Source of the DNA: Primulina eburnea
Taxonomy: Eukaryota; Streptophyta; Magnoliopsida; Lamiales; Gesneriaceae
Assembly: GCF_022965805.1 (NCBI RefSeq)
Contig: NC_133103.1
Coordinates: 25,569,462 to 25,633,461, forward strand
Direction of reading: 5' to 3'
Length of the DNA stretch: 64,000 nucleotides
Of the stretch, positions 1 to 64,000 are shown piece by piece (the first letter of the stretch is position 1; each line of letters starts with the position of its first letter). The translations under genes and the position numbers were made by a program. Below the pieces are notes generated by a model. It was not told the origin of the DNA. It saw nothing but the letters and a program-made list of their open reading frames with translations, and ran no database searches.

Positions 1-1074
1 CGAATAAGAATAAATATTATGCTGAATCACAAAGAGTTGTGAACCCACGGCTAGCTGTATCCCTGAACCATTGAGGGTCACATAAGAATTGGATCGTTTG
101 TTCCCGTTGAGAGAACAAATTCAAGGAATTGAATTTATATTATGATATAGTAAATTCAAGGAGTTGAATTTATGATAATTAAATTTTGAGAAAAATAATT
201 TCAAAGAGTTGAATTTATGAGATAGTAAATTCAAGAAGTTGAATTTATGAAATTTGGAGAGAATAAATGCAAAGGGTTGAATTTATAAAATTTGATAATT
301 TAATTTATTAAACTCAAAAGTTGAGTTTATTAAATATTAAATTTTGGAGGTGATAAATTCAAAGAGTTGAATTTATAATTTAAATAATAAATTCAACATT
401 TGAATTTATAATTTATTAAGCTCAAAAGTTGAGTTTATTAAACAATAAATTAAATATATAGTGAGTAGTGTGTTTAATGGGTTTGTAGGAGTACAAGTCC
501 AACATACTAAATAATTAAAGTTTATAATGGACCTTGATTAATTAATTAAACTATTTGGACTAGCCCAATTAATTAATAAAGCCCATTAATGTTAATTATG
601 TAATTTAGGTTAAATGACTTGGTTTTAAGGAAATCAAAAAAGGGGTTGACCTAGCCACCACAATTTCAAGGGTGATGGCCGAGAATCACCTTGAAAATCC
701 TCCAAAATATTTTTGTCATTTTTAAAGAAAAGAGATTTGATGCTCTCTCAAAATATTTGATCTCAACGTAGAAACTTCTTCCAAATTTTCTAGTGTAATT
801 TGGAAGAGGAACAAGCGATCTAGTCGTGGACTTGATAGGAGGATCAAAGAAAGCAGATCTGAAGAAAGTTCGTAGGGAATTCACCAAGAGCTATCTCCGC
901 TAACCCCGGAATAGTTGGAGCTGTGTGAATCATTCACCAAAGGTATAAACTCTAACGCCCTATGAATGTTTATGATAAAATCATACGAGCGCCCAAACAA
1001 TATCTTGAATGTCAAGATCTAAAATTTTTTAAAACTTCCGCTGCGTTTGGATGTGTAGAAAAACCAGATCCAAC
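1..1074 (+). mobile_element. Copia LTR, right part (E1), same family as the P/Q LTRs
   Basis: This AT-rich non-coding stretch ends in CA at about 1074, directly before Copia RNase H coding sequence, so it interrupts element T. Landmarks at 25-115 (gaatcaca, gaaccattgagg, cccgttgaga) recur in the same order in the P LTR at 29790-29870, at nearly the same distance from the LTR end (about 950 bp), so I call it a + strand LTR of that family. Its left end and target duplication lie outside the window, so a solo LTR cannot be told from the 3' LTR of a full element. I see no supported gene here. Confidence 0.65.
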
Positions 1075-1083
1075 ACCCAACTG

Positions 1084-1371
1084 CTCTGGATTCAGCAACA
1101 ACTGAAAGATTATGTAGTTGATGGTAAAGAATCTCCCATCTTTTGTGATAATACGAGCACGATTGCAATAACTTAAAATCCAGTTCTTCACTCAAGGACC
1201 AAGCACATTGATGTTAGGCATCACTTCATCAGAGATCATGCTCTAAAGAAAGCTATCAGACTGGAATATGTGTCAACTGAACAACAAGCTGCTGACATCT
1301 TCAACAAACCATTGCCAAAGACTAAGTTTTCTCACTTTCGCAATATACTTGGTTTAATTGATTTGTCTTAA
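1084..1371 (+). pseudogene. Ty1/Copia RNase H C-terminal fragment (end of element T pol)
   Basis: One frame reads through the end of a Copia RNase H domain: IFCDNTSTIAI, then HSRTKHIDVRHHFIRDH, then an EYVSTEQQAADIFNKPLP tail that matches the conserved end of plant Copia pol. A TAA at 1174-1176 interrupts it, and the 5' part is cut off by the LTR ending at 1074. The terminal TAA is at 1369-1371. RNase H would degrade the RNA strand during reverse transcription. The order (pol tail, spacer, env-like ORF, LTR) fits a Sirevirus-type Copia that continues at 23715-28493 once element Z is removed. Confidence 0.8.
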
Positions 1372-1897
1372 TCAATTTTATTGATGCTTTGTCAATTGCT
1401 GTTCATTCAGTTTGTCATTTAAATGCATATCAACTCATGTCAGTTAGTCATTTATCAGTTATTATGTTCAATTCATTAACTGTTTGTCAACTGGGGTCAG
1501 TTAATCATTTGTCAGTTCTTATATTCAGTTTGTTAACTATTTATCAACTGATGAAAGTTAAGTTTTGCAGAAAGATAAAGAGACAACAGCAGTGAAACAA
1601 ATCTTGATTTTATTGAGAATAAAATCGATACCACAACATCAACCAGTCCACTCCCTACGACATCTTGCCATAACATAAACCAATTATTCAAGTCATGACT
1701 CTTATTGTTTTTGAAGGCTTAGGCATTTTCAATTCTTTGAAGCAAGTGCCATTCCTTCAACTGCATCATGTGGATCAACACATCATCCTTGACTAGCTCG
1801 GATATATGATCAACATGTGCGCGCCTCTTAAGCTTCCTTGCAAGTGATCTCTTCTTAGCAGAAGCAGGGAACTCTCCATCATTGATTGATTGAATGT
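1372..1897 (+). other. Spacer of element T between pol and the env-like ORF, left half
   Basis: This is non-coding on the + strand and rich in cagtt/caactg words, a composition shared with the rest of T at 23900-28400. An open frame on the opposite strand (1719-1897) is listed separately. It ends at aatgt (1893-1897), the left target duplication of Z. Confidence 0.6.
1719..1897 (-). other. Antisense open frame in the T spacer, split by Z
   Basis: On the minus strand the sequence reads a lysine-rich, protein-like frame (AYYIQSINDGEFPASAKK, then ISELVKDDVLIHMMQLKEW) ending at 1719. With Z and one target duplication removed the frame continues into 23715-23800, where it has an in-frame TAG. I recognise no family. 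Antisense ORFs near the 3' end are known in some plant retrotransposons (for example Grande, a Gypsy), so it may have been a real antisense gene; it could equally be chance. Confidence 0.3.
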
Positions 1898-2556
1898 TGT
1901 GGGGACCCGGACGCAAATTCATCTTTTAATCGTTCTTGGGAATAATCGGATCAATTAAATAAACTGGTTCTAATTTTTTTTAAATACAAGTACGGAACAT
2001 AATAAATTCAGTCTGATATACATGTCAAAATAAAAGTATGAGTCTTTTATTATTACATTAAAATCAAACTAGGGTTCAACTACTAAACATCAAGTGCTGA
2101 AATCTATTCTATTCTAGGCCCAGATCTCCACGCTAATTTGTAATCTCTCATCCTCTTCTCGACCCTGATCTTGTCCCACCTGTTGTCATGAACACATACA
2201 AACCAAACAACAGCTGGATAACTCCGGTGAGAATAACATTCCCAGTATAAACAACATATACATGAAATCATATAAAAGCATATAAGAAAGTATAAACATT
2301 TATGAAATAACATGTATCAAAATCTAAAAGACATGAATTGATATAAACCATAAGTCAAACTCTTGACTCTTAATCTCTTACTCGACTCTTCTCTAATCTA
2401 GGGATCCTGGTTTGAATAAGAACGTAACAAATCTCCCACCTACTCTCTCATTCGGCGTGGCGGTACATTCCTATTCTCGGACTTTGTTCCTTTCTATCGA
2501 ATCTCCGCAATAGAAGGCGGTCTACTTCTACGCAACATCGATATAACCAAACGTCT

Positions 2557-2644
2557 AGTGTCTTGGCAACTCAGCCGAAGACTTGGCATCTCCGCCAAAG
2601 ACTAGGCACATCCGCCCAAACACTAGGCACCTCCGCCCATGACT
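2557..2644. repeat. About 20-bp tandem repeat in the Z LTR
   Basis: About four copies of a unit of the form actaggcacctccgccca. The same block is in the other Z LTR near 23098-23185 and is expanded in a diverged form in the solo LTR at 54208-54460. In element orientation it lies downstream of the AT run, so probably in transcribed R/U5. Confidence 0.75.
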
Positions 2645-3378
2645 CAATACATGCTTTGCTATAAATCAATAGACTAAGCATATCAATCTCATGAATTGCA
2701 AACATCAATGCAATAAAATAAAGTATGTGATTTTGGGAAACTCAAGTCAGATCTAACTCGAGTCGATCTCCTGGTTAACATTGATTTATACCTTTCTTTT
2801 CTCGGTCTGACGAAGTCGAAGTCTCGAATTCGAATATGTCAATAATCAATTTGGCAATGACAATATCGAGGAGTAAAATATCAATATACCCCTTAAATCA
2901 ATACTGGATATAATCAGAACTCAATCTAATTCTGTTTCAACGGCATAACTGCACAATCTCAATATACCCAGCAATACAAATATCAATAGATACCAATCTT
3001 AACTCATAATCGATCGACAAACATAATCTGATCCCAAATCTGTATAATCTCAATAGAATCAAATATGATAAATCATAACAATTTGATACGGTATCTGTTC
3101 TTCAATCTGATTTCAATTATACGATGCCTAACATATCAAGAACACCATATATCAATCATATCTGATTCCTTCAATATCATATTTTCAAATCATATCAAAA
3201 TGTAGTAAAACTTACGTCCGTGTGAAGCTTGTAACGAGAGGAACACGGTACTGAACTCGGATTATAATTCAGACGGACGTATCTTTCACAAATCAAAATC
3301 TAAAATATGAAAAGCTTTGGAATTTCTTCCACCAAGGTCTCGGTTGCTGCTGGAAAAAGGCTGAAGGAATGAAGTTCT

Positions 3379-3380
<2 letters not shown>

Positions 3381-3472
<92 letters not shown>
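3381..3472. repeat. AT microsatellite in the Z LTR (TATA position)
   Basis: (AT)n of about 90 bp with two AAATA interruptions. It lies about 50 bp downstream of the palindrome array in element orientation and may serve as, or derive from, the TATA region. Open frames of repeated I-Y residues here are artefacts of the repeat. Confidence 0.85.
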
Positions 3473-3521
3473 CAAGTTGCATAACAAGACATGTGGCTTA
3501 TTTTCCTTCAGCATGTCTCAT

Positions 3522-3682
3522 GCATATGCGCGACCCTTATCGACGCATATGCGCGAGACATTCTGTCTCAGCGCTTGTCTTCTCGGCAGCTCGCCAATAT
3601 GCGCGCACCATCTCCGCGCATATGCGCGAGGTTCTCTGCCTGCCTCGCGAATATGCGCCCTGCTCGGTCGCGCATATGCGCG
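3522..3682 (-). promoter_or_regulatory. GCGCATATGCGC palindrome array in U3 of the Z LTR
   Basis: Six units related to gcgcatatgcgcg begin (at the gcatatg core) near 3522, 3545, 3595, 3618, 3649 and 3672. Intervals are 23, 50, 23, 31 and 23 bp: three pairs, each 23 bp apart. Each unit is a CG-rich palindrome in an AT-rich LTR, directly upstream of the AT run in element orientation. A promoter or enhancer role is inferred from position and symmetry. Confidence 0.6.
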
Positions 3683-3810
3683 AGGGGTTCAGCCCTCGCA
3701 CATAATTCAAGTCTTCTCTCGTCTTTTCGGTCTGATCCTTTCCGTCTATAATCACATCAATTATCAATAAATCATTTCAGATTATACAAACAAAATTCTC
3801 GAGCATTACA

Positions 3811-3853
3811 TTTCTCCCTCCCTAAGATAGGATTTCGTCCCCGAAATCACATG
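3811..3853 (-). other. Polypurine tract and conserved stem of Z
   Basis: Read on the minus strand, a purine run (cttagggagggagaaa) abuts the 3' LTR, where plus-strand DNA synthesis is primed. Just upstream is the inverted repeat TTTCG-ggga-CGAAA, also found beside the tracts of X and Y. Confidence 0.8.
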
Positions 3854-3907
3854 CAATCAAATCATATCAGAAAGAAATGTATAACAGAAGCTGAATAGAA
3901 ACTCACA

Positions 3908-3982
3908 TCAGTGAAATAACTCTGGGAATCTCTGGCTCAAATTTGACTCAGTCTCCCAGGTAGCTTCTTCGATGCCATGACG
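3908..3982 (-). pseudogene. Z polyprotein C-terminus
   Basis: Minus-strand coding remnant reading HGIEEATWETES and FPELFH before a TGA at 3908-3910. This is the chromodomain-like tail of Tekay/Del integrases. It is cut at 3982 by X and continues in the short piece 11319-11345 and then at 19159. Confidence 0.75.
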
Positions 3983-5321
3983 TGTAGTGACCCGTTCCAG
4001 AATCACCTACTAATCAGAACTTAAGCATGCAAAATTAACATTTAAAACTAAATCAGGTAAACAGCGGAAAAACAGTAATACAACCCAATCGAATCTGTAA
4101 GTACAAAATACTTAAACAACCAGATCGAACTAAATACTAAGAACAAATACCAACAACTACAGGTCAACCTCTGCCAGCTCCCTGTCCACTCCCTCCTGGA
4201 CCGTCTAACCTGAGACCTGCCCCATCGAATAGGGTGTCCATAACAGAGAAAAACCGAGGACGTGAGCATAAAACGCTCAGTACCGAAAGCATGAGTATAC
4301 AAGACTATGACATGCATGTATGCAAAATGTACTGGATACCAGGATCTGGGTATATCGAAATACTGCTCAGACAAATGACGTCAAGGTATGTAGCACTCTG
4401 CGCCGTCGCACCAGGAGGTGGCTCCCATACCAAAATAAACCTGTGGATATACCGGTGACCTGACCACCGTCGGCCAACGGGGTCCAACCATCCACAACAA
4501 ACGAGGGCTGAGCACCCTCTCAACAGGCTATCTCAAAGATAATCAGGCTCAACATGATTATGCAAATGCCGCATAATAAACCATGCATCATATGACAGAT
4601 AATAATGCAACATATAAACATGCAACACATAGTAAAGCATACTCAATCCTGCTATCTCGGATAGTACTTTCGTACCTCAAACCAGTAGATCCTAGCAATC
4701 AGCCCTAGAATCAAGCCTACAATCCAAGTGATACCATATCACTAAACCACATCTAAAAGCCTTAACTAGACTAATAGATACTCCCAAATCTCAAAGGGAA
4801 CCCAGAACTATACCTGCGTCCGTAGTCAGCCCACTGATGCCGCTAGCCCCCAACTAGAGCACAGCTCCGCTACAAAACCAGTAGCTCCCCGCTAGTGCCC
4901 GAACCTCGGGAAAAGACTAGAAACCCATCAGAAACGACTAAAACGCTCTGGAACTCTCGGAATTGGCGAGTGAAAAGTGAAGCCTCGCGCTTCTATTTAT
5001 AGACAACGATCGGACGATCCGATCCACTCCGGACGCTCCGATCCGGTACACTTCGGACGATCCGATCCACTTCGGACGATCCGAACATTGCATGTCTTCC
5101 ACGTGTCCAGCCACCTGTCTTCGGACGATCCGAACCCTGATCGGACGATCCGAACTCTGACATGACATGACTCGTCTGACTCCGAACAGAGCGGACGATC
5201 CGAACCCACTTCGGACGATCCGAACCAACTTCGGACGATCCGAACCCGGTTCGGTCCTTCCGATCCCACCGAAATACAATTAATCCAATAATTAACTCAA
5301 ATTAGGCATCGGGATACTACA
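3983..5321 (-). repeat. 3' LTR of X
   Basis: 1339 bp from tgtagtgacccg to gggatactaca. It carries the palindrome array at 5011-5264 and a TATA box (CTATAAATAG on the minus strand) at 4993-5002. Small open frames inside it are chance frames present in both LTRs. Confidence 0.95.
5011..5264 (-). promoter_or_regulatory. TCGGACGATCCGA palindrome array upstream of TATA, 3' LTR of X
   Basis: Ten units of cggacgatccga or close variants start at 5011, 5030, 5054, 5073, 5122, 5142, 5192, 5212, 5232 and 5252. Intervals are 19, 24, 19, 49, 20, 50, 20, 20 and 20 bp, close to whole helical turns. In element orientation the array ends about 9 bp before the TATA box. The other LTR carries the same array at 11003-11256. 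The regulatory role is inferred. Confidence 0.65.
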
Positions 5322-5362
5322 TTCTCCCCCTCTAAAAAGGATTTCGTCCGCGAAATCGAGTC
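5322..5362 (-). other. Polypurine tract and stem motif of X
   Basis: The minus strand reads a purine run (ttagagggggagaa) ending at the 3' LTR, preceded by TTTCGcggaCGAAA. It primes plus-strand DNA synthesis. The same inverted-repeat motif occurs beside the tracts of Y and Z. Confidence 0.85.
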
Positions 5363-5460
5363 TGAAGAATGACAATTCTGAACAACAATACATTCAACTT
5401 AAGAATGAATTACAACTGAAAGCACAACTGAAATTGCAATCATAACTGAAAATACTACAA

Positions 5461-8400
5461 CTAGAACAATTCTGGATGCTCTGACCGCATGCGACTCTCT
5501 AGTTCCCAAGTAGCTTCTTCAGTACCTCGGCGCTGCCACTGCACTAAGACAAGAGGAATAGTCTTATTCCGCAGTACCTTATCCTTCCGGTCTAAGATCG
5601 AAACCGGTCTTTCCACAAAAGACAAATCCGGATTCAGCTGAACTTCTGTTGGATGTAAAACATGAGACTCATCCGCTACGTATCGTCTCAGCAAGGACAC
5701 ATGAAACACATTGTGAACACTAGACAGATACGGTGGCAAAGCTAATCTGTAGGCCAAATCTCCCACACATTCTAAGATCTCAAAAGGACCAATGAATCTC
5801 GGAGATAGCTTACCCTTGAGTCCAAATCTCAGAATCCTCCGAAAAGGTGATACCTTGAGAAACACTTTCTCGCCTGCATCAAAATGAAGAGGTCTGCGCT
5901 TGGTGTTCGCATAACTTGCTTGTCGATCCTGAGCAGTCTTAATCCGCTGTTTGATCACAAGAACTTTGTCCATGGCCTGCTGAATCAATTCTGGACCCTC
6001 GACCTGTCGTTCTCCGACTTCTTCCCAGAACAGGGGAGTACGACAACGTCGACCATACAATGCTTCAAACGGAGACATACCAATACTCCTATGAAAACTG
6101 TTGTTGTATGCAAACTCTATCAGTGGCAGATGATCCTGCCAAGCTGGCCCGAAATCCATCACACAAGATCTCAACATATCCTCAAGAGTACGAATAGTCC
6201 TCTCTGACTGACCGTCAGTCTCTGGGTGATATGCAGTACTCAAACTCAAGGTAGTGCCCAAAGCTTGCTGAAAGCTGCCCCAAAATCTAGACGTAAATCG
6301 AGGATCTCTGTCACTAACGATACTCACGGGCACACCATGAAACCGTACAATCTCCTGAATGTACAACCGTGCCATCCGATCGAAAGTGAAATCTCTGTTA
6401 TATGGAAGAAAATGGGCAGACTTAGTAAGTCGATCCACTACCACCCAGATAGCATCTCTATTCCCCACAGACATAGGCAAGTGAGTCACGAAGTCCATCG
6501 TGATATGCTCCCACTTCCACTCTGGAATAGGAAGATTCTGCAACAAACCTCCAGGTCGTCGATACTCAGCCTTCACCTGCTGACAGACTAGGCATTTGGA
6601 GACATATTGATAAACATTACGTTTCATACCTTTCCACCAAAATCGAGTCCTCAAATCCTTATACATTTTGTTGCTCCCTGGATGAACACTCAACTTGCTA
6701 CGATGAGCCTGGGACAAAATCTCCTCCCTCAAAGTGTCATCTTCCGGTACAACAACACGACCAGATAAGCACAAAAGACCCTCGGACTGATAGTGGAATC
6801 CAGAAGTATTATCTCCATCAGCCAACCGAGCTAATTTCTGAACCTTAGAATCAGACATCTGAGCATCTCTAATCCGAGAATACAAAACTGGCTCGGACAA
6901 AATAGTAGCTATACGGATACTCTCTGTTCCCTTCCGATGCTTACAATTGAATCCCATCGAACAGAAATCCTGAATAATCCCAGATACCGCACAAGTCTGA
7001 AGAGCAGATAACCTCACCTTGCGGCTAAGAGCATCGGCCGTGAGATTCGCAGATCCTGGATGATACTTGATCTCACAATCGTAATCTTTGAGTAGATCCA
7101 TCCAACGACGCTGACGCATGTTCAACTCAGCCTGAGTGAACAGATACTTCAAACTCTTATGATCAGTGAAGATCTCAAATCGCTCACCATACAGATAATG
7201 GCGCCAGATTTTCAAAGCAAAAACGATCGCTGCTAATTCCAGATCATGAACAGGATAGTTTTCCTCATGAGGCTTTAACTGTCTCGACGCATAAGCAATC
7301 ACATGCTCATTCTGCATCAGAACACACCCTAGTCCCTGCAAAGAGGCATCGGTGTAAACACTGAAACCACCAGATCCAGACGGTAAAGCCAAAACAGGCG
7401 CAGATGTCAAACGTCTGCGAAGTTCCCAGAAACTCTCTTCGCACTCTGATGTCCACTCAAATGAAACATCTTTCCGAGTGAGCTGAGTGAGTGGCTTAGC
7501 AATCTGAGAGAAGTTGGCAATGAAACGGCGATAATACCCAGCCAATCCCAGAAAACTGCGGATCTCGGCTACTGTCGTCGGACGCGACCAGTTCAATACC
7601 GCTTCCACCTTGCTCGGGTCAACTGAAACTCCCTCGCTAGAAATGACATGACCAAGGAATACAACCCTGTCAATCCAAAACTCACATTTACTCAACTTCG
7701 CATAAAGCTGATTCTCGCGAAGTGTCTGTAAAATAATCCTTAAGTGTTGTGCGTGTTCTTGCTGATCATGCGAATAGATTAAGATATCATCTATAAACAC
7801 CACAACAAACTTATCCAAGAAATCCCGAAAAACCCGATTCATCAGATCCATAAAAACTGCTGGTGCATTCGTCACCCCAAAAGGCATAACCAGAAACTCA
7901 TAATGCCCATACCGGGTCCTGAATGCAGTCTTCGATATATCTCCCTGATGAACTCGAAGCTGATGATAACCAGACCTTAAATCAATCTTGGAATACACAG
8001 AGGTACCTTGCAGTTGATCAAATAAATCATCAATCCGTGGCAACGGATACTTATTCTTTATCGTCGCACGATTCAACTGCCGATAATCTATGCAGAGCCG
8101 CATAGAACCATCCTTCTTTTTGACAAAAAGAACTGGTGCTCCCCACGGGGACACACTGGGTCGAATATACCCCTTGTCAAGAAGATCCTGCAACTGCTGT
8201 TTCAATTCTTGCATCTCCGATGGAGCTAAACGATAAGGAGCCCTAGAGATTGGTGCCGTGCCTGGCACTAAATCAATGCCGAAATCCACTTCCCGAACGG
8301 GAGGAAAACCAGGAATCTCCTCGGGAAAAACATCCGGAAAATCGCAAACCACTGGGATGTCACTGATACCAACACTAACTGCGGACGAATCAATAGCATA

Positions 8401-9888
8401 GATAAGGTAGCCTTCCCCGCCCGACTCTAAAGCACGACAGGCTTTCAGAGCAGAAACCACAGGCATCGGGGGTCGCGCTCCCTCTCCATAGAAAAACCAA
8501 CTGTCGCCCTCAACTGGACGAAACTGCACAAACTTCTGATAACAGTCCACAGTAGCTCTAAACACAGTCAGCACATCTATTCCCAGAATGCAATCAAAAT
8601 CCTCAATCGCAAGAATCATCAAATTAGCAGTTAAAATATTACCCTCAAACTCTAGAGGACAACCCAAAACTAGACGTTTAGCTAACACCGAATGACCCAT
8701 CGGTGTGGAAACAGATACCACAACGTCCAAAGAAGTGAAGGGTAATGCATGACGCTTAGCAAACCTCGCAGATATGAATGAATGCGATGCACCAGTGTCA
8801 ATGAGAACGTAAGCAGGTAATCCACATAATAAAAACACACCTGCGATAACTCTCTCGTTCTCCTCAGCCGCCTGATCCTGGTTAAGAGCAAAGACCTGCC
8901 CTTGAGTACGCGGTCGGAGGTTAGAACCCTGAGTAGACTGTCCCTGCTGTGGCCTCTGATGAACTGAAGCCTGAGAACCAGATCCTGATCCTCCGCCCGT
9001 CTGTGGACAATCTCTCTTCATGTGGCCCATCTGACCGCACTTGTAACAAGCACCCGCAATTCTGCGACAACGCTCCGTCGGGTGATCCTTCCCGCAGTGC
9101 TGACACGGGCCCCTCTTCTTCCCAAAATGGTGAACTCCTCCAGATCCAGAAGAAGAAGAAGTAGATCCAGCTTTCTTAAATGCTTGGGCGCGGGGACCCA
9201 AAGAACTAGTAGGACGAGCAGACTGCATGGCTCGACCTCTCAACAAACTGCCCTCAGCCTGGCGACAACGATTTACAAGGCCCTCATACGATGTCGGATC
9301 ATCGCAGACAACAACCCGATCATAAATCTCCTGATTGAGGCCCTGAAGAAAATGGTTATACTTGGCACTAGCATTGTCACTGACATGCGGAACATATGGA
9401 AGCAACTCAAAGAACTTCTGCTGATACTCATCAACAGACAAACTTCCCTGCTTCAGATTGATCAACTCAATCGCCTTGGTCTGCAGAAGAGCTGGCGGAA
9501 AATAAAGCAACATGAAAGCGGCTCGGAAATCGGCCCAAAGAACTCGACCCTGTCGCTGAACTATCGGTGCAGAGGTAGACCTCCACCACTTGCGCGCACC
9601 ACCCTCCAGCAAGAAATCAAGGGTATCAATCTGCTGCTCCGCCGAGCACTGAAAAGTCTTGAAGCAGCTCTCCATCCTCTCAAGCCAGTTCTCCGCAACA
9701 TCCGGAGTCTCACCGCCCGAAAGAGGTTTCGGCCCCATCTGCAAGAACCGATGCATACTAAAACTCCGAGGCTCATCACGACGGTGTTGATGACGTTCTC
9801 GATGCTCTCGACGACGTTCCCGATCGTCGCGGTCTTCCCAGCGTCCAACGCTTCCATGACTACTAGCATCGTCGTCAAAACCAGACAT
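5461..9888 (-). CDS. Gag-Pol polyprotein of Gypsy element X (complete)
   Basis: 1475 aa in one frame. Approximate domains: retrotransposon Gag about 60-200; CCHC knuckle [14 protein letters not shown] near 281; aspartic protease [10 protein letters not shown] near 362; reverse transcriptase with LCIDYRQLN and the catalytic FIDD near 698; RNase H VYTDAS near 843; integrase with His/Cys finger (CLVCQ) and DDE residues near Asp1151 (VVVDRLTKS), Asp1192 (VSDRDPRF) and Glu1225 (GQSER); and a chromodomain-like tail from about 1433 ([16 protein letters not shown]). All key residues are present. RT has FGVTNAP where FGLTNAP is usual, a mild change. The ATG at 9888 lies about 70 bp downstream of the PBS. 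Family knowledge places it in Tekay/Del. It would make virus-like particles, copy its RNA and integrate. Confidence 0.96.
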
Positions 9889-9958
9889 CTCTTAGCTACA
9901 AAAGTTACCAGAGATTAAACCCAAAAGAACAGTTCTAAATCCCAAAATCTTAATGCAT

Positions 9959-9970
9959 GCTCTGATACCA
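9959..9970 (-). other. Primer binding site of X (tRNA-iMet)
   Basis: The minus strand reads TGGTATCAGAGC, complementary to the 3' end of initiator tRNA-Met, four bases from the 5' LTR edge. Confidence 0.92.
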
Positions 9971-10984
9971 TAAATGTAGTGACCCGTTCCAGAATCACCT
10001 ACTAATCAGAACTTAAGCATGCAAAATTAACATTTAAAACTAAATCAGGTAAACAGCGGAAAAACAGTAATACAACCCAATCGAATCTGTAAGTACAAAA
10101 TACTTAAACAACCAGATCGAACTAAATACTAAGAACAAATACCAACAACTACAGGTCAACCTCTGCCAGCTCCCTGTCCACTCCCTCCTGGACCGTCTAA
10201 CCTGAGACCTGCCCCATCGAATAGGGTGTCCATAACAGAGAAAAACCGAGGACGTGAGCATAAAACGCTCAGTACCGAAAGCATGAGTATACAAGACTAT
10301 GACATGCATGTATGCAAAATGTACTGGATACCAGGATCTGGGTATATCGAAATACTGCTCAGACAAATGACGTCAAGGTATGTAGCACTCTGCGCCGTCG
10401 CACCAGGAGGTGGCTCCCATACCAAAATAAACCTGTGGATATACCGGTGACCTGACCACCGTCGGCCAACGGGGTCCAACCATCCACAACAAACGAGGGC
10501 TGAGCACCCTCTCAACAGGCTATCTCAAAGATAATCAGGCTCAACATGATTATGCAAATGCCGCATAATAAACCATGCATCATATGACAGATAATAATGC
10601 AACATATAAACATGCAACACATAGTAAAGCATACTCAATCCTGCTATCTCGGATAGTACTTTCGTACCTCAAACCAGTAGATCCTAGCAATCAGCCCTAG
10701 AATCAAGCCTACAATCCAAGTGATACCATATCACTAAACCACATCTAAAAGCCTTAACTAGACTAATAGATACTCCCAAATCTCAAAGGGAACCCAGAAC
10801 TATACCTGCGTCCGTAGTCAGCCCACTGATGCCGCTAGCCCCCAACTAGAGCACAGCTCCGCTACAAAACCAGTAGCTCCCCGCTAGTGCCCGAACCTCG
10901 GGAAAAGACTAGAAACCCATCAGAAACGACTAAAACGCTCTGGAACTCTCGGAATTGGCGAGTGAAAAGTGAAGCCTCGCGCTT

Positions 10985-10994
10985 CTATTTATAG
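10985..10994 (-). promoter_or_regulatory. TATA box of X
   Basis: CTATAAATAG on the minus strand, about 9 bp downstream of the last palindrome. It is the likely core promoter; start of transcription would be expected about 30 bp further on. Confidence 0.75.
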
Positions 10995-11002
10995 ACAACG
11001 AT

Positions 11003-11256
11003 CGGACGATCCGATCCACTCCGGACGCTCCGATCCGGTACACTTCGGACGATCCGATCCACTTCGGACGATCCGAACATTGCATGTCTTCCACGTGTCC
11101 AGCCACCTGTCTTCGGACGATCCGAACCCTGATCGGACGATCCGAACTCTGACATGACATGACTCGTCTGACTCCGAACAGAGCGGACGATCCGAACCCA
11201 CTTCGGACGATCCGAACCAACTTCGGACGATCCGAACCCGGTTCGGTCCTTCCGAT
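11003..11256 (-). promoter_or_regulatory. Palindrome array, 5' LTR of X
   Basis: Same ten units as in the 3' LTR, shifted by 5992 bp. This is the copy upstream of the active promoter position. Confidence 0.65.
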
Positions 11257-11318
11257 CCCACCGAAATACAATTAATCCAATAATTAACTCAAATTAGGCA
11301 TCGGGATACTACATGACG

Positions 11319-11345
11319 ACTTTACTGAATTTTCACAAGCGGAAT
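11319..11345 (-). pseudogene. 27-bp Z remnant between X and Y
   Basis: A sliver of Z coding sequence (minus strand IPLVKIQ, then a stop where Trp is expected) left between two insertions. Its last five bases, ggaat (11341-11345), are the left target site of Y. Confidence 0.7.
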
Positions 11346-12952
11346 TGTAATAGCCGAGCCCGGTGTACGGTACGGTTTAAGTTTTGTATGTTTATTTGGG
11401 TTATTTGATTAGATGTTTAGAGTTTTGTTTATGGGCCATAGTATTGTTGGTTATTATTGTCTTGAGGTGTAGTTGTTGTTGGTTGCGTTGTTTCAGTGTT
11501 TCGGATTGATTTTAGTTGCATGAGTGGTGTTCATTGCCGTGACCAGAGTGCACCCGCGCTCATAGTAGGAGTGCCCCCGCGGTGTACTGTTCATAATTTT
11601 GTTGTTGGAGGGCCGTGGCATCACCGCACCCGCGGTGGTGTTGAGACCGCACCCGAGGTAGAGACCGCACCCGCGGTATTAGCAGCGCCGCACCCGCGGT
11701 CGTAGTGTTTCAGAAATTGGTGGAGTGCCGTGAGCATGGCGCACCCGCGGTGCTTGTTTGAGCGCACCCGCGGTCATGCATTATTGAGGTATGGGCGAGA
11801 TATTTAGTAGCTTTTTGGATAAGATGACTTCACTTTTTCCCATCCCTTTCCTCTCAATCTCGTTTTTCTCTCTTCAAGCAAGGGTTTTCCTCCATTTCTT
11901 TCATTTCCTATCTTCAATCCAAGCTTCTAGTTGGATTTTCGAGTAGAGATCGAAGTTCTCCTTGGTGCTAGGAAGCTAAGGTAAGCTTTTGGTTGTGTTA
12001 TCTCTTGGTTTTGGAAAAGAGATGTTATAGGTTTGATGTATTTGTTGGTTTAATGGATTATTTGACTTGGATTCTTGGATATTGAGTTGATGTTGGTGTT
12101 ATTTATGGATTATTGTTGTAGGTGGTGTACCAAGAGTTAGATTCAAGGTGTTATTGTGGTTTGTAAGTGGAATTTCATCCCTTGTGCTCACATGATAGTA
12201 TATGTATTGTGTTTCAAAGATTTTAATGTGTTATTCCGTTCATTGGCTTCATAACTATGTATTGATTCAATTGTATATATATTGGAGACATTGTATGTCT
12301 CGATTGTATTGAAAAGGGAATACAAAGAGTATAGACTTCAAAGTGATTGATTAAATGCCAAGAGAAAGAGTTTAAATGTTTTATTGGATTGATAGATACA
12401 TAGTCAGAGATTGCATGCAATTAGTTGATCAACGACCATAGGCTTATATCCCTCAGAGTTATCGGTTTATATCGATTGGGATACGAGCACCACAGACAGA
12501 GTTACTATTGATATCAATCCAACCAGAGTAAAGAGAAATACCATCTTATTGCTATGCTATTGCTATGATATTTATTTCAGAGTTGATGGTATTTATGTTT
12601 TTAAAGCTATGATTTTCAGAGTATGTTATGTTCATTGCTATGTAAGAGTTCCACTTCCTGAGTTTGATACTCATTTCAGTTATTTTCATGTGATGCAGAT
12701 AAGAGTGACGGGCCAGGACATTGACTGTGGATGGGAGTCATATGCATACGAAGATTGGAAGGAAGTAGTTTGTTTTGCAAGCAATATTTTGTACATGATC
12801 ATTAAAATGATGTTTTGTATTTTGATGTATCATTTAGTTGATCATGTTGATACTTTTGATGAAATTTGGAAATGTATTTTGAAACTCCTTCCAGTTGTAA
12901 GAAAATTTTAAATTCCGCTGTATTTTTAATTGTAACGGGTCAGGGTGTCACA
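11346..12952 (+). repeat. 5' LTR of Y
   Basis: 1607 bp, from tgtaatagccgagcccgg to cagggtgtcaca. It holds the GCACCCGCGGT array at 11550-11774. No strong TATA box is seen; the best candidate is gatatttag near 11799. Short open frames in it recur in the 3' LTR and are not genes. Confidence 0.93.
11550..11774 (+). promoter_or_regulatory. GCACCCGCGGT repeat array in U3 of Y
   Basis: Eight units (some with one change, such as gcacccgaggt) start near 11550, 11573, 11626, 11649, 11667, 11690, 11741 and 11764, giving intervals of 23, 53, 23, 18, 23, 51 and 23 bp. The core ACCGC...GCGGT is an imperfect palindrome and very CG-rich. The same unit and 23/51/23 spacing occur in the unrelated LTR R at 59774-59885. 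The 3' LTR holds a second copy near 17751-17975. Confidence 0.6.
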
Positions 12953-12957
12953 TTTAG

Positions 12958-12968
12958 TGGTATCAGAG
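12958..12968 (+). other. Primer binding site of Y (tRNA-iMet)
   Basis: TGGTATCAGAG five bases after the 5' LTR, matching the complement of initiator tRNA-Met. Confidence 0.9.
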
Positions 12969-13084
12969 TACAGTTCTTCGGACCAATGCATATGACTTCG
13001 TCTACTTTCAACTGTCCGGGTATGTTTCTTTGCATCTATTCATTGTTATCTATTGATTGGTGTTTTGTGAGCACATTGTAGAGT

Positions 13085-16000
13085 ATGCCTCCTAAGAGGA
13101 AAGCTGTAGAGGGTGAGGATAGTTCTTCCTCGAGAGTTGTCGGCGAGTTTGGCAAGTTACTTAAGGAGCAGGCCAAAGTCCATAGTGAGTAGATTCAGCA
13201 GCTGCTTCGATTGCAAGGAACAGGACAAGGTAGAGGCCAAGTGAGAGGCCAAGTAGCTCAGGTAGTTAGCACTGATGCCGTCTTTTCTGCTTTCAAGAGG
13301 ATGGATCCACCGGAATTCGCAGGTAGCAGTGATCCTTTAGTTGCAGTGGAGTGGATCAAGGCTCTAGAGGCGATCTTCGATCATCTTCAGTACGAAGATA
13401 AAGACAGAATCAGTTGTGCAGTATTCATGTTGGTAAAGGGTGCACGTATCTTGTGGAATGCAACGAAGGTTGGTGTTGATGTTTCAGCGTTGAAGTGGTC
13501 AGAGTTCACCGATCTTTTCTATGACAAGTATTTCCCCGACGCACTTCGAGCGAGGAAGGTTACGGAGTTCTTGGAGCTTCGACAGGGGAGCTTGAACGTT
13601 GATGAGTACATTCTCAAGTTCAAGGAGGGTTGTTTATTTGCTCCGTATATTGCTTCCAACGACAAGGACAAAGGCGCTCACTTCATTCGAGGCCTTAGAG
13701 CAGAGATTCGGAGGGACATTTACATGTCCAAGGCTGTGACTTTCAAGGAGATCGTGTCCAAGGCTTTGTTGGCTGAGCAGGATGACAAGGATATCACCAG
13801 AGAGAGGCAGGAGAGGCATCAAGCTATTGCTCAGAGAGGCCAGAGTTCGAATCAGAGAGGCAAAGATCGTTTCAAAAGGAAAGGCAAGATAGAGCCGAGT
13901 CCTAGACCACCGTCAGTCCCAGTTGATCCCGAGAAGCCGCTGTGTCCTAAGTGCAGCAGACATCATAGAGGAGAGTGCAGATTTGGCACTCATTCTTGTT
14001 ATCGTTGTGGCACGGCAGGCCACATTGCCAGAGATTGTCCTAGAGGAGCGAGCAAGGATAAAGTGCAGGGTCGTATCTTTTCGATGACCAAGGAAGGTAT
14101 TAATCATGATTCTTCTGTGATCTCTAGCACTATTTTGATTTCAGGCAGAGTAGCTACGACTTTGATTGATACTGGTGCTACTCATTCTTTTATGTCTGAA
14201 TTGTTTTTGAGATCTTTGGGTATAGTTCCTTCCATTCTTCCCCTCCAGCTTAATGTTGTTTTGCCTTCGGGGGACGTGTTGTGCCCGACGTCTATTGTTT
14301 ATGCATGCCCTATTCATATTGAGGAGCGAGTTGTTTTTGCTGATTTGATTGTTATCCCGATGGTTGCCTTTGATGTTATTCTTGGCATAGATTGGCTTTC
14401 GACTTATCGTGCAGTGATTGATTGTGTTGCTAAGACGGTGACCTTTGCAGATGATAGCATTAAGGGAGGAGTTCTCGCCAGTGCAGGTACTTCGCTGGTC
14501 CTTCCTTTTATTTCTTGTCTTGAGGCTGAGAAGTTGATGTGTAGAGGCTGTGATGTGTTTCTGGCTTCGATTGTGGATGTGAATAGAATGATTAAGTTGA
14601 ATATTGATGATATTGATGTTGTGAGGGAGTTTGCTGATGTGTTTGAGGATGATGTGCCGGGTTTGCCGCCGGACAGAGACGTTGAGTTTGTGATTGATCT
14701 AGCTCCAGGTACGGTTCCTATTTCTAAGGCTCCGTACCAAATGGCCCCTACCGAGATGAAGGAGTTGAAGACGCAGTTGCAGGAACTTTTGGACAAGGGT
14801 TTTATTCGTCCGAGTTCTTCGCCTTGGGGAGCTCCGGTTCTTTTCGTTAAGAAGAAAGATGGGTCTTTGCGGCTGTGTATCGACTATAGGGAGCTCAACA
14901 AAGTGACGATCAAGAACAAGTATCCGTTGCCATGGATAGATGATTTGTTTGACCAACTTCATGGTGCCACTGTATTTTCGAAGATTGATCTTCGGTCTGG
15001 CTATTATCAGTTGAAGGTTAGGGAGTCTGATATCCCTAAGACAGCGTTCCGGACCAGGTATGGTCACTATGAGTTTCTTGTGATGTCTTTTGGTCTGACC
15101 AATGCTCCTTCAGTTTTCATGGACCTGATGAACCGTGTGTTCAAGCCGTATTTGGATGGCTTTGTCATTGTCTTCATCGACGACATCTTGATCTATTCCA
15201 AGAGCAGAGAGCTTCATCCAGAGCATCTCAGAGTTGTTCTCCGTTTGTTGAGGGAGAAGAGGCTGTATGCTAAGTTGAAGAAGTGTGAATTTTGGTTGGA
15301 TCGAATTTCTTTTCTAGGCCATGTGGTTTCAAAGAATGGCATTGCTGTTGATCCAGTGAAGATAGAGGCTGTTCAGAGATGGCCTATTCCTACTTCTGTT
15401 TCTGAGGTACGCAGTTTCCTTGGTTTGGCAGGTTATTATCGTCGCTTTATTTCAGATTTCTCCAAGATTGCCTTGCCATTGACCAATTTGACGAGGAAGA
15501 CTGTGAAGTTTGAGTGGTCCATTGATTGCCAGAGTGCATTTCAAGAGTTGAAGGATAGATTGACGACAGCTCCTGTTCTTTCATTACCCAGTGGTTCAGA
15601 GGATTTTGTTGTCTATACCGATGCGTCGAAGAAAGGCCTTGGTGCAGTGCTGATGCAGCGAGGTAAGGTTATTGCCTATGCTTCTCGCCCGTTGAAAGAC
15701 TATGAGAAGAATTATCCGACGCACGATTTGGAGCTAGCAGCTGTGGTTTTCGCCTTGAAGATTTGGAGACATTATTTGTATGGCGAAAAGTGTGAGATCT
15801 TCACAGACCACAAGAGTTTGAAGTATCTGTTTTCCCAGAAAGAGCTCAACATGCGGCAGAGGAGGTGGTTAGAGCTTGTCAAAGACTATGATGTGACTAT
15901 CAGTTACCACCCAGGGAAGGCGAACGTTGTGGCTGATGCTTTGAGCCGTAATTCGAGTTCTTCTTTGAGTTCTTTGATTCAGAGACCTTTGTTGATGGAC

Positions 16001-17506
16001 TTGCAGAGAGAGGAGATTGATTTCGTAGTTCCGGGTACCATTGCTCGTCTATCAGCATTGGTCATTCGGGCTACATTAACGGACAGGATCCGTAGAGAGC
16101 AAGCTACTGATTTGCAGTTGTTAGAGTTGAGAGCTAGAGCTGAGGAGAGGAGTAACTTAGAGTTTGGATTGAATGGTGATGGTTTGGTGACTTTCAGAGG
16201 CCGTATTTGTGTTCCCGTTGGTGATGATATTCGGCGAGACGTCTTGACAGAGGCTCATACCGCGCCATATTCGATACATCCAGGCAGCACCAAAATGTAT
16301 CAGGATCTTCGTCGACTTTATTGGTGGCCAGGTATGAAGAAAGATATTGCTTTGTTCATTTCTCAGTGTCTAACTTGTCAGCTGGTGAAGATTGAGCACC
16401 AGAGACCTACTGGGACATTGTTGTCATTGCCGATTCCTCAGTGGAAGTGGGAGCATATTACGATGGATTTCGTGACTGGTCTTCCTAGGACGCAGAAGGG
16501 TTTTAATTCCATTTGGGTTATCGTTGATCGATTGACCAAGTCAGCGCACTTTCTTCCAGTCAAGACGACGTATTCCATGAACCAGTATGCCGAGGATTAT
16601 ATAGCAGAGATTGTTAGACTTCACGGTGTCCCTGTGTCGATTGTGTCTGATCGTGACCCTAGATTTACCTCAGAGTTTTGGAAGAGTTTGCACAGAGCTA
16701 TGGGTTCACGGTTAGCGTTCAGTACAGCTTATCACCCTCAGAGCGACGGTCAGTCAGAGAGAGTCATTCAGATTCTTGAGGATATGCTCAGAGCTTGTAC
16801 TATTGATTATTCTAGTAGCTGGGATTCCAAATTGCCTCTTGTTGAGTTCACGTACAACAATAGCTACCAATCGACGATTGGGATGGCACCGTACGAAGCA
16901 CTTTATGGCAGGAAGTGTAGATCTCCCTTGTATTGGGATGAGGTTGGTGAGAGGAAGATGTTGGGACAAGAGTTGGTCCAACAGACAGCCGATGTTGTTG
17001 CTGTTATCCGTGAGAGGATGAAGACTGCGCAGTCGAGACAGAAGAGCTATGCAGATGTTCATCGCAGACCTTTGCAGTTCGAGGTTGGCGATCACGTGTT
17101 TCTGAAGATAGCACCTCTCAAGTGTGTGATGCGATTTGGCAAGAAGGGTAAGTTGAGTCCGAGGTTTATTGGTCCCTTTGAGATTTTGGACAGAGTTCGT
17201 GATCGAGCCTATAGGTTAGCCCTACCGCCAGATCTTGACAGAGTCCACAATGTTTTTCACGTATCGATGCAGAGGAAGTATATTGCGAATCCTTCCCATG
17301 TTCTTCGCCACGAGCCATTGGACTTGACGCCGAATTTGACCTACCAAGAGATTCCGGTCCAGATTTTGGATCTCAAAGTTAGAGTTTTGAGAAACAAAGA
17401 GATCGGCATCGTTAAAGTCCTTTGGAGGAACCATTTGATCGAAGAGGCTACGTGGGAACCAGAGGATGAGATGAGAGAGAAGTATCCAGAGTTGTTCGTG
17501 CAGTGA
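13085..17506 (+). CDS. Gag-Pol polyprotein of Gypsy element Y (one early stop)
   Basis: The likely original start is the ATG at 13085 ([10 protein letters not shown], a basic N-terminus usual for this family), in frame with the main ORF but broken by TAG at 13190-13192. The next ATG, at 13211, opens 1431 codons to 17506. Counting from 13211: Gag about 20-200; knuckle [14 protein letters not shown] near 262; protease [10 protein letters not shown] near 318; RT with LCIDYRELN and FIDD near 655; RNase H VYTDAS near 801; integrase Asp near 1104 (VIVDRLTKS), Asp near 1145 (VSDRDPRF) and Glu near 1182 (GQSER); chromodomain-like tail [16 protein letters not shown]. The RT has MSFGLTNAP for the usual MPFGLTNAP. 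Re-initiation at 13211 would lose only about 42 residues, so partial function is possible. Confidence 0.93.
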
Positions 17507-17546
17507 CGTCAATTTCGAGGACGAAATTCCCTTAAGGAGGGGAGAT
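17507..17546 (+). other. 3' stem motif and polypurine tract of Y
   Basis: TTTCGaggaCGAAA is followed by a purine-rich tract (ttaaggaggggagat) that ends at the 3' LTR. It primes plus-strand synthesis. Confidence 0.85.
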
Positions 17547-19153
17547 TGTAATAGCCGAGCCCGGTGTACGGTACGGTTTAAGTTTTGTATGTTTATTTGG
17601 GTTATTTGATTAGATGTTTAGAGTTGTGTTTATGGGCCATAATATTGTTGGTTATTATTGTCTTGAGGTGTAGTTGTTGTTGGTTGCGTTGTTTCAGTGT
17701 TTCGGATTGATTTTAGTTGCATGAGTGGTGTTCATTGCCGTGACCAGAGTGCACCCGCGCTCATAGTAGGAGTGCCCCCGCGGTGTACTGTTCATAATTT
17801 TGTTGTTGGAGGGCCGTGGCATCACCGCACCCGCGGTGGTGTTGAGACCGCACCCGCGGTAGAGACCGCACCCGCGGTATTAGCAGCGCTGCACCCGCGG
17901 TCGTAGTGTTTCAGAAATTGGTGGAGTGCCGTGAGCATGGCGCACCCGCGGTGCTTGTTTGAGCGCACCCGCGGTCATGCATTATTGAGGTATGGGTGAG
18001 ATATTTAGTAGCTTTTTGGATAAGATGACTTCACTTTTTCCCATCCATTTCCTCTCAATCTCGTTTTTCTCTCTTCAAGCAAGGGTTTTCCTCCATTTCT
18101 TTCATTTCCTATCTTCAATCCAAGCTTCTAGTTGGATTTTCGAGTAGAGATCGAAGTTCTCCTTGGTGCTAGGAAGCTAAGGTAAGCTTTTGGTTGTGTT
18201 ATCTCTTGGTTTTGGAAAAGAGATGTTATAGGTTTGATGTATTTGTTGGTTTAATGGATTATTTGACTTGGATTCTTGGATATTGAGTTGATGTTGGTGT
18301 TATTTATGGATTATTGTTGTAGGTGGTGTACCAAGAGTTAGATTCAAGGTGTTATTGTGGTTTGTAAGTGGAATTTCATCCCTTGTGCTCACATGATAGT
18401 ATATGTATTGTGTTTCAAAGATTTTAATGTGTTATTCCCTTCATTGGCTTCATAACTATGTATTGATTCAATTGTATATATATTGGAGACATTGTATGTC
18501 TCGATTGTATTGAAAAGGGAATACAAAGAGTATAGACTTCAAAGTGATTGATTAAATGCCAAGAGAAAGAGTTTAAATGTTTTATTGGATTGATAGATAC
18601 ATAGTCAGAGATTGCATGCAATTAGTTGATCAACGACCATAGGCTTATATCCCTCAGAGTTATCGGTTTATATCGATTGGGATACGAGCACCACAGACAG
18701 AGTTACTATTGATATCAATCCAACCAGAGTAAAGAGAAATACCATCTTATTGCTATGCTATTGCTATGATATTTATTTCAGAGTTGATGGTATTTATGTT
18801 TTTAAAGCTATGATTTTCAGAGTATGTTATGTTCATTGCTATGTAAGAGTTCCACTTGCTGAGTTTGATACTCATTTCAGTTATTTTCATGTGATGCAGA
18901 TAAGAGTGACGGGCCAGGACGTTGACTGTGGATGGGAGTCATATGCATACGAAGATTGGAAGGAAGTAGTTTGTTTTGCAAGCAATATTTTGTACATGAT
19001 CATTAAAATGATGTTTTGTATTTTGATGTATCATTTAGTTGATCATGTTGATACTTTTGATGAAATTTGGAAATGTATTTTGAAACTCCTTCCAGTTGTA
19101 AGAAAATTTTAAATTCCGCTGTATTTTTAATTGTAACGGGTCAGGGTGTCACA
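17547..19153 (+). repeat. 3' LTR of Y
   Basis: 1607 bp, same boundaries as the 5' LTR, about nine substitutions apart and no length difference. Carries the second copy of the GCACCCGCGGT array (about 17751-17975). Confidence 0.93.
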
Positions 19154-19158
19154 TGAAT

Positions 19159-22100
19159 AGTCTTCTTCTGAGTTGCTTTTCTTTACGCTCAAGAATATGG
19201 ATCGGCTTCTCGAAATAACTCAGAGTCTCATCTAGTTCTGCCTCATCTGGCTGAAGAATATGTGAAGCATCGGGAATATAATTTCGCAATAACGATACAT
19301 GAAAGACATCATGTATTCCAGATCAAGAAGGCGGTAATGCGAGTCGATAGGCATGATCTTCTATCTTCTCATGAATATCATACGACCCATATATCTTGGA
19401 GACAACTTCTTTTTCTTGCCAAATCTGACAACGCCTCTGAAAGGAGAAATCCTCAAGAATAACCTGTCTCCTGCCTCAAATACCAACGGTCTACGTCAAA
19501 CATTGGCATATTTAGCCTGTCTGTCTTGAGTTGTCTTCATTCTATTCTGAATCACCTTCACTTTCTCTGTCATCTCTTGAATCATATCAGGTCCAATCTC
19601 AGGTACCTCAGAGATATCGTCCCAATATAGAGGGGATCTGCACTTCTTGACATACAACGTTTCAAACGGTGCCATCTCTATACTCGTCTGATAGTTGTTG
19701 TTGTACGAAAACTCCCAAAGTGGCACTACAGCTCTAAGAATATCCTCTAGTGTCTGGATAGTCCGCTCTGAGTGTCCGTCGGTCTGATAATGATATGCGG
19801 TACTCAAATGTAACTTCGTACCTAGAGCCTGCTGTAAGCTGTGCCAAAAGTGCGAAGTAAAACGAGGATCACGGTCTGACACAATAGACTTAGGCACTCC
19901 ATGCAATCTAACCACTTCTCTGACATAGATCTCTGCCATCTGGTCATGTCTGTACGTCATCTTGTATGGAATAAAGCGTTCTGATTTGGTCAATCTTTCA
20001 ATAACGACCCCAAATCGCATCACAACCTCGGGAGGAACGTGGTAGCTTCGCCACGAAGTCCATGGAAATGTGATCCCATTTCCATTCAAGAATGGACAAG
20101 CTCTGTAATAGACCTCCTGGTTTCTTTCTTTCAGCTTTCACCTGTTGGCAATTCAGATATTCGGATACAAAATCAGCAATATCAGCTTTCATCTGTTTAG
20201 ACCAAAACTGTCTTTTCAAATCATTGTACATTTTTCTGCCACCTGGATGAATACTGAATCGACTGCTGTGTGCTTCTGACAATATCTGTCGTTTCAAATC
20301 TGAAACATCTGGCACAAAAATACTATTATTCATATATGAAACACTGTCACGAACCTGATATTCTGATAGATGTCCTGCCATCGATATCGAGTTCTGAACG
20401 TTCTGATCAACTTTTTGACTCGCTTTAATTCTCAAAATCAGCTCTGGTTCAACTTGAACAGTGTATAATCTCAGAGGTTTACAATCTGTCTCAAACCCTG
20501 ATTCAGGAAAACAGCAATATTTAATTAAATTCGAAACACCAATTGTCGATAATGACCTGCTAAACTCATAAAACTGCGAATTTCTGACACTGATATTGGT
20601 CTTGGCCAACTGATCACGTCTTCAACGTTGTTCAGATCAACCGCTATATCATCTTCGGATATAATGTGCCCCAAAAATACAATCTATCTCAGCCAAAACT
20701 CACGTTTTGACAGTTTTGCATGCAATTTCTTTGTTCTCATAATACTCAACACAATTGTCAAATGTTCGGCATAATCAGTCATATTCTTTGCATGTATCAG
20801 AATGTCATCGATAAAATAAGCATAAAATCATCAAAATACTTATTAAACACACGGTTCTTTAAACCCATAAAAATAGCTGGAGAACCCCAAGGAGAAACAC
20901 TTGGTCTAATGTAATCCTTGGCCAGTAAATATTCAAGCTGCTCTTTCAATTCTTTCAATTCAATCAGTGACATGCTGTATGGAGCTCTAGAAATCGGAAC
21001 TGTACCTGGTACCAATTCAATGCTGAAGTCTATCTCTCGAATCGGAGGCAATCCCGGAATCTCATCTGGGAAGACGTCAGCAAACTCACATACCACTGGA
21101 AAATCAGGCAATGATGGGCTCGATTTAAGTACGTTAACTGAATAGACAAGGAATCCCTCTGCTCCTTTCTGTAATAATCGAGTCATAGAAATAACATATA
21201 TCAAAGGAATTCTAGCTCTAGAACCATTACCGTAAAATTTCCATTCTTCAGCCATTTCAGGTCTGAATCTCACAATCTTATGAAAGAAATCAACGGTAGC
21301 TCTGTACTTGGTCAGCATATCAATACCGATATTACAATCAAAATCAGATAACCCAAGTACGATACAATCTAACTCAATATCATGCCCGTCATACTGCAGC
21401 ATACAATGTTTCACAGAACTCACTGAAATCAAGCTTGTCCCCAAAGGAGAAGAGACAGATACTACAGCAGATAATGACTCAACAGGCAATGCATGAATCA
21501 AAGCAAATCGCCCAGAAATAAATGTATGGGACGACCCGTATCAATCAATGCATATGCAGGGTAACCAAAAAGAGAATAGTTACCTGCAACAACATCATTT
21601 GGTGCTTCCTGAGCCTGTTCTTCAGTCAAAACAAATACTTTGTCCTGCTGCCTAGGAGGCTAGCTGACTGTCTGGCTTCCTCCTGGCCTTGGATGTGACG
21701 GATTAGTAGTCAGTGGGGGCTGGAAATAATGAACAGCTGATCATCGTCTATCAATCTGAGCCACTGATCCAGCTGATTCTGCTCCCTGGGATTCCTGTGA
21801 ACCTCTCTGTGGACATAATCTAGCAATATGTCCCTGTTGTCTGCATATGCGGCAACAACCAAGTACTCCTTGGCATTGCTCTGTGGGATGTCTCCCTCCG
21901 CAAGTCATGCAATAAGTCCCTGTACTACTTCTGCTCTGTCGGGAACCACTGGAGCTAGATGAACTACTACCAGGCCTATTGAACTGTTTTCCTCGGGCTT
22001 TTAAGTAGTCTTTCTTCCCACCACTGCTGCTACCACTCTCAAATCTGGGAGGGGGTTGATGTGGTCTTGGTGCTGGAGGAACATACGAAGCTCATTTTTG

Positions 22101-22276
22101 TCTCATCAGACCCGCTTCTGCTCCTTTGGCTCTATTCAGGGCATCAGCAAAATTATTCGGTCGCCCGGTGTTCACCAATGTAAAAATCTCAGGATTCAGC
22201 CCATTGATAAACTGATCAGCAACAACTTCATCATTCTCGGCAACATGTGGAGCAAATCGTAGCAATGTAGAGAACT
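19159..22276 (-). pseudogene. Z gag-pol remnant (two pol deletions, frameshifts)
   Basis: Read from high to low coordinates: C-terminal Gag (22056-22276); knuckle CRICRQQGHIARLC near 21840; protease region with IDMLTKYRATVD (21501 down to 20797); RT start VSPWGSPAIF joined directly to a later RT stretch (GLKNRVFNKYFDD), so the RT core is missing; a second gap where RNase H should be; then integrase with a finger (LNCQQ) and SDRDPRFTS...GHSERTIQ (20609 down to 19496). It has several frameshifts and no complete domain set. It continues, after Y and X, at 11319-11345 and 3908-3982. Not functional. Confidence 0.85.
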
Positions 22277-22420
22277 TGGCTAATCAAAATCAGATAATCA
22301 TGTAAACATGTATTAAAGCAGTAAAACATGCTAGCAATCAAAAGCAAGGAAGAAAACTCAATCTACCTCGCTCACTAGCTTCTATCTCAGTCTATGGAAC
22401 CTACAGCTCTTGAACCTACT
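22277..22420 (-). other. Short leader of Z; N-terminal gag absent
   Basis: Only about 145 bp separate the remaining Gag sequence from the PBS, so the N-terminal half of gag and any start codon have been deleted. Nothing else is seen. Confidence 0.55.
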
Positions 22421-22432
22421 GCTCTGATACCA
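22421..22432 (-). other. Primer binding site of Z (tRNA-iMet)
   Basis: TGGTATCAGAGC on the minus strand, five bases from the 5' LTR. Confidence 0.9.
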
Positions 22433-22437
22433 CCTGC

Positions 22438-23709
22438 TGTGGGGACCCAGACGCAAATTCATCTCTTAATCACTCTTGGGAATAATTTGATCAATTAAAT
22501 AAACTGGGTCTAGTTTTTTTAAAAAAAATACAAGTGTGGAACATAATAAAACCAGTCTCATATACATGTCAAAATAAAAGTACAAGTCTTGTACCAATAC
22601 ATTAAAATCAAACTAGGGTTCAACTACTAAACATCAAGTGCTGAAACCTATTCTACTTCTGGGCCCGGATCTCCACGCTAAATTGTAATCTCTCATCCTC
22701 TTCTCGACCCTGATCCTGTCCTATATGTAGTCATGCACACATACAAACACAACAACAGCCGGATAACTCCGGTGAGAATAACATTCCTAGTATAAACAAC
22801 GTATACGTACAATTATATAAAAGCATATAAGAAAGCATAAACAGTTATCAAATAACATGTATCAAAATCTGAAAGACATGAATTGATATAAACCATAAGT
22901 CAAACTCTTGACTCTTAATCTCTAACTCGACTCTTCTCTAATCTAGGGATCCCGGTTTGAATAAGAACGTAACAAATCTCCCACCTACTCTCCCATTCAG
23001 GGTGGCGGTACGTTCCTATTCCCGGACTTGGTCCTTTTTATCGAATCTCCGCAATAGAAAGCGGTCTAATTCTATGCAACATCGATATAACCAAACTTCC
23101 AGTGTCTTGGCAACTCAGCCGAAGACTTGGCATCTCCGCCAAAGACTAGGCACATCCGCCCAAACATTAGGCGTCTCCGCCCATGACTCAATACATGCTT
23201 TGCTATAAATCAATAGACTAAGCATATCAATCTCATGAATTGCAAACATCAATACAATAAAATAAAGTTTGTGACTTTGGGAAACTCAATTCAGATCTAA
23301 CTCGAGTCGATCTCCGGTTAACATTGATTTATACGTTTCTTTTCTCGGTCTTACGAAGTCGAAGTCTCGAATTTGAATATGTCAATAATCACTCTGGAAA
23401 TGACAATATATCATTATACCACTTAATTTAATACTGGATATAATCAGAACTCAATATAATTCTGTTTAAACGGCATAACTGTACAATCTCAATATACCCA
23501 GCCATACAAATATCAATAGATACCAATCTCAACTCATAATCGATCGACAAACTAATCTGGCCCCAAATCTTTATAATCTCAATCAAATCAAATATGATAA
23601 ATCATAACAATTTCATACGGTATCTGTTCTTCAATATGATTTCAACTATACGATTTCTAACATATCAAGAACACCATATATCAATCATATATGATTCTCG
23701 GGCATTACA
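22438..23709 (-). repeat. 5' LTR of Z with internal deletion
   Basis: 1272 bp with the same ends as 1898-3810 but lacking the segment from about gattc to tcgggcattaca, which in the other LTR holds the AT run and the palindrome array. This LTR therefore lacks its own promoter region. Both LTRs are otherwise similar along their length with scattered substitutions. It is followed by the right target copy, aatgt (23710-23714). Confidence 0.88.
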
Positions 23710-23714
23710 AATGT

Positions 23715-24436
23715 AGTAAGCGGCAGTCTAAACGGACATAAACTCTCTAAAGACGTATTCTTCAGCGTAACTTTTATATCCCTGAATACGTTGAGGCTTC
23801 TATGAAGGATGAGGGACATGTGTGCTGCTTTCACAATCCATTGGAGTTCAGATGTCATTACCAAATGACAATGATCTTAATTTATAGACAAGAGATAAAA
23901 GGAAGACAAAGAGTCATTTAGCATAAACTGATTCAGACTAAGTTTCTCTTACCCTTATTTATTTGCATTTATTGAGCAGCAATATCGAACAAAAAGTTAA
24001 ATGAGAAGACAATAGTCAGTTGGTCTTCAACTGAACTGAATTAATTTTCAACTGGTCACTCAGTTGCTGGCCCAACTGATCTTTTCAAATATGTTAACTG
24101 ATAATTCGAATAATATTCTATATATTAAATGATGTGACTGTTTGTCGAAGCATTAAATGTTGTCTTTCAATGAATAGTATTTTGGAACGTGGACCCACAT
24201 AATCCATTAAATACTCTACACACGTTTTTACCACATGAACACACGTTTTTAATTCAAATTTTCCTGGATTGACACGTGTCCAATAATTTGAAGAGTCACT
24301 TACATCAGTACTATACCTGACTTACATCAGTACTATACCGGCTCCAATTCAGTTTTTCTTCTTATGCGCACATTCAAGCATTCAGAGCAAATTTCTACTC
24401 AAACCGTAATCTTTTTCGCAGATTTCATTAAATCAA
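23715..24436 (+). other. Spacer of element T, right half
   Basis: Non-coding on the + strand; rich in tcagtt/aactga words from about 23920. It continues the spacer at 1372-1897 once Z is removed. A tract ending ttttttcgcag at about 24410-24420, just before the env-like ATG, could be a splice acceptor, as is known for env-like ORFs; this is inference. Confidence 0.5.
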
Positions 24437-27251
24437 ATGGCAAACCAGATCCCAGCACATATCATGAACGCCATGGCGATCGACTTTGATTCAGTCTTGA
24501 CTGTAAAATACGAAGGAGTCAAGAATGTTTTTCTGAAACTTGATGCAGCTGGATTGAAACAATTTCTGGGATTATCTTCCCAAGAAATCTATGTCAAAGA
24601 GATCCAGGAACTCTATGCAAATGGATATGTCACTACAACTGGCACTATCGCAACTACTATCAATGGTCAGTTGTTGATCATTGAGGAGGAGTTCTTCTGC
24701 AACCTTTTCCAACTGCTCACTGATGGGCTAGTCAGCTTATTTGATATTGAGGATATGAAAACTAATCTATCTGCTGATGGTCAGAAGATCAAAGTTTCTT
24801 ATCACAAGAAGGAACTGAAGCTAGAATACAATTGCTGGCTGATATTGTAGCGAAGGGGCTCTTGGCAAAGGCAGGATCATTTGCTGCTCTTACTCTGGAG
24901 AAATTTCAAGCTATGTCTGCAATCATGGATGAAAAGAAGATGAACTGGAGGAACATTATCCTCAATATCCTGAAGAATATGTTTCAGTCTTCCAAACAAC
25001 CAAAGGGCTTTGCGGTCAGCTCAGATATTTGCTGAAGGTCAAGGGGATGGTGACTGATGCTTCTGAGAAATCTTCGAAACTGAAAATATTCAATGCCAAA
25101 AATGTCCAGCCACCCAAGCAGAAACTGGATATGACTCCTGAGAAGTTTATTGAAGTGAAGAAGGAGATTGGGATGGAAGGAGCTCCCAAATTAGTTAAGA
25201 AAGCTAGGAAGGAGACTCAGAAGAAGGTTCTTAAACGTAAACTAATTATCAGTGGAACTGATTCTGAGAGGACTCCATCTCCTAAAGTCATCAAGAAACC
25301 AAGGACCTTGAAGACCAAACCTGCTGCTACAGTTGGAACCATCCCAACTGAACGATTGATGTAGTCAGGGGCTCAAAAGCCTATCGAGGCTGTTCCACTA
25401 AAAGCTGTCCCAACTGAACCCTCAACTGAGGATCAGTTGCCTCTATCTACCATTCTACCGAAGAAGAAAGTCACTGAATCTGGTGACAAGTAGAAGCTTG
25501 CTGGAGTTAAGGCTCCACTGATCACTATTACTGGCTACACTTCCCTACCTACTGCAAGACCTAAGGAAATAGTGATCAGAGAAAATATGGACGCAACTGC
25601 CTCAGTGCTAAGCATTCCTCATGCCCTGCTTGACTCGAAAGGGAAGGGGAAGATGCAAGAAGAACCCATGACAACCAATGCCATTCAAACGCATATTGAT
25701 CTTATTTGGTAGGAGATTAATGAGTTTGTAGAGAACAAGATCAAGGCCTACAATGAATGGGTTAAGTTCAGAACATAATTATTTGCCCAACAGCTTCTGA
25801 AGAAATCTAAAATGAAAAAATTTATTGATATGGAAGCTGTTGTTCTGAGAGTAGTCAAGGCTTCAACAATTGTTCAGGCTCTGGAGCGCAAGAATGATTT
25901 CTTCAATCAGCTAAGAGCTAAGATGCTTCAAAAGATAGTTGCTGAATTGCGACTGAATTATGATCCTACCAGTCCAACCGCATTCAATGATACAGTTGTG
26001 CATAATCAGCTGGAATCAAATCTTCTCGCATTACAAATGGAGATAAAAAACTGGGAAATAGATCATGAACTGATCATTCCAGCGGATTCCCAAGATTTAT
26101 CAACTGATGAAGAGCCAGCTGAACAGTCAGTTCAAGAGCCATCCAAGGAAACAGTTGCTGAAACTATTCAACAAGTAACTGAACCTCCCACATCAGTTGC
26201 TCAAACTACATCATCTGCTGATCCAACGCCTTATTCTGAAGCTGAATTATCATTGGCCAATCTCGATGAGGTCATCAAATCAGTAACCTCTCATATTCAG
26301 CTGGAAACTTCTAGATCAGTTGAAGATGTTGTCATGATTGACGAACCGGTTCAGTTGCCCTCCACAACTGAAGAAGAAAAATTGAGAACTGACGAAGCAG
26401 TTTAGTCATCTGCCTTGACTGAACAAGTTTTTGAAGAAACTGAAGAGCCAGTTCAGTCAGAAGTTGTGACTGAACAAGAAATTTTAGAACCAACTGAAGA
26501 GGCTCAGCTGCACTCAGTCTCAATTGAAGAAGTTCCAGCTGAAGAGCCAACTTTTCAACCAACTGAAGAACCAGTTATTCAAACAACTGAAGAACCAATT
26601 ATTCAAACAACCGAAGAACCTTCGACTACTTATGTCCTTCCGACTGTCTCTTCTCCTCCTCAGTCTCAACAACCAGTCTTACCAGAAGAGACCTCATAAA
26701 TGGTCAATACTACAACTGAAACAACTGACGGGGCTCTGGTCATTTTCAATAAAGAAAACAGAGAGCAACCAAAAACTTCCGGAGCTATGTCTCCAGGCAT
26801 CAATATAGAAACTAAGTCTCTGTTTGAAGAAATTAAAAATATTCAGACCAACCTCGCCGGTATAATGACTTCCATTTCTGACCTACGTTCAATGCAATTT
26901 CTGCACACTATGAGGATTGATTCTTTTAAGGATAATACCATGGGCCGACTGCAGCAAATTCAGAAGGATGTTACTTCTTTGTTATTTCAGATGGATGAGC
27001 TTCGCAAATACATAGTTTCAACTGAAGCTCATTTCCAGAAGCAAGCATTAGTGACAAGACGTCTAGACTAACTGGAAAGTAATATTTCAAAACGAATGGA
27101 TTTACTCCAAGACATCCTAATGAATGCAGTTTCTAATCTGTCCTCAGATATGTGAAATTTGTCAAGAAAGGTTGATGAGTTTGACCAAAAGGGGGAAAGA
27201 GAGACAGAAGAAGACAAAGGGAAGAAGAAGATATATATGAAGATCAACTGA
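24437..27251 (+). pseudogene. Env-like third ORF of Sirevirus-type element T (decayed)
   Basis: Starts MANQIPAHIMNAMAIDFDSV and reads about 930 codons to TGA at 27249-27251 through two single-base deletions (near 24830 and 25010) and eight in-frame stops (25362, 25490, about 25709, 25777, 26403, 26697, 27068 and 27153, approximate). The middle has lysine-rich and then proline/glutamate/threonine-rich low-complexity sequence with repeats of the type TEEPVIQ; the C-terminal part (26840-27160) looks coiled-coil (IQTNLAGIMTSISDLRSM). This position, between pol and the 3' LTR, is that of the env-like ORF of Sireviruses. Its function is unknown even in intact copies. I see no clear signal peptide in this copy. 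Most stops can be explained by C-to-T change in CAG, CAA or CGA. Confidence 0.7.
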
Positions 27252-27458
27252 TTTCAGTTGCTGGTTGAAGACCATAGAAGAAATTATTTACTCTTTATTC
27301 TTTGTCCAAATCTGTACATAGATGACTGAGTTTCATTCTTTGTACGAATCTGTACATTAGAAAAGATATTTTATCTACAATTTATTCGAAGGATAATTTT
27401 TGAGTTCGGTTGATCAGTTCATACTTTACAATTTTTTTCACATCAAAAAGAAGGAAAT
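27252..27458 (+). other. 3' untranslated region and polypurine tract of T
   Basis: Non-coding, with an imperfect direct repeat of the type tttgt-cgaatctgtaca (27300-27350). It ends in a purine tract, aaaaagaaggaaat (27445-27458), that abuts the LTR. Confidence 0.65.
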
Positions 27459-28493
27459 TGTTGGAAGCTTAATTTCGGTGGTTTGATAAACTAAGTGATT
27501 AATTAATTGTGTTAACTGGTCAAGTAGTTTGAAGTAACTAAACTACATAAATCAACGGACAGTTGTCCAACTGAAGATTAATGCGCAGTTTATCGAAGGC
27601 AACTGAAACCAGCCAAACTCGACTTTCAAAGACAACTGACTGATCAGTTGGAAACTGATTAGTTGATATAATCAGTTGTGAGCTTACCAGCGAATCAGCT
27701 GATCATTCAGCTGTACACGTCATCAGTTGGAAAAGGAAGTTCAACCGAAAACAGTACAAAGCAGACTGTAACCCATAGTGGAACGCCGAATTTCAGAGCT
27801 ATAGTGTACGATTGTCAGAAGAATGTTGACGTGGCAATCAATCGATATAAAGATTCAAATAATATTTAATGTTACCGTTAAAGAGAAGCCTATAAATAGG
27901 TGAGAGGAGCAGCTGAAGAAACACATCGATCTATCTTTTATCACAAAGCTTGTTGTTACCTTGCTGAATTTATAACTCTTATTCAAGAATCGAAAAGCTC
28001 ACACTTATCTGATTTATCTGTAGAATTGAGGCTATCTTTCGATCTTAGAAGCACAAATCGTTGTATTGTTTATTTTGATCTTAACTAGATCAGTTGTGCT
28101 AAATTCAGTCGAAGAACTGAAAGATATTTAGTAAACTAAGAGTTTCAGTTTTGGCAGTGTTAAGTCCAAACTGAAGTGGGCCTGTACGATCTTTGTATTG
28201 ATCAAAGTCTTTTAGTGCATATCCTATCCTTGTGATAGAAAGGGTGATGTAGGATTTATTCAAATCTCCGAACATCCATAAATATTTGTGTTATTACTTC
28301 AGTTATTTATTCTTTCTTTCAATCAGTTCCTTTCCGCAGCTGTTATCAGTTAAACTGATTTTCATTGACAGACAAGATACCTAGTTTTAGTTTGTCACAA
28401 AACTGACACTTCATTCGAAAAGACGATAAAATCATGAGTGTTTATTCAAGCCCGCCTTCTAAACACATTTCAACCTATCAACCGATCCTAACA
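27459..28493 (+). repeat. 3' LTR of Sirevirus-type element T
   Basis: 1035 bp beginning tgttgg and ending ctaaca, with a TATA box (tataaatagg) at 27891-27900. The 400 bp upstream of it are dense in CAACTG/CAGTTG words, often as caactga-tcagttg palindromes, but without the regular spacing of the other families. The 5' LTR of T is not in the window. Confidence 0.8.
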
Positions 28494-28766
28494 GAAATGC
28501 TGAAAATGTTTTAAATGAATTTACTTAATTGTGACGGTAAGGAAATGGGGATTCGTGAGGGACAAAGCCCCAGTGGAACTCGTTTGAGGGACAAAGCCCT
28601 GTGGGAACCCAATATCAAATTTTAATAATGGCTAGTAATCAAAAAGTGGTTGTTGGTGTCTCCGGAAACTATAGGCCAAGGCACAGAATGGAAAAATGGT
28701 CAATGTTGACCTGCCGCTGGTACCATGGTTACAACTGAGATTTATCTGTCGACTAAAAGATGAAAG
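28494..28766. other. Unassigned 273-bp stretch between T and P
   Basis: Contains an imperfect direct repeat of gagggacaaagccc followed by gtggaac or gtgggaac (about 28556-28610). No coding signal is seen. It may be a scrap of another LTR or of the original DNA into which T and P inserted. Confidence 0.4.
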
Positions 28767-30817
28767 TTTTAGAGTAGGTGCCCATCGAGCCAAGAGTTGG
28801 CCGAGGTTTCCCATTGAAACTCTATGTATAAACAATCTTTATTTTAATAATATTTGAAATTATTGTTTTGGCACATCTTTATCTGTATACCCATTCTAGT
28901 TTCATAGATAAAGTCCTTGAATATACAAATAGTAGAAAGAATATGAGATGCTCATATGATGAGTATCATGAAACTCATATTTAGAATATTGTATTTTCTA
29001 AATATTCCTAGACGATTCAGCCGTTGTTCAGAATAATAAAGGCCGCTCGAGTTTGAGAATAGTATCTGCGATGTGAGTACCATTTTTCATTGGTAGGGGA
29101 CATTGTGATGTCCGATTATTCAGATAGGTGCTCCTTGTAGAGTGCACTGAAAAACCCTCCATAAAGGACTTTCCAAATGGTTCTTACTTATCGAGTGGAA
29201 ACGTCCTTGTTTATGGTTGTACACCATTAGTCCTTATGACCCGGGAGAACAATGTGACTCTATATGCTAGCATTGCACTTTAACTTGTTTACTGACTCAT
29301 ATGGGTTGATCAGGTGGCAAGGTTGGGTGTTTTGTCGAAACATCTAGGAATCGTGCATTGTAGTCGGGGATTCACCGCTTACCTTCAGACATGGATATCC
29401 TATGTGATTTCATGTATATGTAGTTTGAAATCTCTGATCAGAGTGTTGGTGGTAAGTAAGAAAGGGGATTCTTAGATTACACCATCGATGCAACTACGAA
29501 ATGACACATAGTATCGATTCTTTGGCAACTCTCGATTTACCAATATTTGTCGAATCGGTCGAGATATATGAGATGAAGGGACCATACTATATGCTAACCA
29601 TAATGGAATCGCTCTTGCAGACACTATCATTCGTCTAGGGAATCATGTAAGTGATGTTGCTAGGTGTTTAACACGATTGGTTGGTTATTATCAGACTTGA
29701 GTTATGACGTTCTTATTATCAAGGAGCTGATAAGTAAGAATAGAGCAACTGGGATATGCTCATATAAGGACATGTTTAGTCCCGAATCACATAGAGATTT
29801 GAACCCAAATCTAGTTGTATTAATGAACCACTGAGGACCACATAAGTGCTAATTTTCTAGATCCCGTTGAGAAGAAAAATAATTCAATGTGTTGTTCGAC
29901 TTATAAAGGAGTTTATAAGCGCAAAGAAAAATAGAAGTATGAATTCTATAAGAGGATTATGGGGAATATAACTTTTAATTTGTGAAAGTGTTCCTAAATT
30001 AAAATTTGGCTCAAATAAATAATGTATTTGGGAATTGTTAATTTCATTAACATTGTTATGGACTAAATTAAATTAATTCTAGTGTTGAATTAATTAAACA
30101 CTAATGGACCTAGTAGAGTCAAAATAATTAAATTAATTCAACTGTTGAATTAATTAAATAAAATTGGGTATTGTAGAGCCCAATTAGATATAATTATTCA
30201 ACTAGTGTGCTTGAGTGAATTCAAGTAAAGATTTAATTGATCTCAAATGTGTTTGAGATGTTTAAATAATAGCCCATGGGTTTTGTACATGTTACAAGCC
30301 CAAATTGCATGCAAGGGAGGTGAAGAGTTGGGAGACAACTTTTTCAATAAACCAGGCATGTCTTGCACAAGCACTTTTAACTTTTTCAAAGACCCAGAAA
30401 AGTCTTCCTTTACATTTTTCCCTTCCCCTTTGGCCGAAATTCTCCATCAATTTCTTAAAAATATTTGCTTCTTCATTTGATGAAAGGATAAAAAACTTCT
30501 CAAAGAAAAATGTCTTGCATTTCCCAGTGCAATTGTAAGGTGGTTCTAGCTAGTTGGTAGTGGACTTGATTTTGAGCAAGGAGTGCTCAATGAAAGCTTA
30601 TAGAGTGGTCTACCCATTGAAGAGCTAAGTTGTTTAACAACTTAGTTCGAGCCATCATCAATCCTCGTGATTGATATGTAAAACACTAAAACACCCTATG
30701 TATGTTTGTGTTTTTGTATTTTCCACACACTAGTGAGGGATGCTTGGTTTTTCGCTTGTAATATTTTTAAAAAACTTCTGTTGCGCATTCCGGGCCCCCA
30801 TTTTCCGTTCCCTTTCA
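28767..30817 (+). repeat. 5' LTR of P
   Basis: About 2051 bp. The start is set by comparison with the Q LTR (49375-51457), where the edge is TGTTAGAGTAGG; here it has mutated to ttttagagtagg. It ends ttccctttca. Contains no gene. Confidence 0.78.
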
Positions 30818-30819
30818 AG

Positions 30820-30831
30820 TGGTATCAGAGC
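30820..30831 (+). other. Primer binding site of P (tRNA-iMet)
   Basis: TGGTATCAGAGC two bases after the LTR end. Confidence 0.92.
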
Positions 30832-32535
30832 TTAGGTCACTTTTTGTGTAGCAAATACATGATATTATATTGAGAACCAACCTATTTCTAACCACATGAG
30901 AAATCGAAACATCGAATCGAGGGCCGGATTGGGGGGCTTTTTCGGCGAATGGTTGCTGCCTGAAACGCCCCAACGTTTTAATTATAATAAAAAATTTTGT
31001 TGGCAGAAATCCGGCGACGGAGCTCCGGCAATGAAGATGACGACTAGGGTTTTCAAAAGTGTTTTGGAATATCAAAGTGTAATGGGCCTTAAGTTGTTGG
31101 GCCATTAGGTGATTGACATATTCTGTGAAATTTAAATGGGCCAAATTTTTTTGTGAAAAATATTTTTTTGGGCCCTAAGTTTAAATCTAAAAATTTTGTA
31201 TATATTTTCTCATAAAATAAATAATTGGAGTCAGACTATTTAATTATTTATAGTAAATGGTGATTTATAAGAAATTCAGTTATAAATAAATTAATTAGAA
31301 ATTAAACAAAGGAGTTTGTTTACTTTGTTGTTTTAATTTATAATCGTGGTGGTTAGTGATTGGATCAAGATATATAATATTGGATCAATTGATTATTGTG
31401 ATAATTAATTGATGGTGTATGATATGTGATATTGTGTATGAAAGATGATCAAAAGCTCAAGCCCAATTTGCTAGGTGTATGCTATTTTGTATTGAATGAT
31501 TGTAATAATTATCAATTTATAAGTGGGCTTGGTTTATAGCACGTTCCCACCCCATGAGATGTGTCCCTATTTGCCATGGATATTTATTTTTAAATATTAG
31601 TATAGTGGAAGATCAAGATTAAAAGATGGTGGGCATTGATGATTATGAAGATCGAAGATATTTAAATATTTAAAGCTTATGTAATTATGCATTTTCATCC
31701 CATGCATTCCCTAGGATTGGACCTAGGCCAGTGTTTGGCTCACACGGTCCATTAGTATTAGGACGATTGATCATCCTTGTTAGTTTATTGTTTATAATAT
31801 ATGCATGATATATTATAAATATTGATTATGTGCGTTATTATTATAAAAATAACTAAATTGGATGAATCCGGCACACATACGATCAAACATGGCGAGCTTT
31901 TAAATAAAATTAATGATGAGACCTTTCAAAATTTAAAAACCCTCATTTTGAACAAGATTCAAAATTAATATCAAGCCCAAAAAGGAGACTTATAAATGTG
32001 TTTATAATTTTTGTGTCTTCCATTGACAATGGATGCATGATGAACAGTATCCGTGCTTAGTGTTCGGCTCATATTATTGGGGTAGTGCTTGATGCCGAAA
32101 AGCTATGACATCCATTGACATGATGATGTGAACTACGTAGAAATCCCATGATTTCGGCTCATATCATTGAGGGAACTTATAGCAACCATCCATTAAGGTT
32201 CAATGTCGATAGGTAAGGCTTGACATGTAAGATGAACGACGTCATATTATTGGGTCCTAATAAAATGTGAGACAAAAATTTACGTAAAGGGTTGAATGAA
32301 GATGCAATAGGAAACTACTCTTTAGGAATTATTATTGGCTGATATTATTAGGGATCATAATTTGCTAATTGGACCTTACGTACCTACCGAGGAAAGGAGT
32401 TTCCCGTAGTGAAAAATGTCAAAACAGTGGGAGTAAAAATTTATGAAGTAAAAGTCCATACTTTATATCTTACTTAAATATTTTAAAATAGTCGTTAATA
32501 TTTATCTGTTTTTAATTTTCAATACAAATTTGACA
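30832..32535 (+). other. Long untranslated leader of P
   Basis: 1.7 kb between PBS and gag with no supported coding sequence. It has a GC-rich block at 30905-31040 and imperfect repeats of the type ggctcatat-attg(g/a)gg (32065-32175). The same leader occurs in reverse at 57579-59281 and, in part, at 48873-49374. Many retroelement leaders carry packaging signals; none can be identified here by eye. Confidence 0.7.
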
Positions 32536-34717
32536 ATGTCTTCGATTCACAACCTGTTATCTACAATACTCGATAAACACATTTTAGCCGGACCTAATGA
32601 CCTCAATTGGCTAACAAACCTAAAAATCATCATGAATTCGGAAAGGATAGCATATACAATAACTGAGTCGCCCCCTGTTGAGGCTCCGACTAGCTACACT
32701 CCTGAGGAATTGCAGACGTACAAGGATTGGTGTGACCATGACTTGCGAGCAAAGTGTTATATGCAGACTTCTATGAATGATGAACTGCAGAGGCATTTTG
32801 AGGATGCTAAGAGTGCTGGTGACATTCATTTGCATCTCAAAGAGCTCTTTGGTGAGCAAAAACGACCTCTTAGGCATACTACTATCAAGGAGCTAATCAC
32901 TTTACACATACGAGATGGGGTTCGGTCCATGAGCATGGCCTAAAGATGATTGGGCTTGTGCACAAGCTCGTTGGCATGGATCTTATGTTGCCATCGAAGT
33001 TGACCACTGACGTGTTCCTCTTGTCGTTGCCTAGCTCATTTGATCCTTTTGTGGTGAATTTCAACATGAACAAGCTGGAGCCTACCCTTCAGAAGTTGAT
33101 GAATATGCTTGTTAGATTTGATTCTACCATCAAGAAAGAGAAGTCGGTTCTTTATATGGGTTCTTCATCTGGTACGAAGACTGGTCCACATGGGAGGGGA
33201 AAAAAGCTTCTTTCCAACGTCCCAAGAAGAACGTACCCTTGAAGAGGCAAAATCCGAGTCCCGCTATGGTAGCCATACAAGTTAAGGCTGAAATGACTGC
33301 TGATATTTGTCATCAATGCAAGAAGCCTAGACATTGGATGCGTAACTGCAAAGAATATCTTGCTCAGAAAGGTTCAAGAAATGGTATGTTCTACATTGAA
33401 GTAAACATTTCCATTAACTCTACTTCTTGGGTACTAGATATCGGTTGTGGCTCACATCTCTGTAATGATTTGCAGGTGATGGGAATAACTAGAAGACTTA
33501 GGGAAGGTGAGACCTTTTTTAGGATGGGCAATGGATCAGGAGTTGCTGCCAAGGCTGTAGGAGATGTTTACTTATTGTTGAACAATGATTTTAAGTTAAT
33601 TTTAAAAGATATTTTGTTTGTACCCGATTTGGTGAAAAAATTGTTTCCATTTCTATGTTTGATAAAGATAGATATTCTTTTTTATTTAGCAAAGGTGTTT
33701 GCAACATTTACAAGAATGAATGTTTGATTGGTAGGGGAGAACTTGAAAACGATATCTATAACTTAAAATTGAAAGATATTCTACTAAACAATGTCCAAAA
33801 AATAACAACAAAAAACAAGAGAAAACAAGATACTCTAAATTTGGCAAAGTAATGGCATGCTCGATTAGGACATATTTCCCTAAGAAGAATTAACAAGCTG
33901 GTGGGAGTAGGCATGTTTGATATGTCTGATATTAATTCTCTCACGACTTGTGAATACTATCTAAAAGGAAAGATGACCGAAATTCCCTTTAAAGGCCACG
34001 TGGAGAGAGCCCAATGATTATTGGATTTGATCCTTATTGACGTGTGCGGTCCACTTAGCATCACCACTAAGCAAGGACATTCCTACTTCATCACCTTTAT
34101 GCTTTTTTTTCAAGGTATGGGTATGTGTATTTGATGAAATACAAATATGAAGCCTTTGAAAGGTTCAAAGAATTCAGAAATGAAGTAGACAAAAAGTTGG
34201 GACGAAGCATCAAGTCACTTCGATCGGATCTAGGTGGTGAGTACTTGAGTGCCGAGTTTCAAGAATATCTTAGGGAGAATGAGATTCTCTCGCAGTGGAC
34301 TTCACCAGCTACACCACAATTGAATGTTGTTCCAGAGCGTCGTAACCGGACTTTGATGGACATGGTTAGGTCTATGATGGGGTTTACGGAGTTGCGGCCA
34401 TCCTTTTGGGGATATGCACTTGAGACAATGGAACTGTTGTTGAACATTGTCAATTCAAAAGCAGTTGATAAGATACCATATGAGATATGGATGGGTAAGC
34501 CTCTCAAATATTCTTACCTTAGAATATGGGGATGACCTGCTTACGTGAAGCAAGTAGTGGAGATAAATTGGATAGTCATTCCATTTTATGTTACTTTGTG
34601 GGATATCCAAGAAATTCAATTGGATATTTTTTCTATCATCCCCAATAAACAAATGTACTTATTTCTAGGAATGAAACCTTTTTGGAAAAGGAATTTATGT
34701 TCCATAGAAAAGGGGAG
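32536..34717 (+). pseudogene. Copia P gag, protease and integrase remnant
   Basis: Gag starts at ATG 32536 (MSSIHNLLSTILDK), with LAGPNDLNWL and DHDLRAKCYMQTSM, typical of plant Copia Gag. Stops fall near 32943 and 33242. A knuckle, CHQCKKPRHWMRNC, is near 33310. The protease active site reads VLDIGCGSH near 33430, with the usual DTG or DSG changed to DIG. A GAG_pre-integrase segment and integrase follow in broken frames (33655-34535); the integrase keeps RSDLGGEYLS and PERRNRTL. The G insertion splits it at 34717. It would have encoded capsid and integrase; now inactive. Confidence 0.85.
34713..34717. repeat. Target site duplication of G, left copy
   Basis: gggag here and again at 47810-47814. 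Joining the flanks restores Copia sequence seen uninterrupted in Q. Confidence 0.9.
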
Positions 34718-35821
34718 TGTTGCAACTCTGATTGTTGCACTCCTAAGAGCAGGTTGTCCACAAGTAGTATAATTCGGTGAGTCTGATATCGTATCCACAA
34801 GGAAGCTAAGGTAATTACAAGTCCACTACAATGTCTTTTTGTTTTGTTTTTGTTTTTGTTTTTGTTTCTTTTTAATTTTAATTGTTTGAATCTTTAATGG
34901 TTAAATTTTAATTGTTCAAATTTTAATTTAAGTAGTTGAGATTAAAGGATCCACTCTTGGTATTTTAATAAAGTTAACATTAACGAACAATATTGAATCC
35001 ACTTAATAAAATGGTTCCAATATATTAAATAATCATATTTATATTATGTTATATATTATTATCTTATAAGTATATAATATATACTAAAACTTATAAATGT
35101 TGTCAAGTATTTAATGTGCTATATATATTTGTAAACACTAAATCAAGGTTCCCACTTTAAATGGTTGGTAAAACCAAACTAACATTTAAATGGTACCAAT
35201 AAATTAATATTATGATATATTTATATATAGTAAATCAAGGTTCCCACTTTAAATGGTTGGTAAAACCAAACTAACATTTAAATGGTACCAAGAAATTAAT
35301 ATTATAATATATTCATATATAATAAATCAAGGCATCCACTTTAAATGGTTGGTAATACCAAACTAACATTTAAGTGGTTCCAAGAATTTAGTGTAACATA
35401 TAGCAACAATAAATCAAAACTCTCACTTATAAGTAGGATATAAAAATACTTAAAGAAATAAATATAACATAAACAATAAATAATGATTAAATAAAAAAAA
35501 CATAGATTCTTACCTTTTAGTAACCTTATTATCATGCCAAGAGTTTCACCTTTTCATCTCAACTTTAGGAAGTTAGCTATTCATTATTCAAAGTGTAAAA
35601 CTTTGAATATGAAATTATCATGCTAATTATATTTAAATGAAGAAATAAAGGAAAAATATAGAGAGAAATATTATGAACTCAAAGGTTTGTTCATAGAATG
35701 AGGAATATTTCAATACATTACAATGCATCCCTATTTATAGCCAAATTTGGGGAGACAACCACAAATAAACTATTATTTTTTTACACATATGTCTTCATTG
35801 CACTACAAAAAAAAGACTAAA

Positions 35822-36180
35822 GACAACGGTGAAAAACCGTTGTTGTATGTCTTGAAAAACCGTTGCTAAATCCCATGTGATTAAAGGGTACGCTCAAAGA
35901 CAACGGTGAAAAACCGTTGTCGTAGACATCAAATACAACGGTGGAAAACCGTTGTGGTATGTCTTGAAAAACCGTTGTTAAAGCTCATGTGGTTAAAGGA
36001 TACGCTCAAAGACAACGGTGAAAAACCGTTGTCGAAGAAGTCAAATACAACGGTGAAAAACCGTTGTCGTATGTCTTAAAAAACCGTTGTTAAAGCCCCT
36101 GTGGTTAAAAAGTATGCTCAAAGACATCGGTGGAAAACCGTTGTAGTAGACGTCAACGACAACGGTGAAAAACCGTTGTA
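35822..36180. repeat. Left subterminal palindromes of the CACTA element
   Basis: Repeated acaacggtgaaaaaccgttgt units, each a short hairpin, with degenerate tgtggttaaaggatacgctc spacers. The mirror set is at about 36950-37370. Probable transposase binding sites by analogy with other CACTA elements. Confidence 0.75.
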
Positions 36181-36930
36181 AAATGATATTTGCGACGGAC
36201 TTCATAAAAAAACCCGTTGCAATTAGCGACGGTTTTGTAACCGTGAATAAACTTAGCGACGGTTATTAATAACCGTCGCTAACGGTAGCGACTGTTTATC
36301 ATTAACTGTCGCTAAATATAGCGACGATGCTCATGTAAAATACCGTCGCTACTTAACGACAGTTAATACATGAATTATGTAGCTAATATTTTCGGTAAAA
36401 TAAAAAAAATTAATAATTTAATAAATCTGTTTTGTTAATTGGTACAATCGTGTAAGAGATAAAAAAAAATTAAGTGTCGTGAAGTGATAAAATCGTGTAA
36501 GAGATAAAAATTTTAATTGTTTTGAAGTGGTAAAATCGTGTAAGAGATAAAATTTTAAGTGTTGTGAAGTGGTAAAATCGTGTAAGAGATAAAAATTTTA
36601 AGCCTTGTGAAGTTGTAAAATCGTGTAAGTGATGAAAATGGAGCGAATTTGCATGTATTTATAGAGAGTGGTGGAAGAAAATGGAGGGGAAATTGGGTGG
36701 GTTCGAATTTTTGAAATTGGCGACGGTGTTTCTAAAACGGTCGCTACTATTCGCGACGGTTATAGAAAATGCGTCGTTAATATTTGCGACAGTTATAGAT
36801 AAAGCGTCGCTAATTTCAAATTAGCAACGGGTGCACTTGATTCTGTTGCTTACTTTAGCGACGGTTTGAATTGACCGTCGCAAATATGAATGTAGCGACG
36901 TTTATCTATTACCGTCGCTAATATACCGTT
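36181..36930. repeat. Central agcgacgg motif block of the CACTA element
   Basis: Many copies of agcgacggtt and its complement aaccgtcgct, in both orientations. Between them lies a tandem repeat of about 50 bp with gtggtaaaatcgtgtaagagataaaa (about 36425-36640). No coding sequence. Confidence 0.7.
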
Positions 36931-37907
36931 GTGTTCTATTTTTAATCAACGCCAATCGACAACGGTTTTTCTAAAACCGTTGTCGATTGTCCAAAAAACA
37001 CGCTAATAGACAACGGTTTATGAAACCGTTGTCATTAACGTTCAAAGACAACGGTTCTGTAACCGTTGTCATTGACCCTAAAAACCGTTATCTTTGACCC
37101 CCAAAAGACAACGGTTTTTCTAAAACCGTTGTCGATTGTCCAAAAAAACACGCTAATAGACAACGGTTCATGAAACCGTTGTCATAAACATTCAAAGACA
37201 ACGGTTTTACAGAACCGTTGTCATTGAACCTAAAAACCGTTGTCTTTGATCCCAAAAAGGCAACGGTTGTATAAAAACCGTTGTCGTTTGCTTAAAAAGT
37301 TATCTACGGTTTTAGCTAAAACCGTTGTTAAAAAGTTTTTTAACAACCGTTTTAGCTAAAACCGTTGTCGTATGTGTGTTGTTGATTCTGAAAATTCTTG
37401 TAGTGTTGGTGTTCCAAGATATTATATTATATTACACATTACTTTTGAAAATCTTCTTCTCCGAATTTGCTTCTTCACATAAAAAAAAACATGTGGATAT
37501 TTGAGTTGTCTAGTTGTGGTATTTTTTTCAAACCATTTGACCAAGTAATTTGAGAGATATAGTCAAAATACTAGAGCATGGTAAAACTGCCACTCTTTTG
37601 GTAACTTTATTTGTTGCTTAATTTGATCCCAATTGTGAGAGGATTTTTATCTCATGCTTGCCACCAATATTGTAGATATTAACATCAACTTTCTATAGGT
37701 TCAAGAATCATCTTAATCCCATTTGCAACGTCAAGTTTATTCTTGTTTTATCGAACCTGTAAAAATAGTAAAAACTTGTAATTACACAACAACTTATATT
37801 TTAAACAATTTATTATAAAACATATAATATTTAAACATTTAATAAAACAAAAACTATATATTTATATTATAAAACATTTAATTAATGTACAATTTTTATA
37901 TTTATCA

Positions 37908-39004
37908 CACCTCCCAACAAGCTTATTGCTAGTTCCTAGCAATGTAAGCGTTAATAGTAATACAAAACATATTGATTAATTTAAATAAAAATGTAATCAA
38001 AACTATCTAAGTGTTTAAATTAAATTTGAAAACTGTCAAAGTTATATCAAGATCATCAAAATTATAATTTATGAAATAATTTGAGATGATCAATTCAAAG
38101 CTTATTTCAGGTAGTTAAATGTACACGGGTCTAAACTCCTTATCCTCACAGGTTATTAAATGTTTCAATTTATGGCAACGATTTCTCTCATGGAGTTGGA
38201 ATACAGATAAATGCTCAGAAAAAATGGTTTACAGAATGCAGACAGACAAACGAGCCAAACTAATCAAAAGATAGAAAATCCATTGATTCAAAATCTAGTT
38301 GTTCTTATTATATATTTTTTCCTGATATTTTTTTTTTCATAACATCATGGAATCAGACTAAGTTTATGCTTCTTGACCACATATTTATTTAATTTATACA
38401 ATAAACTTCTCTCTTTCTTTCTTTTTTTCTTTTTCTTTTTTTTTTAATGAGCGATATATAGGTCGTAGCATATAACTTAAAAATTACAAAGATCTTCAAT
38501 ATCTTTCTTTTTGTATTTTTCCCCTTTTTTTTTTCAGGAAATATCATTTTTTTTTTCAAAAAAAGAACTCAAGATCTAAACAATAGATAGTCTCTTTCAT
38601 GATCAGTAAAGGCTCGAAAGTTGTTTTCTCAGTCCTCTCCACTCACTTACAAAATATGTGTGAGTTTATAATTTTAAGCACTCTTATAAGGTATATCTTG
38701 GGCCATATACTTTAATACCTGATTTTATCACAATGGTTAATCACTCAAAAAGATTTCATAAATCATATTTTTATATTGATCAGAATATTAAAATTGACTT
38801 TTTTTTTTCAAATAAAAATTTAAACATTCTTAAATAGATTAATGCATGTTCTAATTTAAATCTTTCAAACATGTAATGTATGATATTTTTGCAAAAATTA
38901 ATAAAATACAAACAATAAACATGATTTTATTTTAAAATAATATATATATATATTTTATTTTTTATTTTTTAAAGATACAAACAATAAACATGATTTTATT
39001 TTAA

Positions 39005-39039
<35 letters not shown>

Positions 39040-39224
39040 ATTTTTTATTTTTAAAATTTTTTTAATTTTTTTTATAAGTTTATTCTCCCCCCAATCAGAA
39101 TATGACATTGTCCCTAATGTCAAAATAACTATTAATAAAGAGTACATGATGAAAGAGATATCACCTGGAATTTTATTGAAGATAACAAACTGAAACAAAC
39201 GCAAGCCAATCCACGACTTTTGAA
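37908..39224 (-). other. 3' non-coding region of G
   Basis: AT-rich, with pyrimidine runs near 38397-38445 and AT microsatellites at 38940-38953 and 39009-39034. A candidate polypurine stretch (gttgggaggtg on the minus strand) abuts the 3' LTR. Near 39088-39122 the minus strand reads a palindrome, gacattagggacaatgtc, followed by a G run (attggggggag), a signature I associate with the region just after pol in Tat/Athila elements. No other gene is seen. Confidence 0.6.
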
Positions 39225-39863
39225 TCAATGATCGAACTTCCTTTTCTTACTGCCTGATTGCGACCAATTGATCTTTGTTATCATCGGATCAGGCTTATGA
39301 ACAAAAGCTTCCAAATCATCAATTAATTGGTCGGCAGTCGAAGCACAGATGAGCATCCGTCGTGAATTTTCTGAAATGAAATTCTGTTCCACAGCTTTAT
39401 CAAGAAATGTCAACAAACTGTCATAATAATTATTGATATTCAACAAGCCCACAGGTTTATTATGGATATTAAGTTGTGCCCAAGAAACAGTGTGAAAAAT
39501 TTCTTCTAATGTACCAAAACCACCTGTTAGTGCGATAAAAGCATCAGAATTTTCAATCATTTGAGTGATTCTTTCATACATAGAAGAAACTTTTAATTCC
39601 TCCCCAATCGTAACACCTGTAATATTTCCTTCAGGTAAAGCTGTAGGAATAATACCCAAAACCTGACTACCTCCAAGATGAGCAGATGTTGAAACATATC
39701 CCATTAACCCAATATTACCTCCCCCATATACCAAGGGAATTTTTATCTCAGCCAATATCTTTCCAAGATTATTCGCTGCTTCTACAAACACTTCATTTTT
39801 TCCAGGACTCGACCCACAAGATACACAAATATTTTTCAATGTTTGTGCAGAGGATCTAGCCAT
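39225..39863 (-). CDS. LOG-like: LOG-like cytokinin riboside 5'-monophosphate phosphoribohydrolase, retrotransposon cargo
   Basis: 212 aa, intact and intronless. LOG enzymes release active cytokinin bases from their nucleotides in one step in cytosol and nucleus. Visible family features: ICVSCGSSPG at 12-21, VYGGGNIGLMG at 45-55, VLGIIP at 68-73, Arg98 in MYERI, TGGFGTLEE at 113-121 and SWAQLNIHNKPVGLLN at 127-142. The usual motif is PGGxGTxxE, so Pro is replaced by Thr113, and the usual Lys after the conserved Arg is Ile99; catalytic-type Arg98 and Glu121 remain. The C-terminus ends in a basic KKRK stretch, possibly nuclear targeting. Length is normal for the family. Plant LOG genes normally have several introns, so capture through RNA is likely. 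A polyadenylation-like aataaa follows the stop by about 50 bp. It lies between pol and the 3' LTR of G, on the same strand. Confidence 0.9.
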   Translation of the reverse strand: MARSSAQTLKNICVSCGSSPGKNEVFVEAANNLGKILAEIKIPLVYGGGNIGLMGYVSTSAHLGGSQVLGIIPTALPEGNITGVTIGEELKVSSMYERITQMIENSDAFIALTGGFGTLEEIFHTVSWAQLNIHNKPVGLLNINNYYDSLLTFLDKAVEQNFISENSRRMLICASTADQLIDDLEAFVHKPDPMITKINWSQSGSKKRKFDH

Positions 39864-39884
39864 GTTTTTACTTTCTTATTTTGT

Positions 39885-39920
39885 CTGCGAAAATAGAGAG
39901 AAAGATGAGAGATTTTATAG
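39885..39920 (-). promoter_or_regulatory. Possible promoter or splice acceptor of the LOG-like ORF
   Basis: On the minus strand the sequence reads ctataaaatctc (TATA-like, 39911-39920), then a pyrimidine tract ending ttttcgcag (AG at 39885-39886), then the ATG at 39863. It could be a TATA promoter with a short leader, or a 3' splice site producing a subgenomic mRNA. Sequence alone does not decide. Confidence 0.4.
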
Positions 39921-40061
39921 GTGTAATATGTTATCATGACAAAACTATGGGTCACAGCTGTAAACAGAATAAATAATAATGACACACATGCATATAAACA
40001 GTAGTGTGATTGTGGCTCACTTTTCCTCTTGTTTTACGTCCAGAAACGGCTTCAACGCCTT
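39921..40061 (-). other. Gap between the Cys-rich ORF and the LOG-like ORF
   Basis: About 140 bp with no coding signal. AT-rich, with tgcatgtgtgtcatta on the minus strand. Confidence 0.5.
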
Positions 40062-40606
40062 CTATGAGTCGAGAATATGCTTCCCATCCAATTTTCTTAT
40101 AAACTGGCAAACATGGTCTTTTTTAGTCGGATTCCCAAGACTATGACGCTCATCTTGGAATTGTTTCCATAAACGGAGAAGTTCAATATGCACATGTCCA
40201 CTAGAATGCGTCTCAAAAGTCAATAAGATGTTATCTAAAGACTCCTTACTCAGCCCATTCTTAATGAAACCAATTTTATCTTCTCTGTTATTGGAAACAC
40301 ATCCCAAAGATCTGCATCGTTTGTCACAAGTCCATCTTGCACACTTATGACAAACCCCTAAACTTTTGGCCCTTCGTTTTTCTCATAAGTGCTTTTTCCT
40401 AATCCAGGCAAATACCGAATGAGCAATGATTGTGGAACTTGTCCTCCTAATCGGACCTTAGCTTCTATTAGAAGACGAATATCTTCTAGAATTCCTTTTT
40501 GCATTAGCAATCTCAATCTTTCACACCTTCCTGCATAAATTTTTCTTAGAACATTTTCAGAAACAGAGGGAAAATATTTACAAATTTTTGAGAGAATTTC
40601 ATCCAT
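40062..40606 (-). pseudogene. Cys-rich basic protein ORF in two frames, cargo of G; resembles flexivirus nucleic-acid-binding proteins
   Basis: First frame 40606-40358: 82 aa starting MDEILSKICKYF, helical, ending soon after LGKSTYE. Second frame, open from about 40379 to 40062: a basic stretch, KRRAKSLG, leads into CHKCARWTCDKRC and a fifth Cys, then about 90 helical residues with no ATG before 40307. The two frames meet at a five-base run (40377-40381), so one lost base or a -1 slip would link them. The layout (helical N-terminus, GxSxY, arginine-rich block, close Cys cluster) recalls the small Cys-rich RNA-binding proteins of carla- and vitiviruses, some of which affect silencing. This is pattern recognition without a search; it could be an unrelated zinc-binding protein. 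It follows pol by 171 bp on the same strand. Confidence 0.45.
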
Positions 40607-40777
40607 TTTGAAAACAAAAAAAATGATTTTTTTTTAATTTTTGTATCAGCAATTGTGGGAAACTGATTTAACAACTATGAGAGTCACGGAGTACCGTTAT
40701 CCGCCATTTAACCGGGAAGTAAAAAGACTAAAGAAACCTGAAACAAAAGCAAACAAAAGTAAATGCAACATAAAAAT
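40607..40777 (-). other. Spacer between pol and the cargo ORFs of G
   Basis: No coding signal; T-rich/A-rich, with a run of about ten T near 40628 (plus strand). Confidence 0.5.
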
Positions 40778-41982
40778 TTAAGGATCAGAAAGGGAAATAA
40801 ATTTTTCTTGAAAGATTTCATTTTCCAAAAATGGTTTAAACCTTTGTCCATTCACTTTAAAAACATCACCATTTTTAGGATTTTCAATATCCACAGCTCC
40901 ATAAAGATATACATGCTTTACAACATATGTGCCTGTCCATCTTGATCGTAATTTTCCTGGGAATATGTGAAGTCGAGAATTATAAAGCAAAACTTTTTTT
41001 CCAATCTCAAAAGATTTTCTAAGAATTGTTTTATCATGAAATGACTTCATTTTTGCTTTATAAATCCTTGAATTCTCATACGCTTCATTTCTGAATTCAT
41101 CAAGTTCATTAAGTTGCAATTTACGCAATTTTTTGGCATCATCCATGCTTGAATTTAAAGTTTTGATCGCCCAATAAGCTTTATGTTCCAATTCCACAGG
41201 AAAATGACAATGTTTTCCATAAACCAACCTATAGGAATACATATTCAATGATGTTTTAAAAGCTGTTCATATGCCCAAAGTACATCACTAAGTCGCAGAG
41301 ACCAATCTTTTCTATTTGAGTTAACAGTTTTTTCCAAAATTTGCTTTATCTCCCTATTAGCTAATTCAACTTGTCCATTTGTTTGAGGATGATAAGGAGT
41401 AGTTACTTTATGAGTAATACCATATTTTTTCATTAATGAAGAAAATGGTTTATTAACAAAGTGAGTTCCTCCATCACTTATCATGGCTCGAGGAATTACA
41501 AATCTACTAAAAATATTTTCTTTTAAAAATTTGATGACGATTTTATGATCATTTGTTCGACATGGAATTGCCTCTATCCATTTGAAAACATAATCAAATG
41601 CAACTAAAATATACAAGTATCCAAACGACGGTGGAAAAGGTCCCACAAAATCAATTCCCCAACAGTCAAAGATTTCAATTTCAATGATATGATTCAAATG
41701 CAGCATGTTTCTTTTTGAAATCGCACCCAGTTTTTGACAATTTTCACAGATCTTGCAGATTTCGTGGGTGTCTTTAAACGAAGTGGGCCAATAAAATCCA
41801 CACTGCAAGATTTTTGCACCCGTTTTCTTTGAAGAAAAATGTCCTCCGCATGCTTCTGAATGACAAAATTTAATGACACTACTTACCTCATTCTCGGGTA
41901 TGCAACTTCGAAAAATTTGATCTGGACAATACTTGAACAGATACGGATCATCCCAATAAAAGTTTTTTACCTCATTCAAAAT
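40778..41982 (-). pseudogene. G integrase
   Basis: Minus-strand integrase in two overlapping frames (41979-41245, 41248-40778). It has the His/Cys finger (HSEACGGH, then CKICENC), then GIDFVGPFPPS (Asp), ISDGGTHF (Asp) and NGQVELANREIK (Glu) as the DDE set, and a C-terminal stretch, GKLRSRWTGTYVV, with GAVDIEN, typical of Tat/Athila. No chromodomain. Stop at 40778. A frame change near 41246 separates the catalytic core from the C-terminus. Confidence 0.88.
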
Positions 41983-42099
41983 TTTTTTTTTTATCTTGAG
42001 AACTCCATTGTGGTAGCATTTTACCTGTCACAAGAAAATTTACTATGTTAGCAAACCAAGATGTAGTAGTAACTGAAAATAGATGTTCATCAGGAAAAT

Positions 42100-43953
42100 T
42101 ATCGTTAATTGGTGTCATTTCACAAGATGATCATATTACTAGTCCCGATAAATGATCGGCTACGACATTCTCGGTTCCTTTTTTTTATCTTTGATCACAA
42201 TATCAAATTCTTGGAGCAACAAAATCCATCATATCGGTCGTGGCTTTGCATCATGTTTGGTCAACAAATATCTAATAGCAGAATGATTAGTAAACACAAT
42301 ATTCGTTGATCTAATCAAATAAGAACGAAATTTATCTAATGCAAATATTACAGCAAGTAGTTCTTTTTCAGTTGTGGTGTAATTCATTTGAGCATTGTTT
42401 AAAGTTCTACTTGCATAATATATCACATAAGGCTTACCGTTTCTTCTTTGACCAAATACTGCACCGACTGCATAATCACTCGCATCGCACATGATTTCAA
42501 ATGGTAAACACCAATCAATAGGTCGCATGATAGGAGCTGATGTTAAATGTCGAATGATTTTATCAAAAGCATTTTGACATTCTTGAGTCCACTCAAATGC
42601 ATTGTCTTTTGTTAAGAGGTTACAAATGGGTTTAGAGATTAAACTAAAGTCCTTTATAAACCTCCTATAAAATCCAGCATGTCCCAAAAATGAGCTAATT
42701 TCTTTAATGGTTTTTGGAGGGGGTAAATTGGCAATGACATCAACTTTTGCTTTATCAACTTCAATTCCATGAGATGACACGACATGTGCCAAAACAATTC
42801 CAGAAGTAATCATGTAATGACATTTTTCCCAATTTAAAATAAGACCTTTTTCCTCGCATCTTTTTAAAACTTTTTCCAAATTTTCAAGACAATTATCAAA
42901 TGTATTCCCAAAAACAGTTAAATAATCCATGAAAATTTCCAAACAATTTTTAACCATGTCGCAAAAAATGCTTAGCATACATCTTTGAAATGTTGCTGGG
43001 GCATTGCATAATCCAAATAGCATCCTTCTAAATGCAAATGTTCCAAAAGGACATGTGAATGTAGTTTTATTTTGATCTTCGAGTGCAATGGGAATTTGAT
43101 AATAACCTGAATATCCATCAAGAAAACAATATTATGGATAACCTGTTACTCTTTCTAAAATTTGATCCAAAAATGGTAATAGAAAATGATCTTTTCCAGT
43201 GGCGTCATTTAATATTATATATTTAATACACATCCGCCAACTAGATGGGACTCGACTTGTTAACAATTCACCGTTTTCATTTTTTATCACTGTGATGCCA
43301 GATTTTTTTGGAACTACTTGTGTTGGGCTTACCCACTTACTATCAGAAATAGGGTAGATAATCCCAACATCAAGTAGTTTGAGAACTTCAGTTTTCACAA
43401 CATCTTTCATGTGTGGATTTAATCTCCTTTGTGGTTGTTGAGATGTTTTAGCATTTTCTTCTAAGTGAATTTTGTGAGTGCAAATTAGTGGATTAATACC
43501 CTTAAGATCTTTTAGTGTCCAACCAATTGCATTTTTATGTCTTTTAAGCATATCAACTAATTTACTTTCTTGATTACTTGATAGTTTGGAAGAAATTACC
43601 ATCGGATATGTTTCATCTTCTCCAAGAAATGCATACTTCAATTCTTCTGGCAAGGGTTTTAACTCCAATATGGGTGGTTCGTCTTTGTTCTCATATTTTG
43701 CATCAAATTCTTTCTCTGATTCTGGTAACAAGTGATACCTGATAAAATCATCAAAATCAATTTCAATATTTTCTTTAACAGTTTCAATTGAACAAATATC
43801 TAATTGATCACGAGTACTCTCTTCTTGAATGTTTTCTTCCACAAGAGTTTCAATAAGATTTTCATCTTCACTTTCATCTCCTTTGTCATGTGGTTGCTTA
43901 CGAAGATTCAAAACATTGAGCTCCAAGTTCATGTTACCAAATGACAACTTCAT
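42100..43953 (-). pseudogene. G reverse transcriptase and RNase H, active site altered
   Basis: RT begins in frame 43953-43132 (RRLNPHMKDVVKTEVLKLLDVGIIYPISDS, VPKKSG), meets a stop near 43130 (TGYP then TAA), and continues in 43023-42229 with MLFGLCNAPATF. The catalytic YxDD-type motif reads IFMDYLTVFG: the second Asp is Tyr, which should abolish polymerase activity. RNase H follows (MCDASDYAVGAVFGQR, YYTTTEKELLAV). Another stop is at 42229. Upstream residues 43800-43950 are an acidic linker. Confidence 0.88.
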
Positions 43954-44043
43954 TAATCCATTCTTGCAGTTTATAAGAGCATTAGAAGTTGCTAAAAATG
44001 GACGACCCAGAATTACAGGAATTGCATTACAAGCTTCGATAGG

Positions 44044-44661
44044 TTATGTATCTAAAACTATGAAATCGGCAGGATATACAAAGTTACCAACTTGGACCCA
44101 TATGTCTTCTACCATACCTCTTGGCACTTTAACAGATCTATCTGCAAGTAAAAGTGTAACCGAAGTAGATTTTAACTCACTTAGATTGAGTTCTTGATAA
44201 ACTGAATATGGAAGTAAATTCACACTAGCTCCAAGATCAAGCAAGGCTTTTTTAATCTTTCGTTCTCCAATAATACATGAAATAGTAGGACAACCAGGGT
44301 CTTTGTATTTCAAAGTATTATTATTTTGAATGATTGCACTTACTTGTTCGGCTAAAAATTCTTTCTTTTTCACATTCAATTTTCTTTTCACAGTGAACAA
44401 GTCTTTCAAAAATTTGGCATATGATGGTACCTGTTTTATTGCATCTAATAAAGGAATATTAACTTTTACTTGTTTAAAAATATCATATATATCAGAATTC
44501 AAATTTGATTTTTTTGTATTTTTCAATGCATTAGGGAATGGTGGTGACACTGTCTGTTGAACCTCTTCTTCGCAAGTTATGGGTTCCACTTCCTTACTTT
44601 GGAGTTGATTTATCATCAGCTTCACAAGGTTCAAGAATGGATTTTTCCACAACCTTACCAC
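44044..44661 (-). pseudogene. G protease region
   Basis: Minus-strand frame with the retropepsin motif ALLDLGASVNLLPYSVY, where the usual D-T/S-G is DLG as in Athila and Tat elements, and ILVQ-like downstream strands (EDIWVQVGNFVYPADFIVLDT). It is in a different frame from gag and RT in this copy because of mutations. Confidence 0.8.
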
Positions 44662-46022
44662 TTCGAAGGGTAATAACAGATTTTACCTGATCCATCGGTT
44701 GAGTTCCAGAAGTTCCATTTTGTGAATGATGATCCTTGGGATTAGGCAGAGGTTGTGAAGGAAATTTACTTTTTTCATTACATTAAGTGCAGATGCAAAT
44801 TTAGCAAGAGTATCTTTCAAATCTGTCATGGTTTGAGCAGTTTGAGTATTGATAGACTCTTGCTTTGCAATGAAAGAATTCAATAAATCTTCCGAATTCC
44901 TTTTAGGTGGAGGAACATTAGGTGCATAATTTTGAAAATTTTGTTGATTTTGAAAATGTGGTTGCGGAAATTGTGCAGCATTATCATTCCTCCAACTAAA
45001 ATTTGGATGATTTCGCCAATCTGGATTGTAATTTTGAGAAAATGGTTCAAAATTTGGCCTTTTGAAATTGTTCAAAACATTGGCTTGTTCATGGAGACAT
45101 TCTTTAAAAGAGGGCAAAGTGGGACAATCTTTTGTAAAATGATCACTTGTATCACAGATGTGACACACAATTTCTTGAACAGATTTTAATTGACCATTCT
45201 TTTTCAATTCAAGTGCCTCAACTTTTCTTGCCAAAGAGGTAAATCTAGCTTGAAGATCATGTTCATCTTTGAGAGTGTACATACCTCCACCATATGTGGG
45301 AGATTGAATCTTGTTTGATGGTTCGATTGTATCTATAGTGTCCCAATTTTGAGCATTTTCAGCTAATGAATCGAGATACTCAATTGCCTCGTTTGGATCT
45401 TTATCTTCAAATGTTCCATTACACATAAATTCAACCATTTGCAATCTTTAGGCGTTAAGCCTTCATAAAATTGAGAAACAACCCTCCAAATTTCAAAACC
45501 ATGATGTGGACAAAGATTAAGCAATTCTTTGTATCTATCCCAACACTGATAAAAAGTTTCTCCTTGTTTTTAAGTGAAAGTGATGATTTGCCTTTTGAAA
45601 GAATTTGTTCTATGTGATGGAAAAAACTTTTTCAAAAATTGTTGTTGCAATTCATCCCAAGTTCGAATGGATCCCGATCAAAGATTTTGTAGCCAAGTTT
45701 TAGCTTTATCTTTTAAAGAAAAAGGAAAAAACATAAGTCAAATGGTGTTCATGCTACAATTTAGATCATTATATGTGTTGCACACTTCTTCAAACTCTCG
45801 TAAATGCATATATGGATTTTCAGAATCTAAGCCATGAAAGTTGGGAAAAAGTTGGATAATACCAGGCTTAAAATTGAAATGAGATGCATCAGGGGGAAAA
45901 ACTAGACATGAAGGTGCACTAGTACGTGTAGGATTCATGTGATCTCTAAGTGTTCTTCGTCTATCATGATCATGTTGAGATTGAATTTCATCTTCATTTT
46001 CTTGGATGGGTTCTTCCGCCAT
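44662..46022 (-). pseudogene. G gag remnant
   Basis: Starts MAEEPIQENEDEIQ at 46022. The sequence FKPGIIQLFPNFHGLDSENPYMHLREF is characteristic of Athila/Tat Gag. It stops near 45738; the region 45450-45735 is broken by further stops. Frame 45444-44683 carries a knuckle, CHICDTSDHFTKDC, and an asparagine/glutamine-rich tail. Confidence 0.85.
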
Positions 46023-46196
46023 GTTTTATAAAAATAAAGGGTTATTTCGAACGAGTCGACCACTAAGTGTACATGACCAAATGATCATGCAAATGCAAAT
46101 GCAAAAGAATAAAAACACACAAAAGCAACAAAAAATTCAAATAAAGAAAAATAAACTATAAAGGAAATTAAATAGACTTGAAATTAAATTATACTT

Positions 46197-46213
46197 CCCC
46201 GGCAACGGCGCCA
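46197..46213 (-). other. Primer binding site of G (tRNA-Asp)
   Basis: The minus strand reads TGGCGCCGTTGCCGGGG, complementary to the 3' end of plant tRNA-Asp(GTC), six bases from the 5' LTR. Confidence 0.9.
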
Positions 46214-46219
46214 AAAACT

Positions 46220-47809
46220 TGTTGCGACTCTGATTGTTGCACTCCCAAGAGCAGGTTGTCCACAAGTAGTATAATTCGGTGAGTCTGATATCGTATCCAC
46301 AGGGAAGCTAAGGTAATTACAAGTCCACTACAATGTCTTTTTGTTTTGTTTTTGATTTTGATTTTGTTTTTGTTTCTTTTTAATTTTAATTGTTTGAATC
46401 TTTATTGGGTAAATTTTAATTGTTCAAATTTTAATTTAAGTAGTTGAGATTAAACGATCCACTCTTGGTATTTTAATAAAGTTAACATTAACGAACAATA
46501 TTGAAATCCACTTAATAAAATGGTTCCAATATATTAAATAATCATATTTATATTATGTTATATATTATTATCTTATAAGTATATAATATATACTAAAACT
46601 TATAAATGTGGTCAAGTATTTAATGTGCTATATATATTTGTAAACACTAAATCAAGGTTCCTACTTTAAATGGTTGTTAAAACCAAACTAACATTTAAAT
46701 GGTACCAAGAAATTAATATTAAGATATATTTGTATATAGTAAATCAAGGTTCCCACTTTAAATGGTTGGTAAAACCAAACTAACATTTAAATGGTACCAA
46801 GAAATTAATATTATAATATATTCATATATAATAAATCAAGGCATCCACTTTAAATGGTTGGTAATACCAAACTAACATTTAAGTGGTTCCAAGAATTTAG
46901 TGTAACATATAGCAACAATAAATCAAAACTCTCACTTATAAGTAGGGTATAAAAATACTTAAAGAAATAAATATAACATAAACAATAAATAATGATTAAA
47001 TAATATAAAACATAGATTCTTACCTCTTAGTAACCTTATTATCATGCCAAGAGTTTCACCTTTTCATCTCAACTTTAGGAAGTTAGCTATTCATTATTCA
47101 AAGTGTAAAACTTTGAATATGAAATTATCATGCTAATTATATTTAAATGAAGAAATAAAGGAAAAATATAGAGAGAAATATTATGAACTCAAAGGTTTGT
47201 TCATAGAATGAGGGATATCTCAATACATTACAATGCACCCCTATTTAAAGCCAAATTTGGGGAGACAACCACAAATAAAATATTATTTTTTACACATAAG
47301 TCTTCATTGGTGTTCCAAGATATTATATTATATTACACATTACTTTTGAAAATCTTCTTCTCCGAATTTTCTTCTTCACATTAAAAAAAAACATGTGGAT
47401 AATTGAGTTGTCTAGTTGTGGTATTTTTTTCAAACCATTTGACCAAGTAATTTGAGAGATATGGTCAAAATACTAGAGCATGGTAAAATTGCCACTCCTT
47501 TGGTAACTTTATTTGTTGATTAATTTGATCCCAATTGTGAGAGGATTTTTATCTAATGCTTGCCACCAATATTGTAGATATTAACATCAACTTTCTACAG
47601 GTTCAAGAATCATCTTAATCCCATTTGCAACGTCAAGTTTATTCTTGTTTTATCGAACCTGTAAAAATAGTAAAAACTTGTAATTACACAACAACTTATA
47701 TTTTATACAATTTATTATAAAACATATAATATTTAAACATTTAATAAAACAAAAACTATATATTTATATTATAAAACATTTAATTAATGTACAATTTTTA
47801 TGTTTATCA
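46220..47809 (-). repeat. 5' LTR of G
   Basis: 1590 bp, tgttgcgactctg to gtttatca. It shows the empty site of the CACTA insertion near 47300 and the same 115-bp direct repeats (46640-46900). The right target copy gggag follows (47810-47814). Confidence 0.92.
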
Positions 47810-47814
47810 GGGAG

Positions 47815-48872
47815 ATGATAGCACTCGAAGAGGTTCGAGAGACAACCACAATTGTAGAACCCACACCCGTCGAGCCAAGAGAGGAGATACAAATTCCTAG
47901 AAGATCCGAGAGAGTCTCGAAACCACCCATGATGAGCCTAACCATGGATGTGATCCAATAACATTCAAGGAAGCGTTATCTGATGCCGATTCATCTATGT
48001 GACTTGAAGCAATGGAATCTGAGATGAATTCCATGCATTCGAACCAAGTGTTGAATTTTTTGGATCCATCTGAGGGAACTATTCCCATAGGGTGTAAATG
48101 GATTTACAAAAGGAAACTTGGGGTAGATGGCAATGAATTGACCTTCAAGGCGCGATTGGTAGCAAGAGGCTATACTCAGAGACAAGGAGTTGACTATAAG
48201 GAAACCTTTTCTCCAGTTACAATACTAAAGTCTATAAGGATATTGCTAGCCATAGCTGCATAGTATGACTATGAGATATGGTAATTGGATGTAAAGACAT
48301 CCTTTCTTAATGGGGATATTAAGGAAGATATTTACATGTCTGAACCTGAAGGGTTTACATCTATCGGAAGTGAGTATATAGTATGCAAACTTCAAAAATC
48401 TATTTATGGTTAAAATTAGGAAACTAGGAGTTGGAACCTCAGATTCGATAGTACAATCAAAGAGTTTGGTTTTACTAAGAATCCAGAGGAACCTTGTGTG
48501 TATAAGAAGGCCAGTGGGAGTGCTGTGACATTTCTGGTACTTTATGTTGATGACATTCTACTCATTGAGAATGATGTAAGGAATTTGCAATCAATTAAAA
48601 TACGGTTAGCGAGTAAGTTCTTGATGCAGGACTTGGGTGAAACAACTTCTGTATTGGGGATACAATTATATAGAGATATACCAAGAAGATTGCTTGGTCT
48701 CATGCAAACCACATGCATTGATAAAATAATTAAGTAGTTCTCGATGGCTGAGTCCAAGAGATGACATCTACCAATGTGTCATGGCGTGTCCCTATCGAAG
48801 TCTATGTCTCCCAAAACTGATGCCGAGATAGCGGCAATGACAAGCTATCCTTATGCATCTGCAATTGGTACA
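47815..48872 (+). pseudogene. Copia P reverse transcriptase remnant
   Basis: Continues the pol of P after G. RT starts [19 protein letters not shown] and [14 protein letters not shown]...[24 protein letters not shown] (48012-48263), meets stops near 48263 and 48412, and resumes with LYVDDILLI, the Copia YVDD active site (48540-48560). It ends at an abrupt junction near 48872 after the YASAIG-type segment. Confidence 0.85.
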
Positions 48873-49374
48873 ATCACTAACCGCCACAATTATAAATTAA
48901 ATCAACAAAGTAAACAAACTCATTTGTTTACTTTCTAATTATATTATTTATAATCGAATTGTAAATCCCAATTTACTATAAATAATTAAAGTTCAACTTC
49001 AATTATTTATTTTATGAGAAAATGTATACAAATTTTGTAGATTTAAACTTAAGGGCTTAAATTTCACAAATTATGTTAAACATCTAATGGCCCAACAACT
49101 CAAGGCCCGTGACACTTTGATATTCCAAAAAACTTTTGAAAATCCTAGTCGTCATCGTCGTTTCCAGAGCTCCGTCGCGGGATTCCGACCAACATGAAAT
49201 TTTTTTTATTCAAAAGGGGGGGGGGGGGGGGGTAGGGCTGCCCTTGTTGCCCGAAAACCTCCCCGAAATTGTCCTTGATTTGTTGTAACGATTATCTCAT
49301 GCGGTCAGAAATTATATTCAATATAATATCATGTATTGGCTACACATAAAAGTAATCTTAGCTCTAATACCACT
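48873..49374 (-). other. PBS and partial leader of a second Q-type element
   Basis: The minus strand reads TGGTATTAGAGC (49361-49372, one mismatch to tRNA-iMet), then leader sequence matching 58735-59281 until the junction at about 48873. It includes a run of 17 G (49216-49232). Non-coding. Confidence 0.75.
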
Positions 49375-51457
49375 TGAAATGGAATAGGTTACAATGCCCG
49401 GAAGCGCAACGAAAGTTTTTTTTAAAAAAATGTTTTCATGATAACAAAAACCAAGCACCCACAATGAAGTGTAGCAAATAACCAAAACACAAACATATGT
49501 CATACATAGTGTGTTTAGAATTTCTTACCTATCAATCACAAGGACTGATGTTTTTGGCTCCAACTAAGTTGTAAACAACTTAGCTCTTGATGATAGATAA
49601 TTTACAAGCTATCCAAGAGCACTCCTTGCTCAAATTCCTTCAAATTAGGTCCACCACTAACAGGGAAGATTCCTTAAAATTTTGTACTAGAAAAATTAGA
49701 CGATTTTTCTTTGAGAAGAGTATGCTTTCATCAACAATTGAGGAAGCAAAATGAGAGGATTTTTTCTTTTGAAAATTTCAGCCAAGGGGGGTGGCTTGGA
49801 GGAGAGAAGAAAAATTCTTGGTGATTGAAAAAGATAAAAGTTTCTTATGCATGCCATGCCTAGTTTATTGTAAAAATTGTCTCCAACCCTTCACCTCCCA
49901 AGCATGCAATTTTATTTGGGCATGTAACATTTAGAAATCCCATGAAATTAAATTTATGTTTCTCAAACACATTTGAGACCAATTAAACTTTACTTGATTT
50001 TACTTGAGCCCACTAGTTGAATGATTATTTCCAATTTAGCTCTACAAGACCCAATGTAATTTAATTAATTAATTACTTGAATTAATTTAATTATTTGGAC
50101 TCTACTAGGTCCACTAATGTTTAATTAATTAAACACTTGAATTAATTTAATTTAGTCCATAATAATGTTTATGATAATAACAATTTTCAAATATATTAGT
50201 TAATTGAGTCATCTTTTAATTTAGGAACACTTCCACAAATTAAAAGTTACATTCCCTATAATCCTCTTATAGAAGTCATACTTATATTTTATTTTGCGCT
50301 TATAAACTCTTTTATAAGACGTTCAACACATTGAACTATTTTACTTCTCAACGTGATCTAGAAAGTTAACACTTGTGTGACCCTCAATGGTTCAATGATA
50401 CAACTAGTCGTGGGTTCACATCTCAATGTGATTCGGGACTAAACATGTCCTTATATGAGCATACCCCAATTGCTCCATTCTTACTTATCAACTCTTTGAT
50501 AATAAGAACGTCAGAACTCAGGTCTGATAGTAACCAACCAATCATGTTAAACGCCTAGCAGCATCACTTACATGATTCCCCTAGGTATCAAATGATAGTG
50601 CCTGCAAGAACCAACCATTATGGTTAGCGTACATTATGGTCCCTTCATCTCATATATCCCGACTGATTCGAAAACTATTGGTATATCGAGAGTTGTGAAA
50701 AAATCGATACTATGTGTCATGTCGTACATAGTTGCATCGATGGTGTAATCTAAAAAAACCCCTTTCTTAATTATCACCAACACACTGATTAGAGATTTCA
50801 AACTACATACACATGATATCACATAGGATATCCATACCTGAAAGTAAGTGGTGATCCCCGACTACAATGCATCGACTCCTATATGTTTCGACAAAACACC
50901 AAACCTTGCCACCTGATGACCCAATAAGAGTTGATAAACAAGTCAAAGTGCAATGCTAGCATATAGAGTCTCAATGTTGTCCCGGGTCATAAGGACTAAT
51001 GGTGTACAACCATAAACAGGATGTTTCCAAACGATAAGTGAAAACCACTTGGAAAGTTCTTTATAGAGGGTTGTTCAGTGCACTCTACAAGGAGCACCTA
51101 TCTGCATGCTCAGACATCACAATGTCCCTTACCAATGAAACACGGTACTCACATCGCAGATACTAGTCTAAAACTCGAGCGGCCTTTATCCTTTTTAGCG
51201 GCAGCTGAATCGACTAAGAACTATTTAGGATATACAGTATTGCAAATATGAGTTTGATGATAATCATTATATGACCATCTCATATTCTTTCTACTATTTT
51301 CATATTCAAGACTTTATCTATGCAACTAGCATGGGTACATAGATAAAGATGTGCCAAAACAATAATTTAAAATATAATTAAAATAAAGATTGTTTATACA
51401 TAGATTTTTAACATGAACCCTCGGCAACACTTGGCTCGACGGGCACCTACTCTAACA
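49375..51457 (-). repeat. LTR shared by Q (3') and a second truncated element (5')
   Basis: 2083 bp, edges TGTTAGAGTAGG and ccatttca on the minus strand. Internal Copia sequence flanks it on both sides. It is the most complete LTR of the family and was used to set the edges of P. Confidence 0.88.
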
Positions 51458-51591
51458 ATCTCCAACTTTCACTAGAGCTAACTACCCATATGCTTCAAAC
51501 CCATTGATTCGCGATGTTTCTCGAATAATGGTCCAGGTAAAGGATTAGTTAGTGGATCAACAACATTAACCGCGGGGCCAACTTTTTCAAT

Positions 51592-53514
51592 CTACATTTC
51601 TCTTCTTTCCACAATCTCTCGGAAAGTGTGGTACTTTCTCAATATATGTTTGGATTTATGATGAAACCTTGGCTCCTTTGCCTGAGCAATGGCTCCCGTG
51701 TTGTCACAAAACAGCATGACTGGAGCAACTCCATTAGGAATGACGCCCAAATCTTGGAAGAAATTCCTTAACCAAACAGTCTCCTTTGATACAGCTGATG
51801 CAGCAATGTTTTCGGCCTCAGTGGTGGAATCCGCAGTTCTTTCTTCTTTGGAATTATTCCAAGAGACAACATCACCATTGAGCATGAATATGAACCCAGA
51901 GGTTGACTTTGAGTCTCCGATATCTATTTGGAAGCTAGAGTGGCTATAGCCTTCTAATTTTAGTTCTTCACCCCCATAGACCAAGAACAACTTATTGGCA
52001 CTTCTCAAATACTTGAGGATGTCTTTCACAGCTTTCCAGTGTGGAAGACCAGGGTTCTATTGATATCTACTCACTACGCTTGTTGCAAAAGCCACATCAA
52101 GACGTATAGATATCATCTCATACATGATGCTATCAATTGCAGATGCATACGGAATGCTTGTCATCGCCGGTATCTCTGCATCAGTCTTGGGAGACATAGA
52201 CTTGTATAGGGACACACCATGACATATTGGTAGATGTCCTCTCTTGGACTCATCGATCGAGAACCTCTTAACGATGGTGTCAATGTATCTGGACTGGATG
52301 AGACCAAGCAATCTTCTTGACCTATCACTATATATCTGTATTCCCAATACAAAAGATGCTTCACCCAAGTCCTGCATCGAGAAATTACTCGCTAACCATA
52401 TTTTAGTTGATTGCAACATCCCTACATCATTCCCAATGAGTAGAATGTCATCAACATAAAGTACCAGGAATGTCACAGCACTCCCACTGACCATCTCATA
52501 CACTCAAAGTTCCTTCGGATTCTTAGTAAAACCAAACTCTTTGATTGTACTAACGAATCTGAGGTTCCCACTCCTAGATGCCTGCTTTAGACCATAAATA
52601 GATCTCTGAAGTTTGTATACCAAATGCTCACTTCCGATAAATGTAAACCCTTCAGGTTGAGACATGTAAATCTCTTCCTTAATATCCCATTAAGAAAGGT
52701 TGTCTTTACATCCATCTGTCATATCTCATAGTCATACCATGCAGCTATGGCTAGCAATATCCTTATAGATTTGAACATTGCAAATGGAAAAAAGTTTCCT
52801 CAAAGTCAACTCCTTGTCTTTGAGTATACCCTTTTACTACCAATCGCGCCTTGAAGTTCAATACATTCCCATCGGCCCCATGTTTCCTCTTGTAAATCGA
52901 TTTACACCTATAGGAACAGTTCCCTCAAGTGGATCCACAAGGTACCACACTTGGTTCGAATGCATGGAAAACATCTCAGATTTCATTGCTTCAAGCCACT
53001 TGGATGAATTGGCATCAAATAATGCTTCTCTAAAGGTTATTGGATCACATCCATGGTTAGGCTCCTCATGACCCTCTTCAAGAAGCAGACCATACCTCAT
53101 AGGTGGTCTCAAGACTCTCTCGGATCTTCTAGGAGTTTTTATCTCCTCTCTTGGCTATACGGGTGTGGGTTCTAAAATTGTGGGTGTCTCTCGAATCTCT
53201 TCGAGTTCTATCATCTCCCATTTTCTATCCAATAGAAATTCCTTTTCCAAAAAGGTTTCATTCCTAGAAACAAACACCTTTGTTTCTTGGGGATGATAGA
53301 AATAATATCCAACTGAATTCCTTGGATATCCCACAAAGTAACATAAAATGAATCGACTATCCAATTTATCTCCCACTGCATGCTTCGCATAAGCAGGGCA
53401 TCCCCATATTCTAAGATAAGAATATTTGGAAGGCTTACCCATCCATATCTCATATGGTGTCTTATCAACTGCTTTTGAATTGACATTGTTCAATAAAAGT
53501 TCCGTTGTCTCATG
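51592..53514 (-). pseudogene. Copia Q RT, RNase H and C-terminal integrase remnant
   Basis: Minus strand. Integrase C-terminal part (KTPYEIWMGKPSKYSYLRIWG, 53493-53155), RT with KARLVVKGYTQ-like sequence in broken frames, FLVLYVDDILLIGND (52503-52057, catalytic YVDD intact) and RNase H (GFIFMLNGDVVSWNNSKEERTADSTTEAE, then LFCDNTGAIAQA, 52029-51592). Several stops and frameshifts. A polypurine stretch (gtgaaagttggagat) precedes the LTR. The region 51458-51591 is the short 3' untranslated part. Confidence 0.85.
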
Positions 53515-53519
53515 CGCAT
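53515..53519. repeat. Target site duplication of the solo LTR, left copy
   Basis: cgcat here and at 55694-55698, on either side of the solo LTR. Confidence 0.9.
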
Positions 53520-54207
53520 TGTGGGGACCCGGACGCTAATCATGTTCTTAATCATCATTGGGACTAATTATTCCATTATAAACAGGGTCTAAAAATTTTT
53601 CTTTTAATATACAAGCGGAAACGTAATGCAATTCAATTCAAATTACATATTAAACATAAACATACACATCATGTATTATCTACAAGGATTCAACTAGGTT
53701 CAACTACATATCAGTGCTGAATCCTAAGTTGCTTCGAAGCCCGGATCTCCACGCTATCTAGTCCAGCCTCTTTCTTTTCTTGACCCTGAACCTGCCCCAC
53801 CTGTTGTCATGCACACATACAAAACAAGACAACAGCCGGATAACTCCGGTGAGATATAAATATCCCAGTATAAACAATGTAAACGTGCAATCATATAAAA
53901 ACATATATAAAAGCATATAAGCAATAATCATAACATGTATCAAATCAGAACATGAAGCAATATCAAGAATAACTCTTATTCTAAACATGTACCATCATCA
54001 GGAACATAATCAACATCAAATAATATAAATCAATATCAAGCAATGACTCACACTCAGACTCAAACTCAACTCAAACAACGCGTCGTCTCAGACTCGACTC
54101 AACTCTAACCTAGGGATCCCGATGTCTGGATATAGGTAATTATATCGAATCTCAGTCGATAGGAATGAATCAATCCCTAAACGGCATCGATGTAATTAAT
54201 ATCTCCA

Positions 54208-54460
54208 GTGTCTGGGCGAATCAGCCGCAGAATTGACGACTCAGTCAATAACCTGACGAATCAGCCAGTAATTAGGCGAATCAGCCAATAATCAGACAAC
54301 TCAGCCTGTAATTAATCGAATCAGCTTATGTTTAGACGAATCAGTCAATAACCTGACGAATCAACCGGTGACTAGGCGAATCAGCCTATGACTCCACGAC
54401 TCAGAAATCAATACATACAGTCAGTATCTAAGCAAATCAATCAATGACTAGCGAATCAGC
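54208..54460. repeat. Expanded 20-bp tandem repeat in the solo LTR
   Basis: About twelve units of the form aggcgaatcagccaataat. The Z LTR has about four related units (2557-2644). Likely transcribed in R/U5. Confidence 0.8.
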
Positions 54461-55244
54461 AGTCCTTACATGCAGTGGCTATAATCAATAGACAACAAAC
54501 ATCAATCTCATCAATTACAAGAATCAATGTAATAAACTAAGTATGTGATTTAGGGAAACTCGAGTCAAACCTTCCTCGAGTTGTGAAATCCCAACTCAAC
54601 ATTAATTTATACCTGTCACTCTGATACTCTGCCTCTGTCGAAGTCTTGAATTCAAACCTGTCAATATTACTCTGAAATGCCAATACCGAGAAGTATAATA
54701 TCAATACCTCACTCCATTCAAATCTGTTATACGCAATACTCAATCTAATTCAATATTGACGGCATAACGGTATAACCTCAATACATTCAGCAATATCATA
54801 TCAATCAAATATTAATTCTAATATCTCGTACTCAATAATACTCCAATCCTGATATCAATTCTCAATCAACTTAACTCTAAAAATCATAACAATTTCATAT
54901 GGTATCTTTTTCTCAGTCCGGTTTCGATTATACGATGTCTAACATGCCAAGAACAGCATATATGAATCATATCAGATTCTGACAATACCATAATTTCAAA
55001 TCATATCAAAACATAGCAAAACTTACGTCCAGTTGTAGCCTATGTCGATAGGAACACAGTACCGAAGTCGGATTCAAAATCTGACGGACGGATTCCTCGC
55101 AAATTAATTTCAAACCTCGGAACTTCAAAACCTTCCCCTCGATTTCTTTTTTTTCTGAAGATTACGTTTACATGTATATATATATATATATACACACCTC
55201 GTACACAAGCAACAAGTGGCACATTTTCGTGTTGCATGCCTGGC

Positions 55245-55524
55245 GCATATGCGCGCACAATTCCGCGCATATGCGCCGAGAGCCTTCTCCTTGCTAACCG
55301 ACTGCTCGCGCATATGCGCGAACACAAGTCGCGCATTTGCGCGAGACCTACTGGAGTGCTCGCGCATATGCGCGCACTACCTCGCGCATATGCGCGAGAC
55401 TTACAGTCTCGGCATTCATGCTACTGGACACCTCGCGCATATGCGCGCCCTCTCGCCGCGCATATGCGCGGGGTCTTCTGCCCGATGCGCGCATGTTCGC
55501 GCACTATATCGCGCATGTGCGCGC
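55245..55524 (-). promoter_or_regulatory. GCGCATATGCGC palindrome array in the solo LTR
   Basis: Ten units begin (at gcatatg or a variant) near 55245, 55267, 55310, 55333, 55364, 55386, 55437, 55460, 55491 and 55513. Intervals: 22, 43, 23, 31, 22, 51, 23, 31, 22. These are five pairs of 22-23 bp. In element orientation an AT run follows after about 50 bp. Promoter-proximal role inferred. Confidence 0.62.
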
Positions 55525-55698
55525 ATGGCAGCTCCCTCGCACACCTTTCGTGTATTTTTCCGTCTTTTCCGGCTAATCCGTTCTGTCTATATTTACCGTA
55601 ATTAATTCATAAATCATTTCAGATTAATTCCAGATTACGGTACTCATACCCAAATCATTTCAGATTACGGTAATTAAATTCTAGGGCATTACACGCAT

Positions 55699-57578
55699 AT
55701 CCCGGAAAAGATGGCGGCAACTCTGTGAAACCCATCATAGATCGAACCATGTCCATCAAAGTCCGATTACGACGCTCTGAAACTACATTCAACTGCGGTG
55801 TAGCAGATGGAGTCCACTGTGAGAGAATCTCATTCTCCTTAAGATACTCTTGGAACTCGACACTCAAATATTGACCACCTCGATCCGATTAAAGTCGCTT
55901 GATGCTACGTTCCAACTGTTTCTATACTTCACTTCTGAATTATTTGAGACTTTCAAAGCTTTCAGATTTGTATTTCATCAAATAAACATACCCATACCTT
56001 GAAAAATCATCGGTAAAGGTGATGAAGTAGGCATGTCCATGCTTAGTGGTGATGCTAAGCGGACCGTACACATCGGTAAGGACCAAATCCAATAATCATT
56101 TGGCACGCTTCATGTGGCCCTTAAATGGAATTTTGATCATCTTTCTTTTTGGACAGGATTCACAAGTCGTGAGAGAATTAATATCAGACATATCAAACAT
56201 GCCTACTCCCACTAGCTTGTTCATCCTTTTTAGGAAAATATTTCCTAATAGAGCATGCCATAATCGTGCCGAATTTAGAGTATCTTGTTTTTGTTTGTTT
56301 GTTGTTGTTATTGTTTGGACATTTTTTGGTGGAATATCTTTCAATTTTAAGTTATAGAGATCATTTTCAAGTTCTCCCATAGCAATCAAACATTCATTCT
56401 TGTAAATGTTGCAAACACCTTTGCTAAATAAACAAAAATATCCATATTTATCAAGCATAGAATGGAAACAATTTTTTTCACCAAATCAGGTACAACCAAT
56501 AATCTCTTAAAATTAATTTAAAATCATTGCTCAAAAGTAAGTAAACATCTCCAATAGCCTTGGCAGCAACTCTTGCTCCATTGCCCATCCTCAAGAAGTT
56601 CTCACCTTCCTTAAGTCTCCTCTTTCTTTCAATCACCTGGAAATCAATATAGAGATGTGAGCCATAGCCGATATCTAATACCCAAGAAGTAAAGTTAATT
56701 GAAATGTTTACTTCAATACAGAACATACTATTTCCAGAACCTTTTTGGGCAAAATATTCTCTAAAGTTACGCCTCCAATGTCCAGGATTCTTGTAGTGAT
56801 GACAGATATCTGCAGTCTTGTAAGCCTTAACTGGTGTGGCTGCCACAGCGAGTCTCGGAGTTTACCTCTTCAAGGGCACGTTCTTCTTGGGATGTTGGAA
56901 AGAACTCTTCTTTCCCTTCCCATGTGGTCCTTTCTTCGTACCAGATGAAGAACCCACATAAAGAACCGACTTATCTTTCTTGATGATGGACTCAAAGGTA
57001 ACAAGCATATTCACCAACTCCTCAAGGGTAGGATCAAGCTTGTTCGTGTTGAAATTCACCACAAAATGATCAAATGAGGTAGGCAGCGAAAAGAGCAACA
57101 CGTCAGTGGCCAACTCCCAAGGAAACGCAAGATCCATGCCAACGAGCTTGTCCACAAGCCCAATCATCTTCAGGCCATGCTCATGGGCCGAGGCCCCATC
57201 TCGCATGCGTAAAGTGATCAAATCCTTGACGATAACATGCCTAAGAGGTTGTGTTTGCTCACCAAAGAGCTCCTTGAGATGCAGATGAATGTCAGTAGCA
57301 CTCTTTGCATCCTAAAAACGCCTCTGCAGCTCATCATTCATAGAAGCCAGAATATAACACTTGGCTTTCAAGTCATGGTCACACCAATCCTTGCAAATTT
57401 GCAATTCCTCAGGAGTGCAGCTAGTTGGAGCTTCAACAGGGGACGACTCAGTCATTATACATGCTATCCTTTCCGAATTCAAGACGATTTTCATATTTCT
57501 TAGCCAATTGAGGTAATTAGGTCCGGTTAAAATTTGTTTGTCGAGTATTGCAGATAACGGGTTGCAAATCGAAGACAT
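55699..57578 (-). pseudogene. Copia Q gag, protease and N-terminal integrase remnant
   Basis: Gag starts at 57578 (MSSICNPLSAILDKQILTGP) and breaks near 57312. It continues 57221-56862, then a damaged knuckle, CHHYKNPGHWRRNF (two Cys lost), and protease VLDIGYGSH near 56680. The GAG_pre-integrase segment is 56458-56096, and integrase sequence with PQLNVVSERRNRTLMDMVRSMM lies at 55867-55699, where the solo LTR cuts it. Inactive. Confidence 0.85.
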
Positions 57579-59295
57579 TATCAAATTTGTATTGAAAATT
57601 AAAAATAGATAAATGTTAATGACTATATTAAAATATTTAGTAAAATATAAAGTATGGACTTTTACTTCATAAATTTTTACTCCCACTGTTTAGATAATTT
57701 TCACTACCCTCTAGTTAAAACAGGAAACTCCTTTTCTCAATAGGTACGTAAGGTCCAATTATGAAATTATGATCCCGAATAATATTAGCCAATCATTATT
57801 CCTAAAAAGTAGTTTCCAATTCATCTCCATGCAACACTTTACGTAAAATTTTGTCTCACATTTGATTAGGATCCATTAAAATGACATCGTTCATCTTTAC
57901 GTGTCAAGCCTTACCCATCGATGTTGAACCTTAATGGACGGTCGCCATGAGTTCCATCAATAATATGAGCCGAAATCATGGGAGTTCCACGTAGTTCACA
58001 TCACCATATCAATGGATGTCACAACTTTCTGGAGTCCAGGGATCCCCCAATAATATGAGTTGAGCCCCGAGCACGAATAGCGTTCATCATGCACCAATTG
58101 TCGATGGAAGACATGCAAATTATTAACACCTTTATAATTCTCCTTTTCGGGCTTGATATTAATTTTAAATCTTATTTAAAATGAGGGGTTTTTAATTTTT
58201 TAAAGGTCTCATCATTAATTTTATTTAAAAAACTCTGCATGTTTGATCGTAAGTTTTATGGATTCATGCAACTTAGTTATTAAAAAAATAGTAACGCACA
58301 TACTCATTATTTATAATGTATCATGCATATATTATAATGGCCTATGTGAGCCAAACACGAGACTAAGTCCAATCCTAGGGAATGCATGGGAAGCAAATGC
58401 ATAACTACATAAACATCCAATATTTACATGTCTTCAATCTTCATAATCATCAAGGCCCACCATATTCAAATGTTGATCTTCTACTATACTAATATTTATA
58501 AATAAATATCCATGGCAAATAGAGATACATAATATGGGGAAGGAACGAGCCATAAACCAAGCCCAATTATAAATTGATAATTATTACAATCATTCAACAC
58601 AAAATATCCTAGCATACACCTAGCAAATTGGGCTTGCGCTTTTGATCATCTTTCTTACATAGTATCACATATCATACACCATTAATTAATTATCACAATA
58701 ATCAATTGATCCAATATTATATATCATGATCCAGTCGCTAACCCCCACGATTATAAATTAAATCAACATGGTAAACAAACTCCTTTGTTTACTTTCTAAT
58801 TAATTTTATTTATTACCGAATTTCTTGTAAATCACAATTTACTATAAATAATTGAAGTCCAACTTCAATTATTTATTTTATGAGAAAATGTATATAAAAT
58901 TTGTGGATTTAAACTTAAGGGTCCAATAAGACATTTTTCACCAAAAATATTTTGGCACATTTAAATTTCACAAATTATGTTAACCATCCAATGGCACAAC
59001 AAATCAAGGCCAATGACACTTTGATATTCTAAAACACTTTTGGAAATCCTTGTCATCATCGCTGTTGTCGGAGCTCCGTCGCCGGATTCTGGCCGCAATG
59101 CAATTTTTTTTTATTTAAAAGAGGGGTTTTGGGAAGCCTCAAAGGCTGCCCTTGCTGCTTGAAATGGGCAGCCCCGAAATCCTCCCCAAAATTGGCATCG
59201 ATTTGTTGGAACAATTATCTCATGCAGTTAGAAATTTTATTCAATATAATATCATGTATTTGCTACACAAAATTAACCATAGTTTTGATACAACT
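57579..59295 (-). other. Leader and PBS of Q
   Basis: Non-coding leader matching 30818-32535 of P in reverse, with a degenerate PBS near 59282-59293 (minus strand ttgtatcaaaac). No gene is supported. Confidence 0.75.
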
Positions 59296-59588
59296 TGAAA
59301 GAAGATCGGTTATGGTGCCCAAAAGTGCAACAAAAGTTTTTTTAAAAAAAATGTTTTTATGATAAAAAAAATCGAGCACCAACAATGATGTGTAGCAAAT
59401 AACCAAAATACAAGCATATGTCATACATAGTGTGTTTAGAATTTCTTACCTAATAATCACAAGGATTGATATTTTTTGCTCCAACTAAGTTGTAAACAAC
59501 TTAGCTCTTGATGGTAGACAATCTACAAGTTATCCAAGAGCACTCCTTGCTCAAATTCCTTCAAATTAGGTCCACCACTAACATGGGA
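59296..59588 (-). repeat. Truncated 5' LTR of Q
   Basis: Only the last 293 bp (U5 side) of the LTR remain; the match to 49375-49668 ends at ccactaaca. The rest is replaced by unrelated LTR R. Confidence 0.8.
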
Positions 59589-60482
59589 GATGATAAGTGC
59601 AATTTATTGTACTTTTATTACTTGTTTTTAACTTGGAATTTTGTGAATCTTGAGCAGGTTTTATTTGATTTGTTGTTGTTTTTATTATTGTAGTTTGGAA
59701 GCTTAGAAATGAGAGTTTGGAGTAGTATAGTGATGAATTAGAAGGTGCAAAGGACAAAGCTTGACGAAGCATGACCGCACCCGCGGTCATGCTAGGACCG
59801 CACCCGCGGTCTCACCAGATGAACAGGATGAATTTTGACGAACGGACACCGCACCCGCGGTCCTACCACCACCGCACCCGAGGTCATGCACCAACATTAT
59901 TCCGGAAATTATGAAACTTTGTAGACTATGAATAAAAGTAGAGGAAAATGGTGTGCTACGTGGGGAATCATGTCTAGACTATAAAAGGATCTCTTTCTCA
60001 TCTTCTAGGGTATGGAGAGGATCAAGAAAAAGGGTGGAGGCTACAAAGAAAAAGATTGAAGATCAAGATCATCATCTTCAACAAGTTCTTGCACATCTTT
60101 GGACAAAAACTTCATACACTCCAAAACTCTTGTTCTAAGTTCTTTCTTTCTTTATTTTTACTTTTAGTTGATATGTCTTGTTTAAGATTCATGTATTGTT
60201 GTGTTATTTTTATTATTATGAACTAAATTTTAATTCTAGAGGGATGATGGAACAAAACTAGAAACCATGTGTTGAGATTCATGATTTATGCTATATAAGT
60301 TGTCTTTATTGTTCATTTGTGTTTTTCCAATCTTAATGCTTTCATTTTATTGGTCATATCTTGAATGATTTGTATGTTATAAATTATCACTTGGAAAAGG
60401 AAATTTATAATCAAGAAAGGGAAAAATATGTTACGCCTTAAACGCATACAAATCTCGAGGATGAGATTAATGTTTTTAATGC
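59589..60482 (+). mobile_element. Gypsy-like LTR fragment R
   Basis: Begins near a tgataagtgcaatttatt motif and contains a short-repeat array (59774-59885), a TATA box (ctataaaagg, 59979-59988) and a segment, ctagagggatgatgg, that I associate with Athila/Tat LTRs. It is cut at 60482 by Sirevirus S. No internal region is seen, so its assignment to Gypsy is tentative. No gene is supported. Confidence 0.5.
59774..59885 (+). promoter_or_regulatory. ACCGCACCCGCGGTC array in LTR R
   Basis: Four units start at 59774, 59797, 59848 and 59871, with intervals of 23, 51 and 23 bp. Core and spacing match the array of Gypsy Y (11550-11774), although the surrounding LTR sequences are unrelated. The TATA box lies about 94 bp downstream. 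Confidence 0.65.
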
Positions 60483-60584
60483 TGTAACATATCCCAAAGT
60501 TTTTGTTTTGATGATACCAAAACTTGGATTAAAAATGTACTAATGTTTTATATTGAGGCATGCAGGAAATTAAGAACAGGTTAC

Positions 60585-61060
60585 GTTCGGGAAGATCCGA
60601 CATTCGGTTCGGACGGTCCGAAATTGTGCAATTCAGAAGCAAAATAGAAGCTGTTCGGAAGCTGCGAGGAGAGCGTTCGGACGTTCCGAAGACGTGATCG
60701 GACGTTCCGAACACAAGCAATCAAATCACTTCAATGCGGAGACAAATTGATATGACTGATTGATCGAGTAAGATTTCGGACGCTACGAAGGACATGATCG
60801 GACGCTACGAAGTGTTGAAGATTTCAAATCTCTGGAAACGCGGGAATGTTCGGACGGTACGAACTTGAGTTCGGACCTTCCGAAGCTGTTCACACACTGT
60901 CTGAAAGAACTGTTCGGAAGATACGAAGTTTGATCGGTCCATCCGAAGCGCATGTTCGGACCCTACGAAGTCAAGAACGGACGATCCGAAGTCATCCCAA
61001 AATTACGGAAATTGATTTCAATCACATCGGACGTTCCGAAGCATAAACAGAAGATCCGAA
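60585..61060 (+). promoter_or_regulatory. TTCGGACG-N-TCCGAA palindrome array in U3 of S
   Basis: About fifteen units, from perfect ttcggacgttccgaa to variants such as ttcggacgctacgaa, start near 60585, 60608, 60654, 60676, 60697, 60775, 60797, 60849, 60870, 60913, 60933, 60955, 60976, 61026 and 61046. Short intervals are 20-23 bp; longer ones are 43-52 and one 78 bp. The core is nearly that of the Gypsy X array. The TATA box lies about 20 bp downstream. Confidence 0.65.
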
Positions 61061-61077
61061 CCTTGGCGTCCAAGACT

Positions 61078-61088
61078 AGTATAAATAG
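61078..61088 (+). promoter_or_regulatory. TATA box of S
   Basis: agtataaatag about 20 bp after the last palindrome; likely core promoter. Confidence 0.75.
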
Positions 61089-61581
61089 GCCTTTGAGGAT
61101 GCATTTTCAATCATCCCACTCCACTCTCTTGTCTCTTACAAAGCTTTCTACTATCTCTTGTGTGCGTTGATTAAAAGAGTTGTAATATCAAAAGAGTTGT
61201 AGAAAAAGAGTGAAAGTAATACTCTCGAGTGGGTTGTAAAGTTCGTGGCTATCCTTGGAGCCCTCAAGGCCAAGTAGACGCATCGAGGCGTGGTTGTAAA
61301 AGCTAGCTTGGAGCTCCTAAAGCCAAGTCGATATAGTGATACCTCGATCCTCATCGAGAAGGGGAGACGTAGACGATTCTTCGTCGAACTTCCATAAACA
61401 TCTCTATCCCTCTTTACTTTACGCATTTACTTTACTACGCATTTATTTTACGCACTTACTTTACGCATTCTTTTTTTTGTGATTGTCCCTCAAGTCTTCC
61501 GCTTGCAATTTTTGCAAACTCGTTTTAAAAACGCTAAAGGGCCTAAAAGAACCTATTCACCCCCCCTTTAGGTTCTTCAAG

Positions 61582-61593
61582 TGGTATCAGAGC
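61582..61593 (+). other. Primer binding site of S (tRNA-iMet)
   Basis: TGGTATCAGAGC, two bases after the LTR. Confidence 0.93.
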
Positions 61594-61616
61594 AAGGTTT
61601 TTCAAAATCTTTTAAA

Positions 61617-63167
61617 ATGGCCAATCTAGCAAGCGAGTATGCCCAAGGACAATCCACAAATCGTCCCCCTCTTTTCAATGGTACAAATTACGGATATTGG
61701 AAAAATAGAATATCTCTATACATCCAATCCGTCGATTACGACCTTTGGAAAATAACGGTGAAAGGTCCCTATATCCCCATGAAAACGGTGGATAATAAGG
61801 AAATTCCTAAGGGAATGGATGACTTCACCAAGGACGATATGAAACTTATCTCTCAAAATGCTAAAGCTATGAATATTCTTCATTGTTCTCTAGATATGAA
61901 TGAATACAACCGAATCTCGGCTTGTACCTCCGCCAAAGAGATTTGGGACAAATTGGAGATTTGCCACGAGGGAACCAATCAAGTCAAAGAAACGAAGATA
62001 GACCTTCTCCAACTCAAGTACGAGACCTTTGAGATGGAACCCAAGGAGGATATCGACACCATGTTCCGGCGGCTCACCCAAATCATCAATGAGCTTGCCC
62101 AACTTGGTGAGAACTACCCAACTAAACAAGTGTGGAGGAGAGCCCTTCGAGCATTACCGGCGGAATGGGATGCAAAGCGCACGGCTATCATTGAATCCAA
62201 CAAGGGAGATGCGGCATCCTACGACCTTGATCAACTTCATGGGACCCTAAAGACCCATGAACTTGAAGTATCTACCCGGAAGGAGACAAAGAAAGATGAC
62301 GACAAAGTAAAGGCGAAAGGGATCGCCTTGACCAGTCAACTTGAAGATAGCGACGATGAAGAAATGGCACTCCTCACTAGAAAGTTCAAAAGATTCATGC
62401 GGAGTTCCAACTTCAACAAGAAAGACAAAAAGTTTGAGAAGGAAGTGACCTGCTACAACTGTCAACAAAAGGGTCACTATGCAAACGAGTGTCCCTCCAA
62501 GAAGAAGGCCGGCAAAGACAAGAAAAAGGCCCTTCTAGCCACGTGGAGCGACAGCGACAACGAAGAGGAGTCTACCCTATGCTTCATGGCGAAGGAAGAT
62601 CATCTGACCGACTCGGATGACGACGAGGTACCCTCTTACGATGAATTACTCTCCGCTTACACTAGTATGTACAATAAGGCTAAGTCACTTAGAAATGAGA
62701 ATAAGCAACTTAAAACTGAACTAGAAGCTAGGATGCATGACAACACTAAGCTCAAGACAAACCTAAGAGACTTAGAGAAAGCCTTCAACAAGTTCAATGT
62801 GAGTAGCGGTAAACTAGAAAACCTCTTGAGCATGCAAAGGTGTAACTTCGACAAAGGAGGTCTAGGATATGAAAAGAAATCAGTCAACTTCGCTAGTCTT
62901 ATCGCAAAGGGAAAACCAAGATCACCACCAACATGTACTTACTGTTGTAAGATAGGCCACATAAGACCTAAATGCAAGAAACTTAGACACCAACACAACA
63001 AGAATAGTTATTGGAAATGGATCCCCAAATCCCCAACTACTACTAACCCCAAAGGACCCAAAGAAACGGGTACCAACTATCAAACTGTATCTCAACCTTG
63101 TAGGGACAAAGGGGAGACAAGTCATCGAGCACTTGGTATCTTGACAGTGGATGCTCTCGACACATGA
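61617..63167 (+). CDS. Gag of Sirevirus element S
   Basis: 517 codons from the ATG at 61617 (MANLASEYAQGQ); an upstream in-frame extension covers the PBS and is not needed. N-terminal Copia Gag region with RPPLFNGTNYGYWKNRI and ISACTSAKEIWDKLE; a DUF4219/UBN2-like layout; knuckle CYNCQQKGHYANEC near residue 280; an acidic stretch (SDSDNEEES, DSDDDE); a coiled coil about 355-400 (LRNENKQLKTELEARM); and a second, variant knuckle, CTYCCKIGHIRPKC, near 440. It forms the particle and binds RNA. It ends in TGA at 63165-63167, overlapping the pol frame, which begins after a stop at 63101. Confidence 0.9.
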   Translation: MANLASEYAQGQSTNRPPLFNGTNYGYWKNRISLYIQSVDYDLWKITVKGPYIPMKTVDNKEIPKGMDDFTKDDMKLISQNAKAMNILHCSLDMNEYNRISACTSAKEIWDKLEICHEGTNQVKETKIDLLQLKYETFEMEPKEDIDTMFRRLTQIINELAQLGENYPTKQVWRRALRALPAEWDAKRTAIIESNKGDAASYDLDQLHGTLKTHELEVSTRKETKKDDDKVKAKGIALTSQLEDSDDEEMALLTRKFKRFMRSSNFNKKDKKFEKEVTCYNCQQKGHYANECPSKKKAGKDKKKALLATWSDSDNEEESTLCFMAKEDHLTDSDDDEVPSYDELLSAYTSMYNKAKSLRNENKQLKTELEARMHDNTKLKTNLRDLEKAFNKFNVSSGKLENLLSMQRCNFDKGGLGYEKKSVNFASLIAKGKPRSPPTCTYCCKIGHIRPKCKKLRHQHNKNSYWKWIPKSPTTTNPKGPKETGTNYQTVSQPCRDKGETSHRALGILTVDALDT

Positions 63168-64000
63168 CGGGAGAAAAGAAGCTGCTACAATCCATTCGAC
63201 CAAAAGAAAAAGGATCGGTGACCTTCGGAGACAACAGCAAAGGGATCATAGAAGGCATCGGCTCAATAGGTATATCTAACTCTACTATTATTGATGATGT
63301 ACTTCTTGTGAAAGGGCTTAAACATAACCTCCTAAGCATTAGTCAATTGTGCGATAGGGGTTATGAAGTCAAATTCACACCACACGATTGCACTGTATCA
63401 CTCACAACTGACAAAACCATTAGTTTCAAAGGTTATAGAAGTGAAAATGTTTACAAGGTCGATTTAAAGATTTCATCTTTTTCAAAAATAAAAAGCCTTG
63501 TAACATTAAATGTTGATGACAACATTCTTTGGCATAGACGACTTGGTCATGTTGGGATGAGCACCATAGAAAAACTTTTAAAACTTGACCTAGTTTCCGG
63601 AATGCCAAAGCTGAATTTAAAATTAGATTCTTTTTGTGATGCTTGTCAACTTGGTAAACACACAAAGGATTCTTTTAAAAATAAAAATTTTGTATCCACT
63701 TCTATGCCCCTTGAATTACTTCACCTAGATTTATGTGGTCCCTCGAGGACAACTAGTCTAGGAGGAAAATCTTATGCTTTTGTCATTGTAGATGATTTTT
63801 CACGTTTTACTTGGACATTGTTTTTAGCCCACAAAAATGATGCCTTTGATCATTTCAAAATTTTTGTCAAAAAGGTTGAAAATGAGAAAAATCTTTTGAT
63901 CAAACAAATCCGTAGTGACCACGGAACGGAATTTCAAAATGAAAATTTTTCAATTTTTTGTCAAAGCAAAGGCATTGGTCACAATTTTTCTTGTCCTAGA
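63104..64000 (+). CDS. Pol of Sirevirus element S, partial (protease and integrase start)
   Basis: The frame is open from 63104 to the window end. Protease active site WYLDSGCSRHMTGE at 63134-63175. GAG_pre-integrase with ILWHRRLGHVGMS, then the integrase finger (H-H and CDACQLGK), first Asp in LHLDLCGPS (about 63730) and second Asp in IRSDHGTEF (about 63910); the Glu, RT and RNase H lie beyond the edge. It is one frame (-1) away from gag, with a 60-base overlap, so expression needs a frameshift or the gag frame has suffered a single-base indel. No stop in about 300 codons. Confidence 0.9.

Follow-up and report, generated by a model that had tools for sequence, protein, structure and literature searches.

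The stretch of DNA analysed here, called the window below, comprises 64,000 nucleotides of Primulina eburnea (contig NC_133103.1, positions 25,569,462 to 25,633,461 of the forward strand), and all coordinates are counted from its first nucleotide. A Gypsy element of 13.1 kb lies on its minus strand at 34718-47809 and is bounded by CTCCC at both ends. Two direct long terminal repeats (LTRs), a target-site duplication and a primer binding site identify it as an LTR retrotransposon, and its pol pieces follow the Ty3/Gypsy order of protease (44616), reverse transcriptase/RNase H (43023) and integrase (41706) on the minus strand. Its features, read in the direction of the element, are as follows.

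47810-47814, no strand: target-site duplication CTCCC, 5' side of the element
46220-47809, minus: 5' LTR, 1590 bp, TG...CA
46196-46213, minus: primer binding site TGGCGCCGTTGCCGGGGA, directly after the 5' LTR
44683-46022, minus: gag region, broken; includes an ORF (44683-45438) with a zinc-knuckle match below cut-off
44044-44616, minus: aspartic protease piece of pol (Asp_protease_2, E 1.6e-5)
43132-43953, minus: N-terminal reverse transcriptase piece of pol, with no Pfam match of its own; resembles gene models that bear reverse transcriptase
42229-43023, minus: reverse transcriptase/RNase H piece of pol (Pfam)
41245-41706, minus: integrase core piece of pol (rve, E 1.9e-14)
40778-41242, minus: integrase C-terminal piece, in a different frame from the core piece
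40738-40756, minus: splice-acceptor-like site TTTTGTTTCAG, between the pol stop and the zinc-finger ORF
40065-40606, minus: zinc-finger ORF, in two frames (40606-40361 and 40382-40065)
39885-39903, minus: splice-acceptor-like site TATTTTCGCAG, 21 nt ahead of the LOG ATG
39225-39863, minus: LOG-family ORF, 212 aa, frame open, P113 changed to T
37908-39178, minus: 3' non-coding spacer that abuts the 3' LTR; its start is the apparent resumption, by eye, of similarity to the related contig L007 (below)
34718-37907, minus: 3' LTR, TG...CA, split by a DNA transposon
35801-37405, no strand: CACTA-type transposon, 1605 bp, CACTACAAGAA...TTTTGTAGTG, nested in the 3' LTR, with a 3-bp duplication CAA
34713-34717, no strand: target-site duplication CTCCC, 3' side of the element

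A preliminary description of this DNA, made from the letters alone, had placed a LOG-family ORF between pol and the 3' LTR in element orientation and had it enclosed by LTRs and a 5-bp target duplication. Coordinates and Pfam agree that the ORF lies at exactly 39225-39863 on the minus strand, and the enclosure was also correctly seen: both LTRs run from TG to CA, and CTCCC is exact on both sides. That description overlooked a second accessory ORF between integrase and LOG, most of whose scanned relatives match carlavirus-type nucleic-acid-binding proteins. The region from pol to the 3' LTR of the window element holds these two genes, with no env-like ORF recognised there, and an Rfam scan of 34700-47820 gave no family at gathering score. 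The LTRs differ in 32 of 1581 columns (K2P 0.021, with the 1605-bp CACTA-type insert excluded), which gives the element an age of about 0.8 million years at a rate that we take to be 1.3e-8 per site and year, and a paralogous, copia-like part of the window (about 53097-53519) shows the insertion site uninterrupted. Gag, pol and the zinc-finger ORF are all broken, gag by 15 stops in the reading frame that the ATG at 46022 opens, counted as far as 44683; the window element is one decaying copy of its family.

The surroundings of the element are themselves repetitive. Copia-like stretches are repeated at about 28769-34717 and 47810-59591, one of which hosts the Gypsy element while another shows the uninterrupted site. 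No gene was recognised in the CACTA-type transposon (35801-37405), which has many AACCGTTGTC-type repeats. Two direct repeats, 3983-5322/9975-11314 (1340 bp, 100% identical) and 11338-12953/17538-19154 (1617 bp, 99.3%), are each a recent LTR pair or a duplication.

The Gypsy element had been called Athila-like. This assignment is probable: the primer site TGGCGCCGTTGCCGGGGA, which we take to be of the tRNA-Asp type, and the readable pol of contig L007 agree with it. In that contig an unbroken frame (104-1594) holds H2C2 and rve and gives no second RNase H match; the window's own pol is broken. An additional RNase H (aRH) marks Tat as opposed to Athila elements (PMC6317226). The ATHILA ORF-1 domain (PF03078), on the other hand, had no match in the three extra-ORF pieces of the window that were scanned; because this domain is found in 16% of Athila elements (PMC6317226), so that its absence is usual in the lineage, the missing match does not exclude membership.

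The LOG ORF runs from ATG to stop, encodes 212 aa and matches Pfam Lysine_decarbox (PF03641) at E 1e-36; its best PDB relative is 2a33 (At2g37210; E 2.2e-60). Its AlphaFold model (mean pLDDT 88, below 50 for the last 11 residues) superposes on LOG crystal structures from Arabidopsis and Pseudomonas at 0.7-1.6 A in the first six matches. The ORF thus has both the LOG fold and the PF03641 domain that mark membership of the LOG enzymes. The motif PGGxGTxxE, which we understand to define the LOG cytokinin-activating enzymes, reads TGGFGTLEE in the window and PGGFGTLEE in 20 of 20 other copies from the same genome (L016-L035). Twelve residues, among them P113T in the PGGxGTxEE motif, separate the window LOG from its nearest database relative, P0001. 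The 24 other rows in the alignment all keep the usual residue at the position of F15S, and 23 of them do so at that of P113T. The description of this LOG as intact is therefore right for its open reading frame but not for its residues, two of which, including the catalytic-motif proline, have changed at conserved positions. That this particular copy makes a working enzyme is not supported, given the loss of that proline, the broken gag, pol and zinc-finger ORF, and the neutral-looking substitution pattern described below (pN/pS 0.93).

We searched the P. eburnea assembly (812 Mb) for further LOG copies and scored 150 of the 1447 candidates. All 150 are at least 93% identical to the window LOG, span residues 1 or 2 to 212 and are stop-free. 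Element sequence adjoins LOG in every one of 20 loci fetched with 9.9 kb each: integrase and zinc-finger similarity lies upstream in 19 of them, the window's 3' spacer is present in 19 and the window's 3' LTR in 18. The exceptions are L023, which lacks the upstream part, L033, which lacks spacer and LTR, and L035, which lacks the LTR. A host LOG query of the same genome showed no host LOG gene among the matches listed; these, at least 150 in number, cover nearly the whole protein without a stop at 50-53% identity, and many of them lie at places already found with the retrotransposon LOG.

Public protein models give a similar picture. Gag/pol pieces resembling those of the window element are fused to LOG in 20 of 44 long LOG-containing models (12 from Citrus sinensis, 2 from C. 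x changshan-huyou, 2 from P. tabacum, 2 from P. eburnea, 1 from P. huaijiensis and 1 from Acer saccharum). Gag/pol precedes LOG in 18 of these and follows it in P0145 and P0147, and part of the zinc-finger protein is present in 16. Among the remaining 24 long models, P0122 has the zinc finger joined to LOG but no pol; the other 23 are bacterial LOGs, host fusions or unplaced proteins. A Xanthoceras LOG model includes the stretch of the element that precedes the protease. Reevesia, Diplodiscus and Xanthoceras contribute 34, 12 and 8 entries, respectively, to the best 120 of 5710 LOG relatives, as expected if many of these are transposon genes, with flanks seen in the one Xanthoceras case. P0005 (LOG) and P0183 (zinc finger) each come from a contig of 8723 bases, which suggests that both lie on one contig. 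In IMG/VR neither the LOG protein nor the zinc-finger alignment found a relative, and the LOG alignment as query found 6 loci at 26-44% identity. With 20 of 20 flanked loci, 18 of them carrying the same 3' LTR, and 20 of 44 protein models with gag/pol, LOG indeed moves with the element, as had been proposed; it sits at the same place in many related copies and is not confined to a single one.

The second accessory gene has relatives in several plants as well. Of 3332 candidates in a search with zinc-finger relatives, 1184 matched at E of 1 or below; the named entries among the 120 matches listed come from Xanthoceras, Populus, Orobanche, Rhamnella and Citrus, and 90 of these 120 proteins have a basic stretch followed by CxxCx4Cx3-5C. 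The whole frame is open in 14 of the 20 sampled own-genome copies. Ten hand-picked relatives were scanned against the Pfam families of carlavirus-type nucleic-acid-binding proteins (PF01623/PF05515) at gathering cut-offs: seven passed Viral_NABP (best E 1.2e-8; P0181 by 0.1 bit), six passed Carla_C4 (best E 1.5e-6), and three (P0165, P0170 and P0273) stayed below both. The window's own broken pieces scored E 0.63 or nothing. The structure model of the zinc-finger protein (pLDDT 53) is too poor for a claim about its fold. Among the first 24 of its viral structure matches, 18 are named silencing suppressors or nucleic-acid/RNA-binding proteins, although all 35 matches fall short of E 0.001 and Foldseek takes sequence into account too. 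Most of the relatives scanned resemble carlavirus p12 and other betaflexivirus nucleic-acid-binding proteins in matching Carla_C4 and Viral_NABP. Unlike carlavirus p12, the gene is encoded by an LTR retrotransposon and its product is mostly about 180 aa long, with a predicted suppressor role; the p12 of chrysanthemum virus B, a carlavirus, is reported to activate transcription in the nucleus and to suppress silencing (PMC7588395).

One relative has the zinc-finger gene without LOG. L007 (DAIEQH010000041.1) was the single plant-like contig from the prokaryote contigs searched; it is filed under a Candidatus Nomurabacteria MAG, and because its content is that of plant-type retrotransposon DNA it is probably contamination. 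L007 and the window are collinear from the end of integrase, over acceptor and leader, to the zinc-finger ORF and the flank on its 3' side, and 72% of 1391 columns are identical along this stretch. After the zinc-finger flank, about 100 bases in L007 stand against about 825, including LOG, in the window, and beyond this gap a short, weak match follows (61 columns, E 0.001), with the 3' junction near 39178 by eye. No LOG-like ORF was found by eye among the ORFs of at least 40 aa in L007, which ends 780 bases past the junction. LOG is therefore either an addition in the window lineage or a loss in that of L007, and it is not needed by all such elements. A short stretch before the zinc-finger ORF (CCCGG..GGCGGATAACGGTACTCCGTGACTCT; about 1662-1710 in L007, about 40720-40675 in the window) is almost unchanged despite the 72% overall identity, and might be an RNA signal.

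Both accessory ORFs are directly preceded by splice-acceptor-like sites. A strict acceptor pattern, run on both strands of the internal region, found three such sites on the sense strand (40738, 39885 and 38260), of which the first two stand ahead of the zinc-finger ORF and the LOG ORF, respectively. The antisense strand has six, so that the motif alone is weak. The LOG site is present in 20 of 20 sampled copies, and the zinc-finger site is found near its place in 16 of 20. A donor-like GAG/GTAAGA can be seen by eye in the 5' LTR at 47024/47023, and from this arrangement we infer that the LTR leader may be spliced to both acceptors.

We also placed the window LOG among other LOG proteins. A tree of 108 sequences, from which 11 short rows and four odd gene models had first been removed, unites 93 in a single clade with the window LOG (SH-aLRT 100); the rows outside it are two Arabidopsis LOGs and 13 that we took as host LOGs by their position and tails. 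A second tree of 62 rows, which included the LOG parts of fused models, puts 38 in this retro clade (support 100/99), and here the Citrus gene-model LOGs fall in the same clade as the window LOG. Rooted on a bacterium, the second tree sets the retro clade beside the host LOGs and not within them, a position that is unreliable because of long branches. In both trees the window LOG sits inside a single retro clade apart from the host LOGs. The clade spans the Sapindales, Malvales, Rosales and Lamiales. It includes P0010, which is annotated as LOG3-like. LOG rows with as little as 47% identity to the window LOG have 40 invariant columns in common with it.

Motifs were counted in the 85 other full-length rows of the 108, the 23 truncated or odd ones being left out. 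PGGxGT[LM]EE is present in 70, GT[LM]EE in 81 and the conserved arginine pattern in 72; 15 of the 85 deviate from PGGxGT[LM]EE. In Citrus, [GR]DLATLEA replaces GGxGTLEE, with loss of the last glutamate, in all six segments read (of 10). This loss and the 15 deviating rows mean that enzyme activity is not kept everywhere: judged by its motifs, LOG activity is plausible for many lineages and probably lost in Citrus. The retro-LOGs also have distinctive tails, with a basic C-terminal cluster in 73 of 85 and an LxLxL end in 65 of 85, as against 0 of 13 for both in the rows taken as host LOGs. We take the basic cluster to be nuclear-localisation-like and the LxLxL end to resemble the plant EAR co-repressor motif. 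The protein might then owe its retention to a binding or regulatory role in the nucleus and not to enzyme activity, the LOG fold serving as a scaffold for the basic cluster and the LxLxL end. Citrus fits this, since the KKYKL[DN]LTLRL end is still present in 5 of 10 LOG segments there although the catalytic glutamate is gone. We nevertheless consider a purely regulatory LOG unlikely, given that GT[LM]EE survives in 81 of the 85 rows, that the window lineage (the window LOG, P0001, P0003, P0010 and P0017) has the basic cluster without the LxLxL end, and that the tail is of low confidence in the structure model.

Polymorphism among the copies bears on whether the two genes matter to the element. 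For LOG we compared 25 own-genome copies besides the window's, pooling 300 pairs; L038 was left out of the counts though its LOG frame is open. pN/pS is 0.247 among the 25 copies, a value biased downwards because the copies were found by protein similarity to the LOG of the window or of a host and only open frames entered the counts, and 0.929 between them and the window LOG. The 26 sequences include 18 distinct ones, 8 being identical to another. Variants common to at least two copies comprise 11 synonymous and 6 non-synonymous changes and singletons 21 and 30. From the ratio of sites, about 3.6 non-synonymous changes per synonymous one would be expected without selection. For the zinc-finger gene, pN/pS is 0.265 (91 pairs, from the 14 of 20 copies with the whole frame), a value subject to a similar downward bias; shared variants are 6 synonymous and 4 non-synonymous, and singletons, at 3 and 11, are near the neutral ratio. 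Both accessory genes look to be kept by selection in the sampled copies; on our reading, they are retained in active elements, and insertions like the window copy go on to drift.

These data can also be set against the idea that LOG and the zinc-finger ORF are passengers, captured by a successful element on which they hitch-hike and functionless for it. The absence of LOG from its place in L007, the drift of the window copy at 0.93, the bias of the sample towards conserved copies and the mostly non-synonymous zinc-finger singletons would all agree with hitch-hiking. Linkage in Citrus, Acer and Primulina with a single LOG clade, sampled-copy pN/pS of 0.25 (LOG) and 0.26 (zinc finger), and the 40 invariant columns that persist even in rows at 47% identity argue the other way, and we think functionless passengers quite improbable. 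To a host LOG gene or retrogene landed by chance in this one element, for which the existence of host LOG genes and the intron-free ORF are the sole points, we give virtually no credence and reject it on copy number (150 of 150 scored matches of one kind), element flanks (20 of 20 stretches at 9.9 kb) and trees that place the window LOG in the retro clade and not with host LOGs.

The reading that we favour, with rather more belief than doubt, is that the window holds a decaying copy of an Athila-type element with a 3' two-gene module, in which a viral-type zinc-finger gene and a once-captured LOG gene are each expressed from a spliced RNA of their own. The module would occupy the place of the env-like ORF of other such elements. 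Its first gene would encode a zinc-finger protein of the carlavirus-type nucleic-acid-binding and silencing-suppressor kind, and its second a LOG that goes back to a single capture of an intron-free copy by an ancestor of the elements that rosids and asterids carry today. Each protein would probably be translated from an RNA in which the LTR leader is spliced to the acceptor before its ORF. In the most likely mode of action, the first gene would dampen siRNA defence, act in the nucleus, or both, and the second would free active cytokinin from cytokinin nucleotides; cytokinin release might favour dividing, meristem-like cells, where new insertions reach the germ line. That the LOG works as an enzyme, that the zinc-finger protein suppresses silencing and that the element profits from them are predictions, as is the splicing. 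More tentatively, and with doubt somewhat the stronger, we suggest that these elements form a widespread plant LTR lineage with a virus-style host-manipulation module, in which a suppressor-like zinc-finger protein and LOG, made from their own spliced RNAs and kept by selection, would together evade siRNA and push cells to divide.

How far is this new? No element of this kind was known to the preliminary description, and as worded that claim to novelty fails, because the YgdH (LOG) domain has been reported in LTR-element consensuses of Citrus sinensis and C. clementina by Alvarado-Marchena et al. 2022 (PMC9289625) and, without a filter, in LTR elements of Populus trichocarpa as well; the same paper cites Steinbauerova et al. 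2011 as in line with its YgdH finding. Those elements are like the window's in carrying a LOG-type domain in plant Gypsy elements. The report is a single passage that tests no enzyme, names no partner gene and offers neither a phylogeny nor an analysis of selection; compared with that passage, the family described here adds an occurrence in Lamiales, a zinc-finger partner, a shared gene order, signs of constraint and acceptor-like sites. In the literature searched, as far as its accessible portions go, we found no description of a zinc-finger/LOG two-gene module, and a word search for 'cytokinin' and 'lysine decarboxylase' found neither in the main text of PMC6317226, PMC11963269 or PMC7264820. 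The finding is therefore known in part, namely LOG in Gypsy elements, while for the viral-type partner these sources gave us no account. It is real and reaches beyond the preliminary description: a multi-copy, apparently constrained two-gene module.

Other Gypsy elements offer partial parallels. Athila4, Calypso and Bagy-2 (PMC7264820) belong to the Athila type and have an env-like ORF after pol and ahead of the 3' LTR. The window element is like them in the position and sense of its extra ORFs, in a possible spliced RNA and, we presume, in primer site type; unlike them, it has two other genes instead of a recognised env-like ORF. Gypsy elements of Phalaenopsis carry an AlkB-type RNA demethylase of assayed activity (PMC9289625). 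They share with the window family an additional enzyme gene that has become fixed in its Gypsy lineage and a proposed role in host interaction; enzyme and hosts differ, and activity was assayed there whereas LOG here is known from its sequence.

Plant LTR elements are usually viewed as targets of siRNA silencing. If our reading is true, a retrotransposon would, in the manner of RNA viruses, influence both the development and the defence of its host, and a testable prediction would link cytokinin, meristems and transposition. The finding also bears on the role of ORFs between pol and the 3' LTR in Athila-type elements and on the passage of genes between plant RNA viruses and retroelements. Finally, many plant proteins annotated as 'LOG' or 'cytokinin riboside 5'-monophosphate phosphoribohydrolase', such as P0010, may be transposon genes.
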